Origin: Aurantiochytrium sp. KH105
Lineage: Eukaryota; Sar; Bigyra; Thraustochytrida; Thraustochytriidae
Length of the DNA: 64,000 nt
Direction: 5' to 3'
Assembly (NCBI GenBank): GCA_003116975.1
Contig: BGKB01000074.1
Location: 124,001 to 188,000 of the forward strand
Shown piece after piece: positions 1 to 64,000 of the stretch (positions are counted from its first letter, which is position 1; each line of letters begins with the position of its first letter). Made by a program: the position numbers and the translations under genes. The notes beneath the pieces were generated by a model. It made no database searches, was not told the origin of the DNA, and worked only from the letters and a program-made list of their open reading frames with translations.

Positions 1-869
1 CAGCCAAGTTTGTTATGTGCGCGTGCGCGAAAGATGTACTGCACGCCACATTGAATATTCTCGACGTCAATTTGGCGCGAGGCAGCGGAGACATGTCCGA
101 GCGAATCCCATTCGCGCGAAGTACGAAGACGCGGATCAAGAATGACGGCTTCGTGGTTCGGAACGACGGCCATGTACTGCACCTCGTAATAGTCAACAAG
201 TCCGAGGACGTTGCAGATGGTGACGGAAATGATATTTGCTCCCTGCACCTCGGCGCGAGGGGGTTTGCGCGGTCGGCGCGGCAGCTCAAAGGCTGCCCAG
301 ACGTCATCGCCGGATATTTTGCGACCGGTCTCCCCAACCTTGACGTTTCCGATATTGTTTACCGAGACGCCGGGGGGGAAAGAACGTTTGTGCTTTTCCC
401 ATTCGGCAGCGTCTGCGGTCCCGGTGTTGGCTTGTCGGTCGACGGCCCGCTCATCGAGCTCGATCCAAATGTAGCTCTCCCGCTTCGCCTTGAGCTTGCT
501 CACACGGACTGGCGCCGCGTAATAGATGTTGTTTACAACGTAGTGAACTGAGACCTTTTGCTTGACGACGTCACCGCCTTCGAGCACGACACCAAACTCT
601 GCGCCACGCTCTGCAGCCTCGGTCTGCAGCGCCGAGGTCGCGGCATCGGTCTCATCCTCGTCCTGGCGCACCTTGGAACTGTTCGAGACCAGCGAGCCGG
701 ACGAGAGTCGCTTACGCGAAAGAACGCCGGACAGCCACGTCAGCATTTCGTGAACGCCTCTGAACGCCCCTTTGGCATTGCGCGCGGACTCTTCATCCAG
801 CCGCTCTGCCGCGCTCGCTGCGTCCCTCTTCCCTGTGCTCTTCTCGAGTGCGAGCCTGCGCTCAATCAC
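1..869 (-). CDS. FN3-domain protein, partial (3' end off the left edge)
   Basis: Reverse-strand frame open from an AG at about 870 to base 1. It encodes a charged helical stretch (starting VIERRLALEK), then a basic linker, then a fibronectin type III-like beta domain that ends at the window edge with YIFRARAHNKLG, the usual F-G strand pattern of FN3 (Y-x-F-R-V-x-A-x-N-x-x-G). An in-frame TAG lies just upstream of the first codon and reads CTCTAG on the reverse strand, so this looks like a splice acceptor and the exon start. FN3 domains bind proteins or carbohydrate; the substrate here is unknown. The C-terminus is missing. A 5' exon probably lies at about 990-1253, where a frame starts METVDVLEAIEAAFRVH, but I could not fix the junction. 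Coding nature is well supported by continuous sensible sequence; the family call is moderate. Confidence 0.62.
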   Translation of the reverse strand, partial: MIERRLALEKSTGKRDAASAAERLDEESARNAKGAFRGVHEMLTWLSGVLSRKRLSSGSLVSNSSKVRQDEDETDAATSALQTEAAERGAEFGVVLEGGDVVKQKVSVHYVVNNIYYAAPVRVSKLKAKRESYIWIELDERAVDRQANTGTADAAEWEKHKRSFPPGVSVNNIGNVKVGETGRKISGDDVWAAFELPRRPRKPPRAEVQGANIISVTICNVLGLVDYYEVQYMAVVPNHEAVILDPRLRTSREWDSLGHVSAASRQIDVENIQCGVQYIFRARAHNKLG

Positions 870-1686
870 CTAGAGGCTCTCTCCCGTTGCGCTCCCTCCC
901 TCCATCTTGTTGCTAACGCCGCCCGGCCAGTCACCGGACACCTTGACGCAAGCCATGTGTCCCCGCTGCTTCTGGCTGTGCTGCCGCTACGTGCTCGCTT
1001 CAAGTGCTTGGCCTTGCCTTTTTTGTCTTCCCTTGCGCGCGAGGTCGAGGGCGAGCGCACGCCACTGCCCAAGCAAGCGAAGCGAGATCGCCGCCGGGAC
1101 GCGCTCGCAGGCCCTCCGGGCGCGTGCCTGCGACTCGTTCCCGTCATTTGATGGATGCAATGATGCAATACAACGAGGAGTCGAGGCAGAGCGCCTGGCT
1201 GCATGAACACGGAAGGCGGCCTCGATGGCCTCCAAAACATCCACCGTCTCCATTCCGTGCTTGGACGCTCACGAGGCGCTGGAGATCCTGCTTTCGAGAA
1301 ATGCCTGGCGCCGCCTCCCGCGCGGTTTGTTCCCCTCGCCCTGACGATGACGAAGATGGTGATTCTGGACGCGACGACTCCCTGATGACGGCGATGCGAG
1401 CTCATCGATGCGAGGAGGGCGTGCATCGATCGTCGAACATGCGTTTTTTGTGAGGACCCGGATGACGGCGTCGCGCAGGGCGTGGCGAGCGCCGACCCAG
1501 ACCGCCTTCGCTCGGCGCGGCGTGCTCGTCCACCGGCGAGCCTGGGTGCCTGGGTGCCTGTCTCCTGGCTGCCTGCGCGCGGTCGCGGAGCCGCGAGGTC
1601 GCGTGCGAGCCCGCGTCGCAGGGCGGGATCTGCAGCTGCGAGGAAGCGGGATCGAGAGCGAGCTCGAGGACGAGGAGGGGGACAGC
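870..1686. promoter_or_regulatory. Divergent promoter region plus probable 5' exon of the FN3 gene
   Basis: GC-rich interval between the reverse-strand FN3 gene and the forward-strand carrier. The reverse-strand frame 987-1253 begins METVDVLEAIEAAFRVH and may be the first exon of the FN3 gene, ending at a donor I could not locate. The other open frames here are arginine-rich composition artefacts. The forward frame upstream of the carrier ATG (from 1408) is open but Arg/Ala-rich and is treated as 5' UTR. Confidence 0.35.
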
Positions 1687-2610
1687 ATGACGGACGCCAA
1701 GCTGCAGCAGCAGCCGAGCACGGCGGCGGAGAAGCACCGACGCAACCTGGAGGAGCTCAAGCTCAACATCCTGGCCGGGTCGTCGTGCACAGCGTTTAGC
1801 GTGGCCGTCTTCAACCCGCTCGACACCGTGAGGATACGATGGCAGGTGGCGACCGCGGAGGACCGGGCGCTGGGTATTCGGGGCTTCGCGCGCAAGGTAG
1901 TGGCGAACGAAGGCTTCGTCCGCGGGTTCTGGGTCCCCGGCTGCGTGGCGCACTCGAGCGCCGTGGCAGTGAGCTCAGGCATGCGTCTCGGCTTCTATCC
2001 GACCTTGCGCGACCTGCTCGCGGGAGACAAGGACAAGAGCGCCTTTCACATGTGGCTCGCAGGTTTTTCGGCCGGAGCTGTAGGCTTTACGATTGCGAAC
2101 CCATTGTTCCAGGCCAAGGTCCGGCTCCAAGTGACAGCACACATGAAGCAGCGGCCGTACGCGTCAATGACAGATTGTCTCGTCAAGATGGCCCGAGAGG
2201 AGGGTTTGCCGTCGCTGATGCGTGGCTCCTCGACGCTCATGGTGCGTGGAGCCCTCCTGTCTGCAGGCGCTCAGCTCGGCTACGACTATACAAAGACAGA
2301 GGCACTGCGTAACGGCGTCGAGGAGGGCCCGTTGTTGCACGTGGTTGCCTCTGTAGCTTCGGCATTTTTGGCCTCGACGTTCTCGGCTCCGTGCGATTTT
2401 ATCATGACCAAGTATCAGGCGGCCCCGGCCTTGGGCATCCGGTACAATGGCATTTTTGATTGCGTACAGCAGATTGTGCGCCAGCATGGTGTTCTGGAGC
2501 TCTATAAAGGCTGGACTCCACTGTTTTTCCGCTTGGCGCCGCTGTGGACGCTCAACATGCCGCTGTACGAGAACGTGCGCAAGCTCATGGGTCTCGGGTA
2601 CATGACTTGA
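1687..2610 (+). CDS. Mitochondrial carrier family (SLC25) transporter
   Basis: Predicted 307-residue carrier, the usual length for the family. It has three tandem repeats of about 100 residues, each with the signature after an odd transmembrane helix: NPLDTVRIRWQ in repeat 1, NPLFQAKVRLQ in repeat 2 (the acidic residue of PxD/E replaced, LFQ for LD-T) and APCDFIMTKYQ in repeat 3. Six membrane helices and the inner mitochondrial membrane are expected from the family. The matching GFxRGFW and ELYKGWTPLFFRL stretches follow repeats 1 and 3. Substrate cannot be named from sequence alone. I chose the ATG at 1687 (MTDAKLQQQ) because everything upstream is Arg-rich and unlike a carrier N-terminus. 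No introns. Divergently oriented from the FN3 gene. Confidence 0.9.
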   Translation: MTDAKLQQQPSTAAEKHRRNLEELKLNILAGSSCTAFSVAVFNPLDTVRIRWQVATAEDRALGIRGFARKVVANEGFVRGFWVPGCVAHSSAVAVSSGMRLGFYPTLRDLLAGDKDKSAFHMWLAGFSAGAVGFTIANPLFQAKVRLQVTAHMKQRPYASMTDCLVKMAREEGLPSLMRGSSTLMVRGALLSAGAQLGYDYTKTEALRNGVEEGPLLHVVASVASAFLASTFSAPCDFIMTKYQAAPALGIRYNGIFDCVQQIVRQHGVLELYKGWTPLFFRLAPLWTLNMPLYENVRKLMGLGYMT

Positions 2611-4019
2611 TTGATAGAAATCGATTTTCCTTACCAACCTAGAGTTCTCGGGTCCGGTGAGACTTTTCACTGTTCTTCTTCTTTTTCACTTGGTCTCACG
2701 CTCTCCTTGCTTCCTTCCTTCCGGGAAACCCCTCAGGAAAGACAATGAAAAACACCGCTGTCTCCCGGAAAGGGCTTCTCCATTTTGATCATTTGTGCGT
2801 ATTTCCTGTCGTCGCTTTGCACGCATGTAGAGATTGTAAACGCGATCTTACTATATATAGACACTGCAGTCAGCTTGTTCTTTGGTGTGTTGCAGCAGGT
2901 CGCGAGTAGCTGAACACCACACGATCGAGGCAAAGAAGCTCAAGATCAAGATCAAGCACTGTCTCCGCTCAGTGTGCATTTGTTCGTGAAGCAGGACGCT
3001 GCCAACTACTTAAAAGAGGATGGCATTGACCGAATCTTGTGGGTCATATCCTCCAGATCGGGTAGTGCTTCACGTTTCCCGAATAAGTCGATGGACAAAA
3101 AAATGACGCCGATGCAAAGGAGAATTTCAGAATTTTAAAGAAAAACATGCCTCAGAGCCTGTGAAACTGTACTTGATCGACATCATTGGCCAATATAACA
3201 AGGATTGAGCGGGGAGGAAACATCGACGGCCCCTCAGCTGAAACTTGAACTTGAAATAGGGCATCGAAACTGTTCTTCGGATAGAACGAATCGTTCGATC
3301 CCTGCCCCCGAAAAATTTGAAAATTGAAAATTTCGACCTGATTTTTCCGAAAAATCGGGCGTGAATAGGCCTACACCGTGTGGACAGACAGGGGAGGGGA
3401 GGAGGGGCTCTGTCTGACTCGAACCCAGACTGGCGCGCCCTTGACTTTACCTCCTTTCCAGGTCTAATGTGTACCTGATACTGGACTGAAAGCATTTCTT
3501 TGTCTGTGTCTATCAGGCCTTGCCGGACGACGACCAACACACAGAGAGGCAGGCAGGCAACCTGAGATCGCGAGGGAGAACATGCCAAGTGAAAGGATTG
3601 CAGACTGGAAAATTGCGCCTGATTGCATGACAAACAATACTTGCGCATGGAAAGATGCACGTACTACGCGCGCGAATGGGCATACTTTGAGCGAGACCAA
3701 GGAAAATTGATGGCGAAGCGACACCGCAGGAAAACGTAGTCGTACGCAAAAGAAGGGGAGGGGGGGCGCACGTAAAGGAAACATGTAGTCGCGTGCGTTC
3801 ATACATGCGTTCGTAATTATCTTCAGTTCTTTTTTAATAAAATTTTTTTGTTTTCTGGGTGCTTGTTTGTTTGGCTTTTCTACAAATAAAGGAAATGTCT
3901 GCGCGCGCGCGCAAACGAAAAGGTGGGAATAAGTTGAATGCGCAGCATTGAAATAACACAGAAATGGAGCGGGTGAATGAGTGAGTGAGAGAGAGAAAGA
4001 GATTGCGGGGTTGAGTTGC
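2611..4019. other. Intergenic region, convergent 3' ends
   Basis: AT-richer 1.4-kb spacer between the carrier and kinase 3' ends. No supported gene. A short forward frame at about 2964-3110 (LFVKQDAANYLKEDGIDRIL) reads like coding sequence but has no start or continuation; it may be a decayed exon. Two perfect-arm palindromes sit close together: GAACGA-A-TCGTTC at about 3284 and GATTTTT-CCG-AAAAATC at about 3340. A (GT/GA)-rich tract precedes the kinase stop. Confidence 0.4.
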
Positions 4020-5201
4020 TCAAACGGTCGTGAGCCAAGGATGACGAAGGACTTCAACAGCAGTCGGGCGGTCAAAGGGCGAATAGTGGAGAAGGTCGCT
4101 GATAAGATGCTGCGCATCTAGTGAAATGTCATTCCATCGGTGGTTCGAATAACGCGGACCGCGGTAAGCCTCCTGCAAATGCTCTTCCATGAGCGTACTG
4201 CCATCGGTGCTGGCTGGAAAGGGGAGCTCACCGCTCAAGGCGGCATACATCATGACTCCAAAGGACCACATGTCGCAAGCGGAGTCAATGTTCTTCTCCC
4301 TCTTGAGCACCTGAGGGGAGGCGTACCCAAAGGTTCCGGCAGGAGGCTCGATGAGGTCGACCGTTCCAAAGACATGGCTGAGACCAAAGTCACAGAGCAC
4401 AGGCGCGAGCGAAGACCAAGGAAGCATTTCATCAAAGCCGATGCATGTCGGGTCGAGCTGTGTATTGGGACGAGAAGCCACGCGAAACAGGATATTTTCA
4501 GGTTTGACATCGCGATGGATAATGTCCTGATGGTGAAGGTGAGCCAGGCTGTGGGCGACCTGGCGCATGACCGGCTTGAGGTCGCGCTCGGGTACGTGTC
4601 CGAGGTGCACGATACGATCGAACAGGTCGCCGCCACCAAGATACTCGAGCACCACGACGAACTGGTCTTCGAGCTCGATAATTTCCTGTGGCACGGTGAA
4701 AAGGCTGCGCGCACATGCATCGCTTTTCTCAACCTCCATGAGCTGGCGCAGCACGGAAAGCTCCGTTTGCAGTACCCTTTGGTCCGCGTTCTTGTTTATA
4801 CACTTGAGTGCGACGCACTTGTTCTTGTCTTGGGTGTCAATGCCGAGTCGAACGAGTCCAAAACCACCGCGGCCGATGAGCTCCTTGACCTCGTACCTGT
4901 CTGCGAGGCGCTCATTTTGTAGAGATCGCGAGCTACGCTCGCGACGGCGAAAGGCAGATGGCAAGCCGGACCCCCTTGCGCCGCGCGAGGTAATTCGAGC
5001 GCCGGTGCCCTCGGATTCACGTCCATCCGAGCTGGCAAAGGTGGCCTCGTGCGGCTCCGGAGCCGTCGAGGATAGTGGGCGCGTCTGGGCGCTGTAGCGT
5101 GTGGTCACTTTACATGCAGCATTGAGCCGCCCTCCAAAGCCGTCCAAATGCGCGCGACGTCCTGCGTTCGTGGCCAAGCTCTTGAGCAAGATATGCGCCA
5201 T
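4020..5201 (-). CDS. Serine/threonine protein kinase, CAMK-like
   Basis: 393-residue kinase with catalytic domain at about residues 103-392. Seen: glycine loop GRGGFGLVRLG (110-120), ATP-binding lysine in VALKCINK (K133), hinge VVLEYLGGGDL, catalytic loop HRDVKPENI (229-237), metal-binding DFG (271-273), GTFGYASPQV in place of the canonical APE segment, and DMWSFGVMMYAALSGELPF. All catalytic residues are present, so it should be active. The DLKPEN-like loop and SFGV motif suggest the CAMK group, but no calmodulin-binding or regulatory tail follows the domain. Residues 1-50 are basic and hydroxylated without acidic residues apart from one Asp, resembling a mitochondrial presequence, so mitochondrial location is a possible inference. 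Single exon; ATG at 5201. Confidence 0.9.
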   Translation of the reverse strand: MAHILLKSLATNAGRRAHLDGFGGRLNAACKVTTRYSAQTRPLSSTAPEPHEATFASSDGRESEGTGARITSRGARGSGLPSAFRRRERSSRSLQNERLADRYEVKELIGRGGFGLVRLGIDTQDKNKCVALKCINKNADQRVLQTELSVLRQLMEVEKSDACARSLFTVPQEIIELEDQFVVVLEYLGGGDLFDRIVHLGHVPERDLKPVMRQVAHSLAHLHHQDIIHRDVKPENILFRVASRPNTQLDPTCIGFDEMLPWSSLAPVLCDFGLSHVFGTVDLIEPPAGTFGYASPQVLKREKNIDSACDMWSFGVMMYAALSGELPFPASTDGSTLMEEHLQEAYRGPRYSNHRWNDISLDAQHLISDLLHYSPFDRPTAVEVLRHPWLTTV

Positions 5202-6541
5202 GAGCGTGTACGACGTGGTGGTGGGTGGGTGGGCTACGTACGGCGCCCGCTCTCTCGCTCTTCTTCTACGAAGCTCAAGCGCTCCGTACGACCGAGGCGA
5301 GACGAGACGAGACGAGGCGAGACGAGACGACGCCCGGATTCAGGGAGGTGACGGCGGGCGAGGGGACCGGGAGACGGCGCGCGCGACGCGGCACTGCAGC
5401 GCGCAGGTCTGCCTCGCTCGCAAGACGGCTGCGTCTGCGTCTAACCAACCGACCCCTGCGCGACCGATTTCCGGCTCCGCGGACGCCGACCGCTTCGCTG
5501 CGGCTTTGCCAGAGGGAGGCGAGGAACCCCTTGCCCTCGCGGGGGGGGAGGAGAGGCCGCGACGCGACCCGCCCGCGCAGCTAGCTGCCAGGCGGGCGAG
5601 CGACCGGCTGCGGCGGGCTCGGGCGAGCGAGCGAGCGAGCTGCGACGTCTTCGCACGTGCCTGGCGGGTTTCAAAAAGGCGTCTGTTTCCCTGTCCTCTT
5701 CCTCCTCTGTGCTTGCCCTCTTTTCTTTTCCTCTTTTCCTTCTTTCTTTCTTTCTTTCCTTCTTTCTGCAAGTCTTCTTCGCAACTGCGGCCGCCGGCTC
5801 TGCGCGCCTGCGCAGCTGGCTGGGCGCACGTGTGCGCAGCTTGGCGCGGCTCTGCGCACGGGGGCAGGTCGGGGGCAAGACGCGGCGAGGCCGCTGGCTG
5901 GCTGGCTGGTCTCCGGTGGCGCCGATCTGGCTGGACGCGGAGACCTGGCTTGCGAGCGAGAGTGGATTTTTGACTGTATGTGCGACTCGACCTGCGAAGA
6001 TTTTACCGCGAGAGCGAGCGAGAGTCAAAAGAAGCACAGCGAGAGAAAAAGAACGTTCGTTCTCAGGGTCCCGGCTCCAGAGATGCTATAGCAAGCGTGG
6101 ACGCGAAGAGGGGAAGGGAATGGGGCAGGAGCGCGCTTGAGGACAGCAACGTAGCCTTTCACGGTTTGATTATGGTCGAAAATTGACCCCTTCTCCAAAA
6201 GCTCTCGTGTCCCATGGATGCTCTCGCTCGCTCTCGCTTGATCAAAACAAGGTCGCTCAAGCAAGTAGCTTCGAGTCATGGAACACTCGATAACTCTGTG
6301 TATGTATGTTAGACTGTCAAAACGGAGTGAAAATTGTGATGGGTTCAAAGGTGATTTCTTGGTTTTGTTTCGTTTTTCTAGTCTCATTTGCATGTCGCAG
6401 TGTGGTTCAAAGCTACCCTTCATTGGTTTGATTTCGCATTTCCAGATCGAAACGGGCTCCAGCTCCTTCTTTTTCCACCCTACTCCTCCTCCCCCTTTTC
6501 CCCCCAAAAAAGAAAAAGAGACTTCGGTTTGGGCAATCATT
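5202..6541. promoter_or_regulatory. Kinase upstream region with purine/pyrimidine tracts
   Basis: No gene supported. GC-rich first part (5200-5650) contains a GACGA-type pentamer repeat at 5292-5331. At 5695-5768 is a long pyrimidine tract (CTTTT/TTTC units), a purine-pyrimidine mirror that could adopt unusual structure. From about 6050 to 6541 the sequence becomes AT-richer and probably holds the 3' UTR of the next reverse-strand gene, ending in a pyrimidine-rich block around 6470-6510. The many open frames are Arg/Ser-rich composition artefacts. Confidence 0.4.
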
Positions 6542-7768
6542 TCATTTGATACTTCCGCGCGTACTTTCGTTGACTAGACGCGCCCAGGGCATGAGCTCGC
6601 GCTCAGAGCGCTGCTGAAAGACAGCGACAAGGCGGAGCAGCGCGCGTTTCACCTTCGCCAGTCGAGTGTTGATGACGTTGCGACTGTCATTATTAAGAGC
6701 CATGGAAGAGTTGATGACTTCGAGCCAGGAAGGAGCGTGCTCTTTAAACATAAGATGAAGGCGGTCGAGAAAGTCGTCATCGAGCACAAAGACAGCCGGA
6801 TCGACAGGTTCGAGCCAGGCGTCGAGCGCAAAGATGAGTTTGTCCTGCTCCTCGCGCAGCTGAGCGCGCGAGAGAGGCCCCTTGACCCCAGCAGAGTCGC
6901 GCAGGCGTTTCAAGGGGCCAAAAAGGTGCCGGGACAGGGATGGATCCAAATCACACTGTGACATGAGGAGAGATTGCGCCGTTGCAAAGTCTTCGCGGTC
7001 TTCGAATTTGACCTTGCCCTTGGGAAGTTTCTTCATGGTAGCGGCAAGCCAGCGCCACCAGAGCGTCGATTCGCGGGAACAAGAGTAGCGCCGTAATTTG
7101 GAGCCCGGTTTGCTGAGATTAAGCGCGGAGAGATCGCGGTCGGAAAAGAGTCCGCCGTTGATAAAGTGCGCAGCTGCGTCACATGTGGCACAGAGCGAGG
7201 CGCGGTCAATGTCGTATTCTTTGTAGTGTTGCTCGAGGTCGTACGGAGCATAGCGTTGGACTCGGAGTTTGGGGACGGCCACGTAATTCTCAATTTCATA
7301 CTTGAAGCCAATGATATTATACACTCCCGTGGGTGTGGGTGTTGCTGGACTGGCATTGAGAAAGACCTGAATCTTGCGAGCCACGTTGTGATCCTCCGTA
7401 GGGCCCATTGGGTCGACGAACAGAGGGCCCTTTAGCCCGCAGACACCGGACGCAAGAGCCAGGAGCTCGTCGTGCAATCTGTGCAGTCTATCGATGCAGG
7501 AGACGGCGATGGTGATGCAGCTTAGCTGCAAGTTGATGCTTTCGCCTCGCGAGACGCGACGCTTTGCTTCGTGTCCTCCATCTTCTTCAAGGCCGCCTGG
7601 TGCGCCACCGGGCGCCTTGCGTTTGTGGCCGCCGGTGTCAGTAACCAGCCCGGCTGCGGCTGCCGCTGCCTCAAGCAGCGGCGCTCCGCTTTGCGTCATG
7701 GGTGGCGGTGGTGGTGGGGCGACCTGCACCATATGGCCCATGCCGTCTTCATTTTCCTTGCCCTCCAT
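6542..7768 (-). CDS. Unrecognised 408-residue protein, possibly nuclear
   Basis: Intact single-exon frame from ATG 7768. I do not recognise the family. Residues 1-75 are low complexity, with a run of prolines, an alanine run and two basic clusters (HKRKAP and EAKRRVSR) that could form a bipartite nuclear signal. From residue about 78 the protein is mostly predicted helix: a stretch with CITIAVSCIDRLHRLHDEL, a region with paired cysteines (SLCATCDAAAHF), a Trp-rich piece (STLWWRWLAATMKK), and a long C-terminal helical part with FVLDDDFLDRLHLMFKEH. Codon use matches its neighbours. The gene is divergent from the UEV gene across about 790 bp. Confidence 0.75.
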   Translation of the reverse strand: MEGKENEDGMGHMVQVAPPPPPPMTQSGAPLLEAAAAAAGLVTDTGGHKRKAPGGAPGGLEEDGGHEAKRRVSRGESINLQLSCITIAVSCIDRLHRLHDELLALASGVCGLKGPLFVDPMGPTEDHNVARKIQVFLNASPATPTPTGVYNIIGFKYEIENYVAVPKLRVQRYAPYDLEQHYKEYDIDRASLCATCDAAAHFINGGLFSDRDLSALNLSKPGSKLRRYSCSRESTLWWRWLAATMKKLPKGKVKFEDREDFATAQSLLMSQCDLDPSLSRHLFGPLKRLRDSAGVKGPLSRAQLREEQDKLIFALDAWLEPVDPAVFVLDDDFLDRLHLMFKEHAPSWLEVINSSMALNNDSRNVINTRLAKVKRALLRLVAVFQQRSERELMPWARLVNESTRGSIK

Positions 7769-8379
7769 CGTCCCTTGCTGATTGTCGTCGTTGTCTCTTT
7801 GTCTCGTCGTTACTACGTGGGTCGCGCGTCAACTTAATTGACGACAACCCACCAAGTTAACCAGCTCGCTTTGCTTGCTGGCTGGGCAGCTCGTTGACGG
7901 GGACTCCGCAACTCCTACGTCGGATCGCCGCTCGCGCGGGCCGCGCCGCACGGCGCGCACGCTGGTCTCGGTCGCGCCCAGCGCCGCGCCCGCCGCCTCG
8001 CCCGAGGCCCCCTCCTCCTTTCCACATGCGCTCTGCCGCCCCGCCGGGCGCGCAGGTCGACGGGGAACCCCCGCCCGTCGCCTCCTTCTTCTTTTTTTTT
8101 CTTTTTCTTTTTCAAGCTTCGTAGGTCGACGGGGAACCCGACCGATCTTCTCTCGCCTTGCCCTTCATCATCATCATCTTCTTCTTCTTCTTCCTCAGTA
8201 CCAAGTTCTTGGACTTCTTCGCGATCCGTTCACTCTTCTATTCCTGCGTCGTTTTCCCAACTTTCCCGTCTCGTCCGTCGAGTTCGTCCTCGTCCTCGTC
8301 GTCGTCGTCGTCGTCCTTGTGTTCATGCTCAGGCGGACTCCGCCCACCTTCCTTCCTCGTAGTAGGTAGGGAAGGGGGA

Positions 8380-8410
<31 letters not shown>

Positions 8411-8557
8411 CAACAGCGGCGACGCGGCAGACCCGATCGAGCAGAGCGCCGGGCGGGGACGGCGAGCGAGCTGCGCGCGGGACGCAGGGCGCGGAGAGGA
8501 GAGGGAGGAAGGAAAGGAGAGCCCCGTGCGGGAGGTCCGGACGCGCGGCCGAGCACG
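7769..8557. promoter_or_regulatory. Divergent promoter with four triplet-repeat tracts
   Basis: Shared upstream region of the unknown reverse-strand gene and the UEV gene. On the forward strand it carries CAT/CTT triplets (8166-8196), CGT/CGTC triplets (about 8284-8318) and CAG followed by CAA triplets (8379-8417). A fourth tract, AAG (8940-8957), lies downstream in UEV intron 2. The triplets open long serine, leucine or glutamine frames on both strands that I do not regard as genes. Confidence 0.5.
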
Positions 8558-9320
8558 ATGGCGGCGCCGGTAATTGGTGCGTACAGCGCGCGGACGAGGA
8601 AACGGAGACGCAGCGAAGAAGCGAAGCAAAGAGAAGAGAAGCAGAGCAAAGCAGGGCAGACTGACGAAGGCAGCGAGACTGAACCGGATTGCTCGGATCG
8701 CAAACGCGTGCCCAACCTGTTCATCTTTTGAACCCCCCAAACCTGCACAGTGCCCCGAAGCTTCAAGCTGCTGGAAGAGCTCGAGCAAGGCGAAAAGGGT
8801 GGCGGTGTTCCCGCCCCCCACGCTGGATTCGTCTCGTATGGTACGTTCGCGCTTGGCGTTAACGTAAAGGAGGCATAAGAAGATAAAGGAGAGGCGAGGC
8901 ATTCGGAATGCAAAGGAAGAGAAAAAGACCTCGAGGCATGAAGAAGAAGAAGAAGAAAAGGAAAAATTGTAAGCTCTCGCATACTAACGGTATCGCACGG
9001 CGCCAGGCCTTGCTGACCCGGAGGACATTGCGCTCTCGAGCTGGAACGCGAGCATCATCGGTCCGCAAAACACGAGCCTCGGAGATCGCATCTTCTCCCT
9101 CAAGGTCTACTGCGATGACTCGTATCCGGACAACCCACCAGAGATTACCTTTGTCACGAAAATTAATATGAGCTGCGTAAACCAGACGACTGGCGTCGTG
9201 TCCAAAATTCCAGGCTGGAACAGAGACTGCTCAATCGCCACCTGCCTCTGCTACCTTCGCGAGCAAATGAAGCGTGCCAGCCGGCACCACCAGCCTCCCG
9301 AGGGCGAAGAGTTTTCCTAA
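8558..9320 (+). CDS. UBE2V: Ubiquitin-conjugating enzyme variant (UEV, Mms2/UBE2V type)
   Basis: Three exons, 8558-8576, 8751-8840 and 9007-9320 (423 nt, 140 residues). Introns of 174 and 166 bp have GTGCGT and GTACGT donors and CAG acceptors. The product follows the Mms2/Uev1 pattern: VPRSFKLLEELEQGEKG, then SYGLADPEDI, SSWNASIIGPQNT, RIFSLKVYCDDSYPDNPP, ITFVTKINMSCVN and the C-terminal QPPEGEEF. As in UEVs, the HPN motif and active-site cysteine of true E2 enzymes are absent. UEVs pair with Ubc13 to make Lys63-linked ubiquitin chains in DNA-damage tolerance and signalling. The coding part of exon 1 is only 19 nt (MAAPVI plus one base). Length and all three junctions fit the family, so confidence is high. 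Confidence 0.92.
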
Positions 9321-9603
9321 AGGTCGAAGCTTTTCCTTTAGAATCTTCGATGCATGACCCCATGCATACAATCATCTCAAATCATCTTTGTTGCTTCCTT
9401 ATTCCTTCCTCTGCCATGTCGAAACCATCAAATTAAGGCCTCCTTTACCCAATCAGCGCACCAAAGAATCAAAAACGAGGAAGAGGGGGGGAGGGCACTT
9501 GGTTTTATTCTTTTAAATTCGGCTCCAGTTGTTGTGTCGACTCTGCGAGCTATGTGTCCGAGGTCCAGGGCCAGGGCCAGAGAAGGAGCAGAAGCGTTCG
9601 AGG

Positions 9604-11304
9604 TTAAGGATTGCAAACGGTCATGATAAACCTTGCGAGATGTTTGTAACGCTTTCTGGCGTGCTCAGCGTACTTTCTGTACGTGACAATTTGTTGTTGC
9701 CCCTTTGGCTGTCCAAGCCTGCCCCTTTTCTGCAGCTTCTTTTGGTCATCCATGGCAGCTTTGAGCACATCCAGGTCCCAGACAGATGCAGCAAGACCAT
9801 AATCGTGCGAAAGGTGCTGCAGCTGCTGCAAGTCTTGGCAATGCGGAGTCACCATATGCTCTTTGTCACATACAAAAAGCTCTACGACCGCCTCGGGGAT
9901 CCTCCTATCCTTGACGAGCTTTTGCATGGCAGACACAAAACGCCCCGGCTGAATTTGCAGCAACTTTTCCTTTTGCGCCTTTCTGGTGTGGTGGTGCATG
10001 GCAAAGTTGGTGACCACAAAGGGCAAAATCTTGGGCGGAGAGGGGTTAAAGGCATATCCGAGCATTTTCTGCTTTGCGTCCAGGTGCCTTACCTCGTTGC
10101 CGCGAATCACCTCCTTTTGACTGAGGAGCGACGGGATCACATGCGTGAGAAGCACATCCATGCTACTCAGGGAAAAGTAGTCGGCAAAAAGTGGAGGCAA
10201 AATGTAGTCGCAGGAAAGCAGAAACACCATGTTCATGGTGCTCACGCTGGGACCAAAGTCGACCAGCACAAAGTCGATGTCGTGCAGTTGCGCAGTGTCG
10301 ATAAGAAGCTTTCGAAAAGCTCCAAAGTACATGCAGCTCGTCTTGGGCTGAGCCGCCGTGAGACTCAACGAGCTCTCAAACTCGGAAATGAGTGGCGAGC
10401 CAGCGATGTAAAAGATACGTGAGGGATCATCTGCGAATGGCACTGGCGCCGCAGCCAGTTTGACAGCGGGACGAAGACCCGACATGTCCCCCTTGAAGGC
10501 CGGATTCAGCAGCTGGTGCAGATCCTTGACTCCATGTTCAGGCTTCTTGTTGAGAATATCGAGACCAACGCTATTCCTTTCTGAAGCCTCATGCAAACTA
10601 AGCGGGTTCAGTACGCGGACGTCGCTCTCTTCATCATCGCTGTCGTCGGCGTTTGCGCCATCGTCGCCCTGATCCTCTGTGCTGTCCTCACCATCGACAG
10701 TCTCATCGTCGGCGACGTCATCTTCTGTGGAAGGCGGACGGTAAAAGTTCGTGAGGTTGCACTGCGGATCAGCATCGATCACAAGCACGCGCTGCTCTTG
10801 GGCGGCGAGCTGAGCGGCCGTGTTGATCAGGTTTGACGTCTTGCCGACACCACCCTTGAAGTTGTAAAAGCCGATAATCCGCGTCTTGTTTTGCTTTGCA
10901 AACGGTTCTGCCGCTTCGACGCTCTTGCTCTCGTTGTCCTCTAAGTACTTGTCGAGATTGCGTTGAAACTTGAGATACTTCTTCGCCCGCTCGCGGTCTT
11001 TCGGGTTCACCTTGCTCACATCACGTGTCAGATTGACACTTCTCGTGGCATTTTTGCTGCGTTTGCTGTTGTTCGCCTTTTGCGGCGACGAAGCGGTCGC
11101 TTTGCGCTTCTTTCTCTTGCCAATGTCAGGGGGGGATGTAGAAGCGCTTGAGCCGTCTGAAACGCTCGATCCTCCCGTGCGCGCCGATGTTGTTGAGGCG
11201 AGCGACGACGGCGGTGCATGCCGGGGCGCAACCGGAGAAGCAGAGCCAGTCTTCTCCTCTTGCTTGACCCTGCGCGCAGTGCGGGATGCCATCTTGTTCT
11301 TCAT
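9604..11304 (-). CDS. ParA/MinD-like P-loop ATPase with acidic insertion
   Basis: 566 residues, single exon. Residues 1-140 are disordered and basic with a candidate nuclear signal GKRKKRKA (about 62-69). The ATPase core follows: deviant Walker A KGGVGKT (150-156), Walker A' IDADPQ (176-181) and Walker B VLVDFGPS (346-353), all typical of ParA/Soj. A highly acidic insert of about 40 residues (about 190-230) interrupts the core right after Walker A'. The C-terminal third is basic (RKYAEHARKRYKH). Bacterial ParA segregates DNA; nuclear-encoded relatives in eukaryotes include MinD and Nbp35-type proteins, but this protein is closest to ParA in motif spelling. Function here is unknown; bacterial origin is an inference. 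It is divergent from the Zn2Cys6 gene, with a 42-bp repeat array between them. Confidence 0.82.
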   Translation of the reverse strand: MKNKMASRTARRVKQEEKTGSASPVAPRHAPPSSLASTTSARTGGSSVSDGSSASTSPPDIGKRKKRKATASSPQKANNSKRSKNATRSVNLTRDVSKVNPKDRERAKKYLKFQRNLDKYLEDNESKSVEAAEPFAKQNKTRIIGFYNFKGGVGKTSNLINTAAQLAAQEQRVLVIDADPQCNLTNFYRPPSTEDDVADDETVDGEDSTEDQGDDGANADDSDDEESDVRVLNPLSLHEASERNSVGLDILNKKPEHGVKDLHQLLNPAFKGDMSGLRPAVKLAAAPVPFADDPSRIFYIAGSPLISEFESSLSLTAAQPKTSCMYFGAFRKLLIDTAQLHDIDFVLVDFGPSVSTMNMVFLLSCDYILPPLFADYFSLSSMDVLLTHVIPSLLSQKEVIRGNEVRHLDAKQKMLGYAFNPSPPKILPFVVTNFAMHHHTRKAQKEKLLQIQPGRFVSAMQKLVKDRRIPEAVVELFVCDKEHMVTPHCQDLQQLQHLSHDYGLAASVWDLDVLKAAMDDQKKLQKRGRLGQPKGQQQIVTYRKYAEHARKRYKHLARFIMTVCNP

Positions 11305-12766
11305 GGGAGAGACTTGGGCTTGACTGGGCTCGTGCAGGCGCTCTCGTAGCGTGTGTTGAGATGGGTTGCGAGTCTGCTGGTGGGTCTGCTACAGCTCGCG
11401 GGCGTTCAAGGCTTGTTCGATCGCTGGAGTTTGAGTTCTGGTTTTGCTTCGATCGCGAGCGAGACCACGACCGAAGAACAACCCCGCCATATCGCCACGC
11501 TCTTTTAATTCGTGACACAGTCGTGCACCTATTATAAGATTCTTGAGACGAAAATTGAAATAGTTGTCATTTTGAAGAAAAAACACGGAGTCCGTTAATA
11601 ACAGCGTACACGTGAGAGCGCACGTGAGAGCGCTCTCGAATGGGGTTTTCATGTCACGCTCTCGAGAGCGCGCGCTCTCGAACGCGGGGTCTTCATGTCA
11701 CTCTCTCTAGAGCGCGCGCTATCAAACATGATTTTTATGTCACGCTTCCAGGAAGTGCGACCCGAGAAAGGTGATTTCATGTCACTACCTTGAGAGTGCG
11801 CGCTCTCGAAGGCGATTCTCGTGACACGTCCCCGTATGTGTTTGATCACCAAGGCGAATTTCGTGTCACGCCCTTGAGAGTGCGCACCCCGAGTGGGTTT
11901 CATGACACGTACCCGAGCGAGCGAGTATCTAACCCCCTTGCGAGAGGAATTTCCATGTCACTCTTTCAAGACAGAGCGCGCGGCCCCCGGATTGTTTCTT
12001 GCAAGAGAGAGTAGGCCTACCTCGCCCCCGAAGGGATTTTCATGTCACGCCATTGTAAAAAAATAAAAGAATTATTCTATCGTTCGATGTCGCCTGTCCT
12101 GCGAATCGGCGAGATTAAAGTGCTATTGGTTGACAGTTGATCATGGCAGGAGCCTCAGGCTATTTGTATTTGGGCATGGATTGATTTTTGATCAACGACG
12201 ACACCCGAGTCGGTGATTCCATGAGACTGAAATGGGGTAAAAAAGGCAATATTACGCGAAGTCGTCCGTACCGAGGAAAATCCCCTTCAGGCCGCGATCC
12301 ATCGAATGCAGACGCGAGTTTATTTCGCAGCGCGACCATCTCCACGACGGCAACCCCCCATGATGTGTTTGGTTCGGGGAACTACTGGCGGGAGGCGCTG
12401 TCATCCGGGCTGTCATCTACCAGCGCGTGCAGGAGCTTGGTCAAGGACCCTTTGCGCTGGGGCTCTTTTCTACTTGCCAAGCGCATGTACGCTCATTCTC
12501 CAACTTATGAGTCGTGATGGTCTTGCGTGCACGCCACAGCAGGTTGACTCGACTTGATTGCTTGCTTGTCTCTAAGCTTAGAGAAGCAAGCGTGCAAAAC
12601 TCTTGCTTCCTTCCCTACAGATTGTGCGTGAATACACCTCGAGGGCAAGGCTGCGTGCGTCCCTGCTAAGGCAAAGTAGCCCGCACAGGTTCGTGCACGC
12701 TCGAACAACGCGCCTGAACGCTCACGCCACGCTTGTAAGGTTGGCCGAGCAAGAGATCGGGCTGTC
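11305..12766. promoter_or_regulatory. Divergent intergenic region holding a repeat array
   Basis: 1.46-kb region between the ParA-like gene and the Zn2Cys6 gene. Its middle is the 42-bp array described separately. From 12060 to 12766 the sequence has ordinary composition and no supportable gene; short frames on both strands lack family features. Confidence 0.5.
11605..12050. repeat. Degenerate 42-bp tandem repeat array
   Basis: The word ATGTCAC or a one-base variant recurs at about 11650, 11694, 11736, 11778, 11820, 11862, 11901, 11954 and 12041, that is with spacings of 44, 42, 42, 42, 42, about 40, 53 and 87. The central units are regular and the right-hand ones have drifted. Each unit also carries a self-complementary block of the type CTCTCGAGAGCGCGCGCTCT. 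Because 42 is 14 codons, the reverse strand stays open for 84 codons (11649-11903) and repeats a 14-residue motif like FESAHSQGSDMKSP; this may be coincidence. No similar array is seen elsewhere in the window. Confidence 0.8.
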
Positions 12767-13930
12767 ATGACGTGTGAGGCCTGTTTCCGCGCACACAAGA
12801 GTTGTTCTCTGCGCGAAAAAGAGGCGCAGGCGTGCTCGCGCTGCGTTGAGCGTGGACTTGTCTGCGTACGGCGCACGCAAGCTCGACGCGGAAGGCCTCC
12901 GGCCATAGCAGTGAGCGCAAAGGAGGTTGAGAAAGACGAGCTGTCATCGCCAACACCAGAGCAACTCTTAGGCTCGCACGACGCGCTTGAAGCCCTTTTT
13001 CCGCACACAAGCTGCTTGCTACAGTACAGATTTGCGGGTGCCTTATCAAGTATCCTCAAAGCGCAAAATCTCAAGTGCGCCCCTCCTGCTTTGGCCTCAT
13101 ATGTGCGCATAATGGGCGAGATGAGTGCTGCAGAAAACTCGGCACCTTTGCTGCACGCCTTTACCACCTTGGCCGTCTCACTCGGCCTTGGAGACGCAAT
13201 ACCATACCCTAGTGCCACTTATGGAACGCCGCGACCCTTGCCGCAAGCCTCATCCTTTGTCGCACTCGATACCGCAGCTCAGCATCTCTTGCACGAGGAT
13301 CAAGATACGACAGAGACGAGCACCGACACCGTGCCGGGCACTTGTTGCTACATGGTGCTAATTGAGATGGGCAAGAGGCAGATTTATGCTGGCCCGCAAT
13401 GGGCCAAGTATTTTCTTTCACTCGAGGCCATGCAGCAAATCTCGAATGCCAAGCCTGGTTATTACAAGTTTTGGCTCGATGTCGTTTCCGATCCCGATGA
13501 GCGCGCACGTCGGCTGCACCGTTGCTTACGAGGTTGGCTCGATGTACCAGTCGTGTATGATGACAATGGGCGCGAAAGTTTCTGGCATTTCTGTGGCACC
13601 ATTGCGGATGTAAGCGTACGGGACCGCTCGGGGCGTGTTTGGTTGGTTGACATTGATGAATTTGACGTTTTCGTGTGTGGGCCACCGACGCGACTGCGCC
13701 ACAGCATCAGGCTGCACAACTTTCGCGCGCAGCGAGCAGCACCCGAAAAAATCGCAGAACCGCTCAAAAGCGGAGAGGCAATCTTGCGCACGGTTCCGGG
13801 CCAGGAAACACAAGTTTTCGATTGGGATGCCATGGAGATTGAGCCACTCGATGCGCCGGAAATTATGGGCCCCTTGCACGATTATCTCACGGACCCCAAC
13901 AACCCTTTCAAGCTCGACGAACTAGAATGA
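12767..13930 (+). CDS. Zn(2)-Cys(6) binuclear cluster DNA-binding protein
   Basis: 387 residues, single exon. The N-terminus is a perfect Zn2Cys6 cluster: cysteines at 3, 6, 13, 23, 26 and 33 (C-x2-C-x6-C-x9-C-x2-C-x6-C), the Gal4-type domain in which six cysteines hold two zinc ions and a basic helix contacts CGG triplets. It is followed by a basic linker with an AT-hook-like RRGRPPA (about 40-46). The rest (about 50-387) lacks the long middle-homology domain of many fungal factors; it contains GTCCYMVLIEMGKRQIY, a region rich in aromatic residues, and an acidic C-terminus (DYLTDPNNPFKLDELE). Likely a transcription factor. The cluster lies at the very N-terminus, so the ATG at 12767 is well fixed. 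Convergent with the SDR gene 115 bp away. Confidence 0.85.
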   Translation: MTCEACFRAHKSCSLREKEAQACSRCVERGLVCVRRTQARRGRPPAIAVSAKEVEKDELSSPTPEQLLGSHDALEALFPHTSCLLQYRFAGALSSILKAQNLKCAPPALASYVRIMGEMSAAENSAPLLHAFTTLAVSLGLGDAIPYPSATYGTPRPLPQASSFVALDTAAQHLLHEDQDTTETSTDTVPGTCCYMVLIEMGKRQIYAGPQWAKYFLSLEAMQQISNAKPGYYKFWLDVVSDPDERARRLHRCLRGWLDVPVVYDDNGRESFWHFCGTIADVSVRDRSGRVWLVDIDEFDVFVCGPPTRLRHSIRLHNFRAQRAAPEKIAEPLKSGEAILRTVPGQETQVFDWDAMEIEPLDAPEIMGPLHDYLTDPNNPFKLDELE

Positions 13931-14045
13931 GCCGCTGCAAATGTATTGACGCTCGAAGCGCTAAATTCGCCAACTGCAAGTGTATATTTTTGGAATAGAA
14001 ATTGAATGCATGTATTTTGTTTTTTATGAGAAAAGAAGCGCGCGC

Positions 14046-14819
14046 TCACTTGGTGAAGAGACCGCCGTTGAGCAGAATCGTCTGGCCAGTCATCCACCAT
14101 CCTTCTGTGGCAAGAAAGCGTGCCCAAGGGGCGATATCCTCCATTTCACTAAGGCCCACCGGAGATTGGTCCCCAAGCGCCGTCAGAGACTTGAGATGGT
14201 TTGCGGCAGCCTGCGGCGAGGTAGCGAAAAAGAAGGAGTTGTTGATGGGACCAGGGGCAAGACAGTTGGCCGAGATACCCCGACGTCCCAGCTCCTTGGC
14301 GGCCGCGCGGGTAAAGTGCTCGAGCGCGGCCTTGGATCCTGCATAGAGACCATAATCAGCCTGAAACCCACCGACAAGAGAAGTACCAATGGTGAGGATA
14401 TTTCCGTTGTCGTTGAGGGCGATACCAGCGTGTTTGATAAAAAGGAAGCCTGCGCGAATGTTGACGTTGAGCGTCGCATCAAGATCATCTTCTGAGATGT
14501 CGATAATCTTGTTCTTCTTGAGGACTCCCGCACAATTGATGGCCAAGTCGATGCCTCCCATATCAGCCTTGGCGCTCTGGAAAAGGTCTTCTACAGCACC
14601 AGGGACAGCTAAGTCCGCCCGATACAAGAATGCTCGGGCGCCCGCGTCCTGGACCTGCTTCTTGGTCGCTTCAGCCTCCTCCAGGGACGATGCACTGTTG
14701 TAATGAATGCCCACGCACGCAATCCCATGTTCGGCAAGATCTTTGGCAAAGGCTGCACCCAGATTCTTGGATCCGCCTGCAATGAGAGCAGTTTTACCAT
14801 GAAGCGTGCGCGAAGTCAT
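14046..14819 (-). CDS. Short-chain dehydrogenase/reductase (classical SDR)
   Basis: 257 residues, typical classical SDR length. Seen: cofactor loop GGSKNLG (15-21, variant of TGxxxGxG), NCAG (95-98), catalytic serine in TIGTSLVGG (S147), and Tyr-Lys in YAGSK (Y159, K163), followed by ISANCLAPGPINNSF. A C-terminal W-W-M-T-G-Q segment precedes the usual GG dyad region. The Gly-rich loop begins GGSKNLG rather than TGASSGIG; together with the AGGS spelling it resembles enoyl/3-oxoacyl-ACP reductase relatives. The substrate cannot be deduced; NAD(P)H-dependent oxidoreduction of a carbonyl is expected. Single exon, cytosolic by lack of any signal. Confidence 0.9.
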   Translation of the reverse strand: MTSRTLHGKTALIAGGSKNLGAAFAKDLAEHGIACVGIHYNSASSLEEAEATKKQVQDAGARAFLYRADLAVPGAVEDLFQSAKADMGGIDLAINCAGVLKKNKIIDISEDDLDATLNVNIRAGFLFIKHAGIALNDNGNILTIGTSLVGGFQADYGLYAGSKAALEHFTRAAAKELGRRGISANCLAPGPINNSFFFATSPQAAANHLKSLTALGDQSPVGLSEMEDIAPWARFLATEGWWMTGQTILLNGGLFTK

Positions 14820-15900
14820 CTTGGCGTCTTCTTTCTTGGCTTATGTTGTTGCTACGACTTTGTTCTTTCCTGATCCTGGTCTTGGTCCCGGTCCTTGGTC
14901 TTGCTGCAGGTTTCGAGTTTGCTGATGATCTCAAGGTTGCATGTGGACTTTGCTCATCCTGGGGAACCAAGCTCACGGCTCCTCACGAATAAAGAAGCAT
15001 CCTATATGATGTTTGGCGATTTGTCCCACTGACAAATGCTGCTCTCGCAACGTAATAGTTGCCTGACTTGCACCACGACCAGCTCGAACGACAAGATGCA
15101 TTGTCGCGCACCCTCACCTTTTCGGAGAAAATCTCCGCAAGAGGATCCTTTTGTTGCCGAAGCGAAGTACTTCGGGGCATTTAAGTCATGCCCCCGAGTT
15201 CTCGAAATCTAGCACCATGCTGATTCGCAAGCAAGGACTAGCCGCAGAACGGCGTGAACGTGCAAGCACCGGTCCGTCGAGCCATCGGCGGAGAAAACCT
15301 CCGCTAAGACCCCCTACTGTTTTCAGTAAATGTACATTCGATTCCCAGCAATACCATAGTCACGTGCCAAGAGTGTTTCGGAGAAAACACCCGCCCCGAC
15401 CCTTTGCTGACGTGACGTGCGATGGTCTACTAGGCGTCATTGTTAGCCGTTCACTGCCACCGGGCATAGTGGCCTTGACTCGCGTTCAACAGATTGTGAA
15501 TCGGAGGAATTATCCTCTAAGACCTCCTACCATTGATAGTAGCCTGGTGATTCCACGTGGACGACCGTTTCGCATCACCATCGAAGCCAAGTAATGAAGT
15601 TGTCGCAGTTGCTGTGTCGCTCACACATTGATGATGAAAACAATGGAATCAGCAAGAAGACAAGGGTAAAAAGACAGCGGCACATCAACAAAGATTATTT
15701 TTGATCGAATCATACAGGGGAGGGGTTTATGTAGAGAGAAACGAGATCTTGCGCACGAGGCAACGAGGGAGAGAGACGTCGGCTATCCGAAGGTATGGCT
15801 TTAGATCTGACTTGCTGGCGTTCGCAAGAATTTGCAAGATCGCCATCGCGCGGTCCCGTTCAGTTTAGTTTGTTTTGGGATTTGGCTAGCTTCCTGCCGC
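14820..15900. other. Intergenic region with small hairpin repeats
   Basis: No supportable gene. The forward frame 15151-15594 is open for 147 codons but its only structure derives from the hairpin repeats described separately. The last 300 bp (15600-15900) are AT-richer and probably belong to the 3' UTR of the following reverse-strand gene. Confidence 0.45.
15121..15535 (+). repeat. Dispersed short hairpin repeat, about four copies
   Basis: A short stem-loop core recurs: CGGAG-AAAAT-CTCCG near 15125, CGGAG-AAAAC-CTCCG near 15290, a weaker CGGAGAAAACACCCG near 15378, and GAGGA-ATTA-TCCTC near 15503. Copies 2 and 4 share the downstream flank CTAAGACC(C/T)CCTAC; copies 1 and 3 share only the TTCGGAGAAAA start. 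Stems have compensating changes (CGGAG/CTCCG against GAGGA/TCCTC), so the pairing seems conserved as well as the sequence. Confidence 0.5.
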
Positions 15901-16503
15901 TTACGGGACGGGAAGCTGAGGGCATTCGTAGGGATCAGTCTCGGAGAGAATAGGACGCGAGCGGTAGGCCTCGACAGGAGTCGTGGGCTGTGCAGGCTGG
16001 GGCGGGGCCTTGTACTTTGCGAGCAAAGACATGAGGCCGAGCTCGGCGGTGAGCACCTGCGTGGCTCGCGCAGTGTTGGTGCGCGAGTTGATCTGTACAG
16101 CCACTGCAAGATGATCAGGGCTCGTCTGGCGCAGAAAGCAGCAGTGGGAAAGGTGGAGACGACCGCGGCCCGAGTCGAGCACGTCCTCCAACGAGGATCC
16201 CATGAGGACCTCAATAACCTCGCGATCAAGAACGACCTCGCAGGCAAGACCGTTGCCTCCGTTCGGGTCCTGGACGTACGAGACGCCGCCGGATGCCTCG
16301 AGCGCGCGCTCGCCAATCTGGCAGAGGGCGTCCACCGCCGTGGCCTGCATGTGTTTCAGGTCCTCCGCGGGGCAGAACGCCTCGCTGGCAGCCGCAGACG
16401 TGCCCGTGCCGATCGCCGCCGACGACATGGTCCTCGTCGCCGTCATCCTCGCCGCCGCGGGCGCGTACGCCGCCCGCGCGAGCGTCTTGGCCGCGAGCAT
16501 CAT
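15901..16503 (-). CDS. Small protein with mitochondrial-type presequence, unknown function
   Basis: 200 residues from the ATG at 16503 (MMLAAKTLARAAYAPAAARM). The first 40 residues are rich in Ala, Arg, Thr and Ser with no acidic residue, a classic mitochondrial targeting sequence (inferred). The body (about 45-200) includes FCPAEDLKHMQATAVDALC, EVVLDREVIEVLMGSSL, and a His/Cys cluster LHLSHCCFLRQ, followed by AVAVQINSRTNTARA and a Pro-rich tail. I do not recognise the family. The frame is open a further 99 codons upstream, but that part is Arg-rich with (ERRI)n from a DNA repeat, so I exclude it. Confidence 0.72.
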   Translation of the reverse strand: MMLAAKTLARAAYAPAAARMTATRTMSSAAIGTGTSAAASEAFCPAEDLKHMQATAVDALCQIGERALEASGGVSYVQDPNGGNGLACEVVLDREVIEVLMGSSLEDVLDSGRGRLHLSHCCFLRQTSPDHLAVAVQINSRTNTARATQVLTAELGLMSLLAKYKAPPQPAQPTTPVEAYRSRPILSETDPYECPQLPVP

Positions 16504-17786
16504 CGTTGGTCTTCCTTCTCCCCGCCACACAAGCACACGACCAACCGACCGACGCGCCCACGGACCTCGACCTCGCGCGCTCTGTCTGCGCCTGTCCTCC
16601 GGCGCCGCTCCTCGCTCGGGCAGCCGCTCAATGCGTCGCTCAATGCGTCGCTCAATGCGTCGCTCGCTCGCTCGCTCGCTCGATCGGGGTCTACTTCTCC
16701 TCCGCCAACTTTTCCGCGGCCGCGTGCGCCTCCTGCTGCTCGCCCCCTTTCCGCACAGGGACGCCCGGGCCCCGTCCCCCCGGGGTGAATGTGCAATCAT
16801 GATGACGCGAGCGCCGCCGCGCAGACTGGCCCGCGTGCCCCCCGCGGGGGGCGCGCCGACCGCCCCCGCCGCGGGAAGGAGGGGGGCTTATGGGGAGTCC
16901 GCGCCGCGGTGATGCGCCGCGCGGACTCGCGAGGTAGAGCCCCTTAATCGGGAGGGGGGAGGGGGGAGAGGGGAGGGCGGCCGCGATCGCGGGGGGCGGC
17001 GGGGGAGTTGCGGGGATGATGGCGTCGTCACGCCTCAGCGCAGAAGAAGTGAGACTGACGTGGAGAAGTTCATTTCGAGGTTGGTGGCTGTGATGAAGCA
17101 CGGCATGGGCGAGGTCCCTTCGAGCGCCGACCTGACGCGCATCCTCCGAACGAACTCGGTGCTGCGTTTTGGATGCGAGTCAAGGTCAAGCTTCACATCG
17201 ATCATCAGCTGCAGATCAGCAGCACTGCAGACTTCGTCAGGACTGGGGACGAGGGAGGAGAAGAAGCGGCTGCGGCTGTGGCGTGAAGGCTGCAAAGCTT
17301 GGAAGGAGATGTGAAGCCCGCGCATTCTTCGGGGTTGGCTACTACCACTCCCGCCCGGATGCCGGAACCAAGGGGGCGCGGGAAGTACGAAATGAAGACG
17401 ACGATGGAATGTTTGTGGTTATTTCATACCTACGAAGGTCGCCGCAGCCGCAGCCGCAGCCGCTCCCGCGGACCGTGAATGCGATGGCGTGGCTTATTAC
17501 TGTTTGGAAACCGGGGTGATGGCAGCTGGCTGCTGCTGCAGCTGCAGCTGGCCGCAGAAGCTGGAGTCGCTTGTTACGTGGCGATGATTGCGACCTGGAG
17601 CTGCAGCTCGGCCTACGAGGATTCCGATGATGAAAGAAGCTGGATGCTGCTCCTGCTGGTGGTGGCGGTTGCCACGGCTGCAGCTGCTGCTGCATTGCAT
17701 GCGACAGCGAGCCACGGAGACTGTGGTCAAAATCGGAAGGAAAAGATGCGGCTGTTCGTGCGACCGCCGGGCACGAGGTCCTCTGC
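16504..17786. other. Intergenic region with an ambiguous small coding candidate
   Basis: Very GC-rich from 16504 to 17030. At 17035-17325 both strands read like coding sequence: the reverse frame has AADLQLMIDVKLDLDSHPK, one forward frame has ISRLVAVMKHGMGEVPSS, and another forward frame has RVKVKLHIDHQLQISSTADF ending at a TGA near 17285. I could not decide between them, and none matches a family I know. A forward open frame across 17479-17790 precedes the LRR stalk antisense and is not supported. Confidence 0.3.
16626..16683. repeat. 12-bp tandem repeat grading into (TCGC)n
   Basis: Three exact tandem copies of TCAATGCGTCGC followed by five or six TCGC units, in the upstream region of the mitochondrial-type gene. 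Confidence 0.85.
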
Positions 17787-20661
17787 TCATTTTTCCAGAA
17801 ATGCCGCTGTCGGGTTGACGGCCGCGACGCGCTGGAGACGAAGTCGATGCTGGCGATTCATGAAGAAGAACCCCGAAGAGACGCCAAGCACGCTTGCAGC
17901 GCAGAGAGGGACAAGAACTGCAACACGCATCGTTACTGTGGCTGGCGGCGCCTCTGTAGGGCTCACCGTCGGGCTTGCTGTCGGGCTCATTGTTGGGCTT
18001 GCCGTCGGGTTTGCCGTCGGGCTCTTCGTAGGACTCTTTGTTGGGCTTGCCGTCGGGTTTTTCGTGGGACTCTTTGTCGGACTTGTGGTCGGATTCTTCG
18101 TGGGACTCTTTGTCGGACTTGTGGTCGGATTCTTCGTAGGACTCTTGGTCGGGCTCGTGGTCGGGCTTGACGTTGGACTCGTGGTTGGAGTTGTGGTTGG
18201 GCTCGTCGTCGGATCCAACGTCGGACTCATCGTCGGGCTTTCGGTTGGACTTACGGTTGGACTCTGCGTGGGACTCATTGTCGGGCTCGTCGTGGGGAGC
18301 ATGGTAGGGCTTACAGTTGGCGAATCTGTTGGACGCGCCGTCGGAGCCGTGGGGCTCACCGTGGGAGAAGCAGTTGGACTGTCCGTTGGCGGACAGGCTG
18401 GAATATCGGCGTCCAGCGTGACCGTGCCAATGTGGCTTGTATCTGGTTGGTCGCCACAAAGTTCGTTGCTGGTTGCATGCAATTGGACCAGGCTCATGCC
18501 GGTCAGAGCGTTCGGAAGCTTCGTGAGAAGATTGCTTGTCATGTGCAGCTGGACGAGATTTGTCAACGCAGAAATTTCGTCTGGGATGGAAGGAATCTCG
18601 TTGGATATAGCATTGCTTTGTTCAAGACAAAATAGAGAAAGAGTCATCAATACTCTAAGGTCAGAACTCCGTTCCACTTGCCAAAGGTGAAAACGATAAA
18701 TTCAACGTACATGACGAGCAGTCCCGTACTCTGAAACAGGTCAGGGAAAGCAAGCAAGCTATTATACTGCATTGATCTGTTGGTGGTGGGAGAATTACAA
18801 GTCCAAGGTGATGGGGTGTGTGAGTCAACGGTGTCCTCAGGTAAACATCTCCCTTGCTTGTCAGAATCCCATACTTACAAGTACTGAAGTGCCGGGCTGC
18901 TTATTTGAGGGATCTCAGGAAGATCGTTGTAGCTAAGACCCCTGTTACGCCAAACACCACTCTTTTGGTGAGTATACATTCTATGGTCGCGTCATCTATT
19001 GCCATGACTTACAGTGATCGCATCGCAGTCAAAGAGGTAAAGAGTCCGCTTGGAAGCGCTGTGAGCGCGTTGCCGTCGAGGCCTCTGCGCGACGTGAAGT
19101 AGACGCGTTAATCGTTTGCGAGACTCGTAAGATGTCTGCTAGTATGGACTTCATACGGACAACGTACAGCTGTGTGAGCGCAGTGAGAGCCGACAAGCTA
19201 CTGGGGACTGTTGGGAGGTCATTTTGGGCAAGGTCGCTATGGATTGGCATGTGAGTGTTGATTCCAATTTGGAAAAGCATTTAGATTGTTCGCACGTACA
19301 GGCTGATGAGATTCGTCAAGCCAGACATTTCCGAAGGAAGTGTGGTGAGTTGATTCGCACCGAGGCCCCTGTATGATATTTATTTGAAAGTAAAACACGT
19401 GTGTGTGAGTCCCTTACCCGTGTGAAATTAAGGCTTGCACGTGTTTGACTTACAAAAATCGCAGATTGCTCAGCACAAGCAGCTCGCCTCCAATCTTGGT
19501 CAGCTGGTTACCTTCCAGCGCGCTGTGAATTCAATTTGAGATAGGGGTCAGCATTCAGACGTTCTTTATTTACTCCAGAAAGGCCTGCAGCGTGGCTTAC
19601 TTCTCAAACGTACAGGGTTGTGAGCGCCTTCAGGTTCATCAAGCTCACTGGGGTCGTGAGGAACGAGTTGTAGTTTAGCTCCCTGCGAATATTTCGAATT
19701 GAATGTTAGATACAGCGGTGTCCTGATTCTACAAAATGTAGACTATGATGGAAATAAACTCACAAAGAAACCAGAGAACTCAAGGGTGCAAAGGCGCCAC
19801 TGGGGAGATCCGAGAGCTTGTTGCTCCGCAGACCTCTGCGACACAGATTGCCTTTGTCAGCAAGGATGGAATGTTCACCACTGAATCCTTTGAAAAGATA
19901 ACGTACAGACTGGTCAGCGCCGTGAGGGCACTCAGCGCACTCGGCACTTCGAGAATGGAGTTGCTTATAACGTCGCTACGAGTTTTGTTGTTAATCAGTA
20001 CGTCAGCGATTCGTTGCGACACTGGCTTCCACTTCTCGCCAAAATCATTTTTAACGTACATTGCGATGAGACCTGTGAGTGCAGAGATGCCATCTGGGAT
20101 CGAAGAAATCTGATTGACACCCAAGAGCCTGGATGTACATACATGTCTGGTCAGATGAAGAGCAAGCAAAGTGCCTGGTGTCAGTTGTAATCAACGTACA
20201 GTCGTTGTAGGTTGGTTAAGCTTAGAATCTCCGGAGGCACGTCCGTGAGCTGGTCGGCGATGAGACTCCTGCAAGAATGTGAGTTTCAGATAATAAGAAT
20301 CCCCGGCAGTAAGTTTGCCAAACAACCCAAAAAATACCTACAGGTATGTCAATGTCGTCATGTCGCTTAGACTTGAATGAACAGATGGAAATGTGGAGTA
20401 CTGAATCGACCTGTGCACGTTTCGAAAATCAGTTTCTAATCGACTAAGCAAGTGTCGATCAAGCATGTAAACGTACATGTGCTTTAGATTTGTCACGCCG
20501 GAAAGATCTGGAAAAGTGGTCTCTCCACTCCCGGAAATTGCTGTTGTAGAGGCCGGGATCGACGCAGGATCACACGTCGACCCATTGCAAGTCAGAGCGG
20601 TCGACGTACTCAGGTTAGCTAACGCGATTGCCAAAAGCAAAGCTATTCCCAGGAAATCCAT
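17787..20661 (-). CDS. LRR surface glycoprotein A with Pro-Thr stalk, 14 exons
   Basis: Complete model of 612 residues. Exons on the reverse strand: 20661-20477, 20410-20342, 20268-20200, 20128-20060, 19975-19907, 19835-19764, 19682-19614, 19522-19454, 19368-19300, 19236-19168, 19084-19013, 18941-18879, 18776-18711, 18615-17787. Every intron is 63-102 bp, has a GTACGT-, GTAAGT-, GTAGGT- or GTGAGT-type donor and an AG acceptor, and splits the codon after its second base. Exon 1 holds a signal peptide (MDFLGIALLLAIALANL) and a cysteine pair. The next twelve exons are 63, 66, 69 or 72 nt, each one leucine-rich repeat of the form N-x-L-T-x-L-P-x-x-L-x-x-L-T-x-L. The last exon has two more repeats, a cap with two cysteines (NELCGDQP...DIPAC), a long (PTxS)n stalk, a membrane helix (VAVLVPLCAASVLGVSSGF) and a short basic tail. 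Likely a plasma-membrane or wall-facing adhesion or recognition protein. Confidence 0.88.
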
Positions 20662-22054
20662 GGTCAGTTCTTTTCTCTCTCCGTCTTCTTCTTTCTCTGC
20701 TTCTTCCTCAATTCCGTCAAAGAAAGCACAGAAGGACGCGCGGGCCGCGTCAGGCGTTTCGATTCTGCCGAAGTGAGTCCGTTCGGAGATGTCCGGTGAT
20801 CTCTTTCGTAAACGACATCTCTCTCACTGAAGGAAAAAAAGATTGGTGAAGCTAATTTTTTGAGTGAATTTTGTGCTCGTATTGCGCCTTCGCCTGCCTC
20901 AACGAGACGCGGCTATCTCAGCCGCAACACCAGACTAATTTGGAAACAGACATCATCTAAGCTGCGTCGCCCTCTCTACATCCCCTTCCTTGTCGGAAAG
21001 GGTAGCCGCAGACGGGGCAGCCCTCAATGAAGCCAACGAAAGCCAATCCGCTTGTTCGTGAAGTTCTTCCAAACCACCTGCGTACAGGCCTAGTTTTTCC
21101 GTTGACTCTGAATCCAATCTGCTCTAACAGTCATAGGTGAGCTCCGAGTCCGAGTCGGAGCCTGAGACAGCTCCGCCCTCAGTGCCAGTGAGCTTTGAGG
21201 TCCGGAGTAGCCTGGCGGGGCGTTTTCGTCGTTGACAAGCCCGACAAGAATGCAAAACAGGCCTGACTGATGTAACGGCCCACCCTGTACACGACACTGT
21301 GCACATCATTCGTTGACAAAGCTAATGGCGGCAACGTAACGAAAGCGGCAAAGAGCATCAACGCCACCACCAGCAACGGCTCAGAGAGTACCAGGACCAG
21401 CACCACCAGCACCATCGGCGTCAGAAATTCCGAGCTGCTGACTGCAGCCAGCCGGCAGCGCGGACATCAGAACGCGTGAAAGAATGATGCGTGATCTTGG
21501 AAATCAAAGCAGTGCGATCGACCAAAAGAAAGACAAGACAAAGACAGTAGTAATCCAGTAAGAGGCAAAAGAAGCGATCTTGTTTGGGATCCAAAAAATG
21601 CCAGAACCGCAGCGGAGAATCGAGCAGAGAGCCTTTGCCTGCGATCGATCGGGTGCCACCCCACAGTGCAGAGGCGAGCGAAGAGTCGTTGGAAGAAGGG
21701 ATGGAGTCTGAAGATCATGTTGAAAGGCGAGGCTAAATGCCCAGCGATGCAAAATGCGTCTTTGCTGTTTACTAACTTGAGAAATGCTTCATTCATTGCA
21801 TTCGTATTCGATGGATTCGACCTTTACGAGAGATGACTTGCAGTGAAAAAGAAAGCAGACATTGACGAAGTAGGTTAGGTCAAGGCCAAGGAACGAAAAA
21901 GGCGTCTTCTTGACGAATAGTGACGGTCTCGGTCAAAATCGTAAAGCATTACGCTGCTATCTAAAGAAGGCAAGGATTGATGGTTGACGATGTTCTGGTG
22001 TAGATGAAGCTACCGGGCGGCGACTCATCCAACGGCTTTCGCGCAAGACAAGCC
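20662..22054. other. Spacer between the two LRR genes
   Basis: 1.4 kb holding the 5' flank of gene A and the 3' flank of gene B. No frame longer than about 110 codons and none with family features. AT-richer than the window average. Confidence 0.5.
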
Positions 22055-24241
22055 CTAGTTTGCTGGAAATGCAGCTGTCGGGTTCACCGCGGCCACGCGT
22101 CGACGTCGTAGACGATGGCGACGATATAACCATGCTCCACCCGCAGAAGCAGCAAGCATGCAGCTCGCGCCCAGAGGGGCGTACATGGCAACCTTTTCAC
22201 CCACAACACCCGTCGGGCTTGCAGTTGGACTGGGAGACGCACCAATCGACAATGGATGCTCCGTTGCGAGACTCGCAGGATCTGTTGTCGGAGTCGAACC
22301 TCCACGACTCGAAACTGTCGGCTCTGTCGTGGGTAAAGTAGGGTCAGCGGTCGGCGATGCTGTCGGACTCTCTTCCGAAGGCCTGGAAGTCGGCATTGCT
22401 GTCGGAGATCTTGTTTCTGGTGCGATTGTTGGATTCACCGTGGGCATCTTCGATGGGGTTTCTGTTGGCGCTAATGTCGGACTCGTCGTTGGACTTGCCG
22501 TCGGGCTTTTTGTTGGGCTTATCGTCGGAATTGCAGTCGGGCTTGCTGTTGGGCTTGCTGTCGGGCTCATTGTTGGGCTGACTGTTGGCCTCGTCGTCGG
22601 AGTTACGGTCGGGCTAGCTGTTGGACTTGTCGTAGGGCTCACGGTCGGGCTTGTTGTTGGACTTGTCGTAGGGCTCACGGTCGGGCTTGCTGTTGGGCGA
22701 GGCGTTGGGCTCGCCGTCGGGCTTGCTGTCGGGCTCGCCGTTGGTATCGCTGTCGGGCTTGCTGTCGGGCTTGCGGTTGGGCATGTTTCGGGGATATCAC
22801 TGTCGTAATAAAGATCAGCCTGTAAACCACTAGTGTCCGGTTGCTCCCCGCAGAGAGGATTCCCGTAAAAGTCCAAATATGCCCAAGACCATGAGTAGGC
22901 GAAACTCGTAATTGACTCCGGAAGTTTCGTCAAAGCGTTGTTTCCTACGTTCACATACCCCAACGAATTGCAGTTTGCCAATTCTCCAAAGCTCTCAGGC
23001 AGCTCGGTGAGACGATTTGAAGACAGATCTAGATTCCAAAGGTCATACAACCTGAAAAGGCTTGCAGGGACTGTCTCGAGCAAGTTATCGTAGAGATATA
23101 GCTCCCAAATCATTTGGGGTACAGCTTCAGAAAGCTCCGTGAGACGGTTGTTTGAGAGATCAAGGTAGTATAAATACACCAAACGATCGCTGGCAGGAAA
23201 GTAGGTCAGGAAGTTGTTCTGGAGATTCCTTTAAAGTGCATGATGCTGCGTTAGTGATGGTGGACGCCGTAGGTTCTTCCAGTCTCGCTATCAAGAAGGC
23301 GTTTACCGAGCCAACTCATAATTTCATTGCATCACGTACAGGTAGTTAAGGTTCGAATTTTGGAACAACCCTTCCGAGAGGTGCGTTAATTGGTTTGATT
23401 GGAGATATCTTGTTTTCGAGAAAATTAGTTGCATAAACAAGATGTGACTGCCCCAGGCCTGAAAACTTACAATTGCGTCAATTCTGGGTGCGTCATATTG
23501 GGATACTCCGTGAGCTTGTTTCCTTTGAGATTTCTAATCAATCATCTCATGTTTGCGTTAGTAAAGGACAGAAAGCTGATGGAAACGCGGCAACATACAG
23601 ATAATCTAGATGTGAGAGCTCAGACAAACTCTCTGACAAGGCTGTGAGCTGATTTGAAGCAAGTCCCCTTCAGCATTCTCCATCAGATCAGCGTCATTCT
23701 CGTCATTCTCGTCACTCCCGTCACCTCAGGCCTTGGTGGACTTACAACCAGCCTATGTTTGTCAGCGCAGAGAATCCCTCTGGAAGAGCGGTGAGCTGAT
23801 TGTCATTTAAGTTCCTGCATAACAATTATGTAAGTCGATAAACCAAAGCCATTTGCTCAACAGAGCAATCCTTACACGAGGGGTACTTACAGGAAAGTCA
23901 GAGCCGTGAGTGTGGTGAGCACGTCGGGAACTGACGTGATGCCACCAGAGTACAAATTACTGTCAGAGGATAGCACCTGTCAGCGGCCTGAACGCTCGAC
24001 TTGACCGAGAATATATGTGTGGTCAGAATCGTCGGAGTTACACTTACAGATGACGCAAATCCGTCAAGCCCGAGAGATTTGGAAACTCGCTCAAGCCATT
24101 GCCAACGATTCGAGTTGTCGATGAGGGGATGGCGTTGGGATCGCATGAGGAGTCACCATTGCACGAGAAAGACGCGGCATTTGCGCAGTGTATGCTCAAA
24201 GCAGCAACGGCAAGTATCGCTCTCCATCTTGTCGAAGCCAT
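22055..24241 (-). CDS. LRR surface glycoprotein B with Pro-Thr stalk, 7 exons
   Basis: Complete model of 568 residues, paralogue of protein A 1.4 kb away on the same strand. Exons: 24241-24048, 23959-23891, 23814-23746, 23667-23599, 23533-23471, 23408-23340, 23228-22055. Introns are 62-111 bp and all interrupt the codon after base two, as in gene A. Exon 1 encodes a signal peptide ([20 protein letters not shown]) and [18 protein letters not shown], matching ALTCNGSTCDPASIPAS in A. Exons 2-6 are one LRR each (63 or 69 nt). The last exon carries about four more repeats without introns, a cap (NPLCGEQP...DIPETC), a (PTxS)n stalk, a membrane helix ([20 protein letters not shown]) and a tail ending [12 protein letters not shown], nearly the same as [12 protein letters not shown] in A. 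Role as in A; the shared cytoplasmic end suggests a common partner or sorting signal (inference). Confidence 0.88.
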
Positions 24242-25525
24242 GGCAGCTGATAGACCGACGCGACTCGAATTGATGCGGCGCAGAGCAATTGTCCCTTCCT
24301 TTCTCGCAAGTGCAGACGGTCTCGGTGCTGCCGCTCTTTATAAGCCGAACGCAATCAAGCTTTCAAGCCAGAGAGCTTCGTTGCGCGTTTGCGTGAAGAC
24401 GTTGGGCAAGAAAGACGTTGTTCGCGATCAAATGCCGGCGGGACAAAAAAGAAGGCGCGACCAGCAAGACGATATGAAACGTTCCAGTCACGCCTGACTG
24501 ACTGACAAACGCTGCCCAAATAATGAGAGCAACGTTTCCTCTTTTTCTTCCATTCACGACATGATGGTGGGCCAATTGAACCAGCCGAAGCGTTTTCAGT
24601 GCAGACATTCGCTCAACGGATCAACAAGCCTGAAGCGGGCTTGCTCTAGCCGCGATTGAACAGCGGCGGCGACGCCAGCGATTGTTGGGCGGAGCAACGT
24701 AGGTCGGGGGAACGGAACAGTCTGGTTTCTATGATGACAACACCATCTCGACAGGAAGGTGGACATTGTCTTTGTTCTGACGGTGTGCAGCAACACTTAC
24801 TTTATGAAACGACAAAGGCAGCTTTGGAGCAGTTCAGGCTCTGCGCGAAAGGGAGCAGTGAAGGCTCTGCGCGAAAGGCAGCCGCGCGCTCCATTTCCGG
24901 CAAGTCCATGACAGTGCTGTACAGTAGTTTTGTTTGGTTTTTGCTCGAGCAACTGAGAACCTGATGGTTTCGGTGCCGACTCCAGTCGGTCGAAGAACCG
25001 AGTGTGTAGGGAGCGCAGGTCGCAATAGTGGAGTCGATGCGCAACTCCTCAAAGGCGGATTCTCCGGCCGCGTGAAAATGATATTGTCAAATTCGATACG
25101 TCAAAGGTGCACAGCGAGTTGGTTGATCATAAAGGCACCGATCAAAATTGATCTCAAGCGGCTCTGAGCAGATTCGTCTGTACGTCCGTGTACTCCCAGG
25201 TTAGTACGATACTACTCTTTGGCGTCTGCCTGCAGCTGCAGCAGGCAAGAGGCAAGGCAAGGCTGGTTTTTGGTGGCCTCTGTTGCTCACCCACGCACCG
25301 TGAGACTCCTTTACTCCAAGACGCGCGACATCGAGCGCCGAATCGAGGAACGATGGGTCTTTTCTCGGCCATTTTTGTGCATTGCATGCACAAGCCCAGG
25401 CTGATGAGGAAGGAGGGGGAGTCATCATCAGCAGCTGCAGGGCGCAGGAGCAGTGGTGAGAGATCCAAACACGAAAGGATTGCCACACGCGTATGAGCCG
25501 GGCAACGGGGAGCGAGACACCCAGG
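24242..25525. other. Intergenic region, divergent promoter
   Basis: 1.28 kb between LRR gene B and the aminotransferase. No supported gene on either strand. A short duplication of GGCTCTGCGCGAAAGG occurs near 24837 and 24863. Confidence 0.45.
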
Positions 25526-26928
25526 ATGCGCGGCATGGCGACCCTCGCGCGACGGCTCGAGTCGCGCCTGAATGGCGGCACCGGCAACATCTTCGCGGCG
25601 GCGACGGCCATGGCGGCCGAGTACGGCAGCGTGAATCTGGGCCAGGGCGTGAGTTGACTTGACCGAACCCTTCTTTGACGACGTCATGGACTGCGATGTG
25701 TAGCTGGCGAGGACGTGCGCCGTAGCCGCGGCAGGAGAGACTGACGACTTCGTAACGCCCGCACGTACGCGCGCACGGACTTACGCACGGACATTCGCAC
25801 GCACAGTTCCCAAGCTTCCCGACGCCAGACTTTGTGAAGAAGTGCGCGGCAGACGCCATCACGGACAACCACAACCAGTATACGCGGCCCGCTGGCAACC
25901 CGGTCCTGGTTGAAACCTTAAAGTCCATTTACGATCCCTTGTTTAACAGAAACCTCGACGCCATGTCCGAGATTGCGGTGTGCAGCGGCGCGCAAGAGGG
26001 AATCTACAATATTCTCGTCAGCTTTTGCGACGAGGGCGACACGGTGCTCTGCGTGGAGCCCTACTTTGATGCCTACAAGAAGGCGGCCGACCTTCTCGGC
26101 GTCCAAACGCAGGGCGTGCCTCTGCGTCAGACGCCGGGCGCCACATCCGCGGGCGACTTTAAGCTCGACGTGGATGAGCTCGACAAGGCCATCACAAGCA
26201 AGACCAAGGTGCTCGTGCTGAACACGCCTCACAACCCGACGGGCAAGGTCTTTACTCGCCAAGAGCTCGAGGAGATTGCTGCGATCGTTCGGAAACACCC
26301 GCAACTCGTCGTGCTCTCGGACGAAGTCTACGAGTTCATGACCTTTGACGGCCTTCCGCACGAAAGATTTGCCTTGATTGACGGCATGTGGGACCGGACC
26401 ATCTCACTCTTTTCGGCCGGGAAAACCTTTTCCTGCACGGGCTGGCGCGTTGGTTACTGCATCGGCCCTGCGCATCTCGTTGCCCCGCTGCACGAAACTC
26501 AAAGTATTATTGCCTTTTGCGCACCAACGCCACTTCAGGTCGGTGTCGCTCGCGCCTTTGAAACTGCCGAAGAGGTCGGGTACTACGAGTCCCTGGCTGC
26601 CACGCTGCAAGCGAAGCGTGACGCGCTTTGCTCTGCTCTATCCGCCGCGGGTATGAAGCCTATTATTCCCCAGGGTGGCTACTTTGTACTCGCCGACACC
26701 TCGAGTTTGCTTGACGAGGTCCCTGTGGAGTCAGCGGATGGCGTTGCGCGTGACGTTCGCGTCAACGAGTGGCTCACCAAGAAGCTTGGTATTACGGGCA
26801 TCCCGATCTCTGGGTTTTATTCGCCGGGCAATCGCGAGCTTTCGGACAACGTTCTTCGCTTCGCCTACTGCAAGTCGGATCCCGAAATTTCCGCTGCTGC
26901 CTCCAAGCTGCTGGAAGCCTCCAAGTGA
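25526..26928 (+). CDS. Kynurenine aminotransferase / cysteine conjugate beta-lyase type, PLP class I
   Basis: Two exons, 25526-25648 and 25807-26928, encoding 414 residues. The junction joins NLGQG to FPSFPTPDF, the hallmark N-terminal motif of the kynurenine aminotransferase (KYAT/GTK) branch; donor GTGAGT, acceptor CACAG, phase 0. Seen in order: NQYTRPAGNP, SGAQEGIY (PLP phosphate region), VEPYFDAY, LNTPHNPTGKVF, LSDEVYEFMTFD and the PLP lysine in FSAGKTFSCTGWRVGY, which is Lys247 by my count. The C-terminal part has YFVLADTSSL and the substrate-carboxylate Arg region LRFAYC. Expected reaction: transamination of kynurenine, glutamine or similar amino acids with a 2-oxo acid. The first 40 residues contain arginines and alanines, so a mitochondrial form is possible. 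The second exon alone lacks an ATG at its start, so the two-exon model is needed. Confidence 0.9.
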
Positions 26929-27580
26929 TCGAATGAGCCGGTCATTGCTTTTCACGCATTTTTTTTTACTCCACCGTTCCTACAACGTCACGGAAACCTA
27001 TCTCAGAAAACAACTTTTCCAGTCTTTTCCTTTTCCTGATTGTCGCTTCTTCTTTCTGTATCTCTGCCAAGAGCTGGCCTGCCTCCTTGGCTTGGAATCT
27101 TGTCCTTTTCCACTTACCTGCCACACGCGAAAGCTAATCGTCAGCAGGTGCAAATCTGTTCAAAAGTAATAAAAAGCAACCGCAGTCGGGTTCTCTCATG
27201 ACAAATTACAAGTCGTTGCGTCTGCGACCGTGTTTCATCTCTTTCCATGACTCTTGGTCTTGATCTTGATCTTGGTCTTGCTTGATTTTTATCTTTTTTA
27301 CACCAGTGACGTCAGGTCTTTGGGATTCTACAATCCTCCAAGCTTCAGTCGTCATGCGCCAAGTCAAACGTCCTCCGATTTCCAAAGCGACAAAACCAAC
27401 CCCCAAAAAGTCAACGCGGATCCCACGGCCATGCATCTCGACTTGCTCGTCGCCGCTCTCCACAAGCCTGCCCGCTGCCAGGCCCCGACGGCCATGCTCA
27501 GTGCATCCCGCGGCGTGCCTCGCCAGCTATCCCAGCGTCGTTGCGGGACGGACGGGCCAGGGCCGCGCCCGGCGCAGAGC

Positions 27581-27650
27581 CCGACTTGCGGCGGGGCTAT
27601 ACCCGACTTGCGGCCGGCGATAGCCCACTTGCGCGCGGCGCCCCGCAAGT
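27581..27650 (+). repeat. Three tandem copies of a 21-22 bp GACTTGCGGC motif
   Basis: Units CCGACTTGCGGCGGGGCTAT, CCGACTTGCGGCCGGCGATA and a weaker CCACTTGCGCGCGGCG, with ACTTG starting at 27584, 27606 and 27627. The same motif with the same period recurs upstream of Ran at 45.9-46.1 kb in the same orientation relative to the gene. Confidence 0.75.
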
Positions 27651-27679
27651 GCGCCCCGCCGCGGGGGCCCGGCGCCCGA

Positions 27680-28290
27680 GCCGCGCCGCGCAGACCCGAC
27701 CCGAGAGCCCGCGCGAGGCGACGCGACGCCCGCGTGCGAGCGGCGCGCGGAGCGCCTGCGCCGCCTGCTGGGCGGCGCGCCGGCGGCGTCAGGCGGCACC
27801 CCCGCGAGAGCGCCGCGGCGCCCTGCGGACGCGCGGCGCCGGCCCGGGCCGCGCCGGGCTCGCGCGGCGCCGACGCCGGCGGGCNNNNNNNNNNNNNNNN
27901 NNNNNNNNNNNNNNNNNNNNNNNNNNNNNNNNNNNNNNNNNNNNNNNNNNNNNNNNNNNNNNNNNNNNNNNNNNNNNNNNNNNNNNNNNNNNNNNNNNNN
28001 NNNNNNNNNNNNNNNNNNNNNNNNNNNNNNNNNNNNNNNNNNNNNNNNNNNNNNNNNNNNNNNNNNNNNNNNNNNNNNNNNNNGCCGCGCCGCGCAGACC
28101 CGACCCGAGAGCCCGCGCGAGGCGACGCGACGCCCGCGTGCGAGCGGCGCGCGGAGCGCCTGCGCCGCCTGCTGGGCGGCGCGCCGGCGGCGTCAGGCGG
28201 CACCCCCGCGAGAGCGCCGCGGCGCCAGGCGGACGCGCGGCGCCAGGCCGGGCCCGCGCCGGGCTCGCGCGGCGCCGACGCCGGCGGGCC
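27680..28290. repeat. Direct repeat of about 200 bp spanning the assembly gap
   Basis: The stretch beginning GCCGCGCCGCGCAGACCCGA at 27680 recurs, almost unchanged for about 200 bp, at 28084 right after the N-run (27885-28083). The start-to-start distance is 404, about two units, so the gap probably hides at least one more copy and the true copy number is unknown. Confidence 0.8.
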
Positions 28291-28469
28291 GGGCTCGCGC
28301 CCGACCGCGCGGCCCCCGCTCGCCCGCCTCCCGCCCGCGTCGCGCTGCTCCACGCGGCGCCCCGTCGCGCTGCGCTGCGCTGCTCCGCGCTCCGCGTGAC
28401 TCGCGTGCCGCGCGCGAGGGAGAAGGGCGCGGCGAGGCGGAAAAGAGGCCGCGTTCGTTCGTTAGAGCA

Positions 28470-28501
<32 letters not shown>

Positions 28502-28565
28502 TTGCACGCAACGTCGGCGCCGTTGCGGACCCCGAGATCTCGGCCGAGAGCGCCAACGAAGGAAG

Positions 28566-31394
28566 ATGGCACACGCTGCTGCCACGACGGGCGACCTTCG
28601 GAACAACCTGGAAAAGCTTCGCTCGGAGCTGCGTGGTACTTGTGTCAAGGACGAAGACGTTGACCTCGAGGCTGTTGCCCGGGGCGAGCCCACGGGCTTT
28701 CTCCCTCTGCTGCACAAGGTTCTTCTCGACGACTCGCTCCATTTAGCAAGGTACCTTTCCGAGAGGGGTTACCAGCTGTATCCTATCCAGGATCGACCCT
28801 TTTTGGAGGGAGTCTTTCGCGTCGTGCGCAATGAATTCAGTTACCGGCCTTCACTTACGCTGGAGCAGTTTCTCTCCTCGGGTTTTGCGGAGCGAAAAAT
28901 CATTTTTGTTTGCGACGTGGTCAAGCTTTGTCGTCGCAAAGCCGATGAGCTCGTACGTTTGCAAAAGGCAGCGGGTAATTCACGAACCCCTCCCAGTGCT
29001 TCGAGTGAGACCTCCTCGCCTGCTGCAGCCAGTATCAATACCAACGTCAATGGCAATGCCAAGTCCTCTTCCTCCTCCGCCACGGCCAATGGCGTGGGCC
29101 GAGGCGGCCTTCGTAACGATCGGCTTGACGAGGCCGATCATAGGCCTCTCGTCAAGGGCGTTCGAAGTAGGGATGATGACGACGAGGGAGAGGTTGAGAT
29201 TGAGGAAGACGCCGATTTTGCTTCCTCCTTAGGTTCTGGACTACCAGATGCCGTGGGGCGATCCCTTCGTCAACGCCGTACCGTGCCCGTCATTGCAAAG
29301 CCAACGCGCAAAACAGCATTGCGGTCCTCGGGCGAACCGCGAGCAACGCGCAGGCAACAACAAAACGGCATGGCTGAAGCCAATCACACAAGCGCGTATC
29401 ATCAATCTGATGCAGCGCATGAACCTTTCAAGAACGGGAGCAGCAACGGCGTAGGGCGGACGCCCAATACTGCTGCTTTACATCATCATCATCATCATCA
29501 TCAACAACAACAACAGCAACATCAAGTTGTTAACCATCACCATCATGGTCATTCGCAACCCCATCCGCACCCTGGCGCGGCGGCCTCATCGCACGCGCCA
29601 ATTTTTCCATCTCATACTGCTCAAGCGCATGCTGCGCTCACACCAGGACAAATATCGTCAAGCAATGGCGCCAAAGAGACCACGAGCGGGGGCTCGTGGC
29701 GCTCGAAACGGACGCTCACGCTGCAAACCGGAGGGGACGGTAGTAGCAACGGCACCACGCCCGCAAATGGAAATGGCCCAGAAGAACTCAAGAGTCCTAC
29801 CTCCAGCTCTGGTCCAGTGTCCCCAGTGTCCATCACATCGGCTGCTTCTGCGCCTGCCGTCTTTCGCCAGGCACCCATACGGGTCAAAGCTGACATGCGG
29901 GGCCATCTGCACCCACACACGCATCAGTTCCAGCATCATTTGCAAACACATGCAAGTAGCCAGGGCTCGTCGACCGCGACCGGAGACGGCGATGCGTCGG
30001 GGGATCATCCTCATGCTGGAAATCCACCTTATTTGAATGTGAATAACGCTGCGCGTGGTCTGGAGTGTTGGGTGAGCTCCCCGCCCCAGCTTTTGGACCG
30101 CCCAAAACGCAAGGAAGCCCTCACGGCCCAACTCAACAAGCCGCATACCTCGCCGCGCATCCACCACGGCAGTCGGGGATCCTCGCCTTCAAGCATGCAC
30201 CGCACCAACAGCGTAGGCAGTCTTTCAGCGGGATCAAAGCGCGGCGGCAGTGTCGCGGCGGCTGCGGCGATGATGGCGCGCCCCAAGTCCGGGCAAAGCA
30301 GTCCTGTATCTGCCACCAAGGTGGCACCGATGTCGGCTGCCTTTGGAACTCGCGGTCGCGCCGCCTCGAGCCAAGGCTCCGCAAGCCCTCATCAGCTTGG
30401 CGCCACTTTGGCCGCCGGTTCGCGCTCTGGTCGCTCTTTCTCTCCGGCCAAGGATCGCTCTGGGGGCGGCAACATTGCGCGCAAATTGAAACTCCCTTCG
30501 GGGTCGAGCGCCAACGGGGCGGCCTCTTCACAAATTTCAACGCCCAGCTCCCAGCAAAGTGGTCGACCTGCTGGGTTTACTCGCGCCGTGGACGCCGCGG
30601 CCGCATCCGCCGCTGTGCAATCGGCACGCACACCGATACCCGAGCCGAACCACGAGCAAGACCAGCTGCGCCAGCACAGCCAAGCGCACGCTCAACAGCA
30701 AAGTGAGCTCAAGCAAGACCAAATGGCTGCCGCCATGTCGACGCAAGCAGGACAACCTGACCTGAGCATGCTCGTGACGCAAATGAATAAGATTGCGATG
30801 GCCTTTGAAAGCGTGGCGCACATTCCAGAGCGTTTCGACGCCATGGAAAAGCGCATCAACACTGCCCTGCAGACCATGGACCGGCGCATCTCCGAGATCG
30901 ACTCACGCGTGCGGCAGCAAGTTGAAGACTCATCGTCGAATGGTGCTTCCTCCATTGCGAGCGCGTCGTCGCAGTCTTTTTCAGCCGTGCCTTTTTCAGC
31001 CGTGCCTCAACATCACAGACTCGTGTCCGAGCCTTCTGCTGCCACCACGGTGGAGTCCCTCGAGTCAGAATTGGGTCATTCTGTCACCTCGCGAGAAGCG
31101 AGAGGTACGCGTCATGCGACCTCGAATCACACGGCCTCCGCTGCACGCGGATCGGCCTCGAATGGGCCGATCTCTGCACCGAGGGTGCTTTCTTCAGCAT
31201 CGGGTTCTAGCAGGTCTGGAGCACGTAGGACTGCTTCGCATGCGCGATCCAGTGCCTCGCAAAGCCGCCGTCCCGCGACATCGTCCTCGGCAGACGCTGT
31301 GTCACGCGCCACCGAAGGTATCGACGACTTTATCAAGGTCATCGAGGAGCGTTTCCGTGAAACAGAAACAGTCTTGGCGGAGTCCGAAAATTGA
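28566..31394 (+). CDS. CEP44: CEP44-family centrosomal protein
   Basis: 942 residues, single exon. Residues about 9-135 match the CEP44 domain as I know it: TGDLRNNLEKLRSELRG, then GFLPLLHKVLLDDSLHLARY, LSERGYQLYPIQDRPFLEGV, FRVVRNEFSYRPSLTLEQFL and GFAERKIIFVCDVVKLC. CEP44 binds microtubules and, in animals, helps convert centrioles to centrosomes. The remainder (about 140-900) is disordered and rich in Ser, Ala, Gln and Asn, with a His run then Gln run near residues 305-320 and a second His cluster near 325-340, so it is much longer than animal CEP44 (about 390 residues). Two short predicted helices lie near 725-780 (SMLVTQMNKIAMAFESVAHI; RINTALQTMDRRISEIDSRV) and at the C-terminus (IDDFIKVIEERFRETETVL). 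A centriolar role would suit a flagellate life stage (inference). Confidence 0.88.
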   Translation: MAHAAATTGDLRNNLEKLRSELRGTCVKDEDVDLEAVARGEPTGFLPLLHKVLLDDSLHLARYLSERGYQLYPIQDRPFLEGVFRVVRNEFSYRPSLTLEQFLSSGFAERKIIFVCDVVKLCRRKADELVRLQKAAGNSRTPPSASSETSSPAAASINTNVNGNAKSSSSSATANGVGRGGLRNDRLDEADHRPLVKGVRSRDDDDEGEVEIEEDADFASSLGSGLPDAVGRSLRQRRTVPVIAKPTRKTALRSSGEPRATRRQQQNGMAEANHTSAYHQSDAAHEPFKNGSSNGVGRTPNTAALHHHHHHHQQQQQQHQVVNHHHHGHSQPHPHPGAAASSHAPIFPSHTAQAHAALTPGQISSSNGAKETTSGGSWRSKRTLTLQTGGDGSSNGTTPANGNGPEELKSPTSSSGPVSPVSITSAASAPAVFRQAPIRVKADMRGHLHPHTHQFQHHLQTHASSQGSSTATGDGDASGDHPHAGNPPYLNVNNAARGLECWVSSPPQLLDRPKRKEALTAQLNKPHTSPRIHHGSRGSSPSSMHRTNSVGSLSAGSKRGGSVAAAAAMMARPKSGQSSPVSATKVAPMSAAFGTRGRAASSQGSASPHQLGATLAAGSRSGRSFSPAKDRSGGGNIARKLKLPSGSSANGAASSQISTPSSQQSGRPAGFTRAVDAAAASAAVQSARTPIPEPNHEQDQLRQHSQAHAQQQSELKQDQMAAAMSTQAGQPDLSMLVTQMNKIAMAFESVAHIPERFDAMEKRINTALQTMDRRISEIDSRVRQQVEDSSSNGASSIASASSQSFSAVPFSAVPQHHRLVSEPSAATTVESLESELGHSVTSREARGTRHATSNHTASAARGSASNGPISAPRVLSSASGSSRSGARRTASHARSSASQSRRPATSSSADAVSRATEGIDDFIKVIEERFRETETVLAESEN

Positions 31395-31782
31395 CGTCGC
31401 GTCTCACACCAGCACGATCATCAATTTTACCACACACAGACACACCCTCTCTCAAAAGAAAAAGAAGGAACAGGTACCAGATGTTGCACGCAATTATGTG
31501 TCAAACGTGGGTGAAAGGGGTATCACCTACGTGTCAAGCACTCTCGGCAACGCAAGCCGCGTCTCGAAGCATTGCGAAACTCAATCACTTCAGCAGCAAA
31601 AAGGGGGGTAGGGGGCGGCGCAAAAGCCCCGACACTTTTTTCTCGTCTCTCGTTTTTCTTTTCCTTTCTTGCATAGTAGATCAATGAAGACAGAGGCGAA
31701 GAAAAGGAGGCCCGGGGCGAGCCAAAAGGAATTTCTTTTGTTTTCAAATCAACGATTTCATTTCTTCTCACATCATCTCATT
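31395..31782. terminator. Convergent 3' flanks of CEP44 and the kinesin
   Basis: 388-bp spacer, AT-richer than its neighbours, holding both 3' UTRs. No canonical long poly(A) signal stands out; ATTTCATTT-type words near 31760 could serve the reverse gene. Confidence 0.4.
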
Positions 31783-34500
31783 TCATGACATTCTCTTCCT
31801 TCCTTCCTCCGTACTCCCCTGGTGCGGCTGATTTTCCTCATCAATCATATCTTCCATTGCCTCCAGGAGCTTCGACTCACGGTTCTCGACCAAGAGCAAT
31901 TGCGTGCCCAGCTTCTCCAACGCTGTGCGCAGCGCAGCTTGATGCGGTGCCATAAAGGCGGCCTGCCGGCTTACCAGCCCATCGAGCCGGCGCAAGAGAA
32001 CCTGTACCCCGCGAGAGATTCCCGTTCCATACGGATACGCCTGCGGATCTTGCTTGCGCGTGTCAAGCCTTTGCAGCACAGCGCGCTTCTCGTCTTCATT
32101 CGCAATGCGCGAAAGAAATTTGCGTATGGCAATGGTTTCATCTGACTGCCTGACGCGCGAGGCCTCGAGCTCGTCTCGCATCGCAGAGAGAGCAGCTCGC
32201 TCCGCCTCCGCATCTCTGACTCCAGACTCAAGATCATTCATACGTTCGCGACGTGTGTTCAGTTCGTTCTCAATCTCGCGCATGCGTTCATCGAGCTGTT
32301 TCTCCTGCTTACGCAAACTGTCCATGAAGCGTTGTCTCGAGTCGAACTGCGGCACGCGCCTGCGCAATGGCTCGAGAGCTTGGTCCAAGCCTCGGATTTC
32401 GGTCTTTAGCGAACGCGCAAAATCTCGGGCTACATTGACGACAACAGCCCCACGCTCGGACTCGAGCAAGACGGAGTCGGCGCGTTCCCGTGCGGCCTCG
32501 ACACGTGACAAGCTTTGTCGTGCCCATTCGAGGTCGTCTTCGAAGAGCCCCATGATTGAGCCAACACGCGACTTCTCGCGCATGTCGCGCGCCCATGCAC
32601 GTAGCTGCGCATTTTCGCGCTCGATCTGCTGCTTTTCCGCAAGCTTTTTCCTAGTCATGCGGGCCTCTTCCGCTTTGATGGCCTCAATCTCCTCTTGCAG
32701 TTGCCTTGCCTCGGCTTGTTCCTCGTTCGTCATCAAGTCGACAAGCGTGACTTCAAGATGGTCCTCATGGTATGCTTTTGCTACATTCGCGGCATGGTGC
32801 AGGTTTTCAAGGACAGCCTGGCGCATTCGAGTTGGAGTTGAGGACTTCTTCTCCAGTGCCAGCTCCCGAAGTGCCTCCCCAACGCGGCCAGTCCCACTAT
32901 TGTCTCGAGGATCATGGTCTTCCGACTCCAGATCCCTGGGCCCGGAGGTGGCAGTGTCTTCATCTGCTTCGCCGTGTACGTTTGCATGGTCGTGGTGGTC
33001 TTTTTCTCTCCCAATGTCACCATCTTCGTGGCTTACGGCAGAAGTTTCTGTTGCTATCTGCTCCCGCGCGCGTGAGAAGGGGTCATCGCCGGGGCCGGTA
33101 GCTTCTGCTCCGATACGGGTCGCGACCTCGGCGAATGGAACAAGTCGTATCGGAAACAGCGTATTCGAGTCTCCGGTTTCCCGCATGCACGCAGTGTTGA
33201 CAAGGCTGGCACACGTGGCCACACGCATTGTGGCCACATTGGCCTTGTAGTCATCCAAGGAATCTGTCAGTGTTGCCAGACAAAAGCATTTACTGTTTGT
33301 GGCGAGGAGACGGGCAAGCGTACGAGTGAGCGGCGAGTCCCGCGCCGCGCTGAGATTTCCTGAGCTTGCACGTAATATCTCGAGGTGGGAAAGTTCGCTG
33401 AGTAGACGCTCGCACCCAAGCAAATGTCGATTGAGCTGAGCATGACGGCGCTGACCTTCTCGACTCTTGGGTTTGGGTCGCGAATGGCCTGCCAAATCTA
33501 CAAAATGGCCCACCGAAAGTGTTTTGGAATCGTGCTGTGCGATGGCCACGCGCACAAAAGCATGAGACCTATTTCGCAAAGCTTTCAGCGTGTCATGGCG
33601 ATCGTGCGATCTCTCTGTCCAATTTTGGCTTGAATACCGGGCGGCCTCCAAAATTTGAGACGCTTCGCCTAGGTTACGACATGAGACGCCCACAAAATCG
33701 TCCTTGCGCAAACGCGAAGGATCCTGAGCATGCGACGCCAAGAGATCAACGACCTTGCCTTGAGCCGATATTTCCCAGCACGAAAGGCTAACTGAAGTTT
33801 CGCTATCGCGATCAAGCCCGACATTTGCAAAAATGAGCTTGAGTGACTGCCATAGCACCGAGTCCCGTGCACTTGAGTCGGGCAGGGGGGCGTCTGGCAC
33901 CATCAAGGGCTCACGAAGCGATCTGGACCCCAGCAAGGTGTGTGTCTTGCCTGCGCCGGACTTGCCCCAGCTAAAGACGGTCGTGTTGAAGCCCTTGAGC
34001 AGCCATGCGTTGACAATGTTTTCCGCAAGCGGTTGACTGACATCCGTGTCGCTCGCAAGACGCGAGAAACCGGCACTACATCGGAATTTCTGCAGCTTGC
34101 GCGAGTCAGGTTGCCGAAGAACCACGTCGCGACCGCCTTCAACCCAGACATGCGTTCTCTCATGCTCGCCATCGTGGGCGCCACGTGCTGCAGCGAGACG
34201 GAGCGCGTCGACATCGACGTCGCCCCTCCGCGCAAGATCGTCGAGGAGCCTTTCCGATTTCCGCAATTGCTCCATGCCCCGCGTGCTCGCCCTCGCCGCG
34301 CCTTGGCCGCTGCTCGCCTTTATTTGCGTCGCTGTTGTGGCATGCGTCACGCGCACGCGGACATAGGTTTCCAAGGGCGCCACGCGAGCAGCGCTGTCCT
34401 GGGACCCGCCGAGTTCCTCGAGTCGCGCCGCCAGGCCCAGGAGGCCCTCCGGCAGCGCCGCGAACCCAAAGTCCCTCGCATGCCCGGCCGCGGTCTCCAT
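31783..34500 (-). CDS. Divergent kinesin-like motor protein with coiled coil
   Basis: 905 residues, single exon. Motor domain at about residues 45-445: VRVRV start strand, P-loop GKSGAGKTHT (179-188; usual GQTGSGKT), switch I NRSH (310-313; usual SSRSH), switch II FVDLAGHS (333-340; usual DLAGSE) and the alpha-6 region SPLTRTLARLLATNSKCFCL, then NVATMRVA. The switch II glutamate is replaced by Ser-Arg and the KxxKEGxxINxSL region is degenerate (SREGQRRHAQLNRHLLGCERLL). An unusual N-terminal 45 residues and a 70-residue insert precede the P-loop. From about 560 to 880 it is a long coiled coil (EEQAEARQLQEEIEAIKAEE; LRKQEKQLDERMREIENEL). It is probably a microtubule motor or a motor-derived microtubule binder with altered ATPase. 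I could not assign a kinesin class. Confidence 0.85.
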   Translation of the reverse strand: METAAGHARDFGFAALPEGLLGLAARLEELGGSQDSAARVAPLETYVRVRVTHATTATQIKASSGQGAARASTRGMEQLRKSERLLDDLARRGDVDVDALRLAAARGAHDGEHERTHVWVEGGRDVVLRQPDSRKLQKFRCSAGFSRLASDTDVSQPLAENIVNAWLLKGFNTTVFSWGKSGAGKTHTLLGSRSLREPLMVPDAPLPDSSARDSVLWQSLKLIFANVGLDRDSETSVSLSCWEISAQGKVVDLLASHAQDPSRLRKDDFVGVSCRNLGEASQILEAARYSSQNWTERSHDRHDTLKALRNRSHAFVRVAIAQHDSKTLSVGHFVDLAGHSRPKPKSREGQRRHAQLNRHLLGCERLLSELSHLEILRASSGNLSAARDSPLTRTLARLLATNSKCFCLATLTDSLDDYKANVATMRVATCASLVNTACMRETGDSNTLFPIRLVPFAEVATRIGAEATGPGDDPFSRAREQIATETSAVSHEDGDIGREKDHHDHANVHGEADEDTATSGPRDLESEDHDPRDNSGTGRVGEALRELALEKKSSTPTRMRQAVLENLHHAANVAKAYHEDHLEVTLVDLMTNEEQAEARQLQEEIEAIKAEEARMTRKKLAEKQQIERENAQLRAWARDMREKSRVGSIMGLFEDDLEWARQSLSRVEAARERADSVLLESERGAVVVNVARDFARSLKTEIRGLDQALEPLRRRVPQFDSRQRFMDSLRKQEKQLDERMREIENELNTRRERMNDLESGVRDAEAERAALSAMRDELEASRVRQSDETIAIRKFLSRIANEDEKRAVLQRLDTRKQDPQAYPYGTGISRGVQVLLRRLDGLVSRQAAFMAPHQAALRTALEKLGTQLLLVENRESKLLEAMEDMIDEENQPHQGSTEEGRKRMS

Positions 34501-34997
34501 GGTCCCTGGCGGGCCCCAGCGAACCCAGGCCGCGTGCCCGAGCGCGTGTCTCGCCTCGCCCCGCCTGCCTCGCCTCGCCTCGCCTGTGCGCTTTCCGTCT
34601 TTGTCTTTCTTTGTCCAAACCCGTTACAGTTTTTTTGAACGTGGCGGGCTGCGACCGCCGGGTGCCTCTTTCTCTGCCAAGAGTGACAGCCGCGCCGGGA
34701 TTTTGCTTCAGTTTGCGGTCGTTCGCTTGCGCACAAGTCTATGAAGTCAAAATTTCCAAAGCGTGTGCGCGGGCCTCAAATTGATTCTTGACCTTGTGGG
34801 AGGGGGGACAAAGTCAAAGAATGAAGAAGAAGAAGAAGAAGAAGAAAAGCAAAACGAACTTCTACGTTTTATCATCATATCAAATCTTGATCAAATCATG
34901 AATCAAATGTATGCAAAAGGTGCGTGTGTGTGTGTGCGTGAGGGGTTAAGAAAATTGAAAGACACGGAAGCCACCACAGGAAAGCGAGCAACCCGTT
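34501..34997. other. Intergenic spacer with GAA repeat
   Basis: Upstream of the kinesin and downstream of the poly(A) polymerase gene, both on the reverse strand. Contains a GAA triplet run at 34826-34850 and a GT-rich patch near 34925. No gene supported. Confidence 0.5.
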
Positions 34998-37900
34998 TTA
35001 TGAAGAAAAGGGCTGACGATGCTGGTAAAAGGAGCGAGGGAAAAAGCTTTGCTCGTTGACTAGATCGCGATAAAACTTGATGCGGATCTCGCGGTCCAAA
35101 ATTTGGTGGCCCTGAAGCTTGGACATGGCCCGGCGCGCTTCGCGTTCAGTAACATATGTAATGTAGAGAGATCCTCGCGCAGCAGATTGTGTTGCGTACA
35201 AGACTTCGCCATGGGACCGGAACTTTTCTTCGAGCTCGGCAAAGTCATCGGCGGAGGCCTCGTAGGGAATGTTGCGAGCTACAATTGTGCAACCTTCTTC
35301 GGGAACGCGATTAATGGCTGGGCTCTGAGGAATGTCGCCTGAGAATCCAGGATGCGCTGGCCACATGACCATGTTTCGCTGATCCATCCACGAAGGTGCC
35401 ATGGGTGGGTACGTTTGTGTACCCTTGACTTGCGGTGCCATCGTCTGCGTCGCATGATGCTGGGCTTGGGATGCTTGCGTGCCACGCTCCTTCTTGCCGG
35501 CTGCACCCTTTTGCTGCTGCTGCTGCTTCTGTTGCCCTTGGCTTTGCGCCTCCGAGAAAGTATGGCCTTCCCCTTGACTTGAACCGGCTGGAGAGACCTG
35601 CGGATACCCAGGATATCCGTAGCCAGCGGGGGCAGACATGCCGGGATAGCCGCCAAAGGGCATGGGCATCGGGAAGCCCATGGGTCTCGGGCTAAGACCT
35701 TGCATGAACTGCTGTTGCGCAGCCGACGGACTGAGCTCCGGAGACGATGTTGCAGACGTCCTTGCTTGGGACTCTTGGTTCGAAGACTCACTCGTGGCAG
35801 CACTCTTCGCGGAAGCCTCTTTGCCCTGTTCATCACTCGAGGTTGCACCCGCAGACGCAGACTTGCTCTGGTCTGTGCCCGTCGCAAATGTTGGTGTGCC
35901 AGGCTGCATGTATCCGAGCGGACTCACGAGATGCATGGGCAGTGACATCATCTGCGAGTTGTTAAATCCCACCGGAATAAAGGGCACGAAGCCAGAAATA
36001 CCTCCGTACGGCGGTACAGCCATGGGACCAAAACCGTGTGCCCCCATACCACCGGGAGGCATCCCCGGCATGGGGCCAGCGTCCGGCGATGGTGCTTGCG
36101 ATGCACTTGGGTGCACTTCAATGGCGAGCAAGTCGGAGAGCTGGTTTGGACGATGCATGAGAAGCTCATGCAGCTGCCCGAAGCGTTGTTGCACCATATA
36201 CATGTTAAATGACCCCGAGCCAAGGCAGTGGCTCCGGCGCACAGGGTCACGCACGCAAAGGGGCGAAAGTTGCTGGAGCAAACCATCGGAATCACGTCGT
36301 CGGCGCTGCACACGAATCGAACCACGACGCAAAATTGAGAGCTCGAGCTGTTCGAGGTCGAGACCACCACGCGATGGTCGCGAGAACATTTGCAAAAAGC
36401 CCATGAGAAGCACACCCACATTGACTGTCCCACGGCAGTCGTTTTGGATATATTCGCGCAACCACTTGCGGCTCTCGCGCGTCGCGCACTCTACGACTTG
36501 GGCCGCCTTTAGCAGAATCTCAGCGTCTGAGGAAGCAGCTGTAGCTTCGTCCCCTACCGTAGTACGGTCATCATCGCTGGCAGCGTTGCTATCGAGGTCG
36601 CCTTGAGAGTCCTCGTCGTGAAAGTCATGGAGAGAGACCTCATCGTTGTTGTTGTTGTTGTTGTTGTTGTTGCTGGCAGTGAGATGGTTCAGGCCAGTGC
36701 TGCTCGTGTTGCTGCTGATTGTGCTCGCACGGCTGGCAGCGCTGCCGACGCTATATTTGCGGTTGTTGCGGTGACGACGCTGTCGTCGCTGCTGTCTCTG
36801 TTCGAGATCCTCAGGTTTGTACAAAGGAGGCAAATTGTCGAGCTCAACCATTGGGAAGCGCGACCGCGGTGTTGCGGGTGCCGACATGGGTTGCTGCAAA
36901 GGCGATCCCATCAGGCTGGGCGACGGAATCGTTGAGGGTGGCCCTGCCGACGCCGGCGACCCTGCTTGCCGCTCACTTGTGGACATTTGCGAAAAGGACG
37001 ATGGTTGTTGTTGCTGTTGTTGATGCGAGTTGGCCGTTGCCGCAGGCGTGGAGGGCGCGGATCCGCCGATAGGTGTGACACCAGAGGCCGGGGCGGCCGT
37101 CGAAGGGTGGGGCGCCGCCATGCGTGGCGGCGGGAGCATGGGATTCATCCGAGGCATCTCGCCAGAGATGACAAAGCCCACACGCAAGAGAAAGAAGACT
37201 ACGAGCGTTGTCAAAGAGTACGAGCCAAGGCCTCCCTTGTAGACATCATGGAGGTCGTACTCGCGCAAAAGGCGCTTAAGAATAAGCACGAGGGGCCGCA
37301 GTACGCCGGAAAGTTCGTCGGTAAGCTGCAAGACGAAGTCACGGGCTTGCAGACCATAATGGTCACTCGTGCGAAAGGAAATATCAACGGGAATCTCGGG
37401 TCCCGAAGCCGCGCCATTTGAAAGCATATTGACGGCCTTCATTTTGATGACCGGCATTGACGAGCTCTTAATGAGCTTAATCGATTTGCACCATGGCTGC
37501 GCCTTGAGCGCCGAGTGGACGGCGCACATGTAGGTGAGGAGCTGGCCACGGTCTAAACTCATATCTACGGTGGGGTCTGCAAAAGGCAGAAAGGGCGGCG
37601 GAAAACCATACATGCGCTCTTGGGGCATGGGATACATATTCTGCGGCATGGAAGGAAATCCACCATTTTGCTGTTGCTGTTGCTGCTGTTGCTGTTTTGG
37701 CGGTTGCGACTGGGTCTGCACCTGAGCATGCGCAGTCGCCTGCGGGACTGTTTGCGTCTCGGAGGCTTTGAGTGAGGACGTCCGAGGGTGTCGCGGAGGA
37801 TGTCCACTGGCCATGGTTGCCTTGTGTTGTTGTTGTTGTTGTTCGGCCTGACCCAGTGAACGCTGCGCCGTAAGCTGACCAACGGTCTGGTCAGCAGACG

Positions 37901-39566
37901 TCTTGGCGGGCGTAGAGGCTGGTCGAGCAGGCGTGCTGGGCTCGAGCTGTGGCGAAGTTGACGCGGGTGACACCTTGCCAGCAGCACCCTTGGCGCGATC
38001 AGCCCACGAAGCGGCCTCGAAATTGGTCGTGCTCTTGCTCTTTCGTGGCGCAGACGCACTCGGGACGGACGCAACATCTGGCGTCTCAGCCTTGGGCGCA
38101 GCCTCTTTCTCTCCCGAGGCATTAGTCTCCTTGGCGGATGACACGGTAGCGTCTGCACCAATTTCAGCCTTAAGAGAGGCCGCGGGGGCGACGGAAGATA
38201 CACTAGCAACAGAGGAGGCATCGAAAGATCCACGCGAGACAAAAGAGGCCGCCCGCATGCGCGCATACTCGTTCATGAGAGCGTGGCCATGATGAAGAGT
38301 GATGAGCAGATCCAGATCACTCTGCCCCGGGAGCCAAAGCCCAGTGGCAAAGGAGCCATAGATTTGCACTACCGCGCTTGCATAAATGTTGCGGACGACT
38401 TCGCCGACACGACGCCAGATCATGGTGGCATCGTCGCCGGAATAAGCGGACATATCATACTCATGGTTCTCGGGGTCATTGGGCATGGCTCGTTGGCGGA
38501 CATTGAGCGCCTTGATGACGTTATCCAGAAAGCCATCAATACAAATATTAATGACGTTCAGGCATGGGCTGGAAGCGGACGAATCGTTTTCCTCGACAAC
38601 AATAGATAGCGATTTGCGGGGTCGCTGGTTCGAAGCCGCGTCAGCGCCCTCATCGTGAGCCATCGCATTCACATTATCGTGCTCGCTATTGTTGTTGTTG
38701 CCCTTGCTGGGTCCGGGCATCTCGTTGGGTGTCGTGCTTGAGTCGGCAACACTAAGTTGTTGCACAGCGTTTTCAAGTCTGCGCAGCGCCGCGCTCCCTG
38801 TGTCCGATGGAGCCGTCCCCGTTGAGAAGCCGGAAGCGTAGCCAGACTCCTCATTTGTATGCATGGACGAGACGCTACTCGCCTCGCTATGGCGTCCGAT
38901 TTCCGACTGCGCGCAGTCATCGGGAAAAAGAGCGGTCATGACAACTTTGTTTGTGGCATCGCCTGCATGCTGCTGTGAGACGTGCGACGACACAGAAGAT
39001 GGTGAATGCTTGGTAGAAGTGCGAGGGACTCTCTTTTTCTGGGTGCGTCCACGAGGTCCTGCACGACTTTTCATGACTGGTGTTCGACATGCACGGAGCG
39101 CCTCCACTGTTTCTTGCGAGAGAGGGATGCAACGATTTTCGTCCCAGATCTCGTCTTGCGAGACACTCGAGTATAAAAGAGACTGAAATACATCTCGTGC
39201 GATGGGGGCGCACCTGCGCACGCGACGAATGCGAATCTGCGCTATCAATGGGGTCTCTTCGGGAGCAGAAGTGGTGCACTCTGTCGCAGCCACGGCGCTT
39301 GGCATCTTGACGAGGTGCTCGATCTCGCGGCGACCTTCTGAGGCAGCCTCGAATCCCGTATGCAGCTCCTCTAGCTCGGTGTCGAGAATGAAAACGGCTG
39401 TTCCGGGTCGTACTGACTTTACGATCTCAAGATTCTCTTTCGTTGCACCGAGAAGCATTCGGTCCTCGGTGGACTCGAGTGTCGCTGCGTTGCATTTGAA
39501 TAGGATGCCAACGGGCGTGTTGGCATCAGTGTGCGCCATTGAATCGTGTGACGAGGAGCTCGCCAT
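34998..39566 (-). CDS. DCD domain - Trf4-type noncanonical poly(A) polymerase - RRM fusion
   Basis: 1522 residues in one exon. (1) Residues about 17-135 look like a DCD domain: GILFKCNAATLESTEDRMLL, EIVKSVRPGTAVFILD, LHTGFEAASEG, and a late PLIAQIRIRRVRRCAPIARDVF. (2) Residues about 340-800 plus 1015-1135 are a Trf4/PAPD5-like nucleotidyltransferase: YGSFATGLWLPGQSDLDLLI (403-422; metal ligands D417 and D419), the third acidic residue in IPVDISF (D728), the central domain RPLVLILKRLLREYDLHDVY with GGLGSYSLTTLVVFFL, and the PAP-associated LCVRDPVRR. About 300 residues of low complexity, with a glutamine run, split the catalytic part, and another 200 with an Asn run split the central domain. 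(3) Residues about 1425-1500 form an RRM (CTIVARNIPYEASADDFAEL; GSLYITYVTEREARRAM). Expected: adds A tails to nuclear RNAs for decay or processing, with RNA binding built in. The catalytic triad is intact. ATG at 39566 places the DCD at the true N-terminus. Confidence 0.85.
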   Translation of the reverse strand: MASSSSHDSMAHTDANTPVGILFKCNAATLESTEDRMLLGATKENLEIVKSVRPGTAVFILDTELEELHTGFEAASEGRREIEHLVKMPSAVAATECTTSAPEETPLIAQIRIRRVRRCAPIARDVFQSLLYSSVSQDEIWDENRCIPLSQETVEALRACRTPVMKSRAGPRGRTQKKRVPRTSTKHSPSSVSSHVSQQHAGDATNKVVMTALFPDDCAQSEIGRHSEASSVSSMHTNEESGYASGFSTGTAPSDTGSAALRRLENAVQQLSVADSSTTPNEMPGPSKGNNNNSEHDNVNAMAHDEGADAASNQRPRKSLSIVVEENDSSASSPCLNVINICIDGFLDNVIKALNVRQRAMPNDPENHEYDMSAYSGDDATMIWRRVGEVVRNIYASAVVQIYGSFATGLWLPGQSDLDLLITLHHGHALMNEYARMRAASFVSRGSFDASSVASVSSVAPAASLKAEIGADATVSSAKETNASGEKEAAPKAETPDVASVPSASAPRKSKSTTNFEAASWADRAKGAAGKVSPASTSPQLEPSTPARPASTPAKTSADQTVGQLTAQRSLGQAEQQQQQHKATMASGHPPRHPRTSSLKASETQTVPQATAHAQVQTQSQPPKQQQQQQQQQNGGFPSMPQNMYPMPQERMYGFPPPFLPFADPTVDMSLDRGQLLTYMCAVHSALKAQPWCKSIKLIKSSSMPVIKMKAVNMLSNGAASGPEIPVDISFRTSDHYGLQARDFVLQLTDELSGVLRPLVLILKRLLREYDLHDVYKGGLGSYSLTTLVVFFLLRVGFVISGEMPRMNPMLPPPRMAAPHPSTAAPASGVTPIGGSAPSTPAATANSHQQQQQQPSSFSQMSTSERQAGSPASAGPPSTIPSPSLMGSPLQQPMSAPATPRSRFPMVELDNLPPLYKPEDLEQRQQRRQRRHRNNRKYSVGSAASRASTISSNTSSTGLNHLTASNNNNNNNNNDEVSLHDFHDEDSQGDLDSNAASDDDRTTVGDEATAASSDAEILLKAAQVVECATRESRKWLREYIQNDCRGTVNVGVLLMGFLQMFSRPSRGGLDLEQLELSILRRGSIRVQRRRRDSDGLLQQLSPLCVRDPVRRSHCLGSGSFNMYMVQQRFGQLHELLMHRPNQLSDLLAIEVHPSASQAPSPDAGPMPGMPPGGMGAHGFGPMAVPPYGGISGFVPFIPVGFNNSQMMSLPMHLVSPLGYMQPGTPTFATGTDQSKSASAGATSSDEQGKEASAKSAATSESSNQESQARTSATSSPELSPSAAQQQFMQGLSPRPMGFPMPMPFGGYPGMSAPAGYGYPGYPQVSPAGSSQGEGHTFSEAQSQGQQKQQQQQKGAAGKKERGTQASQAQHHATQTMAPQVKGTQTYPPMAPSWMDQRNMVMWPAHPGFSGDIPQSPAINRVPEEGCTIVARNIPYEASADDFAELEEKFRSHGEVLYATQSAARGSLYITYVTEREARRAMSKLQGHQILDREIRIKFYRDLVNEQSFFPRSFYQHRQPFSS

Positions 39567-40951
39567 TCTCGGCGCTCGTTTCGCTTGCTTGCTTGCTTTG
39601 CTTTGCTTATGAACCGCCCTTTTTTCTTTTCTTTTCTTTCCTTTTCTTTTTTCCTTCTCGGTTGCTACTACTCTCCCGCCTGGCTCCCTGCCTGGCTCCC
39701 TGCGTGCTTGTCTGACTGCCTGGCTGCCTGGCTGCGTACGAGTCTGCCTGTCTTTCTGTCTGCGTGTGGTGGTGCTAGTCCGCCTCTTGCTATCTCACTC
39801 GTGCGCGACGGGGCGTGGCGCCACGGCCTAGGGCGTCGTCGTAGATGTGGTCGACGTCCACCTCAAGAGCGGGCGCGACGGCTTTTCTCTTGGCCGTCGC
39901 CTTTCGACTCCCTTCGCCTTGCTTTCGACGTCAGCAAGCGTGCGGTCTAGCCCGCACGTCCTCCGACCGCGAGCGCGAGTGTACGTATACTCGCGAGCTC
40001 GCGCGAGCTATTCGCGTTGCTTTGTCGCTTTGCTCTGCACGCAAACAACCAAGCAAGCCAGCAACAAGTTCTGCGGAGCTAGCTGCCTCTGCCCAGCTGT
40101 CTGCCTTCCTGCGCGGTGTGCGCGAGCTTGCGCGCGACGGCGCCGCTCTCGCCTCGCAAGTGGCAAGGGGCCGGGGCGCGACGGTCGCTGCTGCCGCACA
40201 GAGGAGCGAGGCCGTTCGCGCTTGCTAGCTTTGCTTGCTTGCCTTGGGTGCGCTCGCAAAGCTTCCCGCTGCGCCGCGCCGCGCTCGGCTCCGCGTAGAG
40301 CGTCCGCGGGCCTGGCTGGCGTCCCGGGGCGGGCGAGCGAAGCGGAGCGAGGCGGTCGCGCGCGCGCGAGAGGTGCCGGCACGAGGAGCGAAGCGGAGTC
40401 TGCGCCCAAGAGCCGGGCTCTGGGGTCTGTCTTCACTCGCCGCAGATGACGCCGCCGTGCTCGATCTCTCCCTCCGCGCACCGACGAGGCCGGAACCTGT
40501 CGCGGCGCGCCGGGAGCCTCGGCCGTGCTGCTGCTGCTGCTGCTGCTGCTGCCGCTGCTGCCGCGGCGGCGAGCCCGTCGCGGTCCGCCTCGAGCGGGGT
40601 CGCGCGCTTCTGCGGCGGGCGGACGAGTTGAGCTCGAGCTCGCGTCGCTTTTTCAAAACCCGATTCGCGAGCCGCGGGATCTCGCGGCCGGCCGCTCGAG
40701 CTCCGCGCGCGCCGGGGCGGGGTTTATGCCGCGCACGCCCCTGGTCCACGCGCCGCCGCGCTCTCCCGCGGTCTGCCTTCGCGCGCGCCGGCCCGGGCTC
40801 CCTCGCTCGCTCGCTTTCTTTCGAGGTTCTGGGCCTCCGCGGGGGTCTGTCTCCCTGACCTCCCACCCCGCTCGCTCGCTCGCTCGCTCGCTTGATTTCG
40901 CGCGCGCGCGCCGCTCGCGCTCGAGAGCCGCGTCCGTCCGCGTGCGCGCTC

Positions 40952-40982
<31 letters not shown>

Positions 40983-42075
40983 GAGGTCGCCGGCGAGGAC
41001 TCGGCCTGGGTCTCCGCCGCTGCGCAAAGAGAAGCGTGAATGCGGAGACACAGGGCGGCCCTGGACAGACTTTTGCCCCGCGTCCGCGCGAGCCGGGGCC
41101 CGCCCCGCCGCTTTTGCCCGCGCTCTGCGCACTGCACGCGCCGGCGCGTGCGCACGCACGGCGCGGAGGAGGCGATGCCCGCGACGGCCCCGCCTCGGCG
41201 ATCGATCAGCCTGCCGCTCGAGCTGCGCCTGATGCGCGCGGCGCGGAGGAAGGCAGCCCCTGCCAGCCTGCCAGCCCGCCAGCCAGCGCGAGGCGGTCGC
41301 GATCGCGGTCGCGGTCTGCCACAGTTTGTTTGCTGGCTGTCTAGGGCCGAGCCCGCGACCGACCAACGAAGCGAACCTTGCCGGAGCGTCCTTTTTGGCT
41401 CGCGGTGACGAAGCTGCAGCTGCAGCCGCAGGCATGCTGGCACGATGGTGGCAGCAGTGGCAGTGACAGTGGCAGTGGCAGTGGCAGTGGCAGGTCACCG
41501 CTGCATCGTCATTCGCAACCAATGGAGTTTATCACGGTCAGGGTTTTTAGTAGAGGCGCCGGTAGTAAGGCTATGACAGCGCCAGCGAATCCGGCGGAGG
41601 CGAGAAAAAATTGGATCGCGGGGCAAGGACAATGCGCTCGGACAGCCAGCTGCACTGGCGCCAGCTGCAGCTGCAGCTGCAACTTGCTAGGGAGCCCGCC
41701 AGGTGTAGGAGGAAATGTGCACGGACGGATCGGATTGGATTGTGGACACAACTCGCACTTCACGGAAGGAATGGGGTGTAAGGTCGATCGGCGGTCGATA
41801 CCAAGCATACACACAGAATATAGGGAAGAAGGGAGCAAACGCGGGGTGCAAAGCAAATGGACACGTCGCGCGAAGGAGCGCGGAGCACACATGCGGCGAC
41901 CTCATACGCGTGCACTTATGTTTCCCCATGATTGATAAAACTCTCAATAGCCTACTAGTAGGCCTACTACTTTGCTTATGGCTAGCTAGCTAGCTGGTCG
42001 ATTATTATTACTCTACGTAGGCCTAGAAGAAACAGGGTCCTCTTTGTAACTAGCCAGTGAGCCAGCTAGAGTTAC

Positions 42076-42164
<89 letters not shown>

Positions 42165-42262
42165 GCGAGCAAGCCACAGCCTGCGGCAGCGAGCTGCAGC
42201 GAGCAACACCAGCCAAAAAGAATGAAGAATCGATCATCAACGCACAGAGAAATTATTTTCGA
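39567..42262. other. 2.7-kb gene-free GC-rich region with microsatellites
   Basis: Upstream of the poly(A) polymerase gene and downstream of the cysteine-rich gene, both on the reverse strand. 39600-41400 is extremely GC-rich; its many frames of up to 290 codons on both strands are Arg/Ala/Ser-rich and overlap each other in all phases, so none is supported. Tracts seen: CTG triplets (about 40526-40560), CCG triplets (40958-40983) and a GGCAGT hexamer run (41446-41494). 41500-42060 has ordinary composition and no gene features. The length is unusual here, where spacers are mostly under 1.5 kb. Confidence 0.45.
42076..42165. repeat. (GCAA)n tetranucleotide microsatellite
   Basis: About 21 consecutive AAGC/GCAA units with one late interruption (GGCG), 100 bp downstream of the stop of the cysteine-rich gene. 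The longest simple repeat in the window. Confidence 0.95.
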
Positions 42263-43195
42263 TTAACAGCAATTTCCTCCAACGCAACAATTTCCACAAC
42301 CTGTGCAGCAGTCTCCACAACCTTCGCAACAGTTTACACAACCTCCGCAGCAGTCACAGTCGCCATCGTTCCCGCTGGATCCAACGCCAACCTGCGCCTG
42401 CCCACCTCGTACGGCGGCATCGATAGTACTACCACCACCACCACCACCACCACCATCTCCACCACATTCACAGATGGCACACCTAATGCAGCAAACGCAA
42501 GTCCCCAAGCAGCAAACGCAAGTCGCCTGACAGCATTGACCGGTCTCGTTGCAGCAATGTTCGGTGCCAGTGCAGCAAGCTTCGCCGCAGTCAGCATGCT
42601 CGTCAACATCACATGCAACTTGGCAGCATCCGGTAAAGCAGCATTCGGTCATAGTGCCTGACAGGATGCAGCAAGTTGAAGTGCACACGAAACAAAACCC
42701 GGGAAGCACATCGCAGAAATTAACGGTGGCTAGTTCGCAGCCTCCCATGTTATCCAGACAACATACTTCCGTGCCAGAGCAGCAAGTTGCCCATTCTTCG
42801 GTACAGGTATCAAACCAGTTGCCGTCGCTGCCAAGATTGTGACAAAAGGAAATCGCCCCCGCGCATAGCACAGCAACAAAGCCTTTACAGCAGCAGCACC
42901 AGTCATCGCAATTGTCTGAGCAACAATTGTGGCAGCAATCGTTATTGTTGTCAGGCCCTCCACCAGGTCCACCGCCGGCGAAAGCGACAGTCGCTTCTCT
43001 TGACATATCATTGTGCGCCTTCACACCAGCTTCCAATACGTCCGTCGATTGCGGGAGACCACTGAACTCTGCAATGATCTCGCCTCTTACCTCGCCTGCG
43101 ATCTCTTCCGCGATGGTCTTTCCGGGCGACTTTTTCCTGGCCTTGGCGACGAGAAGGTCTGCGAAGGAAAGAATACACTCGACAACCGCGGCCAT
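42263..43195 (-). CDS. Hypercysteine protein, C-terminal part of a CH-domain gene
   Basis: 310 residues from ATG 43195. Residues 1-20 (MAAVVECILSFADLLVAKAR) match the last helix of a calponin-homology domain whose first part lies directly upstream in the same frame (separate entry). After a linker, residues about 85-310 contain 57 cysteines by my count, mostly as CC pairs: DWCCCCKGF, then units like CCSGTEVCC, CCTGTEHCC, CCQATCVCC, a glycine run (about residues 250-258) and a dense tail CDCCGGCVNCCEGCGDCC. Such spacing suggests metal-thiolate clusters, as in metallothioneins, or a disulphide-rich structure; no signal peptide is visible, which favours cytosolic metal binding (inference). I know no family with this pattern. 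The frame is intact over its whole length with codon use like its neighbours. Confidence 0.7.
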   Translation of the reverse strand: MAAVVECILSFADLLVAKARKKSPGKTIAEEIAGEVRGEIIAEFSGLPQSTDVLEAGVKAHNDMSREATVAFAGGGPGGGPDNNNDCCHNCCSDNCDDWCCCCKGFVAVLCAGAISFCHNLGSDGNWFDTCTEEWATCCSGTEVCCLDNMGGCELATVNFCDVLPGFCFVCTSTCCILSGTMTECCFTGCCQVACDVDEHADCGEACCTGTEHCCNETGQCCQATCVCCLGTCVCCIRCAICECGGDGGGGGGGGSTIDAAVRGGQAQVGVGSSGNDGDCDCCGGCVNCCEGCGDCCTGCGNCCVGGNCC

Positions 43196-43629
43196 ATTGG
43201 TGCCTTCATAAAGGTCCGAAGGCTCGAATGTTTTTTCGTTGTCGAGGCCATTTGCGGTCGCGACTCGAAGGAAGGCATAAATATTTCAGAAGGCGCCGAC
43301 ACGGGTCCCACTTTTGTTCAAGGCCTGCTGCGGTACAAAAATTCTACAAAGGAGCGTTCCATCTTTAAGAATTTCGTGCAGCGCCGTGGGATTGGGTCGC
43401 GTGTCAAGGCCAAGAAGTCGCCTCACCTTGCGCTCTGCGTCTGGGTTTGGGGCGTTTTGCATTTTGGCCAAGGAATGTGGCTTTTCTCCGTAAGACCTTT
43501 GCTAGCAGCCTCCTTGACAGTCCCAGCGTCCTTGGCAGGCCCCGGCCTTTTGCGTAGTACAAGTCTCTTTGCAAGTGGTCTCTCGGCTGCTGCACGCGCG
43601 CGCGTACTCCGCACTCTTGTCGTCCTCAT
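43196..43629 (-). pseudogene. Upstream CH (calponin/transgelin-like) domain, frame interrupted
   Basis: Directly upstream of and in frame with the cysteine-rich protein. The reading runs SYGEKPHSLAKMQN, AERKVRRLLGLDTRPNPTAL, HEILKDGTLLCRIFVPQQAL, a TGA at 43286-43288, then NIYAFLRVATANGLDNEKTF, EPSDLYEGTN and on into MAAVVECIL. This is the transgelin/SM22 order (SYGL..., LKDGxxLCxL, ENIxxFLxA, DLxExKN). The TGA sits where ENI is expected and no GT-AG intron can remove it without losing conserved helix. Further upstream (43480-43629) another frame reads GTVKEAASKGLTEKSHIPWP, so a second frame change or an intron is needed near 43470. Options: sequencing errors, a decaying gene, or translation of the tail from ATG 43195 alone. 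Confidence 0.6.
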
Positions 43630-44855
43630 TCAAAGTTGGGCCGCCGTCTGAGGACGTTGCAGCGTGCGTGCGTGCGAGCGAGATACCTCGGCGCTCGCGG
43701 CGTCCACCTTTTTGCAGCGTGTCCTCCTTCTTCGAGCTACTACTCGTGGCACGATTCGGGGCCTTGCCTGGCTTGCGTCGATTCGAGGTTTGCTCACTTG
43801 ACGAAGACCATCCCAGCCACGGACCAAAACCTCCCGTACACTCTTCAAATTGCTAGCCTTTTTTGTTTTCCGGGGGTGTGCACAACACGTTCTCGCTACA
43901 TTATAGTTTCCGGTAGTTGAGCTTAGCCCAGCCAGTTCTCGGCGCAACGGGTTCTTTGCTTCACTGCTATACGTATTTATCTCACTCCATCACTGTCAAT
44001 CGGACCCTTCGACGTCTTGCGTTGTTCAAAAGGATCGACTATAGTGTGGACGGGCAAATTGCACAACTGAAAGTCCCACGCTGATTGGAGCGAAAGTAGT
44101 AGCACTACAAAGAAAATCGTGTGTATTTTATACATACTGCCAGGACGAGCAAGACCGTGCGACCGCGCAAGACCATGCGGCCGCGCAAGAAGTTGTGCAT
44201 CATCTCTTGAACGGGTGGCCTTCGATATGTAGCGCGCGTGCCCAAACTTTCTGCGCGGAAAAAGTCTGCATTGTGCATAGGAATCCGATGCCTGCCTTCT
44301 TCCGACGGCGTATGCCCAAAGAAGCCGAGATGTTTCCTTTTGTCATAACGAGAATCGACGGCAATAGGCCATGCGATTGCTCACGCGTGACCCTTTTAGT
44401 CAAAAAGATGAGCACGTGAGAACAGAATCTGTTTGCTGTCCAATACAATGCCAGTCCATCTTGGAGAAACGAGATGAGACGCGCCATTGCACGTTAAGGA
44501 GACGTGCCTGTAGATTAGCTTCAAGCAAAGACATTGGCGTGTGAACAAGTCTTTCAGAACTTGCAAAGCAGAGACGAGTGGAACTGTGTCGTCCAAATGC
44601 AATCCAGCACGAGCAGCGCCAGTGCTCAGCAAAGAGAATCTTCGCAACGGAAAAAAGCCCCTAGCAATTCTCGGGGTTGTCATTGCCCTCTGCAAGGTAC
44701 TGCAAGTCGCGCAACTAGCCTAGCTCCACTCGGAGTTACGCTGACGCAACTCCACTCGATGTCACGCTATTTTCGATGCAGATTGCGCGAGTGACGATTC
44801 TGCGAGCGCAAGATCCTGGTCATTCATTGTGTGTGAAGAGAGAGAGGATGTGCAA
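43630..44855. other. Intergenic region
   Basis: 1.2 kb between the CH/cysteine-rich gene and PHF5A. No supported gene. The first 330 bp may contain 5' exon or UTR of the CH gene. A local duplication CGCAAGA(A/C)CATGCGGC-like is seen around 44155-44185 (GACCGCGCAAGACC then GCGGCCGCGCAAGAAG). Confidence 0.4.
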
Positions 44856-45191
44856 TCATCGCCTCGAAAAGCCATACTTTTGCTGCTCGTAAAAGTTGTC
44901 GGCGCGCGACGAGCCTAGATTGATCACTTTTGGGCAACCATCGCGATCTTTCTCCTGCAAGACGCATTCTTTACAATAGTACGCCTCGGAGGTCCCAGGG
45001 GCGTTGCAGATAATACACTTTCCTTGCATGGAGCCGTAGTTGTGCTCATCACAAACGTGCACCAGCGTGTCTGGCCTCACGAAGGAGTCACAGATCGGGC
45101 ACTGACCATCGTGCTTATCGCAGACTTTGGCCACGGCGACGCCCGCAAGCTTCCTGCATAGCACCAAGTCTGTGTGGTGCTTGGCCGACAT
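44856..45191 (-). CDS. PHF5A: PHF5A/Rds3 (SF3b subunit), zinc-knot splicing factor
   Basis: 111 residues, matching the roughly 110-residue family almost end to end: [80 protein letters not shown] and [21 protein letters not shown]5A is the small zinc-trefoil-knot subunit of the SF3b complex in the U2 snRNP and helps recognise the intron branch site. Cysteines at 12, 24, 31, 34, 47, 59, 62, 73, 76 and 86 are kept, but the positions corresponding to human Cys26 and Cys49 are His27 and His50 here; His can also bind zinc. Human Cys40 is Asp. Single exon; ATG 45191. Consistent with a genome that splices genes like the LRR pair. Confidence 0.95.
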
Positions 45192-46722
45192 CTAGGTTTC
45201 CCTTCCCTCCAGTCCTTTGCTCTTCGGAGGGACCTTCTCACTAGAAAATGAGAAAAAAGACGCGCGCACTACGTCCACGAGCGCAAGCGATACGCGCAGC
45301 GCTGCGCCGACAGCGCAACAATCCCTCCAGCACGGGCAGCTTGCTCCACCGCGCCCGCTTCTTTCTTCTTGCTTGTTGTTCTGCTCGATTCTGCTTCGAT
45401 TTTCTATTTCTATTTTTATTTTTATTTTTATTTTATTTTCAAACTCTCCTCTCACCGTTCCCTTTGTTCCCTATCTCGTTGTGGCGATTCTTCGGCGCAG
45501 GTTTGCACCGAAGTTCTTAAAACCCCTGTCGATCGACTCGGAGCCCGGACTCCATTTTACAGAATGAGACTCGCTGCCGCTTGCTTGCCTTGGCATTACT
45601 GGCGAGAATGTCGTGCCCTTGCAAGCTAATCGTGTCGGCCGAGGTCTCGGCGTCGCAGGCCAGGGAGGCTGCCGGCTCAAGTCATCAGCCACGGTCAGCT
45701 CGAACCAACACAAAAGAACTGCAAAAAAAGCGCCAAAAATAAAACCGCCGCGGCCGTTAGCCTAGGATATCCTCTCCCACGTCTCCGTCCCATCGCGTTC
45801 CGCGTTCTTTCTCTGTTCGTTCCCTTTTTCCCGTTCTCTTCCCGGAGGTTGGCTGGGGGCCGGCGTGGCGGCCGTTCTTCTCGAAAACCAGCGCGCACTA
45901 GCGCAAGGGCGATAGGTGACTTGTCGCTGCGTATTCCCGAGTTGTGGCGGGCGATTCGCGCACTTGCGGCGGGGCGCCAACCGCTGGCGGAGAGGCGAGG
46001 CGCAGCAAGGAAGGGGCGCGAAAGGCTGACTTGGGCGTGTGCATAAGCCACTTGCGGCGCCCGATAACCCAGTGGTGGCGGCGGTGGCAAAGGGCCACGA
46101 AAGGGCCGCAAAGGGCGCGAAAGATAGAGAAGCAAACGACCAACCACCGACAGGTACGTCGCCGCCGCCCGCCGCGCCCGTCGCCGCCGCCGTTTGCGAG
46201 GGGCGGGGAGGCGTCGGCCGCGGCCGCTCGCTGGCGCTCGCCGCTCGCCGCGCGCGCCGTTCTCGACGCCCGCGCTTCGCAGAGCGCCCGCCTCCGCCGC
46301 GAGGAGCGGGACGGGAGCGCGCAGGCATGGCTTCGCCGGCGCCATGCTTCTTTCCTTCTTTTCCGCATTCATCCAGCCGGGCGCGGCATGGCGAACACCG
46401 CTCGCTCGCTCGCCGATTGACGGCCTCGCGCGCCGCGCCGATGGTCGCCTCCTGGCTCCCTGGCCGCGGTCCCTCCCCCCCCCTCCTCGCTCTCTCGTCG
46501 CAGCCGCCTGCGCGAGGGCGCGGAGCTGCCGCCGAAGGCGAGAGAGTGGGCCGGCGAGAGCCAACCGGCGAACGAACGCGGCTACGAAGGACGCGCAGCC
46601 GCACGCTTTCGAGGAGAAGGCACCGCTGACTGACGAGATTTTTACCTTTGGACAACCACGCGCAGCATACAAGCGAGGCACCAGCGACGACTCAGCACGC
46701 TAGCCTTTTTCTGGACGCAAAA
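45192..46722. promoter_or_regulatory. Upstream region of Ran and of PHF5A
   Basis: Divergent 1.5-kb region. A TTTTA pentamer run (about 45408-45440) lies near PHF5A. From 45840 to 46650 it is extremely GC-rich and holds the 21-22 bp motif array. Arg-rich frames on both strands (up to 328 codons) are not supported as genes. Confidence 0.55.
45915..46095 (+). repeat. 21-22 bp periodic array, Ran upstream region
   Basis: ACTTG or AGTTG/AGTGG words start at 45919, 45940, 45962 and again at 46029, 46050, 46071; the 67-bp jump in the middle is about three periods. Typical units: GTGACTTGTCGCTGCGTATT, CCGAGTTGTGGCGGGCGATT, GCACTTGCGGCGGGGCG and CCACTTGCGGCGCCCGATAA. Same motif and period as at 27.58 kb upstream of CEP44, about 18 kb away, in the same orientation relative to the downstream gene. 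Confidence 0.72.
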
Positions 46723-47771
46723 ATGGTACGTGGGCATCAGCCAGTGAATATTGGCACAGAAGAAAGAGACAGAGAGAATAAGAGAGAGAGAGAGAGGGGG
46801 AAGTTTGGGCGGGTTATGAATGAAGGTTCTTTTGCCTTTCTCTTCACGCGCATCCACGATTCAGGTCACGGCTGGATCATGGATGCGCACAAGCGTTATA
46901 TGCGAAGCGAAATTGGGGCGAGGAAAGCCAAAGATCAAATGTGTGCCGATTTTGTTCGCAGAAAGCAATAGAAAGGAAGCGAGAGAGAAAGAGAAAAGAG
47001 GAGTGCTTGGTGGATGGATGGATGGATGGATGTATGGATTAAGACATGTATGTAAAGCGGACAGGAAGAAACTGACATCACGAAAAACCCAACTTCGATG
47101 GGTGCTCTTTCCTTTGTTTTCCATTACAGACGCAGGAGGTGGTCCCCGAATTCAAGCTCATCCTTGTGGGTGATGGCGGCGTCGGCAAGACGACCTTTGT
47201 GAAGCGCCACCTGACGGGCGAGTTCGAGAAGAAGTATGTAGCCACCCTCGGTGTCGAGGTGCACCCGCTCGACTTTCACACCAACCACGGCAAAATTAAG
47301 TTTAACGTGTGGGATACCGCCGGTCAGGAAAAGTACGGCGGCCTCCGGGACGGATACTACATTCAAGGTGAGTGCGCCATCATCATGTTCGATGTCACAT
47401 CCCGCATCACCTACAAGCACGTGCCCAACTGGCACCGTGATCTCGTCCGCGTCTGCGACGTCATTCCCATTGTCCTCGTCGGAAACAAGGTCGACATCAA
47501 GGAGCGCAAGGTCAAGGCCAAACAGGTGCTCTTCCATCGCAAGAAGAACCTCCCCTACTACGACATTTCGGCCAAGAGTAACTACCACTTTGAGAAGCCC
47601 TTCCTCTGGCTCGCCAGAAAACTCGTCGGGCAATCCGACCTCAACATCGTGGCTGCTCCTGCCCTGCGACCGCCAACGGCCACTGTCGACGAGGAGCAGC
47701 AGCGGCAGGCCGAGCTCGAGCTCCAGGCCGCCGCCGCAGTTCCCATCCCTGACGACGACGACGAGCTGTAA
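46723..47771 (+). CDS. RAN: Ran GTPase
   Basis: Two exons: 46723-46725 (only the ATG) and 47130-47771, giving 214 residues. The ATG is followed directly by a GTACGT donor; the acceptor is ATTACAG and phase is 0. The product starts [20 protein letters not shown] and has all Ran features: P-loop [10 protein letters not shown], switch I region with [20 protein letters not shown], the Ran-specific [49 protein letters not shown] and an acidic C-terminus (DDDDEL; family DEDDDL). Ran drives nucleocytoplasmic transport and spindle assembly through RCC1 and importins. Without the tiny first exon no in-frame ATG precedes the P-loop, so the split model is needed. The 404-bp intron contains a GGAT repeat near 47015-47038. 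Confidence 0.95.
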
Positions 47772-48475
47772 GTACGCAAGACCTAGCGCGCACACGACAC
47801 GAGTTCCGCAAAAGCTCTAGCGAAAACCCTGCGACCACCTTTTCCCGTTAACCCTGCTCCTATCACGCACCTACAAGAAAAAAGCAAATTACTCTTCTTT
47901 ATCTGCTCCAAACGGGGGGAGAGAGTGGGGGACGCTAGGAATGTCAATCCTTCTCTTTCTTGCTTTCCTTCGCTACCTACCCCCCACACAAGAGTTTACA
48001 TTGTCGATAACTTAATCGATGAATGTCGACTTGCCGTCTTTGTGCCTGGCCACCAGCAGCAGCAGCAGCAGCAACGTTGAAGACGTTAAAATCATGAAAG
48101 AAAAAGGCGCATCTTTGTTAGTGATGTTGCTTGTCAGTGCTTGCCCAAATGAAGAAGATTCATTGGAGAGCATCTGGCATCGGGTCGATTCGATATTCTC
48201 TTACTTCAAATGTGACTTTTGCATCCCTGCAAATCTAGTCATCTTGATCTCAAATAGTATTCCCTCATCCATACATCCACACATCCATACATTGACACCA
48301 ACATAACCGAGTTCATGTTTTATTTGTCTTCAAAGTAGTCATCCATTGATTGATTGCAAATGAATCCGTTGCAAAGGACAGGACGTAACTGTCCCCTCTT
48401 CGTAACGCGATGCTTGTTTCTTTTTTAAACCTTGTTTTCCTTTGTTTTTACGTGCTCGACTTGCTTTGGTGCTCT

Positions 48476-48510
<35 letters not shown>

Positions 48511-48584
48511 TTTCTGCTTGTTTGCCGCAGGGCGCAGACGTGCTTGATATACCTTGTACACTGCACAAGCTCTGGCGCGCAAAG
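47772..48584. other. Ran 3' flank and coiled-coil gene upstream region
   Basis: 813 bp. Contains a CAG run (about 48055-48073) and, just before the next gene, a CT dinucleotide run grading into CG (48471-48510). A frame open from 48432 reads through the CT run (Leu-Ser repeats) into the next gene; I treat it as UTR or intron, since TTTGCCGCAG at 48520-48530 resembles an acceptor. Confidence 0.5.
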
Positions 48585-50687
48585 ATGACAACAACACCAC
48601 GCGCGCAAGGGCGCACAAGGTCTCGGCCAGAGAATTGGGAACCTGCCTCGGGTGAGAGCAGCCATGGCAGACGACGAGGCACACTCTACGCCGGCGCAGA
48701 GCTTCTCGGTACAGGCAAAAGGCTGCAAAAGAACTTTAAAGATGTAGCCATAAGTCTCCAACAACAGCTTGATGCAGACTCGCGCTCCGAGGCGGCAAAA
48801 GTTCAAGTTGCCATGTGGAGACAAAGCGTCAAGGCTTTTGGACAGCACATCGATGCCCAGCTTCAGTTTTGCAAGGACCTCCGACAAGGACACCTCTTGG
48901 CCTCTCTTATGCAAAAGACGCCACAAGACGAAACTGAGCAAGCCGAACTACGCTTCCTTGGTCATCTCAAAACTGATATTCGAGCGCTTCACCTCATGCT
49001 CGAAGACATGCGTCGCAATGGAAACGGGGCAATCATGCTCGAACCCTCTTACCGCGTCGGCGACGACAACAGAATAAGTGATGCAAAATATACTTTTGGC
49101 GATGCGCAAGGAGACAGCGAACTTCTCGGCACAGACGGCACCACGGATGGCGATTTTTTCCGAGCAAAAACCGCCCGCGCCTCAGCCGCGACCGAATTGC
49201 GCGCGCAAAATATCGAGCGTGATCTAGCTCTCGCCACAGACGACTCCAGACAATCGCAACAGCGCTGTGCAGACGTAGGACCTGGAGGACCTGCTGCCAC
49301 TAATGCCGCGAATGCTGCTGCTGCTGCTACTGCTGCGTCGCCGCCGCCCTCCGGGCGACCTCGAAGCGGCGGACCTCAGATCCGACCTGGACGGACTCTG
49401 GAAGAAAATGGTCAGGCGAGAGCCCTGCCATCGCGAGATAACCTTTTGCAACTTGTCGCAAAGCATCAGGACATGCTCTGCTCCGTATTAAAAGGCGTCA
49501 TGGCCGACCAAGCAGCCATGGAATACAAACTTGGCCTCAGCGACCCAGACAAGTCCGACGAGACGAATGCGCTTGTGAGCAAGTACTTTGCAACCAGCTC
49601 GCCCCTCACACGTCTCGTCGTCATTCTCGCCAAGGAAGTTCAGCACCTTGTCGGTGTCGTGGAGACGCTTGGCTACGCACGTGAAGGCATGAGCATGGTC
49701 GACGAGCTCGAGCGCCAACGCAAAGAGGTACAAACCTTTCGCAAGGCACACGCCCAAGCACAGGCACAAGTGAACCTTCTCGAGACTGCACTACGCTCTT
49801 TCAAGGAGGAACGTGCCCCTGCACATAAAAAACATCTTGCTGGTAGCGAGCTCTTGCGCATCGAGGAGGCGCGTCAGCGGTTACTGAAACTCGAAGACTC
49901 TCTCAAAGTCACGCACGAACGCAACGCAAACCTTTTGCTCGCAAACGGCCAGCTTGCCGACGAACTGTCACAAGCGCGCGAGGCACTCTGTGCCGAGACA
50001 AAGGCTCACCAAGAGGAGCGCGCTTGGTTCCTCCCTCGCCTTGAGCAAGTCGAGACCATTGTTCGTACCACAGCATCATCCTTTGAGCATCTCTCGCTCG
50101 ACGTTGAGCTGCTCTCCAACATGTACGCCACTGCCTGCGCGCAGCTCGAAGACCGCGCGTCGAGCTCAGGATCCCTTCAAGCCGAACTACAAACCATCTC
50201 AGAAAAGTTCCGCAACTTGCTCAAGCGTGTGCAAGAGGAAAAGCTCGAGAACAAGCGCAAAGATCGCGTTATTGTTGCGCTCATGGGAGCACGACACGAA
50301 ATGCAAAAGCAAGTCAAGGAGGCGCAAGCCAAGGTTGCGCGAAGCGATACTCAGCTCGACAACGTGCGCGGCGCCAACTCTTTGCAAAACGCCGACCTTG
50401 AAGCCGCTCGTGCTATGAGTGCGTGCCTTCGAGACGAACTTGCTCAAGCTCAAGCTGACCAGACCGCTCTGTTAGAAAAAGTACGCACTCTCGAGGCTGA
50501 AGCCGATCAGCGCCAACGTAAACATGATACCGAAGTTGCCGAGCTTCAGCACAAAATTGATGACCTTCAGGTCGCTGGAATGGACCAAGCCACTCGGGAC
50601 GCCTATGACGAAATGAAGCTGCGGCTCAAGCACGCTCTTGCAGCGTACCAAACCCTCGAGGCCAAGCTTGCTGCCAAGGATGCGTGA
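48585..50687 (+). CDS. Long coiled-coil protein, unknown family
   Basis: 700 residues from the ATG at 48585 (MTTTPRAQGRTRSRPEN). Residues 1-45 are basic and disordered. About 45-165 is helical (AELLGTGKRLQKNFKDVAIS; MWRQSVKAFGQHIDAQLQFC), and about 230-290 is an Ala/Pro-rich linker. From about 300 to 420 are further helices (LLQLVAKHQDMLCSVLKGVM), and from about 425 to the end there is almost unbroken coiled coil (ELERQRKEVQTFRKAHAQAQ; RVQEEKLENKRKDRVIVALM). No motor, CH, GRIP or zinc domain is visible. A cytoskeletal, Golgi or basal-body scaffold is plausible, but nothing in the sequence selects between them. The more upstream in-frame ATG at 48432 would add 51 residues encoded by a simple CT repeat, so I reject it. 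Confidence 0.8.
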   Translation: MTTTPRAQGRTRSRPENWEPASGESSHGRRRGTLYAGAELLGTGKRLQKNFKDVAISLQQQLDADSRSEAAKVQVAMWRQSVKAFGQHIDAQLQFCKDLRQGHLLASLMQKTPQDETEQAELRFLGHLKTDIRALHLMLEDMRRNGNGAIMLEPSYRVGDDNRISDAKYTFGDAQGDSELLGTDGTTDGDFFRAKTARASAATELRAQNIERDLALATDDSRQSQQRCADVGPGGPAATNAANAAAAATAASPPPSGRPRSGGPQIRPGRTLEENGQARALPSRDNLLQLVAKHQDMLCSVLKGVMADQAAMEYKLGLSDPDKSDETNALVSKYFATSSPLTRLVVILAKEVQHLVGVVETLGYAREGMSMVDELERQRKEVQTFRKAHAQAQAQVNLLETALRSFKEERAPAHKKHLAGSELLRIEEARQRLLKLEDSLKVTHERNANLLLANGQLADELSQAREALCAETKAHQEERAWFLPRLEQVETIVRTTASSFEHLSLDVELLSNMYATACAQLEDRASSSGSLQAELQTISEKFRNLLKRVQEEKLENKRKDRVIVALMGARHEMQKQVKEAQAKVARSDTQLDNVRGANSLQNADLEAARAMSACLRDELAQAQADQTALLEKVRTLEAEADQRQRKHDTEVAELQHKIDDLQVAGMDQATRDAYDEMKLRLKHALAAYQTLEAKLAAKDA

Positions 50688-51325
50688 ACCGCGCAAGAAA
50701 TTGATCCTTCTACTCTTTTCGAACAAAAGGTATTTAAAGAAAAAACCGACTAGAAGAAGACTCTCTTTTGCTTCGACGACCTCTCAAGGTCGCCGTTGCA
50801 GTCGCCTTCTTCGTCTTCGTCGTTTCTGCGTGGTCGGTCACCTTCTCGATGTCCTTCCCTCTCAAGTCCGTCCATCTCACTACAAGTCAGCCGCAAGCTG
50901 CGCGCGCGCGAGCGGTCAAGTCGATCAGAGGTCGTCCCATCCAAGCGAGAACGAGGCCCTTGCGACGCAGTCGTGCGTTTCCACGCGACGGCTGTAGCCC
51001 CGCCGCCTCTTCTCGTTTGTCGCTGCTATCCCTGTCGCTGTCGGCCCTGGCAGTGAATCGTGCGGCTCTGGGAAAAGGGCTCCAGCACGCTCCAGCACCT
51101 AGGCCTAGTAAGGAGGCGCCAGAAAGACAGGGCAAGCAACAGACAGACAGACCCCAAAGACGTGCTGGCGCCTCTTCGCCGACCTCGGCGACCGCCTGCT
51201 CGCTGGCCCGCTCTCGCTCGCTCGCCCGCTCGCTCGCTCCCTCTCAACCTCTTGCTCGCGCGCGCGCGGCGCGCGCAGGAAAGGCCACGGCCCAAGGGGA
51301 GGACGAGGCGAGAAAACATCCAAAG
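50688..51325. promoter_or_regulatory. Upstream region of the NAA10 gene
   Basis: 638 bp. Frames are open on both strands but rich in Arg, Ser and Ala. The forward frame runs in phase into NAA10 from 50768, yet the homologous N-terminus begins exactly at the ATG at 51326. CGCTCGCTCG-type short repeats occur at 51205-51240. Confidence 0.5.
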
Positions 51326-52130
51326 ATGGTGAACATCCGCCGAGCGACCGTGGAGGACCTCCTCGCTATGCAGAACTGCAACCTGCACTGTCTGCCGGAG
51401 AACTATCAGATGAAGTATTACGTATACCACGAGCTCTCCTGGCCGCAACTGCTTTACGTGGCCGAAGTCAACGAGAAGATCGTCGGCTACGTCCTTGCCA
51501 AAATGTAAGTATCAATCGCTCCGAGTCAGCCAATAAAAAAGGAGACACGTGTTTTGTCAAAAAGCACGCAAGTACGTCCAAGAAGGACACAGACACTGAC
51601 ACTGACTGGAATGCTTTGCCCTTGGATTATTTGCTTCTATTTCCTCCTCTTTTTTTTGCGCCCAATCACACAGTGATGAAGACATGTCGAATGGACTCCA
51701 TGGTCACATTACCTCACTCTCTGTTCTGCGTTCGCACCGTAAGCTTGGCCTCGCGACCAAGCTCATGCGTGCCTCGCAGCGCGATATGCGCGAGACTTTT
51801 CAGGCAAAATATGTGTCTCTTCATGTCCGTCGGACCAACTATGCGGCCTTCCATCTCTACCATGACACCCTTGGCTACAAGATTAACGATATCGAGGCAG
51901 GTTACTATGCCGACGGTGAGGACGCTTATGACATGAGAATGACCTTTAAGGATTCTTCGCCCCCTTCACGCAAGGACAAAACTTCGCCACCGGATATTGC
52001 CGATCTTGCCTTCCTCCTCGAAGAAGACGAGGGTGAGGAACGCAAGGCTCCGGAGCCCACCGATGGTGCTATCCCAGCCGAAGGGGACATTGTTCACGAT
52101 CTCGACGACAAGGATAAACCCAAACAGTAG
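51326..52130 (+). CDS. NAA10: N-alpha-acetyltransferase NAA10 (ARD1), catalytic subunit of NatA
   Basis: Two exons, 51326-51504 and 51674-52130, 211 residues. Donor GTAAGT, acceptor CACAG; the junction completes an Ile codon and restores VGYVLAKIDEDMSNG. It starts [20 protein letters not shown] followed by [45 protein letters not shown] (acetyl-CoA loop R/Q-x-x-G-x-A as RKLGLA), [27 protein letters not shown] and [11 protein letters not shown]. These are the ARD1 signatures. NatA, with NAA15, acetylates N-termini exposed after Met removal as they leave the ribosome. The C-terminal 50 residues are acidic and disordered, as in other NAA10 proteins. The gene ends 84 bp from the convergent stop of the IQ/TPPP gene. 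Confidence 0.96.
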
Positions 52131-52214
52131 ATGTTTCAAATTTGATTCTCAAGTCATGAATTGGCTCTGGTAGTAGTAAATCCTTTTGTCCTTTGCTCCA
52201 AGGCATTTATTGCT

Positions 52215-55200
52215 CTAATAGTGAAATCCTTGGCCGTACTCGTCGTATTCATTCGAGTCATGCCATACGCCGAACTCGTCCCAGTATCCTCCTTCTTGTG
52301 CCTCTCCCTCGGCGTATTGTGTTGGATCCTGTTCGTATGCATGAGCATACTCTTGAGCATATGCTTCCTCACCCTGTGCAAAGTAGCCATAGTCTTGAGC
52401 GCCAACACCTTCGGGGGCGTACGTTTGTTCAGCATATCTTTCCTCTTTAGCAGCATACTCATTTACTTGAGATTGCTGCGCAAAGTCATCTTTCCAAACC
52501 GTCTCGCCCGTACGTCGATTACAATAGTATACAGCTTGCTGCGTCTCGTCAAAGTACTCGTCCCATGCATCCGCCTCCTCTTCGGCGCCTGCGTCCTGTG
52601 CTTGATCAAGAAATTGTGCATCGTATTCTTCTTTCCAAAGTGTCTCTCCTGTGCCTGCGTTATAGTAGTACGTAGCTTGCTGATTCTCATCAAAGTATTC
52701 CTCCCATGCGCTGTCAGCATTCTCTATTTCGGCTGCGCCAGCAGATCCCGCAACGACGCTTTGATCAAAAGGCTCAGCAACTTCGTTCCAAGCAGTATCT
52801 GATGCGCCGCCTCCGACCTGGTACGATGTTGTAATTGCTTCGTCTCGATCGCTTGCGCTTGTGGCTGTTTGGTGCTTTTTCGAAGACGCGGAATCTCGAC
52901 TCATGGTAGCTGCGAGCGTGTCATTGGCTTGACTATCACGTTTGGACACCTGCTCTGCAGCCTGCTCAATAGCACTCTGTGCTGAGACCTCGGGGCCAAT
53001 AATGTCTTTGGATGCGGTCGTTGAACTCTTCACCTTTGTCTTTGGTGCGTCGCACTCGCTGTCCAACGCGGACGATTTCTCCTTTTCAGAATGTGCAACA
53101 TCATCATCTACTTTCGCCACAGCTTGGTCGTCGCCACCATCATCAGCAACTTTCACCGCCAGGGCGTTGTCGCTGTTTTTCGCTTCTTTCTCGTCAGTCA
53201 CTCGTAAAATGCCGTTCGTTTGCGAAGACGGAGCGACGCCATCGCTAGCGTGCGATCCTTCAGATCTAAGTTTGCTTTCGCTCATTTCAGCAGATTCCTT
53301 CTTGGTTTTCGTTTTCCGTCTTCCTCGCAATGAGATCCGAAGCGTTTTCTTACGAGAGCGGTCTTCCATGGCATCTTCTTGAATTGGTTGCTCTTCGTCT
53401 GCATTGCCTTCAGACTTCTTCTTGTTTCTCTTCATTCTCTCTTTGAGACCGCCTAACTTTGAGATGGCTGTGGGATGACGCAGCGCGTCTTTTGCCTCAT
53501 TTTCGCTGCCAGGAAGCTCGTCTGTGGGTTTGCCATCGATTTCAAGATCACCCTTGGTCGCTTCGGCATTGAATTCTGTTCCTGTGGCCATGGATATGTC
53601 GGCGGAAGCATCGCCCTCGCGAGACACTGACGCCTGAGATTTATCCTGCGCTTTCGCAGGCTCATCATTCAACGACTGCACGTCCTTCTTGAGAAGACCC
53701 GTCGCCTTTTGCACGTGCGCGAGATTGGCCTTGAAGCGATTGACAAGCTTTTTACGCTCTGCTTCCTCTTTTGCGCGGGCAATGCGTTCGCGTCGTGCTG
53801 CAAGAGCGTCGATCATATATTTGCCTTTTCCCGACTGACGCGTCAGCTTTCCCCGAACACATGCTTGAATCTTGGCCGCAGCGCGATGGCGCTCCTTCTC
53901 AAGACGTACTTCTTCCATTTGTTGCGCCTGGTCAAGAACATACGCACGCACACGAGCCTCGTGGAGTTCCTGACGGTGCTCTTCAACTGCGCGTGTCGTA
54001 AACTTTCGTGGCACAAGCGTGGTAAGATCAAGTCCATACTCGCGCTCGACGCAGACACTGCAAGTCGGATACGGCTGATCGAAACGAGCTGCGCGTAGCC
54101 CGCACGTTTGGCACACACCTGTGTCCTCTGGCACAAGCCAGTCGAGCTCATGTCGCAATTTGTTTCCTTTGCGATGTGAATAGTCTGCGCAGCAGTCGCA
54201 TAGTGCAAGGTCCCCACATTCGACACATACCTTCGTGGCCATCTGGAACTTGCACATACTGCAGCGCGCGATTGCCGTCACGTCATGCTGCGCGCGTTTA
54301 CCCTTTTTGTGTACCATATCCGAGCAGCTTTGGCAATATGCGATCTCGCAATCTTCGCAGTGTGCTGCGACCGCTCTTTCTTCGCACCGATCACAAAGCT
54401 CGATGAGTTGGTGTCTCGCTGGAGGAATATGAATGACCGCGTCTACATCACCGTCTCCCAGAAGCGCCGGCTTTGTCCACGTTGTCAATCCCGACGTCGG
54501 ATTTTGCCAAAAGCGCGCTCCCGTCTCGGTGTCGATAAAACTGCGGTAGAGAGATCGCATAATTACCATGACACGCTGTCTCGCTGCATGCTGCCGCCAG
54601 GCTGACTGGATCCGACGCGCGGCTTGGGTCTGCGCCGCAAGCAGTTTCTGATAATCACGCGCAACGCGCGCAAGGCGTGCTCGCTGGCGACTTTTCCACG
54701 CGCGATACATATTTTGCATTCGAATAGCCATTTTCGCGGCACGAACCTCTGTTCGCGCACGAATGGCCTTGCGCCATCTACCACAAAGGACGAACTCATC
54801 AAGGAAGCGAGCAATTTGCGCATCGTTGTCGCGGTGCGCGCGAAAGTGCGTCACCTCGGGGAAGAACTGTTCTGCCAAAAGCTCGAGCGCGTCGACGAAT
54901 GCCAAGAAGTCCATCTTGCGCTTTCCCATGCAACATTTGGAGAACAAAATATCAACTTCGGTCGCCTTCAGGCGGCCTTCGCTCTGGACTCCAATAGACT
55001 GGCAGTACTTTGAAAATGCAGCGGATCCAAGCGAAGCGATTTCACCGACTTGCTTTTGGCTCACCGTAGATTGTGCAGACCGTCCTTGCGACAGCGAATT
55101 GGAGCCTGACGACCGCGACGCCGTCGAACTTGATCCAGATGCTGCTGCGTTTGCTGCGCGGCCTGCGCCGGGGTCAACGAGATCAGAGAATACAGCGAGC

Positions 55201-57419
55201 GGCTCTGAATCCTGCGGCAGCGTTCGCGCTGGATTACAATGCAACGCGGTCAGAGCAAGTCGACTCTGCTCGTTGCGAAGTCCCTTTGCCGCTTCGAGCG
55301 CTCCCCGCAAAGCCGACTCCTGCTTCGCCCGGGCCTCATCAAGACGCACTCGCATTGACGAACGTGCAGCATAACACCGCACAACGCCGGCAATCTTGAG
55401 CTGAGCCATGTAATGGTGTTTACGCTGCGAAAGTTCGACTCGAGCCAAGTGCATTCGCCACCACGATTCGATTTTTGTTGCCGAATCGTATCGCCGCTGG
55501 CGCTGCTGGCCTAATGCACGTACGGCATGGCCACGATATGCAGCCTGTATGCGCGTCGCAGCACGTGATCTGCGCCAAGCTACAAAGAAAATACGGTGAG
55601 GTAGCATACGCCAGAGACTTTGCAGCATTGTTGCTGCGCGATGCTTTCGCTCGCGCATTATACGCCGACGATGATGGATGATCAGGCGACGCGCTAGCTT
55701 TCCTCGCCAAAAACGCTGGATCGTGGTGGCAGCCTCACTTCGCGCTGCTTTGGAGACGAAAAGTTTCGCTACGCGGCGACGATGATTCCTCGTGCGCAAT
55801 TTGCCTGCCTTGGCCGCAAGGCGCGCCTTTTGCGCCTCGCCTTTGACGTGCTTCAAGCGTTCAAGCTCTCGATTGGCGAGTCGCGCGCGATACATGACTT
55901 GGACCTGAAGTGCGGCTTCTTCCACCTTGTCTCTGTATCGGTTCACCCATTGCTCGTAATTGCACAGTTCACGCAGACGCGCCACCTTGCGTCGAGCTAG
56001 AAATCCTCGGACGATACGTTGCATCTGCACGGCGAGACCATGCCCAGCAAAGGCTACGCCACACCGGAACCGCATTCTACGCCATACCTTTTGTATGACA
56101 AGGGCGGCTCCATTTTGCGCAAAGCGCTGCGCTCGCAAGTATTGGACATTGCTCAGCTGTTCCTCTCTTGCCTCGTGCCGAGCCTGCACGGCACGAAATC
56201 TTGCTTGGCGCCGACCGCGCATGCCGCGAAAGGCGCTTTGTATTTGAGTCGCAGCCTTTATCTGGCGAGCTCGAAGTTCTTGCAACACAACAAACGCAAC
56301 GCGACTTCGCTTGCCCCGCCAATGCGTTTGCACGCGGACGACCGCCTCGAGATCGCGAACGAGCGACCGCCGCAACTGCTTTGATCTGTGCATTCGCGCG
56401 ATGGACTCAATGAGAATTGCTGCCCGAGTTCTCTCGTGGCACCGTGAGAAAATCTCATCTTCTGCTTGCGAAACTCGCGAGCTTTCGCGTGCGCGCTGAC
56501 GCTTCAGATCTCGTCCTGTACGACACATGTAGCCTCTTGCAACACGCTGAATATGCGCTGCGGCAGCAAAACGATCTCGAATCCGCTGCTGCTTGACAAA
56601 GTCAACCCATCTACGCATTGCATTACGCTGGGCTCTCGTGAACATCGCTTGAAGAATCTCTACGATGCGACGCCCCCCTCGCTGCTGGCAGTACGTCTCG
56701 AGCTTGTACTTTAGAAGAAACTGCATCGGGAGCGTCTCCATGCCTCTCTCGAGTGCACTCTGCATGCGAATGGCGGCAAGACTGGCTCTCCTTTGCATCT
56801 TGTTTTGCTTCACGCCCAAAATATGTGTCTCCTCCAGCCTCGTCTGATTTTCAAGCTGGAGTCGAGCTGATAATTTGACCTGTGACAGCGCTGTTTTGAT
56901 TGAGTCTGAGGTTGTCTCCTTCAATTTATGTGTCACTCTTCGAAGAGCTTGATCTATCTTACGAACAGGAGCTCGCCGCGCAAGAAGCTCTTCAAAGAGC
57001 GGATGGAGCTTGCGCGGCGGCTGTACTTGCTCGATTTCGGCCAATCCACCCGTTTTCTTCTCTTGCGCGAGGTCATCTGTCGATATTTGGTTTGCGATGC
57101 CGCTACTCCGCGAGATAGCATGATCACGAGCGTCGCGAGCAGATAGTAACCTCTCATCCTCTTTCCCATCCTCCGCCTCCTCGACCTGACTCCGAGGAAG
57201 AGCATCTTTGATCTCCGGAAAGCGTAGACGTTTTCGTCTTGCTCTTGCTTGCCTCGCAAGTACCTCGTACAGGTTCTCCTTCCTCCCCCGTTTCCTCCTC
57301 TTCACGCCCACGAGCTCCGCAGGCGCTCGCAGGTCCACCTCGAGGACCTTGTCCGCCAAGTGTCTCCTCGGCGCCAGCACCGCCAGGCGCTCCGCCTCGT
57401 CCTCGTCCTCGTCCTCCAT
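52215..57419 (-). CDS. Giant IQ-motif, TPPP-like, WW and B-box scaffold protein
   Basis: 1734 residues from the ATG at 57419 (MEDEDEDEAERLAVLAP), single exon. The frame is open further upstream, but there it is antisense to the neighbouring gene and to GC repeats. Order of parts: N-terminal basic/helical 1-280; at least 14 IQ-like motifs spread over about 280-680 and again near 900-960 (AATQIQSAFRGMRGRR, AATTIQRFWRGKLARR), expected to bind calmodulin or myosin light-chain-like proteins; a TPPP/p25-alpha-like piece at about 800-850 (VDILFSKCCMGKRKMDFLAF); a WW motif at about 945-970 (ARFWQNPTSGLTTW); two B-box/zinc clusters at about 1000-1105 (CDRCEERAVAAHCEDC; CSMCKFQMATKVCVECGD); a disordered 1180-1550; and two nearly identical WW motifs at about 1568-1646 (YYYNAGTGETLW; YYCNRRTGETVW). 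Together this points to a cytoskeletal, probably axonemal or microtubule-linked, scaffold. Length and intactness argue for a working gene. Confidence 0.8.
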   Translation of the reverse strand: MEDEDEDEAERLAVLAPRRHLADKVLEVDLRAPAELVGVKRRKRGRKENLYEVLARQARARRKRLRFPEIKDALPRSQVEEAEDGKEDERLLSARDARDHAISRSSGIANQISTDDLAQEKKTGGLAEIEQVQPPRKLHPLFEELLARRAPVRKIDQALRRVTHKLKETTSDSIKTALSQVKLSARLQLENQTRLEETHILGVKQNKMQRRASLAAIRMQSALERGMETLPMQFLLKYKLETYCQQRGGRRIVEILQAMFTRAQRNAMRRWVDFVKQQRIRDRFAAAAHIQRVARGYMCRTGRDLKRQRARESSRVSQAEDEIFSRCHERTRAAILIESIARMHRSKQLRRSLVRDLEAVVRVQTHWRGKRSRVAFVVLQELRARQIKAATQIQSAFRGMRGRRQARFRAVQARHEAREEQLSNVQYLRAQRFAQNGAALVIQKVWRRMRFRCGVAFAGHGLAVQMQRIVRGFLARRKVARLRELCNYEQWVNRYRDKVEEAALQVQVMYRARLANRELERLKHVKGEAQKARLAAKAGKLRTRNHRRRVAKLFVSKAARSEAATTIQRFWRGKLARRLIIHHRRRIMRERKHRAATMLQSLWRMLPHRIFFVAWRRSRAATRIQAAYRGHAVRALGQQRQRRYDSATKIESWWRMHLARVELSQRKHHYMAQLKIAGVVRCYAARSSMRVRLDEARAKQESALRGALEAAKGLRNEQSRLALTALHCNPARTLPQDSEPLAVFSDLVDPGAGRAANAAASGSSSTASRSSGSNSLSQGRSAQSTVSQKQVGEIASLGSAAFSKYCQSIGVQSEGRLKATEVDILFSKCCMGKRKMDFLAFVDALELLAEQFFPEVTHFRAHRDNDAQIARFLDEFVLCGRWRKAIRARTEVRAAKMAIRMQNMYRAWKSRQRARLARVARDYQKLLAAQTQAARRIQSAWRQHAARQRVMVIMRSLYRSFIDTETGARFWQNPTSGLTTWTKPALLGDGDVDAVIHIPPARHQLIELCDRCEERAVAAHCEDCEIAYCQSCSDMVHKKGKRAQHDVTAIARCSMCKFQMATKVCVECGDLALCDCCADYSHRKGNKLRHELDWLVPEDTGVCQTCGLRAARFDQPYPTCSVCVEREYGLDLTTLVPRKFTTRAVEEHRQELHEARVRAYVLDQAQQMEEVRLEKERHRAAAKIQACVRGKLTRQSGKGKYMIDALAARRERIARAKEEAERKKLVNRFKANLAHVQKATGLLKKDVQSLNDEPAKAQDKSQASVSREGDASADISMATGTEFNAEATKGDLEIDGKPTDELPGSENEAKDALRHPTAISKLGGLKERMKRNKKKSEGNADEEQPIQEDAMEDRSRKKTLRISLRGRRKTKTKKESAEMSESKLRSEGSHASDGVAPSSQTNGILRVTDEKEAKNSDNALAVKVADDGGDDQAVAKVDDDVAHSEKEKSSALDSECDAPKTKVKSSTTASKDIIGPEVSAQSAIEQAAEQVSKRDSQANDTLAATMSRDSASSKKHQTATSASDRDEAITTSYQVGGGASDTAWNEVAEPFDQSVVAGSAGAAEIENADSAWEEYFDENQQATYYYNAGTGETLWKEEYDAQFLDQAQDAGAEEEADAWDEYFDETQQAVYYCNRRTGETVWKDDFAQQSQVNEYAAKEERYAEQTYAPEGVGAQDYGYFAQGEEAYAQEYAHAYEQDPTQYAEGEAQEGGYWDEFGVWHDSNEYDEYGQGFHY

Positions 57420-57529
57420 TCCCCCCCCCCCCTCGTCCGCCTCCGCTCCCGGCGAACAGCGCGCGTCGCCGCTCCTTTCTGCTCTGACGATCTCCAGGGC
57501 CCCGCGCCCCGCCTCTCCGCGCTCGTCCC

Positions 57530-57576
<47 letters not shown>

Positions 57577-58178
57577 CCGTCCTCGTCCTCGTCCTCGTCC
57601 TCGACGCCTGATCGATTTATCCGTTCACGCCTCGCAACCCGAGGGCACCGCGGTGCCGCGCGTCCGGTATCTAGGGTCCGCGCACCGGACCCGAGGCCCT
57701 CCCGGGCGAAGATCGAGCGGCCGGGCAGAGCAGCAGGGCGGAGCAGAGCGGAGCAGAGCAGAACAGACTCGGCGAGGGCGAGGGCGGCGCGCGCGGGCTC
57801 GCGGCGGCGCGGCGCGGGGAGGCGGGCGCGGGGAGGCGGGCGCGGGGGCCGCGGCGGCGCGGCGGCGCGGCGGGCCCGCCGTCTTCCGCGCGCGCGGGGC
57901 CGGCCGGGCGCGAGATCGGATCGGATCGGATCGGGCCGGATCGGATCGGGCCGGGTCGGCGCGAGGCCGTGGGCCGCGCGAACGACGCTGCCGACGGCGC
58001 GCGCGGGCGACCTGGGCGAGGCGGGGAGGGCGCGCGGCAAAGAAGGCGTGCGCATCGTTGCCTCGACGCTTCGTGAAGCGTGAAAAGCTTGGGGGCATTT
58101 TTTTAGAGAGACTGAAGTGCGCGGGGAAAGAAGCGTGGGCGACATTTGCGTGCAAAGGCCGCACAAAAGGTCGCCAAG
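57420..58178. promoter_or_regulatory. Divergent GC-rich promoter with CTCGTC and GGATC repeats
   Basis: Upstream of the IQ/TPPP gene (reverse) and the CHCT-like gene (forward). Holds a C-run (about 57421-57431), a CTCGTC hexamer run (57530-57604) and a GGATC pentamer array with GGGCC variants (about 57912-57958). The CTCGTC run would encode (Glu-Asp)n if the reverse gene began further upstream, but no convincing ATG lies there. Confidence 0.6.
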
Positions 58179-59606
58179 ATGAGCCAGTTTCGCGGTAAAG
58201 GCGCGGCCATCATGAACCGCATCCGGGAGTCGCAGTCGGATGACGAAGACTCCGCGTCTGCAGGGTCTCTGAGCAGCTCTGAGGAGGGTGAGGACTCGGA
58301 CGACCAGCGCGGCACGCCCATGATGAACGGCGGTGGCAAAGGCGCCATGTTTCGCGGCAAGGGCGCCATGATGTATAGGGGAAAAGGGGCCGCCATGTAC
58401 GGTGGCAAAGGTGCAGCCATTCGAGCCGCTTCGCATTCGTCGGACGAAAGCGAGGAAGATGATGATGATGACGACGACGATGACGACGACGGGGAGGTCC
58501 AGGTCGTCGAGAACAATGACAATAAAGAGAGAGAAGCCCAGGAGGCGGCGGAAGCTGCTAAAGCAAGAGCTGAGGCAGAAGCCAGGGTGAGAGCAGAGGT
58601 GGTCGCCAAGGCTAAAGCAGAAGCAGAGGCTAAAGCCAAAGCAGAAGCAGAGGCCAAAGCCAAAGCAGAGGCCGAAGCCAAGGTCAAGGCGGAGCGCGAG
58701 GCCAAGGCCAAAGCCGCACGAGAAGAAGAAGAAGTGCGTCGCAAGCGCCACGCCGAAGCTGAACAAAAGGCGCGAGAAGAAGAGGCTGAACGCGAAAAGC
58801 AGCGCGCTGCTGCTGCTGCTGCCAAGGCTGAAAAGCAAAAACGCGAGCGCGAGGATGCAACGCGAAGACGTCTCAACGAGACGAAACAAAAGGCTGAAAT
58901 GGCAGAAAAGGTAAAACGTCTGAGTCAGCTTCAGCGACAAGAGGCCGAAGAGGCGAGGAAAAAGACGTTGGCGGACAAAACGACGGGCTCGACAAAGAAA
59001 AAGCCCGGCAAGAAGCGCAAAATCTTTCAACAAGAGGCTGACGAAATCAAGGACGGTTCCGACGCACCATCGCAGGCTGTTTCTTCAGCAAACGGCAAGG
59101 ACGCTGCTAAACCCGCCAAGCCGCCAAGCAAAAGAGGTCGCAAGGCCAGTGAGGCCAGTGAGGCGAGCGCGACGCCAAAGGAAACGACTTCGCAGGAGCC
59201 AAAGCCGAGTGCGAAAGAGACCCCTGCGCCCCCGCCACCCCCACCGGCGGCAGAGAAAGCAGAGACGTCCACGAAACCGTCGTCCCCGGCGGCGCCTACG
59301 CCCTCTCCGCCGGCCAAGGAAGTAGACTTGGACACTTTGATGGAGGGTATTCGCACCTCTGTTGAGAAGATTCCCAAGGTCAAATCATGGGGCATGAAAA
59401 AGAAGAACCCCAAGACTTCAATCATCAAAAAGATGGTGAGCTATCTCATGAGCATCGGAGAATATATCTCGGAAAAGGGAGAAGTGGAAGCCTCGCTGGA
59501 CCAAGATGCTATGTGGACTTGGGCCGCGCTTCATTGCGACTATAACAAGGGCGGAAAGGAATTGCGAGATTTGTACACGATGCTCCGCGGCGAATTAGAG
59601 AGCTAA
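58179..59606 (+). CDS. Nuclear protein with GKGA repeats and CHCT (CHD1 C-terminal)-like domain
   Basis: 475 residues from the ATG at 58179. Residues 1-90 hold at least five copies of (R/G)GKGA(A/M) at irregular intervals (FRGKGAAIM, GGGKGAMFR, GKGAMMYRGKGAAMYGGKGA). About 90-110 is an Asp run. About 120-280 is a long charged single-helix stretch of Ala/Lys/Glu (AKAKAEAEAKAKAEAEAKAK), then a basic nuclear-type patch (KKKPGKKRKI) and a Pro/Ser/Thr linker. The C-terminal 88 residues (about 388-475: VKSWGMKKKNPKTSIIKKMV, YLMSIGEYISEKGEV, MWTWAALHCDYNKGGKEL, RDLYTMLRGELES) fit the CHCT/DUF4208 helical domain of CHD1 remodellers, which binds DNA or nucleosomes. No helicase or chromodomain is present. 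A chromatin-associated accessory protein is the best guess. Confidence 0.78.
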   Translation: MSQFRGKGAAIMNRIRESQSDDEDSASAGSLSSSEEGEDSDDQRGTPMMNGGGKGAMFRGKGAMMYRGKGAAMYGGKGAAIRAASHSSDESEEDDDDDDDDDDDGEVQVVENNDNKEREAQEAAEAAKARAEAEARVRAEVVAKAKAEAEAKAKAEAEAKAKAEAEAKVKAEREAKAKAAREEEEVRRKRHAEAEQKAREEEAEREKQRAAAAAAKAEKQKREREDATRRRLNETKQKAEMAEKVKRLSQLQRQEAEEARKKTLADKTTGSTKKKPGKKRKIFQQEADEIKDGSDAPSQAVSSANGKDAAKPAKPPSKRGRKASEASEASATPKETTSQEPKPSAKETPAPPPPPPAAEKAETSTKPSSPAAPTPSPPAKEVDLDTLMEGIRTSVEKIPKVKSWGMKKKNPKTSIIKKMVSYLMSIGEYISEKGEVEASLDQDAMWTWAALHCDYNKGGKELRDLYTMLRGELES

Positions 59607-59657
59607 GCAAACAACAAACCGGTTTCTCTTGTTGCAAGCAAAGTCAGCAAGCAAGTC

Positions 59658-60033
59658 AGCAAGCAAGCACGCAAAACAAGAAAATGAATTTTGCGTCTCT
59701 TCAACGAGCAAGACGGTGCGCCAATAGAAACTTATCAACAACACACAAAAACACAACCCTGATTCACGGTCAAATTCATTGCTTTTATAAATTCACTTGA
59801 TTGATTGATTGATGATTGATTGATTGACAGTGAATCAATGGATGCTTGCTCACATTACTTCATATTAATTATCGTCGTTGACGTCGGTGCTACAGCAAGC
59901 AAGCACGCAAAACAAGAAAATGAATTATGCGTCTCTTCAACGAGCAAGACGGTGCGCCAATAGAAACTTTATCAAGAACACACAAAAACACAACCCTGAT
60001 TCACGGTCAAATTCATTGCTTTCATAAATTCAC

Positions 60034-60085
<52 letters not shown>

Positions 60086-60150
60086 CAGTGAATCAATGGA
60101 TGCTTGCTCACATTGCTTCCTATATAATTATCGTCGTTGACGTCGGTGTT
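59658..60150. repeat. Tandem direct duplication, unit about 236-256 bp, with TGAT expansion
   Basis: Unit 1 starts at 59658 (AGCAAGCAAGCACGCAAAAC) and unit 2 at 59894, an offset of 236. They are almost identical, including CAAGACGGTGCGCCAATAGA, ACACAACCCTGATTCACGGT and ATTATCGTCGTTGACGTCGG. The main difference is the length of the TGAT run: about seven interrupted units in copy 1, about eleven uninterrupted units in copy 2 (60037-60084). Copy 2 ends inside the stop codon of the CRAL-TRIO gene (TAA at 60149-60151 on the reverse strand); at that point copy 1 has GTGCTACAG instead of GTGTTAGCG. The duplicated piece is therefore the 3' UTR and probable poly(A) region of that gene. Confidence 0.9.
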
Positions 60151-61933
60151 AGCGAGGAAAGAGCTCGTCGACGAGAGCAGCATTCATGTGCTTGACCATC
60201 TTTTCGCGAGGCACACCGCTATGCACATTAATTTTTTCCACAGTTGAAGGGTCAAGCACTTTGGAAATAATCTTCCATGCGCCCGAAAAGAGAAATGGCG
60301 CGTTGACAATGTAGGCCACGCGTAGATTTTCAGGATAATGTCCTTGTCCTACCTTGAGCACACGCGTGAGCATTGCGATACCGGGCGGGTGCAGTTGGGA
60401 AAAACTGAGTCCCGAGAGATCGTGCAGCTCAATGAACGACTTCCACTCGTGCGGTGCATCCGGGTCCTTTACCCCCGGCCCCTCTTGGTCCAGCGCTTCA
60501 TTGCACAGCGCCTGATATTGCCGCGAGTTGGCGCGATTTTGCAGCTCAAGAGTCATCTCCATCCACGAAATGTAGAAATCAGAAAACTCTTCTTCGGTGA
60601 CGTGCTTCATTAGCTCTTTCGGTCGCAATTCTCGGTATCGAAACACCTGAATCGGGGATCCATCTTGGCTGGTTTTCTCTAGAAATTCTCCGGGCCAATG
60701 ACTTCGTAGCTTGGAAAAAGATTCTTGTCGTTGTCTTGATTTTTCAGATTCGGGGTCGTCCATGCCGCGCTCTGTACGAAATTTGATCGTCTCGCGTATC
60801 ATTTTTTCCGCGGCGGAAACCTTTTCGTTACGAGCAAACAGGTATCGCTCGTAGAAGCGGATGGGTCCCCCATATCGTCTCTCCAGCGCTTCTGAAACCA
60901 CGTCGGCAACGCGACTTCTCAATTCTTCGATTCCTTCGCTCACAGGCGGCTGCAGAATATCCTGAGCAGGGATGTGGATATTGTCCGTCACACAAAATGT
61001 GCTCGGAATGTCCGTCTCGCCGTGGTCCTCTCCTTCCTCGGCAATGTCCTCTGACGCCTCGCTATCAACATTGGTCTGTTGGATCGCCTCATCGCTCGAA
61101 CGATCAGCTTCCGGTTGAATTCCACGAACGAGATTGGGCCCGCCAGCACTAGCGCTGCCTGTTCCTAACACTGCGCGACTGTCGGCACTCGAGTTGCTGG
61201 ACTTTCGTCGACGCCGCATGAGAACGCGGCGGACAAAGCTACGCTTCTTTGGCCCATTACGAGAGGTGCTACGCGAAGACTCGGCGTGTGGAAGTTCGGA
61301 TACATTGCTCGCGTCGCTACGATCTGATCGCAGTGACCAGCCTCCAAACGAGCGTACGCTTCGAGGCGCCTCGGCGAAGCTCGCAGGAGATTGTGGTTGG
61401 AGCCTTCGTGGTGAACCACGCACAAGGCTATGCGCGGACCCTATGGATGAAAGGGTCCTTACCGAACTTGCATCGTTCTCTCCATGGACGCTGTCGCCAT
61501 CCTCCTGTCGCTGTTGTTGTCGCTGTTGTTCTAGTTGTTGCTGCTGCAGTTCCTGCGGCTGGAGTGGCTGGAGCTGTCGGTCTCTTAGCTTGATGCGTTC
61601 CTGCTCCCGCCGCTTGAGGAGTTCGGAAACTTGCTGCGTCACATTACCAACACGCTCATGCATTTCATTTGCTGTTTGCCGCGCTTCGTGCAGGCTCCTG
61701 GACTCGTGCATGTGGAGGCCGGTGAGCAGGCCCCCAATGGCAAGGAAAGCGCAAATCAAGGCCGTAGAACCCAGGGTCTCCACGGAGCGCAGCAACCAGA
61801 CCACGACCAAGACCGAAAAGAGGGCAGTATTGTACTTGAAGCGGCTCAGAGCGCTGCCAAGTCGCGCCTGCTCCTTCTCGCTCCGCGACAGCACCTCCGC
61901 CGTCAACGCCTCGAGCCGAGCTACGTCCGCCAT
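60149..61933 (-). CDS. CRAL-TRIO (Sec14-like) lipid-transfer protein with N-terminal membrane hairpin
   Basis: 594 residues from ATG 61933 (MADVARLEAL). Residues about 36-50 and 55-73 are two adjacent hydrophobic helices (TALFSVLVVVWLL; STALICAFLAIGGLL), likely a membrane hairpin. A coiled, Gln-rich stretch (about 95-150) and a Ser/Arg-rich disordered part with a basic block (KKRSFVRRVLMRRRRKS, about 235-252) follow. Residues about 350-594 form the CRAL-TRIO region: N-lobe RFYERYLFARNEKVSAAEKM, FRYRELRPKEL, HEWKSFIELHDLSGLSFSQL and NLRVAYIVNAPFLFSGAWKI, then TVEKINVHSG. Sec14-type proteins carry phosphatidylinositol, other lipids or tocopherols. Here the domain is tethered to a membrane, perhaps the ER. 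The more upstream in-frame ATG at 62191 would add a Cys/Arg-rich 86 residues and is rejected. Confidence 0.88.
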   Translation of the reverse strand: MADVARLEALTAEVLSRSEKEQARLGSALSRFKYNTALFSVLVVVWLLRSVETLGSTALICAFLAIGGLLTGLHMHESRSLHEARQTANEMHERVGNVTQQVSELLKRREQERIKLRDRQLQPLQPQELQQQQLEQQRQQQRQEDGDSVHGENDASSVRTLSSIGSAHSLVRGSPRRLQPQSPASFAEAPRSVRSFGGWSLRSDRSDASNVSELPHAESSRSTSRNGPKKRSFVRRVLMRRRRKSSNSSADSRAVLGTGSASAGGPNLVRGIQPEADRSSDEAIQQTNVDSEASEDIAEEGEDHGETDIPSTFCVTDNIHIPAQDILQPPVSEGIEELRSRVADVVSEALERRYGGPIRFYERYLFARNEKVSAAEKMIRETIKFRTERGMDDPESEKSRQRQESFSKLRSHWPGEFLEKTSQDGSPIQVFRYRELRPKELMKHVTEEEFSDFYISWMEMTLELQNRANSRQYQALCNEALDQEGPGVKDPDAPHEWKSFIELHDLSGLSFSQLHPPGIAMLTRVLKVGQGHYPENLRVAYIVNAPFLFSGAWKIISKVLDPSTVEKINVHSGVPREKMVKHMNAALVDELFPR

Positions 61934-62479
61934 GGTTGACGCACACGATCCGACGCTTCGTACTCGCTGCCTGCCGATGTGGACTCGCAGCGAGCAGGCG
62001 GGTCCGGCCGCGCGGCAGGCGCTGCTGCCGGCGAGCGCGTCTGTGTATCTGCGCGTGTCTTCCTTCGTGGGCGTCGATCCGAGCCCGCTGCGCTGTCGGG
62101 GTCTGACTGACCCTCGTCTACACGAATTGAACGACTCTGCTATTGCAAGGATGCAGTACATGGTATCGCAACGTAGGCCACAAGTATTCATGTTGGTTGT
62201 AAATCAACAGACTGAGCTCAAGCTCTTCTTTCTGAGGGCCTGCAAGCAGAAGGGCGGATTGTTAGCGAGCGAGGTGATTGCGGCGAGTGCATAGTTCTGG
62301 TTCATGGGTAAAGAAAAGCTATGCCCCTGACTGAATCCATCAGGGCTTACCAGCATGAGAGATGAAAAAGAGGCCTGGCAGAGGACTTTATATCGATGAG
62401 GAAAACTCGACATAGAAAGAAGGAGACATTCTCGAGATTTGGCTCCCGAAGCAGGATCAGATTAGTGAAGTTAGGCGGT
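61934..62479. other. Spacer between QSOX and the CRAL-TRIO gene
   Basis: 546 bp holding the CRAL-TRIO upstream region and the QSOX 3' UTR. No gene supported; the open frames continue from the flanking genes' antisense. Confidence 0.5.
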
Positions 62480-62753
62480 CTACACCTTTTTTATGAGCGG
62501 AGATTTCCCTGGCCGCTGGCGCATGTAAGCAAAAACGCCGCAGGCGAGTGTAACGACGAGGAATATAATGGCAGAAGTGCTAAGTTGACCTTGCCCCTCT
62601 TGGACCTGGCAGTGCAATTTGGGATCGTCAGGGAAACAATATGTGTGCTGCAAAAAAATGTAAACTGCATCATAGTCCCACGCCACAGGCTCCTCGCGAC
62701 TTGCATCCCGTGCCCCGGGTGCATCCCTTGATGCATGATTCTCAATGCTACCC

Positions 62754-62785
<32 letters not shown>

Positions 62786-64000
62786 ACTACTACTACTGCT
62801 GCTACTCCGACCGTACAAGAGTTGGTCACGAAAACCAGCATTGGGCCCTACAGACCGCTCTGCGGAAGAAAGATAGGCAGCATCGCCAGCATCCCTCCGG
62901 AGCTTGGGCTGCGACGCTGCGAGGCGGCACGAACGGCAATGGTAGACCTCGGGAAATGTCGGACGATCGAATTGAGCCCGTCGCGTCAGCGAAAACTCAT
63001 TGTTGCTCTTACCATAGTCGCCAAGTGCAGCATCCTCTGCGTTGAGACGCTTGGAGACAGCATTGTGCTCGGACCAGATGAAGAGCGTGAGCGCGCGCGC
63101 CGGAGATATGCCCAGTTGCCTAGCGCTTTGTAGAATTTCACGCTGAGGGTTTGGGTTACTCTCGAGAAAGTGTTTGCGGCAGTCGTTACACGAGAAGCTG
63201 TACCGAATAAAGCCCACAATTCCGTTAAGCGTACGATCAGCAGATGCGCCCCCCGCGCCGCTTGCCACGGTAAGCACATGAAATAGCTTCCATAGCGCGC
63301 AAGGATAGCCACCATGCACCCCGACGTGCTGGAGAGTGGCAGGACGACATGTGTACCAAATGGCGCGCCATTTTGTGCGCTGGTCAGGCGTGTAGACGGC
63401 AAAATCCCACGATTCGAGCGCAGCATCAAAGGCCGAGACGGAAAGCACATGTCTCGTTTTGTCTTCCCGCTCTTTCAGGCTGCGAAAAAGCTTTTCCATC
63501 TGCGCGCGTTCGCGCACTCCTGGAAAGGATTCGCGAAGCACGTTCAGCCACGCGTAGAGAGCCGCCAGCTCTTCCCCTCCGAGTTCGAAGCGACCCAAGA
63601 AGACGCCCGTTTCCAAACCAAAACGAACTGCTGCGGCAATGTCGCGTCGCAGCATTTCCTTCGCGGAGAGCCTGTTTCCGAGGTGGTCGACAGCCTCGGC
63701 TGCTGCGGCGGCGGCAGCACTTTCCTCACTCAGTTCCAGGTCAGCATCATTTTCTGGATCTTCAGAAGGCTCGGAAGAGTCGCTGTGATGCAAGACTGCT
63801 CGATCAAAATCCTTGTCTGCTTCGGACATCCATCGGAGTATCTCGTGCATGCTCTCTTCAATTTCATGCGCCGTCTCGGGTCGACGAATGACGCTCCCCT
63901 TTGCAAATCCGAGCAGATACGGGACTGAGCGCACGTTGTACAAGGAGCATGTATCGCGGAACTCGTCGCAATTAATGGCGAGAAGATGTGTCTTACATTT
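62480..64000 (-). CDS. QSOX: Quiescin sulfhydryl oxidase (QSOX), partial (5' end off the right edge)
   Basis: About 507 codons are visible; the frame is open to base 64000, so the N-terminus, including any signal peptide and the CxxC of the thioredoxin domain, is missing. From the edge: end of a thioredoxin fold (LLAINCDEFRDTCSLYNVRS, VPYLLGF), a helical linker, then the Erv/ALR FAD domain (YPCALWKLFHVLTVASG, the active CNDC at 63179-63190 with ISPARALTLFIWSEHNAV, and the second pair CRSC). A serine run from a GCT repeat, then a single C-terminal membrane helix (SAIIFLVVTLACGVFAYM) and a basic tail follow. QSOX makes disulphides in the ER/Golgi, passing electrons from thioredoxin to FAD to oxygen. 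The visible active sites are intact. The ATG-like start at 63943 is a TTG inside the thioredoxin fold and is not the start. Confidence 0.93.

Follow-up and report, generated by a model that had tools for sequence, protein, structure and literature searches.

A predicted RNA-tailing enzyme of Aurantiochytrium sp. KH105 that joins a DCD domain, a Trf4-like nucleotidyltransferase core and an RRM

We have identified in Aurantiochytrium sp. KH105 a gene, P0001, whose single open frame links a DCD domain, the nucleotidyltransferase core of an RNA-tailing enzyme and an RRM. The gene lies at 34998..39566 (minus strand, stop codon included; 1522 aa) of the window, by which we mean the whole 64,000-nucleotide stretch of DNA that was analysed. 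The frame is constrained, the domains are identifiable, the catalytic triad is in place, Trf4 is the nearest solved relative of the core and a histidine occupies the nucleotide-selecting position. The scenario that we favor, tentatively and with somewhat less than even confidence, is that P0001 is a terminal RNA nucleotidyltransferase in which a Trf4-like core carries its own substrate-choosing domains. As predicted from these sequence features, the N-terminal DCD would most likely bind a modified base in RNA, the C-terminal RRM would hold the RNA, long flexible inserts would connect the domains, and the core would extend the RNA so bound by a few untemplated nucleotides at its 3' end. Such a tail could mark modified RNAs for decay or maturation, and the histidine (His1113) suggests that it would contain U. 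If this were true, a single polypeptide would couple the RNA-modification code directly to 3' tailing, with the recognition of modified bases and the addition of untemplated 3' tails linked in one protein. To our knowledge, it usually takes separate proteins to connect these two levels of RNA control.

The domain assignments are of unequal strength. The preliminary description of this DNA had placed a DCD within residues 10-140, and the Pfam scan bears this out with a match to Dev_Cell_Death (PF10539; E=1.6e-14, 54.2 bits against a cut-off of 27.8) at residues 20-137 (39156..39509, minus strand); by sequence, no PDB match to the DCD was convincing, the best having an E of 1.3. The first half of the nucleotidyltransferase core comprises residues 335-434 (38265..38564, minus strand; GSFATGLWLPGQSDLDLLI) and contains D417 and D419. 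Here MTPAP-like_central (PF22600) matched residues 380-430 (2.9e-7, 31.1 bits against a cut-off of 27; the scan of the genome gave the palm 26.1 bits, slightly short of this cut-off) and NTP_transf_2 (PF01909) scored 26.3 bits against 21 (9.6e-6). The GS motif, the DxD and the third Asp of terminal nucleotidyltransferases (TENT) are present (GS at 404, D417, D419 and D728), and the split nucleotidyltransferase proposed earlier is found with its three aspartates where they had been assigned. The palm is split by a low-complexity insert (residues 435-670; 37557..38264, minus strand) that lies between D419 and D728 and in which A, S, Q and P abound. Beyond it, residues 671-805 (37152..37556, minus strand) hold the second half of the palm, with D728, and the start of the central domain, with GGLGSY; this rest of the core (about 697-804) was found by alignment to Trf4 (3nyb), Cid1 and GLD2. 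A second low-complexity insert, supported by composition and by comparison of two gene copies (see below), covers residues 806-1024 (36495..37151, minus strand) and includes a basic run, RRQRRHRNNRK at 927, which we take to resemble a nuclear signal.

The PAP-associated region (residues 1025-1150; 36117..36494, minus strand) was also part of the preliminary description and stands in one scan and not in the other: PAP_assoc (PF03828) reached 23.5 bits in the genome scan, just above the cut-off of 22.6, but only 17.4 bits (0.0055, residues 1049-1113) in the scan of the protein. The C-terminal RRM that had likewise been claimed (residues 1431-1495; 35082..35276, minus strand) is confirmed marginally, as RRM_1 (PF00076) scored barely above its cut-off (22.3 against 20.7 bits; 1.2e-4); in the PDB, the RRMs of nucleolin and SF3B14 matched it at 1.7e-4 to 2.9e-3, and its RGSLYITY presumably corresponds to RNP1 with one aromatic kept. 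Single-sequence structure models had a mean pLDDT of 35.7 for residues 1-160 and 39.6 for residues 333-1155.

When the joined core was searched against the PDB, Trf4 was the best match (4.3e-14), followed by GLD2 (1.9e-4), Cid1 (1.5e-3), URT1 (0.015) and TUT7 (0.43). To place P0001 among the tailing enzymes of its own genome we used six-frame profile searches, in which PF22600, PF03828 and PF01909 gave 17, 14 and 15 matches, respectively, all of them lower bounds. The matches collapse into at least nine tailing-enzyme genes, eight seen in pairs and one (gene D, contig C26) seen once. One copy of each of the nine was scanned with Pfam: A, B, C (with CCHC and CCCH fingers), D, E, F, G (with TRAF-type fingers), H, which is the canonical poly(A) polymerase, and P0001, which was the only one of these single copies to have either a DCD or an RRM. 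The seven further non-canonical genes are L039 (A), L041 (B), L043, L045, L046, L047 and L050 (G), and five of the seven group with P0001 and Trf4, an apparent expansion. A CCA-adding enzyme was considered for P0001 and rejected, the match being 17.9 bits and far below the cut-off of 281.3.

P0001 is not the Trf4 orthologue of this organism. We rejected that assignment on finding gene B nearer to Trf4: B matched 3nyb, which we take to be Trf4 (the entry is listed as Poly(A) RNA polymerase protein 2), at E=1.9e-45 and is likely to be the orthologue, pairing with Trf4 at 91/92 in a tree of 11 cores, although a tree of 10 cores did not resolve the pairing. The larger tree comprised eight of the genes (H left out) with Trf4, URT1 and the C-terminal module of TUT7; in the smaller one E was also dropped. 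In the 11-core tree P0001 fell with B, D, E, F, G and Trf4, split from A, C, URT1 and TUT7 at 100/100, on a long branch (1.75) whose position within the Trf4 side was not resolved. In the 10-core tree the split was still 100/100, and P0001, with a branch of 1.97, joined D, F and G at 84/94. By pairwise score its nearest paralogue is G, and both have a PGxSDLD loop that is longer by one residue. Constraining P0001 to sit with A, C, URT1 and TUT7 lowered lnL by 3.43, and a position at the base of that TUT/URT1 side was not rejected in an AU test (p 0.232); a position inside the group of C, URT1 and TUT7 was rejected (lnL 54.81 lower). The earlier term 'Trf4-type' is thus apt insofar as Trf4 is the nearest solved relative and the grouping on the Trf4 side is strong, but it says too much given that the base of the TUT/URT1 side was not rejected and that B is the likely orthologue. 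Compared with Trf4, Trf5 and PAPD5 (TENT4), P0001 shares the core sequence, the catalytic triad, the GGLGSY and PAP_assoc segments and the tree grouping, while adding the DCD, the RRM and large inserts in the palm and central domains and having His for Asn in the nucleotide-recognition motif.

In noncanonical tailing enzymes the nucleotide is selected by a loop after the PAP-associated region. This loop contains in P0001 the motif DPVRRSHCLG (residues 1107-1116; 36219..36248, minus strand), and as DPVRRSHCLGS it aligns without gaps to DPFEISHNVGR of Cid1 and DPGDESNNISR of Trf4. His1113, which is also His in the second copy of the gene, falls at the position of the UTP-selecting His of Cid1, TUT4/TUT7 and URT1, where Trf4 has Asn. 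The designation 'poly(A) polymerase' in the preliminary description is therefore not supported. The form DPxxxxH is shared with URT1 (DPFETSHDLG) and the C-terminal modules of TUT4/TUT7 (DPFDLNHNLG); the N-terminal modules of TUT4/TUT7, which we assume to be inactive, have DPFSVKRN and DPYSVKRN, and CutA has EPFNDGRN, with Arg at the place of the His. Among the genes of this genome the residue is His in P0001 and C, Asn in D, F and G, Gln in B, Leu in E (where the alignment is uncertain) and Tyr in A (L039), in which it stands where URT1 carries the selecting His.

There is precedent for this position deciding the nucleotide. According to passages of two papers, His here confers UTP use (PMC7498324, PMC6053540): Cid1 becomes a poly(A) polymerase when its His336 is replaced by Ala or Asn (PMC7498324), and inserting a His into GLD2 gives a TUTase (PMC6053540), although Arg to His in CutA raised the use of U without converting the enzyme (PMC7498324). 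The Asn five residues past the third Asp, which in TUT1 (Asn392) touches the O2 of uracil and the ribose (a passage of PMC5467268), is Thr733 in P0001 and is also absent from the other Trf4-side genes here; in this respect P0001 differs from Cid1, TUT4/TUT7 and URT1. Histidine makes up 2.8% of core residues, and one His is, alone, weak evidence for UTP use. Taking all of this together, we consider it about an even call that P0001 uses UTP. If it does, it would be a natural example of an enzyme set apart from Trf4 in its choice of nucleotide by the residue that was mutated in Cid1, GLD2 and CutA.

The alternative that survives best, possible but in our judgment doubtful, is that P0001 is an oligo(A) polymerase of the Trf4 branch that serves RNA surveillance, with the RRM standing in for the Air proteins, as the preliminary description suggested, and His1113 being accidental. 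The rank of Trf4 in the PDB search and the 100/100 grouping would be expected of such an enzyme, the uracil-contacting Asn is missing, and Arg1110 takes the place of the Glu in DPFE of Cid1, a residue which we presume to have a functional role. Set against this are the following: (i) the same genome encodes in B a far closer relative of Trf4 and, therefore, P0001 need not do the job of Trf4; (ii) of the six genes that group with Trf4, P0001 alone has His at the selecting position, the others carrying N (three genes), Q or L (the L of E being uncertain); and (iii) the AU test does not fix P0001 on the Trf4 side. For the U-adding enzyme that we favor, it follows from the tree grouping that His1113 may have been gained independently of the uridylyltransferases, a convergent origin for which the case is left weak by the AU result and by the long branch of P0001 in both trees.

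The other part of our scenario concerns what the DCD does. The domain was named from plant cell-death and stress proteins, and it could be a protein-protein or stress-signalling module with no base reading, as the plant DCD/NRP proteins are usually described. We think this rather unlikely. In addition to the origin of the name, a point in its favor is that the DCD is not slower than the adjoining linker when two copies of the gene are compared (dN 0.015, with 4 amino-acid changes in 123 codons, against 0.011 for the linker; 4 against 5 changed codons). What speaks for base reading is the company that the DCD keeps. In the passages of PMC7641849 that bear on this, Bell, Wolf and Koonin argue that the DCD belongs with the EVE/YTH-like domains and binds modified bases, base binding by the eukaryotic DCD being a prediction there, and report the heterokont DCD inside CPSF30-like proteins. 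A genome search with PF10539, in which all four candidates were scored and which an intron-split DCD could escape, gave only the P0001 pair and a second pair (L037:3654-6329, minus strand, and L038:2984-5641, minus strand) that encodes a CPSF30-like protein with CCCH, YTH, DCD and KH domains (Pfam scan of L037). Judged by their domains, both DCDs found here sit in proteins of RNA 3'-end chemistry, one of them beside YTH and KH, and by analogy the DCD of a tailing enzyme is better seen as a reader of modified RNA than as a stress domain. The tie between tailing and stress proposed in the preliminary description rests on the names of plant genes; base reading would give the DCD a more direct role. 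It is for this reason that we raise the idea of a reader and writer in one protein; in its most specific form, whereby the DCD recognises a modified base and the Trf4-like core, through a UTP-selecting His that perhaps arose independently, uridylates that same RNA, we regard it as unlikely.

The CPSF30-like CCCH-YTH-DCD-KH protein of heterokonts (passages of PMC7641849) is like P0001 in joining a DCD to RNA 3'-end processing; unlike P0001 it has no polymerase and has YTH and KH rather than an RRM, and where the two DCDs align, their identity is about 25%. The same passages describe the DCD joined to a CAPAM-like methyltransferase or to eTudor. There, too, the DCD is on an RNA-modifying enzyme, N-terminally in the CAPAM-like case, but the enzyme and its chemistry are other than those of P0001. 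We also came across a second pair of YTH genes (G000:C33:505306-505611 and C47:369123-369428); these matches make it improbable that the organism has a single YTH protein.

Human TUT1 (TENT1) resembles P0001 in its parts. As described in passages of PMC5467268, TUT1 has an RRM, a proline-rich palm insert between the second and third Asp and a base-contacting His (His549), all of which have their counterparts in P0001, and a passage of a metazoan review calls TUT1 the only family member with an RRM (PMC7988573). It is conceivable, although we consider it quite improbable, that P0001 is the functional counterpart of TUT1, the U6 snRNA uridylyltransferase, in which case the DCD might recognise a modified base of U6. 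The RRM, the His-bearing core and the proline-containing palm insert are common to both, and P0001 is the one gene with an RRM among the nine that were scanned (one copy each). However, the RRM of P0001 is at the opposite, C-terminal end, the uracil-contacting Asn is absent, neither a zinc finger nor KA-1 was matched in P0001 by Pfam at E up to 1, and the 16 PDB matches that the core gave with E no higher than 1 include no TUT1 chains. Any likeness would be convergent. Membership of P0001 in the TUT1 family was rejected on domain order and missing domains; by analogy, P0001 may still work like TUT1 without being TUT1.

Searches for similar proteins elsewhere covered viral, bacterial and archaeal contigs. 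In viral contigs, a search with the whole protein gave 600 pattern-matching stretches and one with a four-row alignment (B, F, G and D) gave 38, with none confirmed in either case; in bacterial and archaeal genome contigs, a DCD alignment gave 143 stretches, again with none confirmed, a result that is silent on other protists because the collection is bacterial and archaeal. In the literature, the passages of PMC7641849 on polymerase, uridyl and transferase name no fusion of a DCD to a tailing enzyme, and no description of one was among the literature matches listed, where the wording 'poly(A) polymerase' may have been missed. Within the searches made, then, a tailing enzyme with a DCD has not been described so far.

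Our reading presupposes that the frame is one gene. It is open for 1522 codons on the minus strand (34998-39566), whereas a plus-strand reading of the same stretch has 30 stops, and a second copy of the gene (L036:2122-6693, plus strand, contig C174), encoding 1524 aa with the same five Pfam families, is also open throughout; the intact 1522-residue frame of the preliminary description is thereby upheld. Length differences between the copies amount to whole residues in the protein alignment. Over 1518 aligned codons there are 124 nucleotide differences (dN 0.0072, dS 0.097), distributed 17/7/100 over the three codon positions, and the third position is in excess in 9 of the 9 segments of more than 80 codons. 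The same is seen in the low-complexity parts: 1/1/20 in the palm insert, 6/3/16 in the second insert, 1/1/18 in the second linker and 4/1/9 in the linker between the DCD and the polymerase (residues 141-334; dN 0.011, dS 0.068), for which there are only 14 differences in all. The first palm segment and the PAP-associated region have no amino-acid differences. By this comparison purifying selection acts across the whole frame, and, given the codon-position pattern overall and in the palm insert, the inserts appear to be translated exons and not introns; the linker between DCD and polymerase is coding as well, judged from its 14 differences. We infer that DCD and polymerase are on a single mRNA. 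That adjacent genes were fused into one frame, or low-complexity introns read through, is hardly credible: low-complexity linker or insert does make up 919 of the 1522 residues (with segment boundaries that we chose), but with the frame open in both copies the codon patterns between them largely reject an artefact of either kind.

The two copies are probably two haplotypes, although a hybrid or an old duplication could also account for a dS of 0.097. Across the host assembly (76 Mb in 367 contigs) the profile matches come mostly in pairs with nearly equal scores, which points to a diploid.

The genes that adjoin P0001 in the window, a CEP44 centrosomal protein (28566-31391, plus strand) and a kinesin (31786-34500, minus strand), are by their sequences ordinary eukaryotic genes with no clear link to RNA tailing. 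Elsewhere in the window, a 310-aa open frame at 42266-43195 (minus strand) is extremely cysteine-rich and had no Pfam match at E up to 0.001. A 566-aa protein at 9607-11304 (minus strand) has a ParA/MinD-like AAA_31 match followed by an acidic stretch, a gene that seemed to us unusual in a eukaryote. Open frames at about 17500-23200 (minus strand) contain leucine-rich and SPTxSPT-like repeats and perhaps encode repetitive surface proteins.
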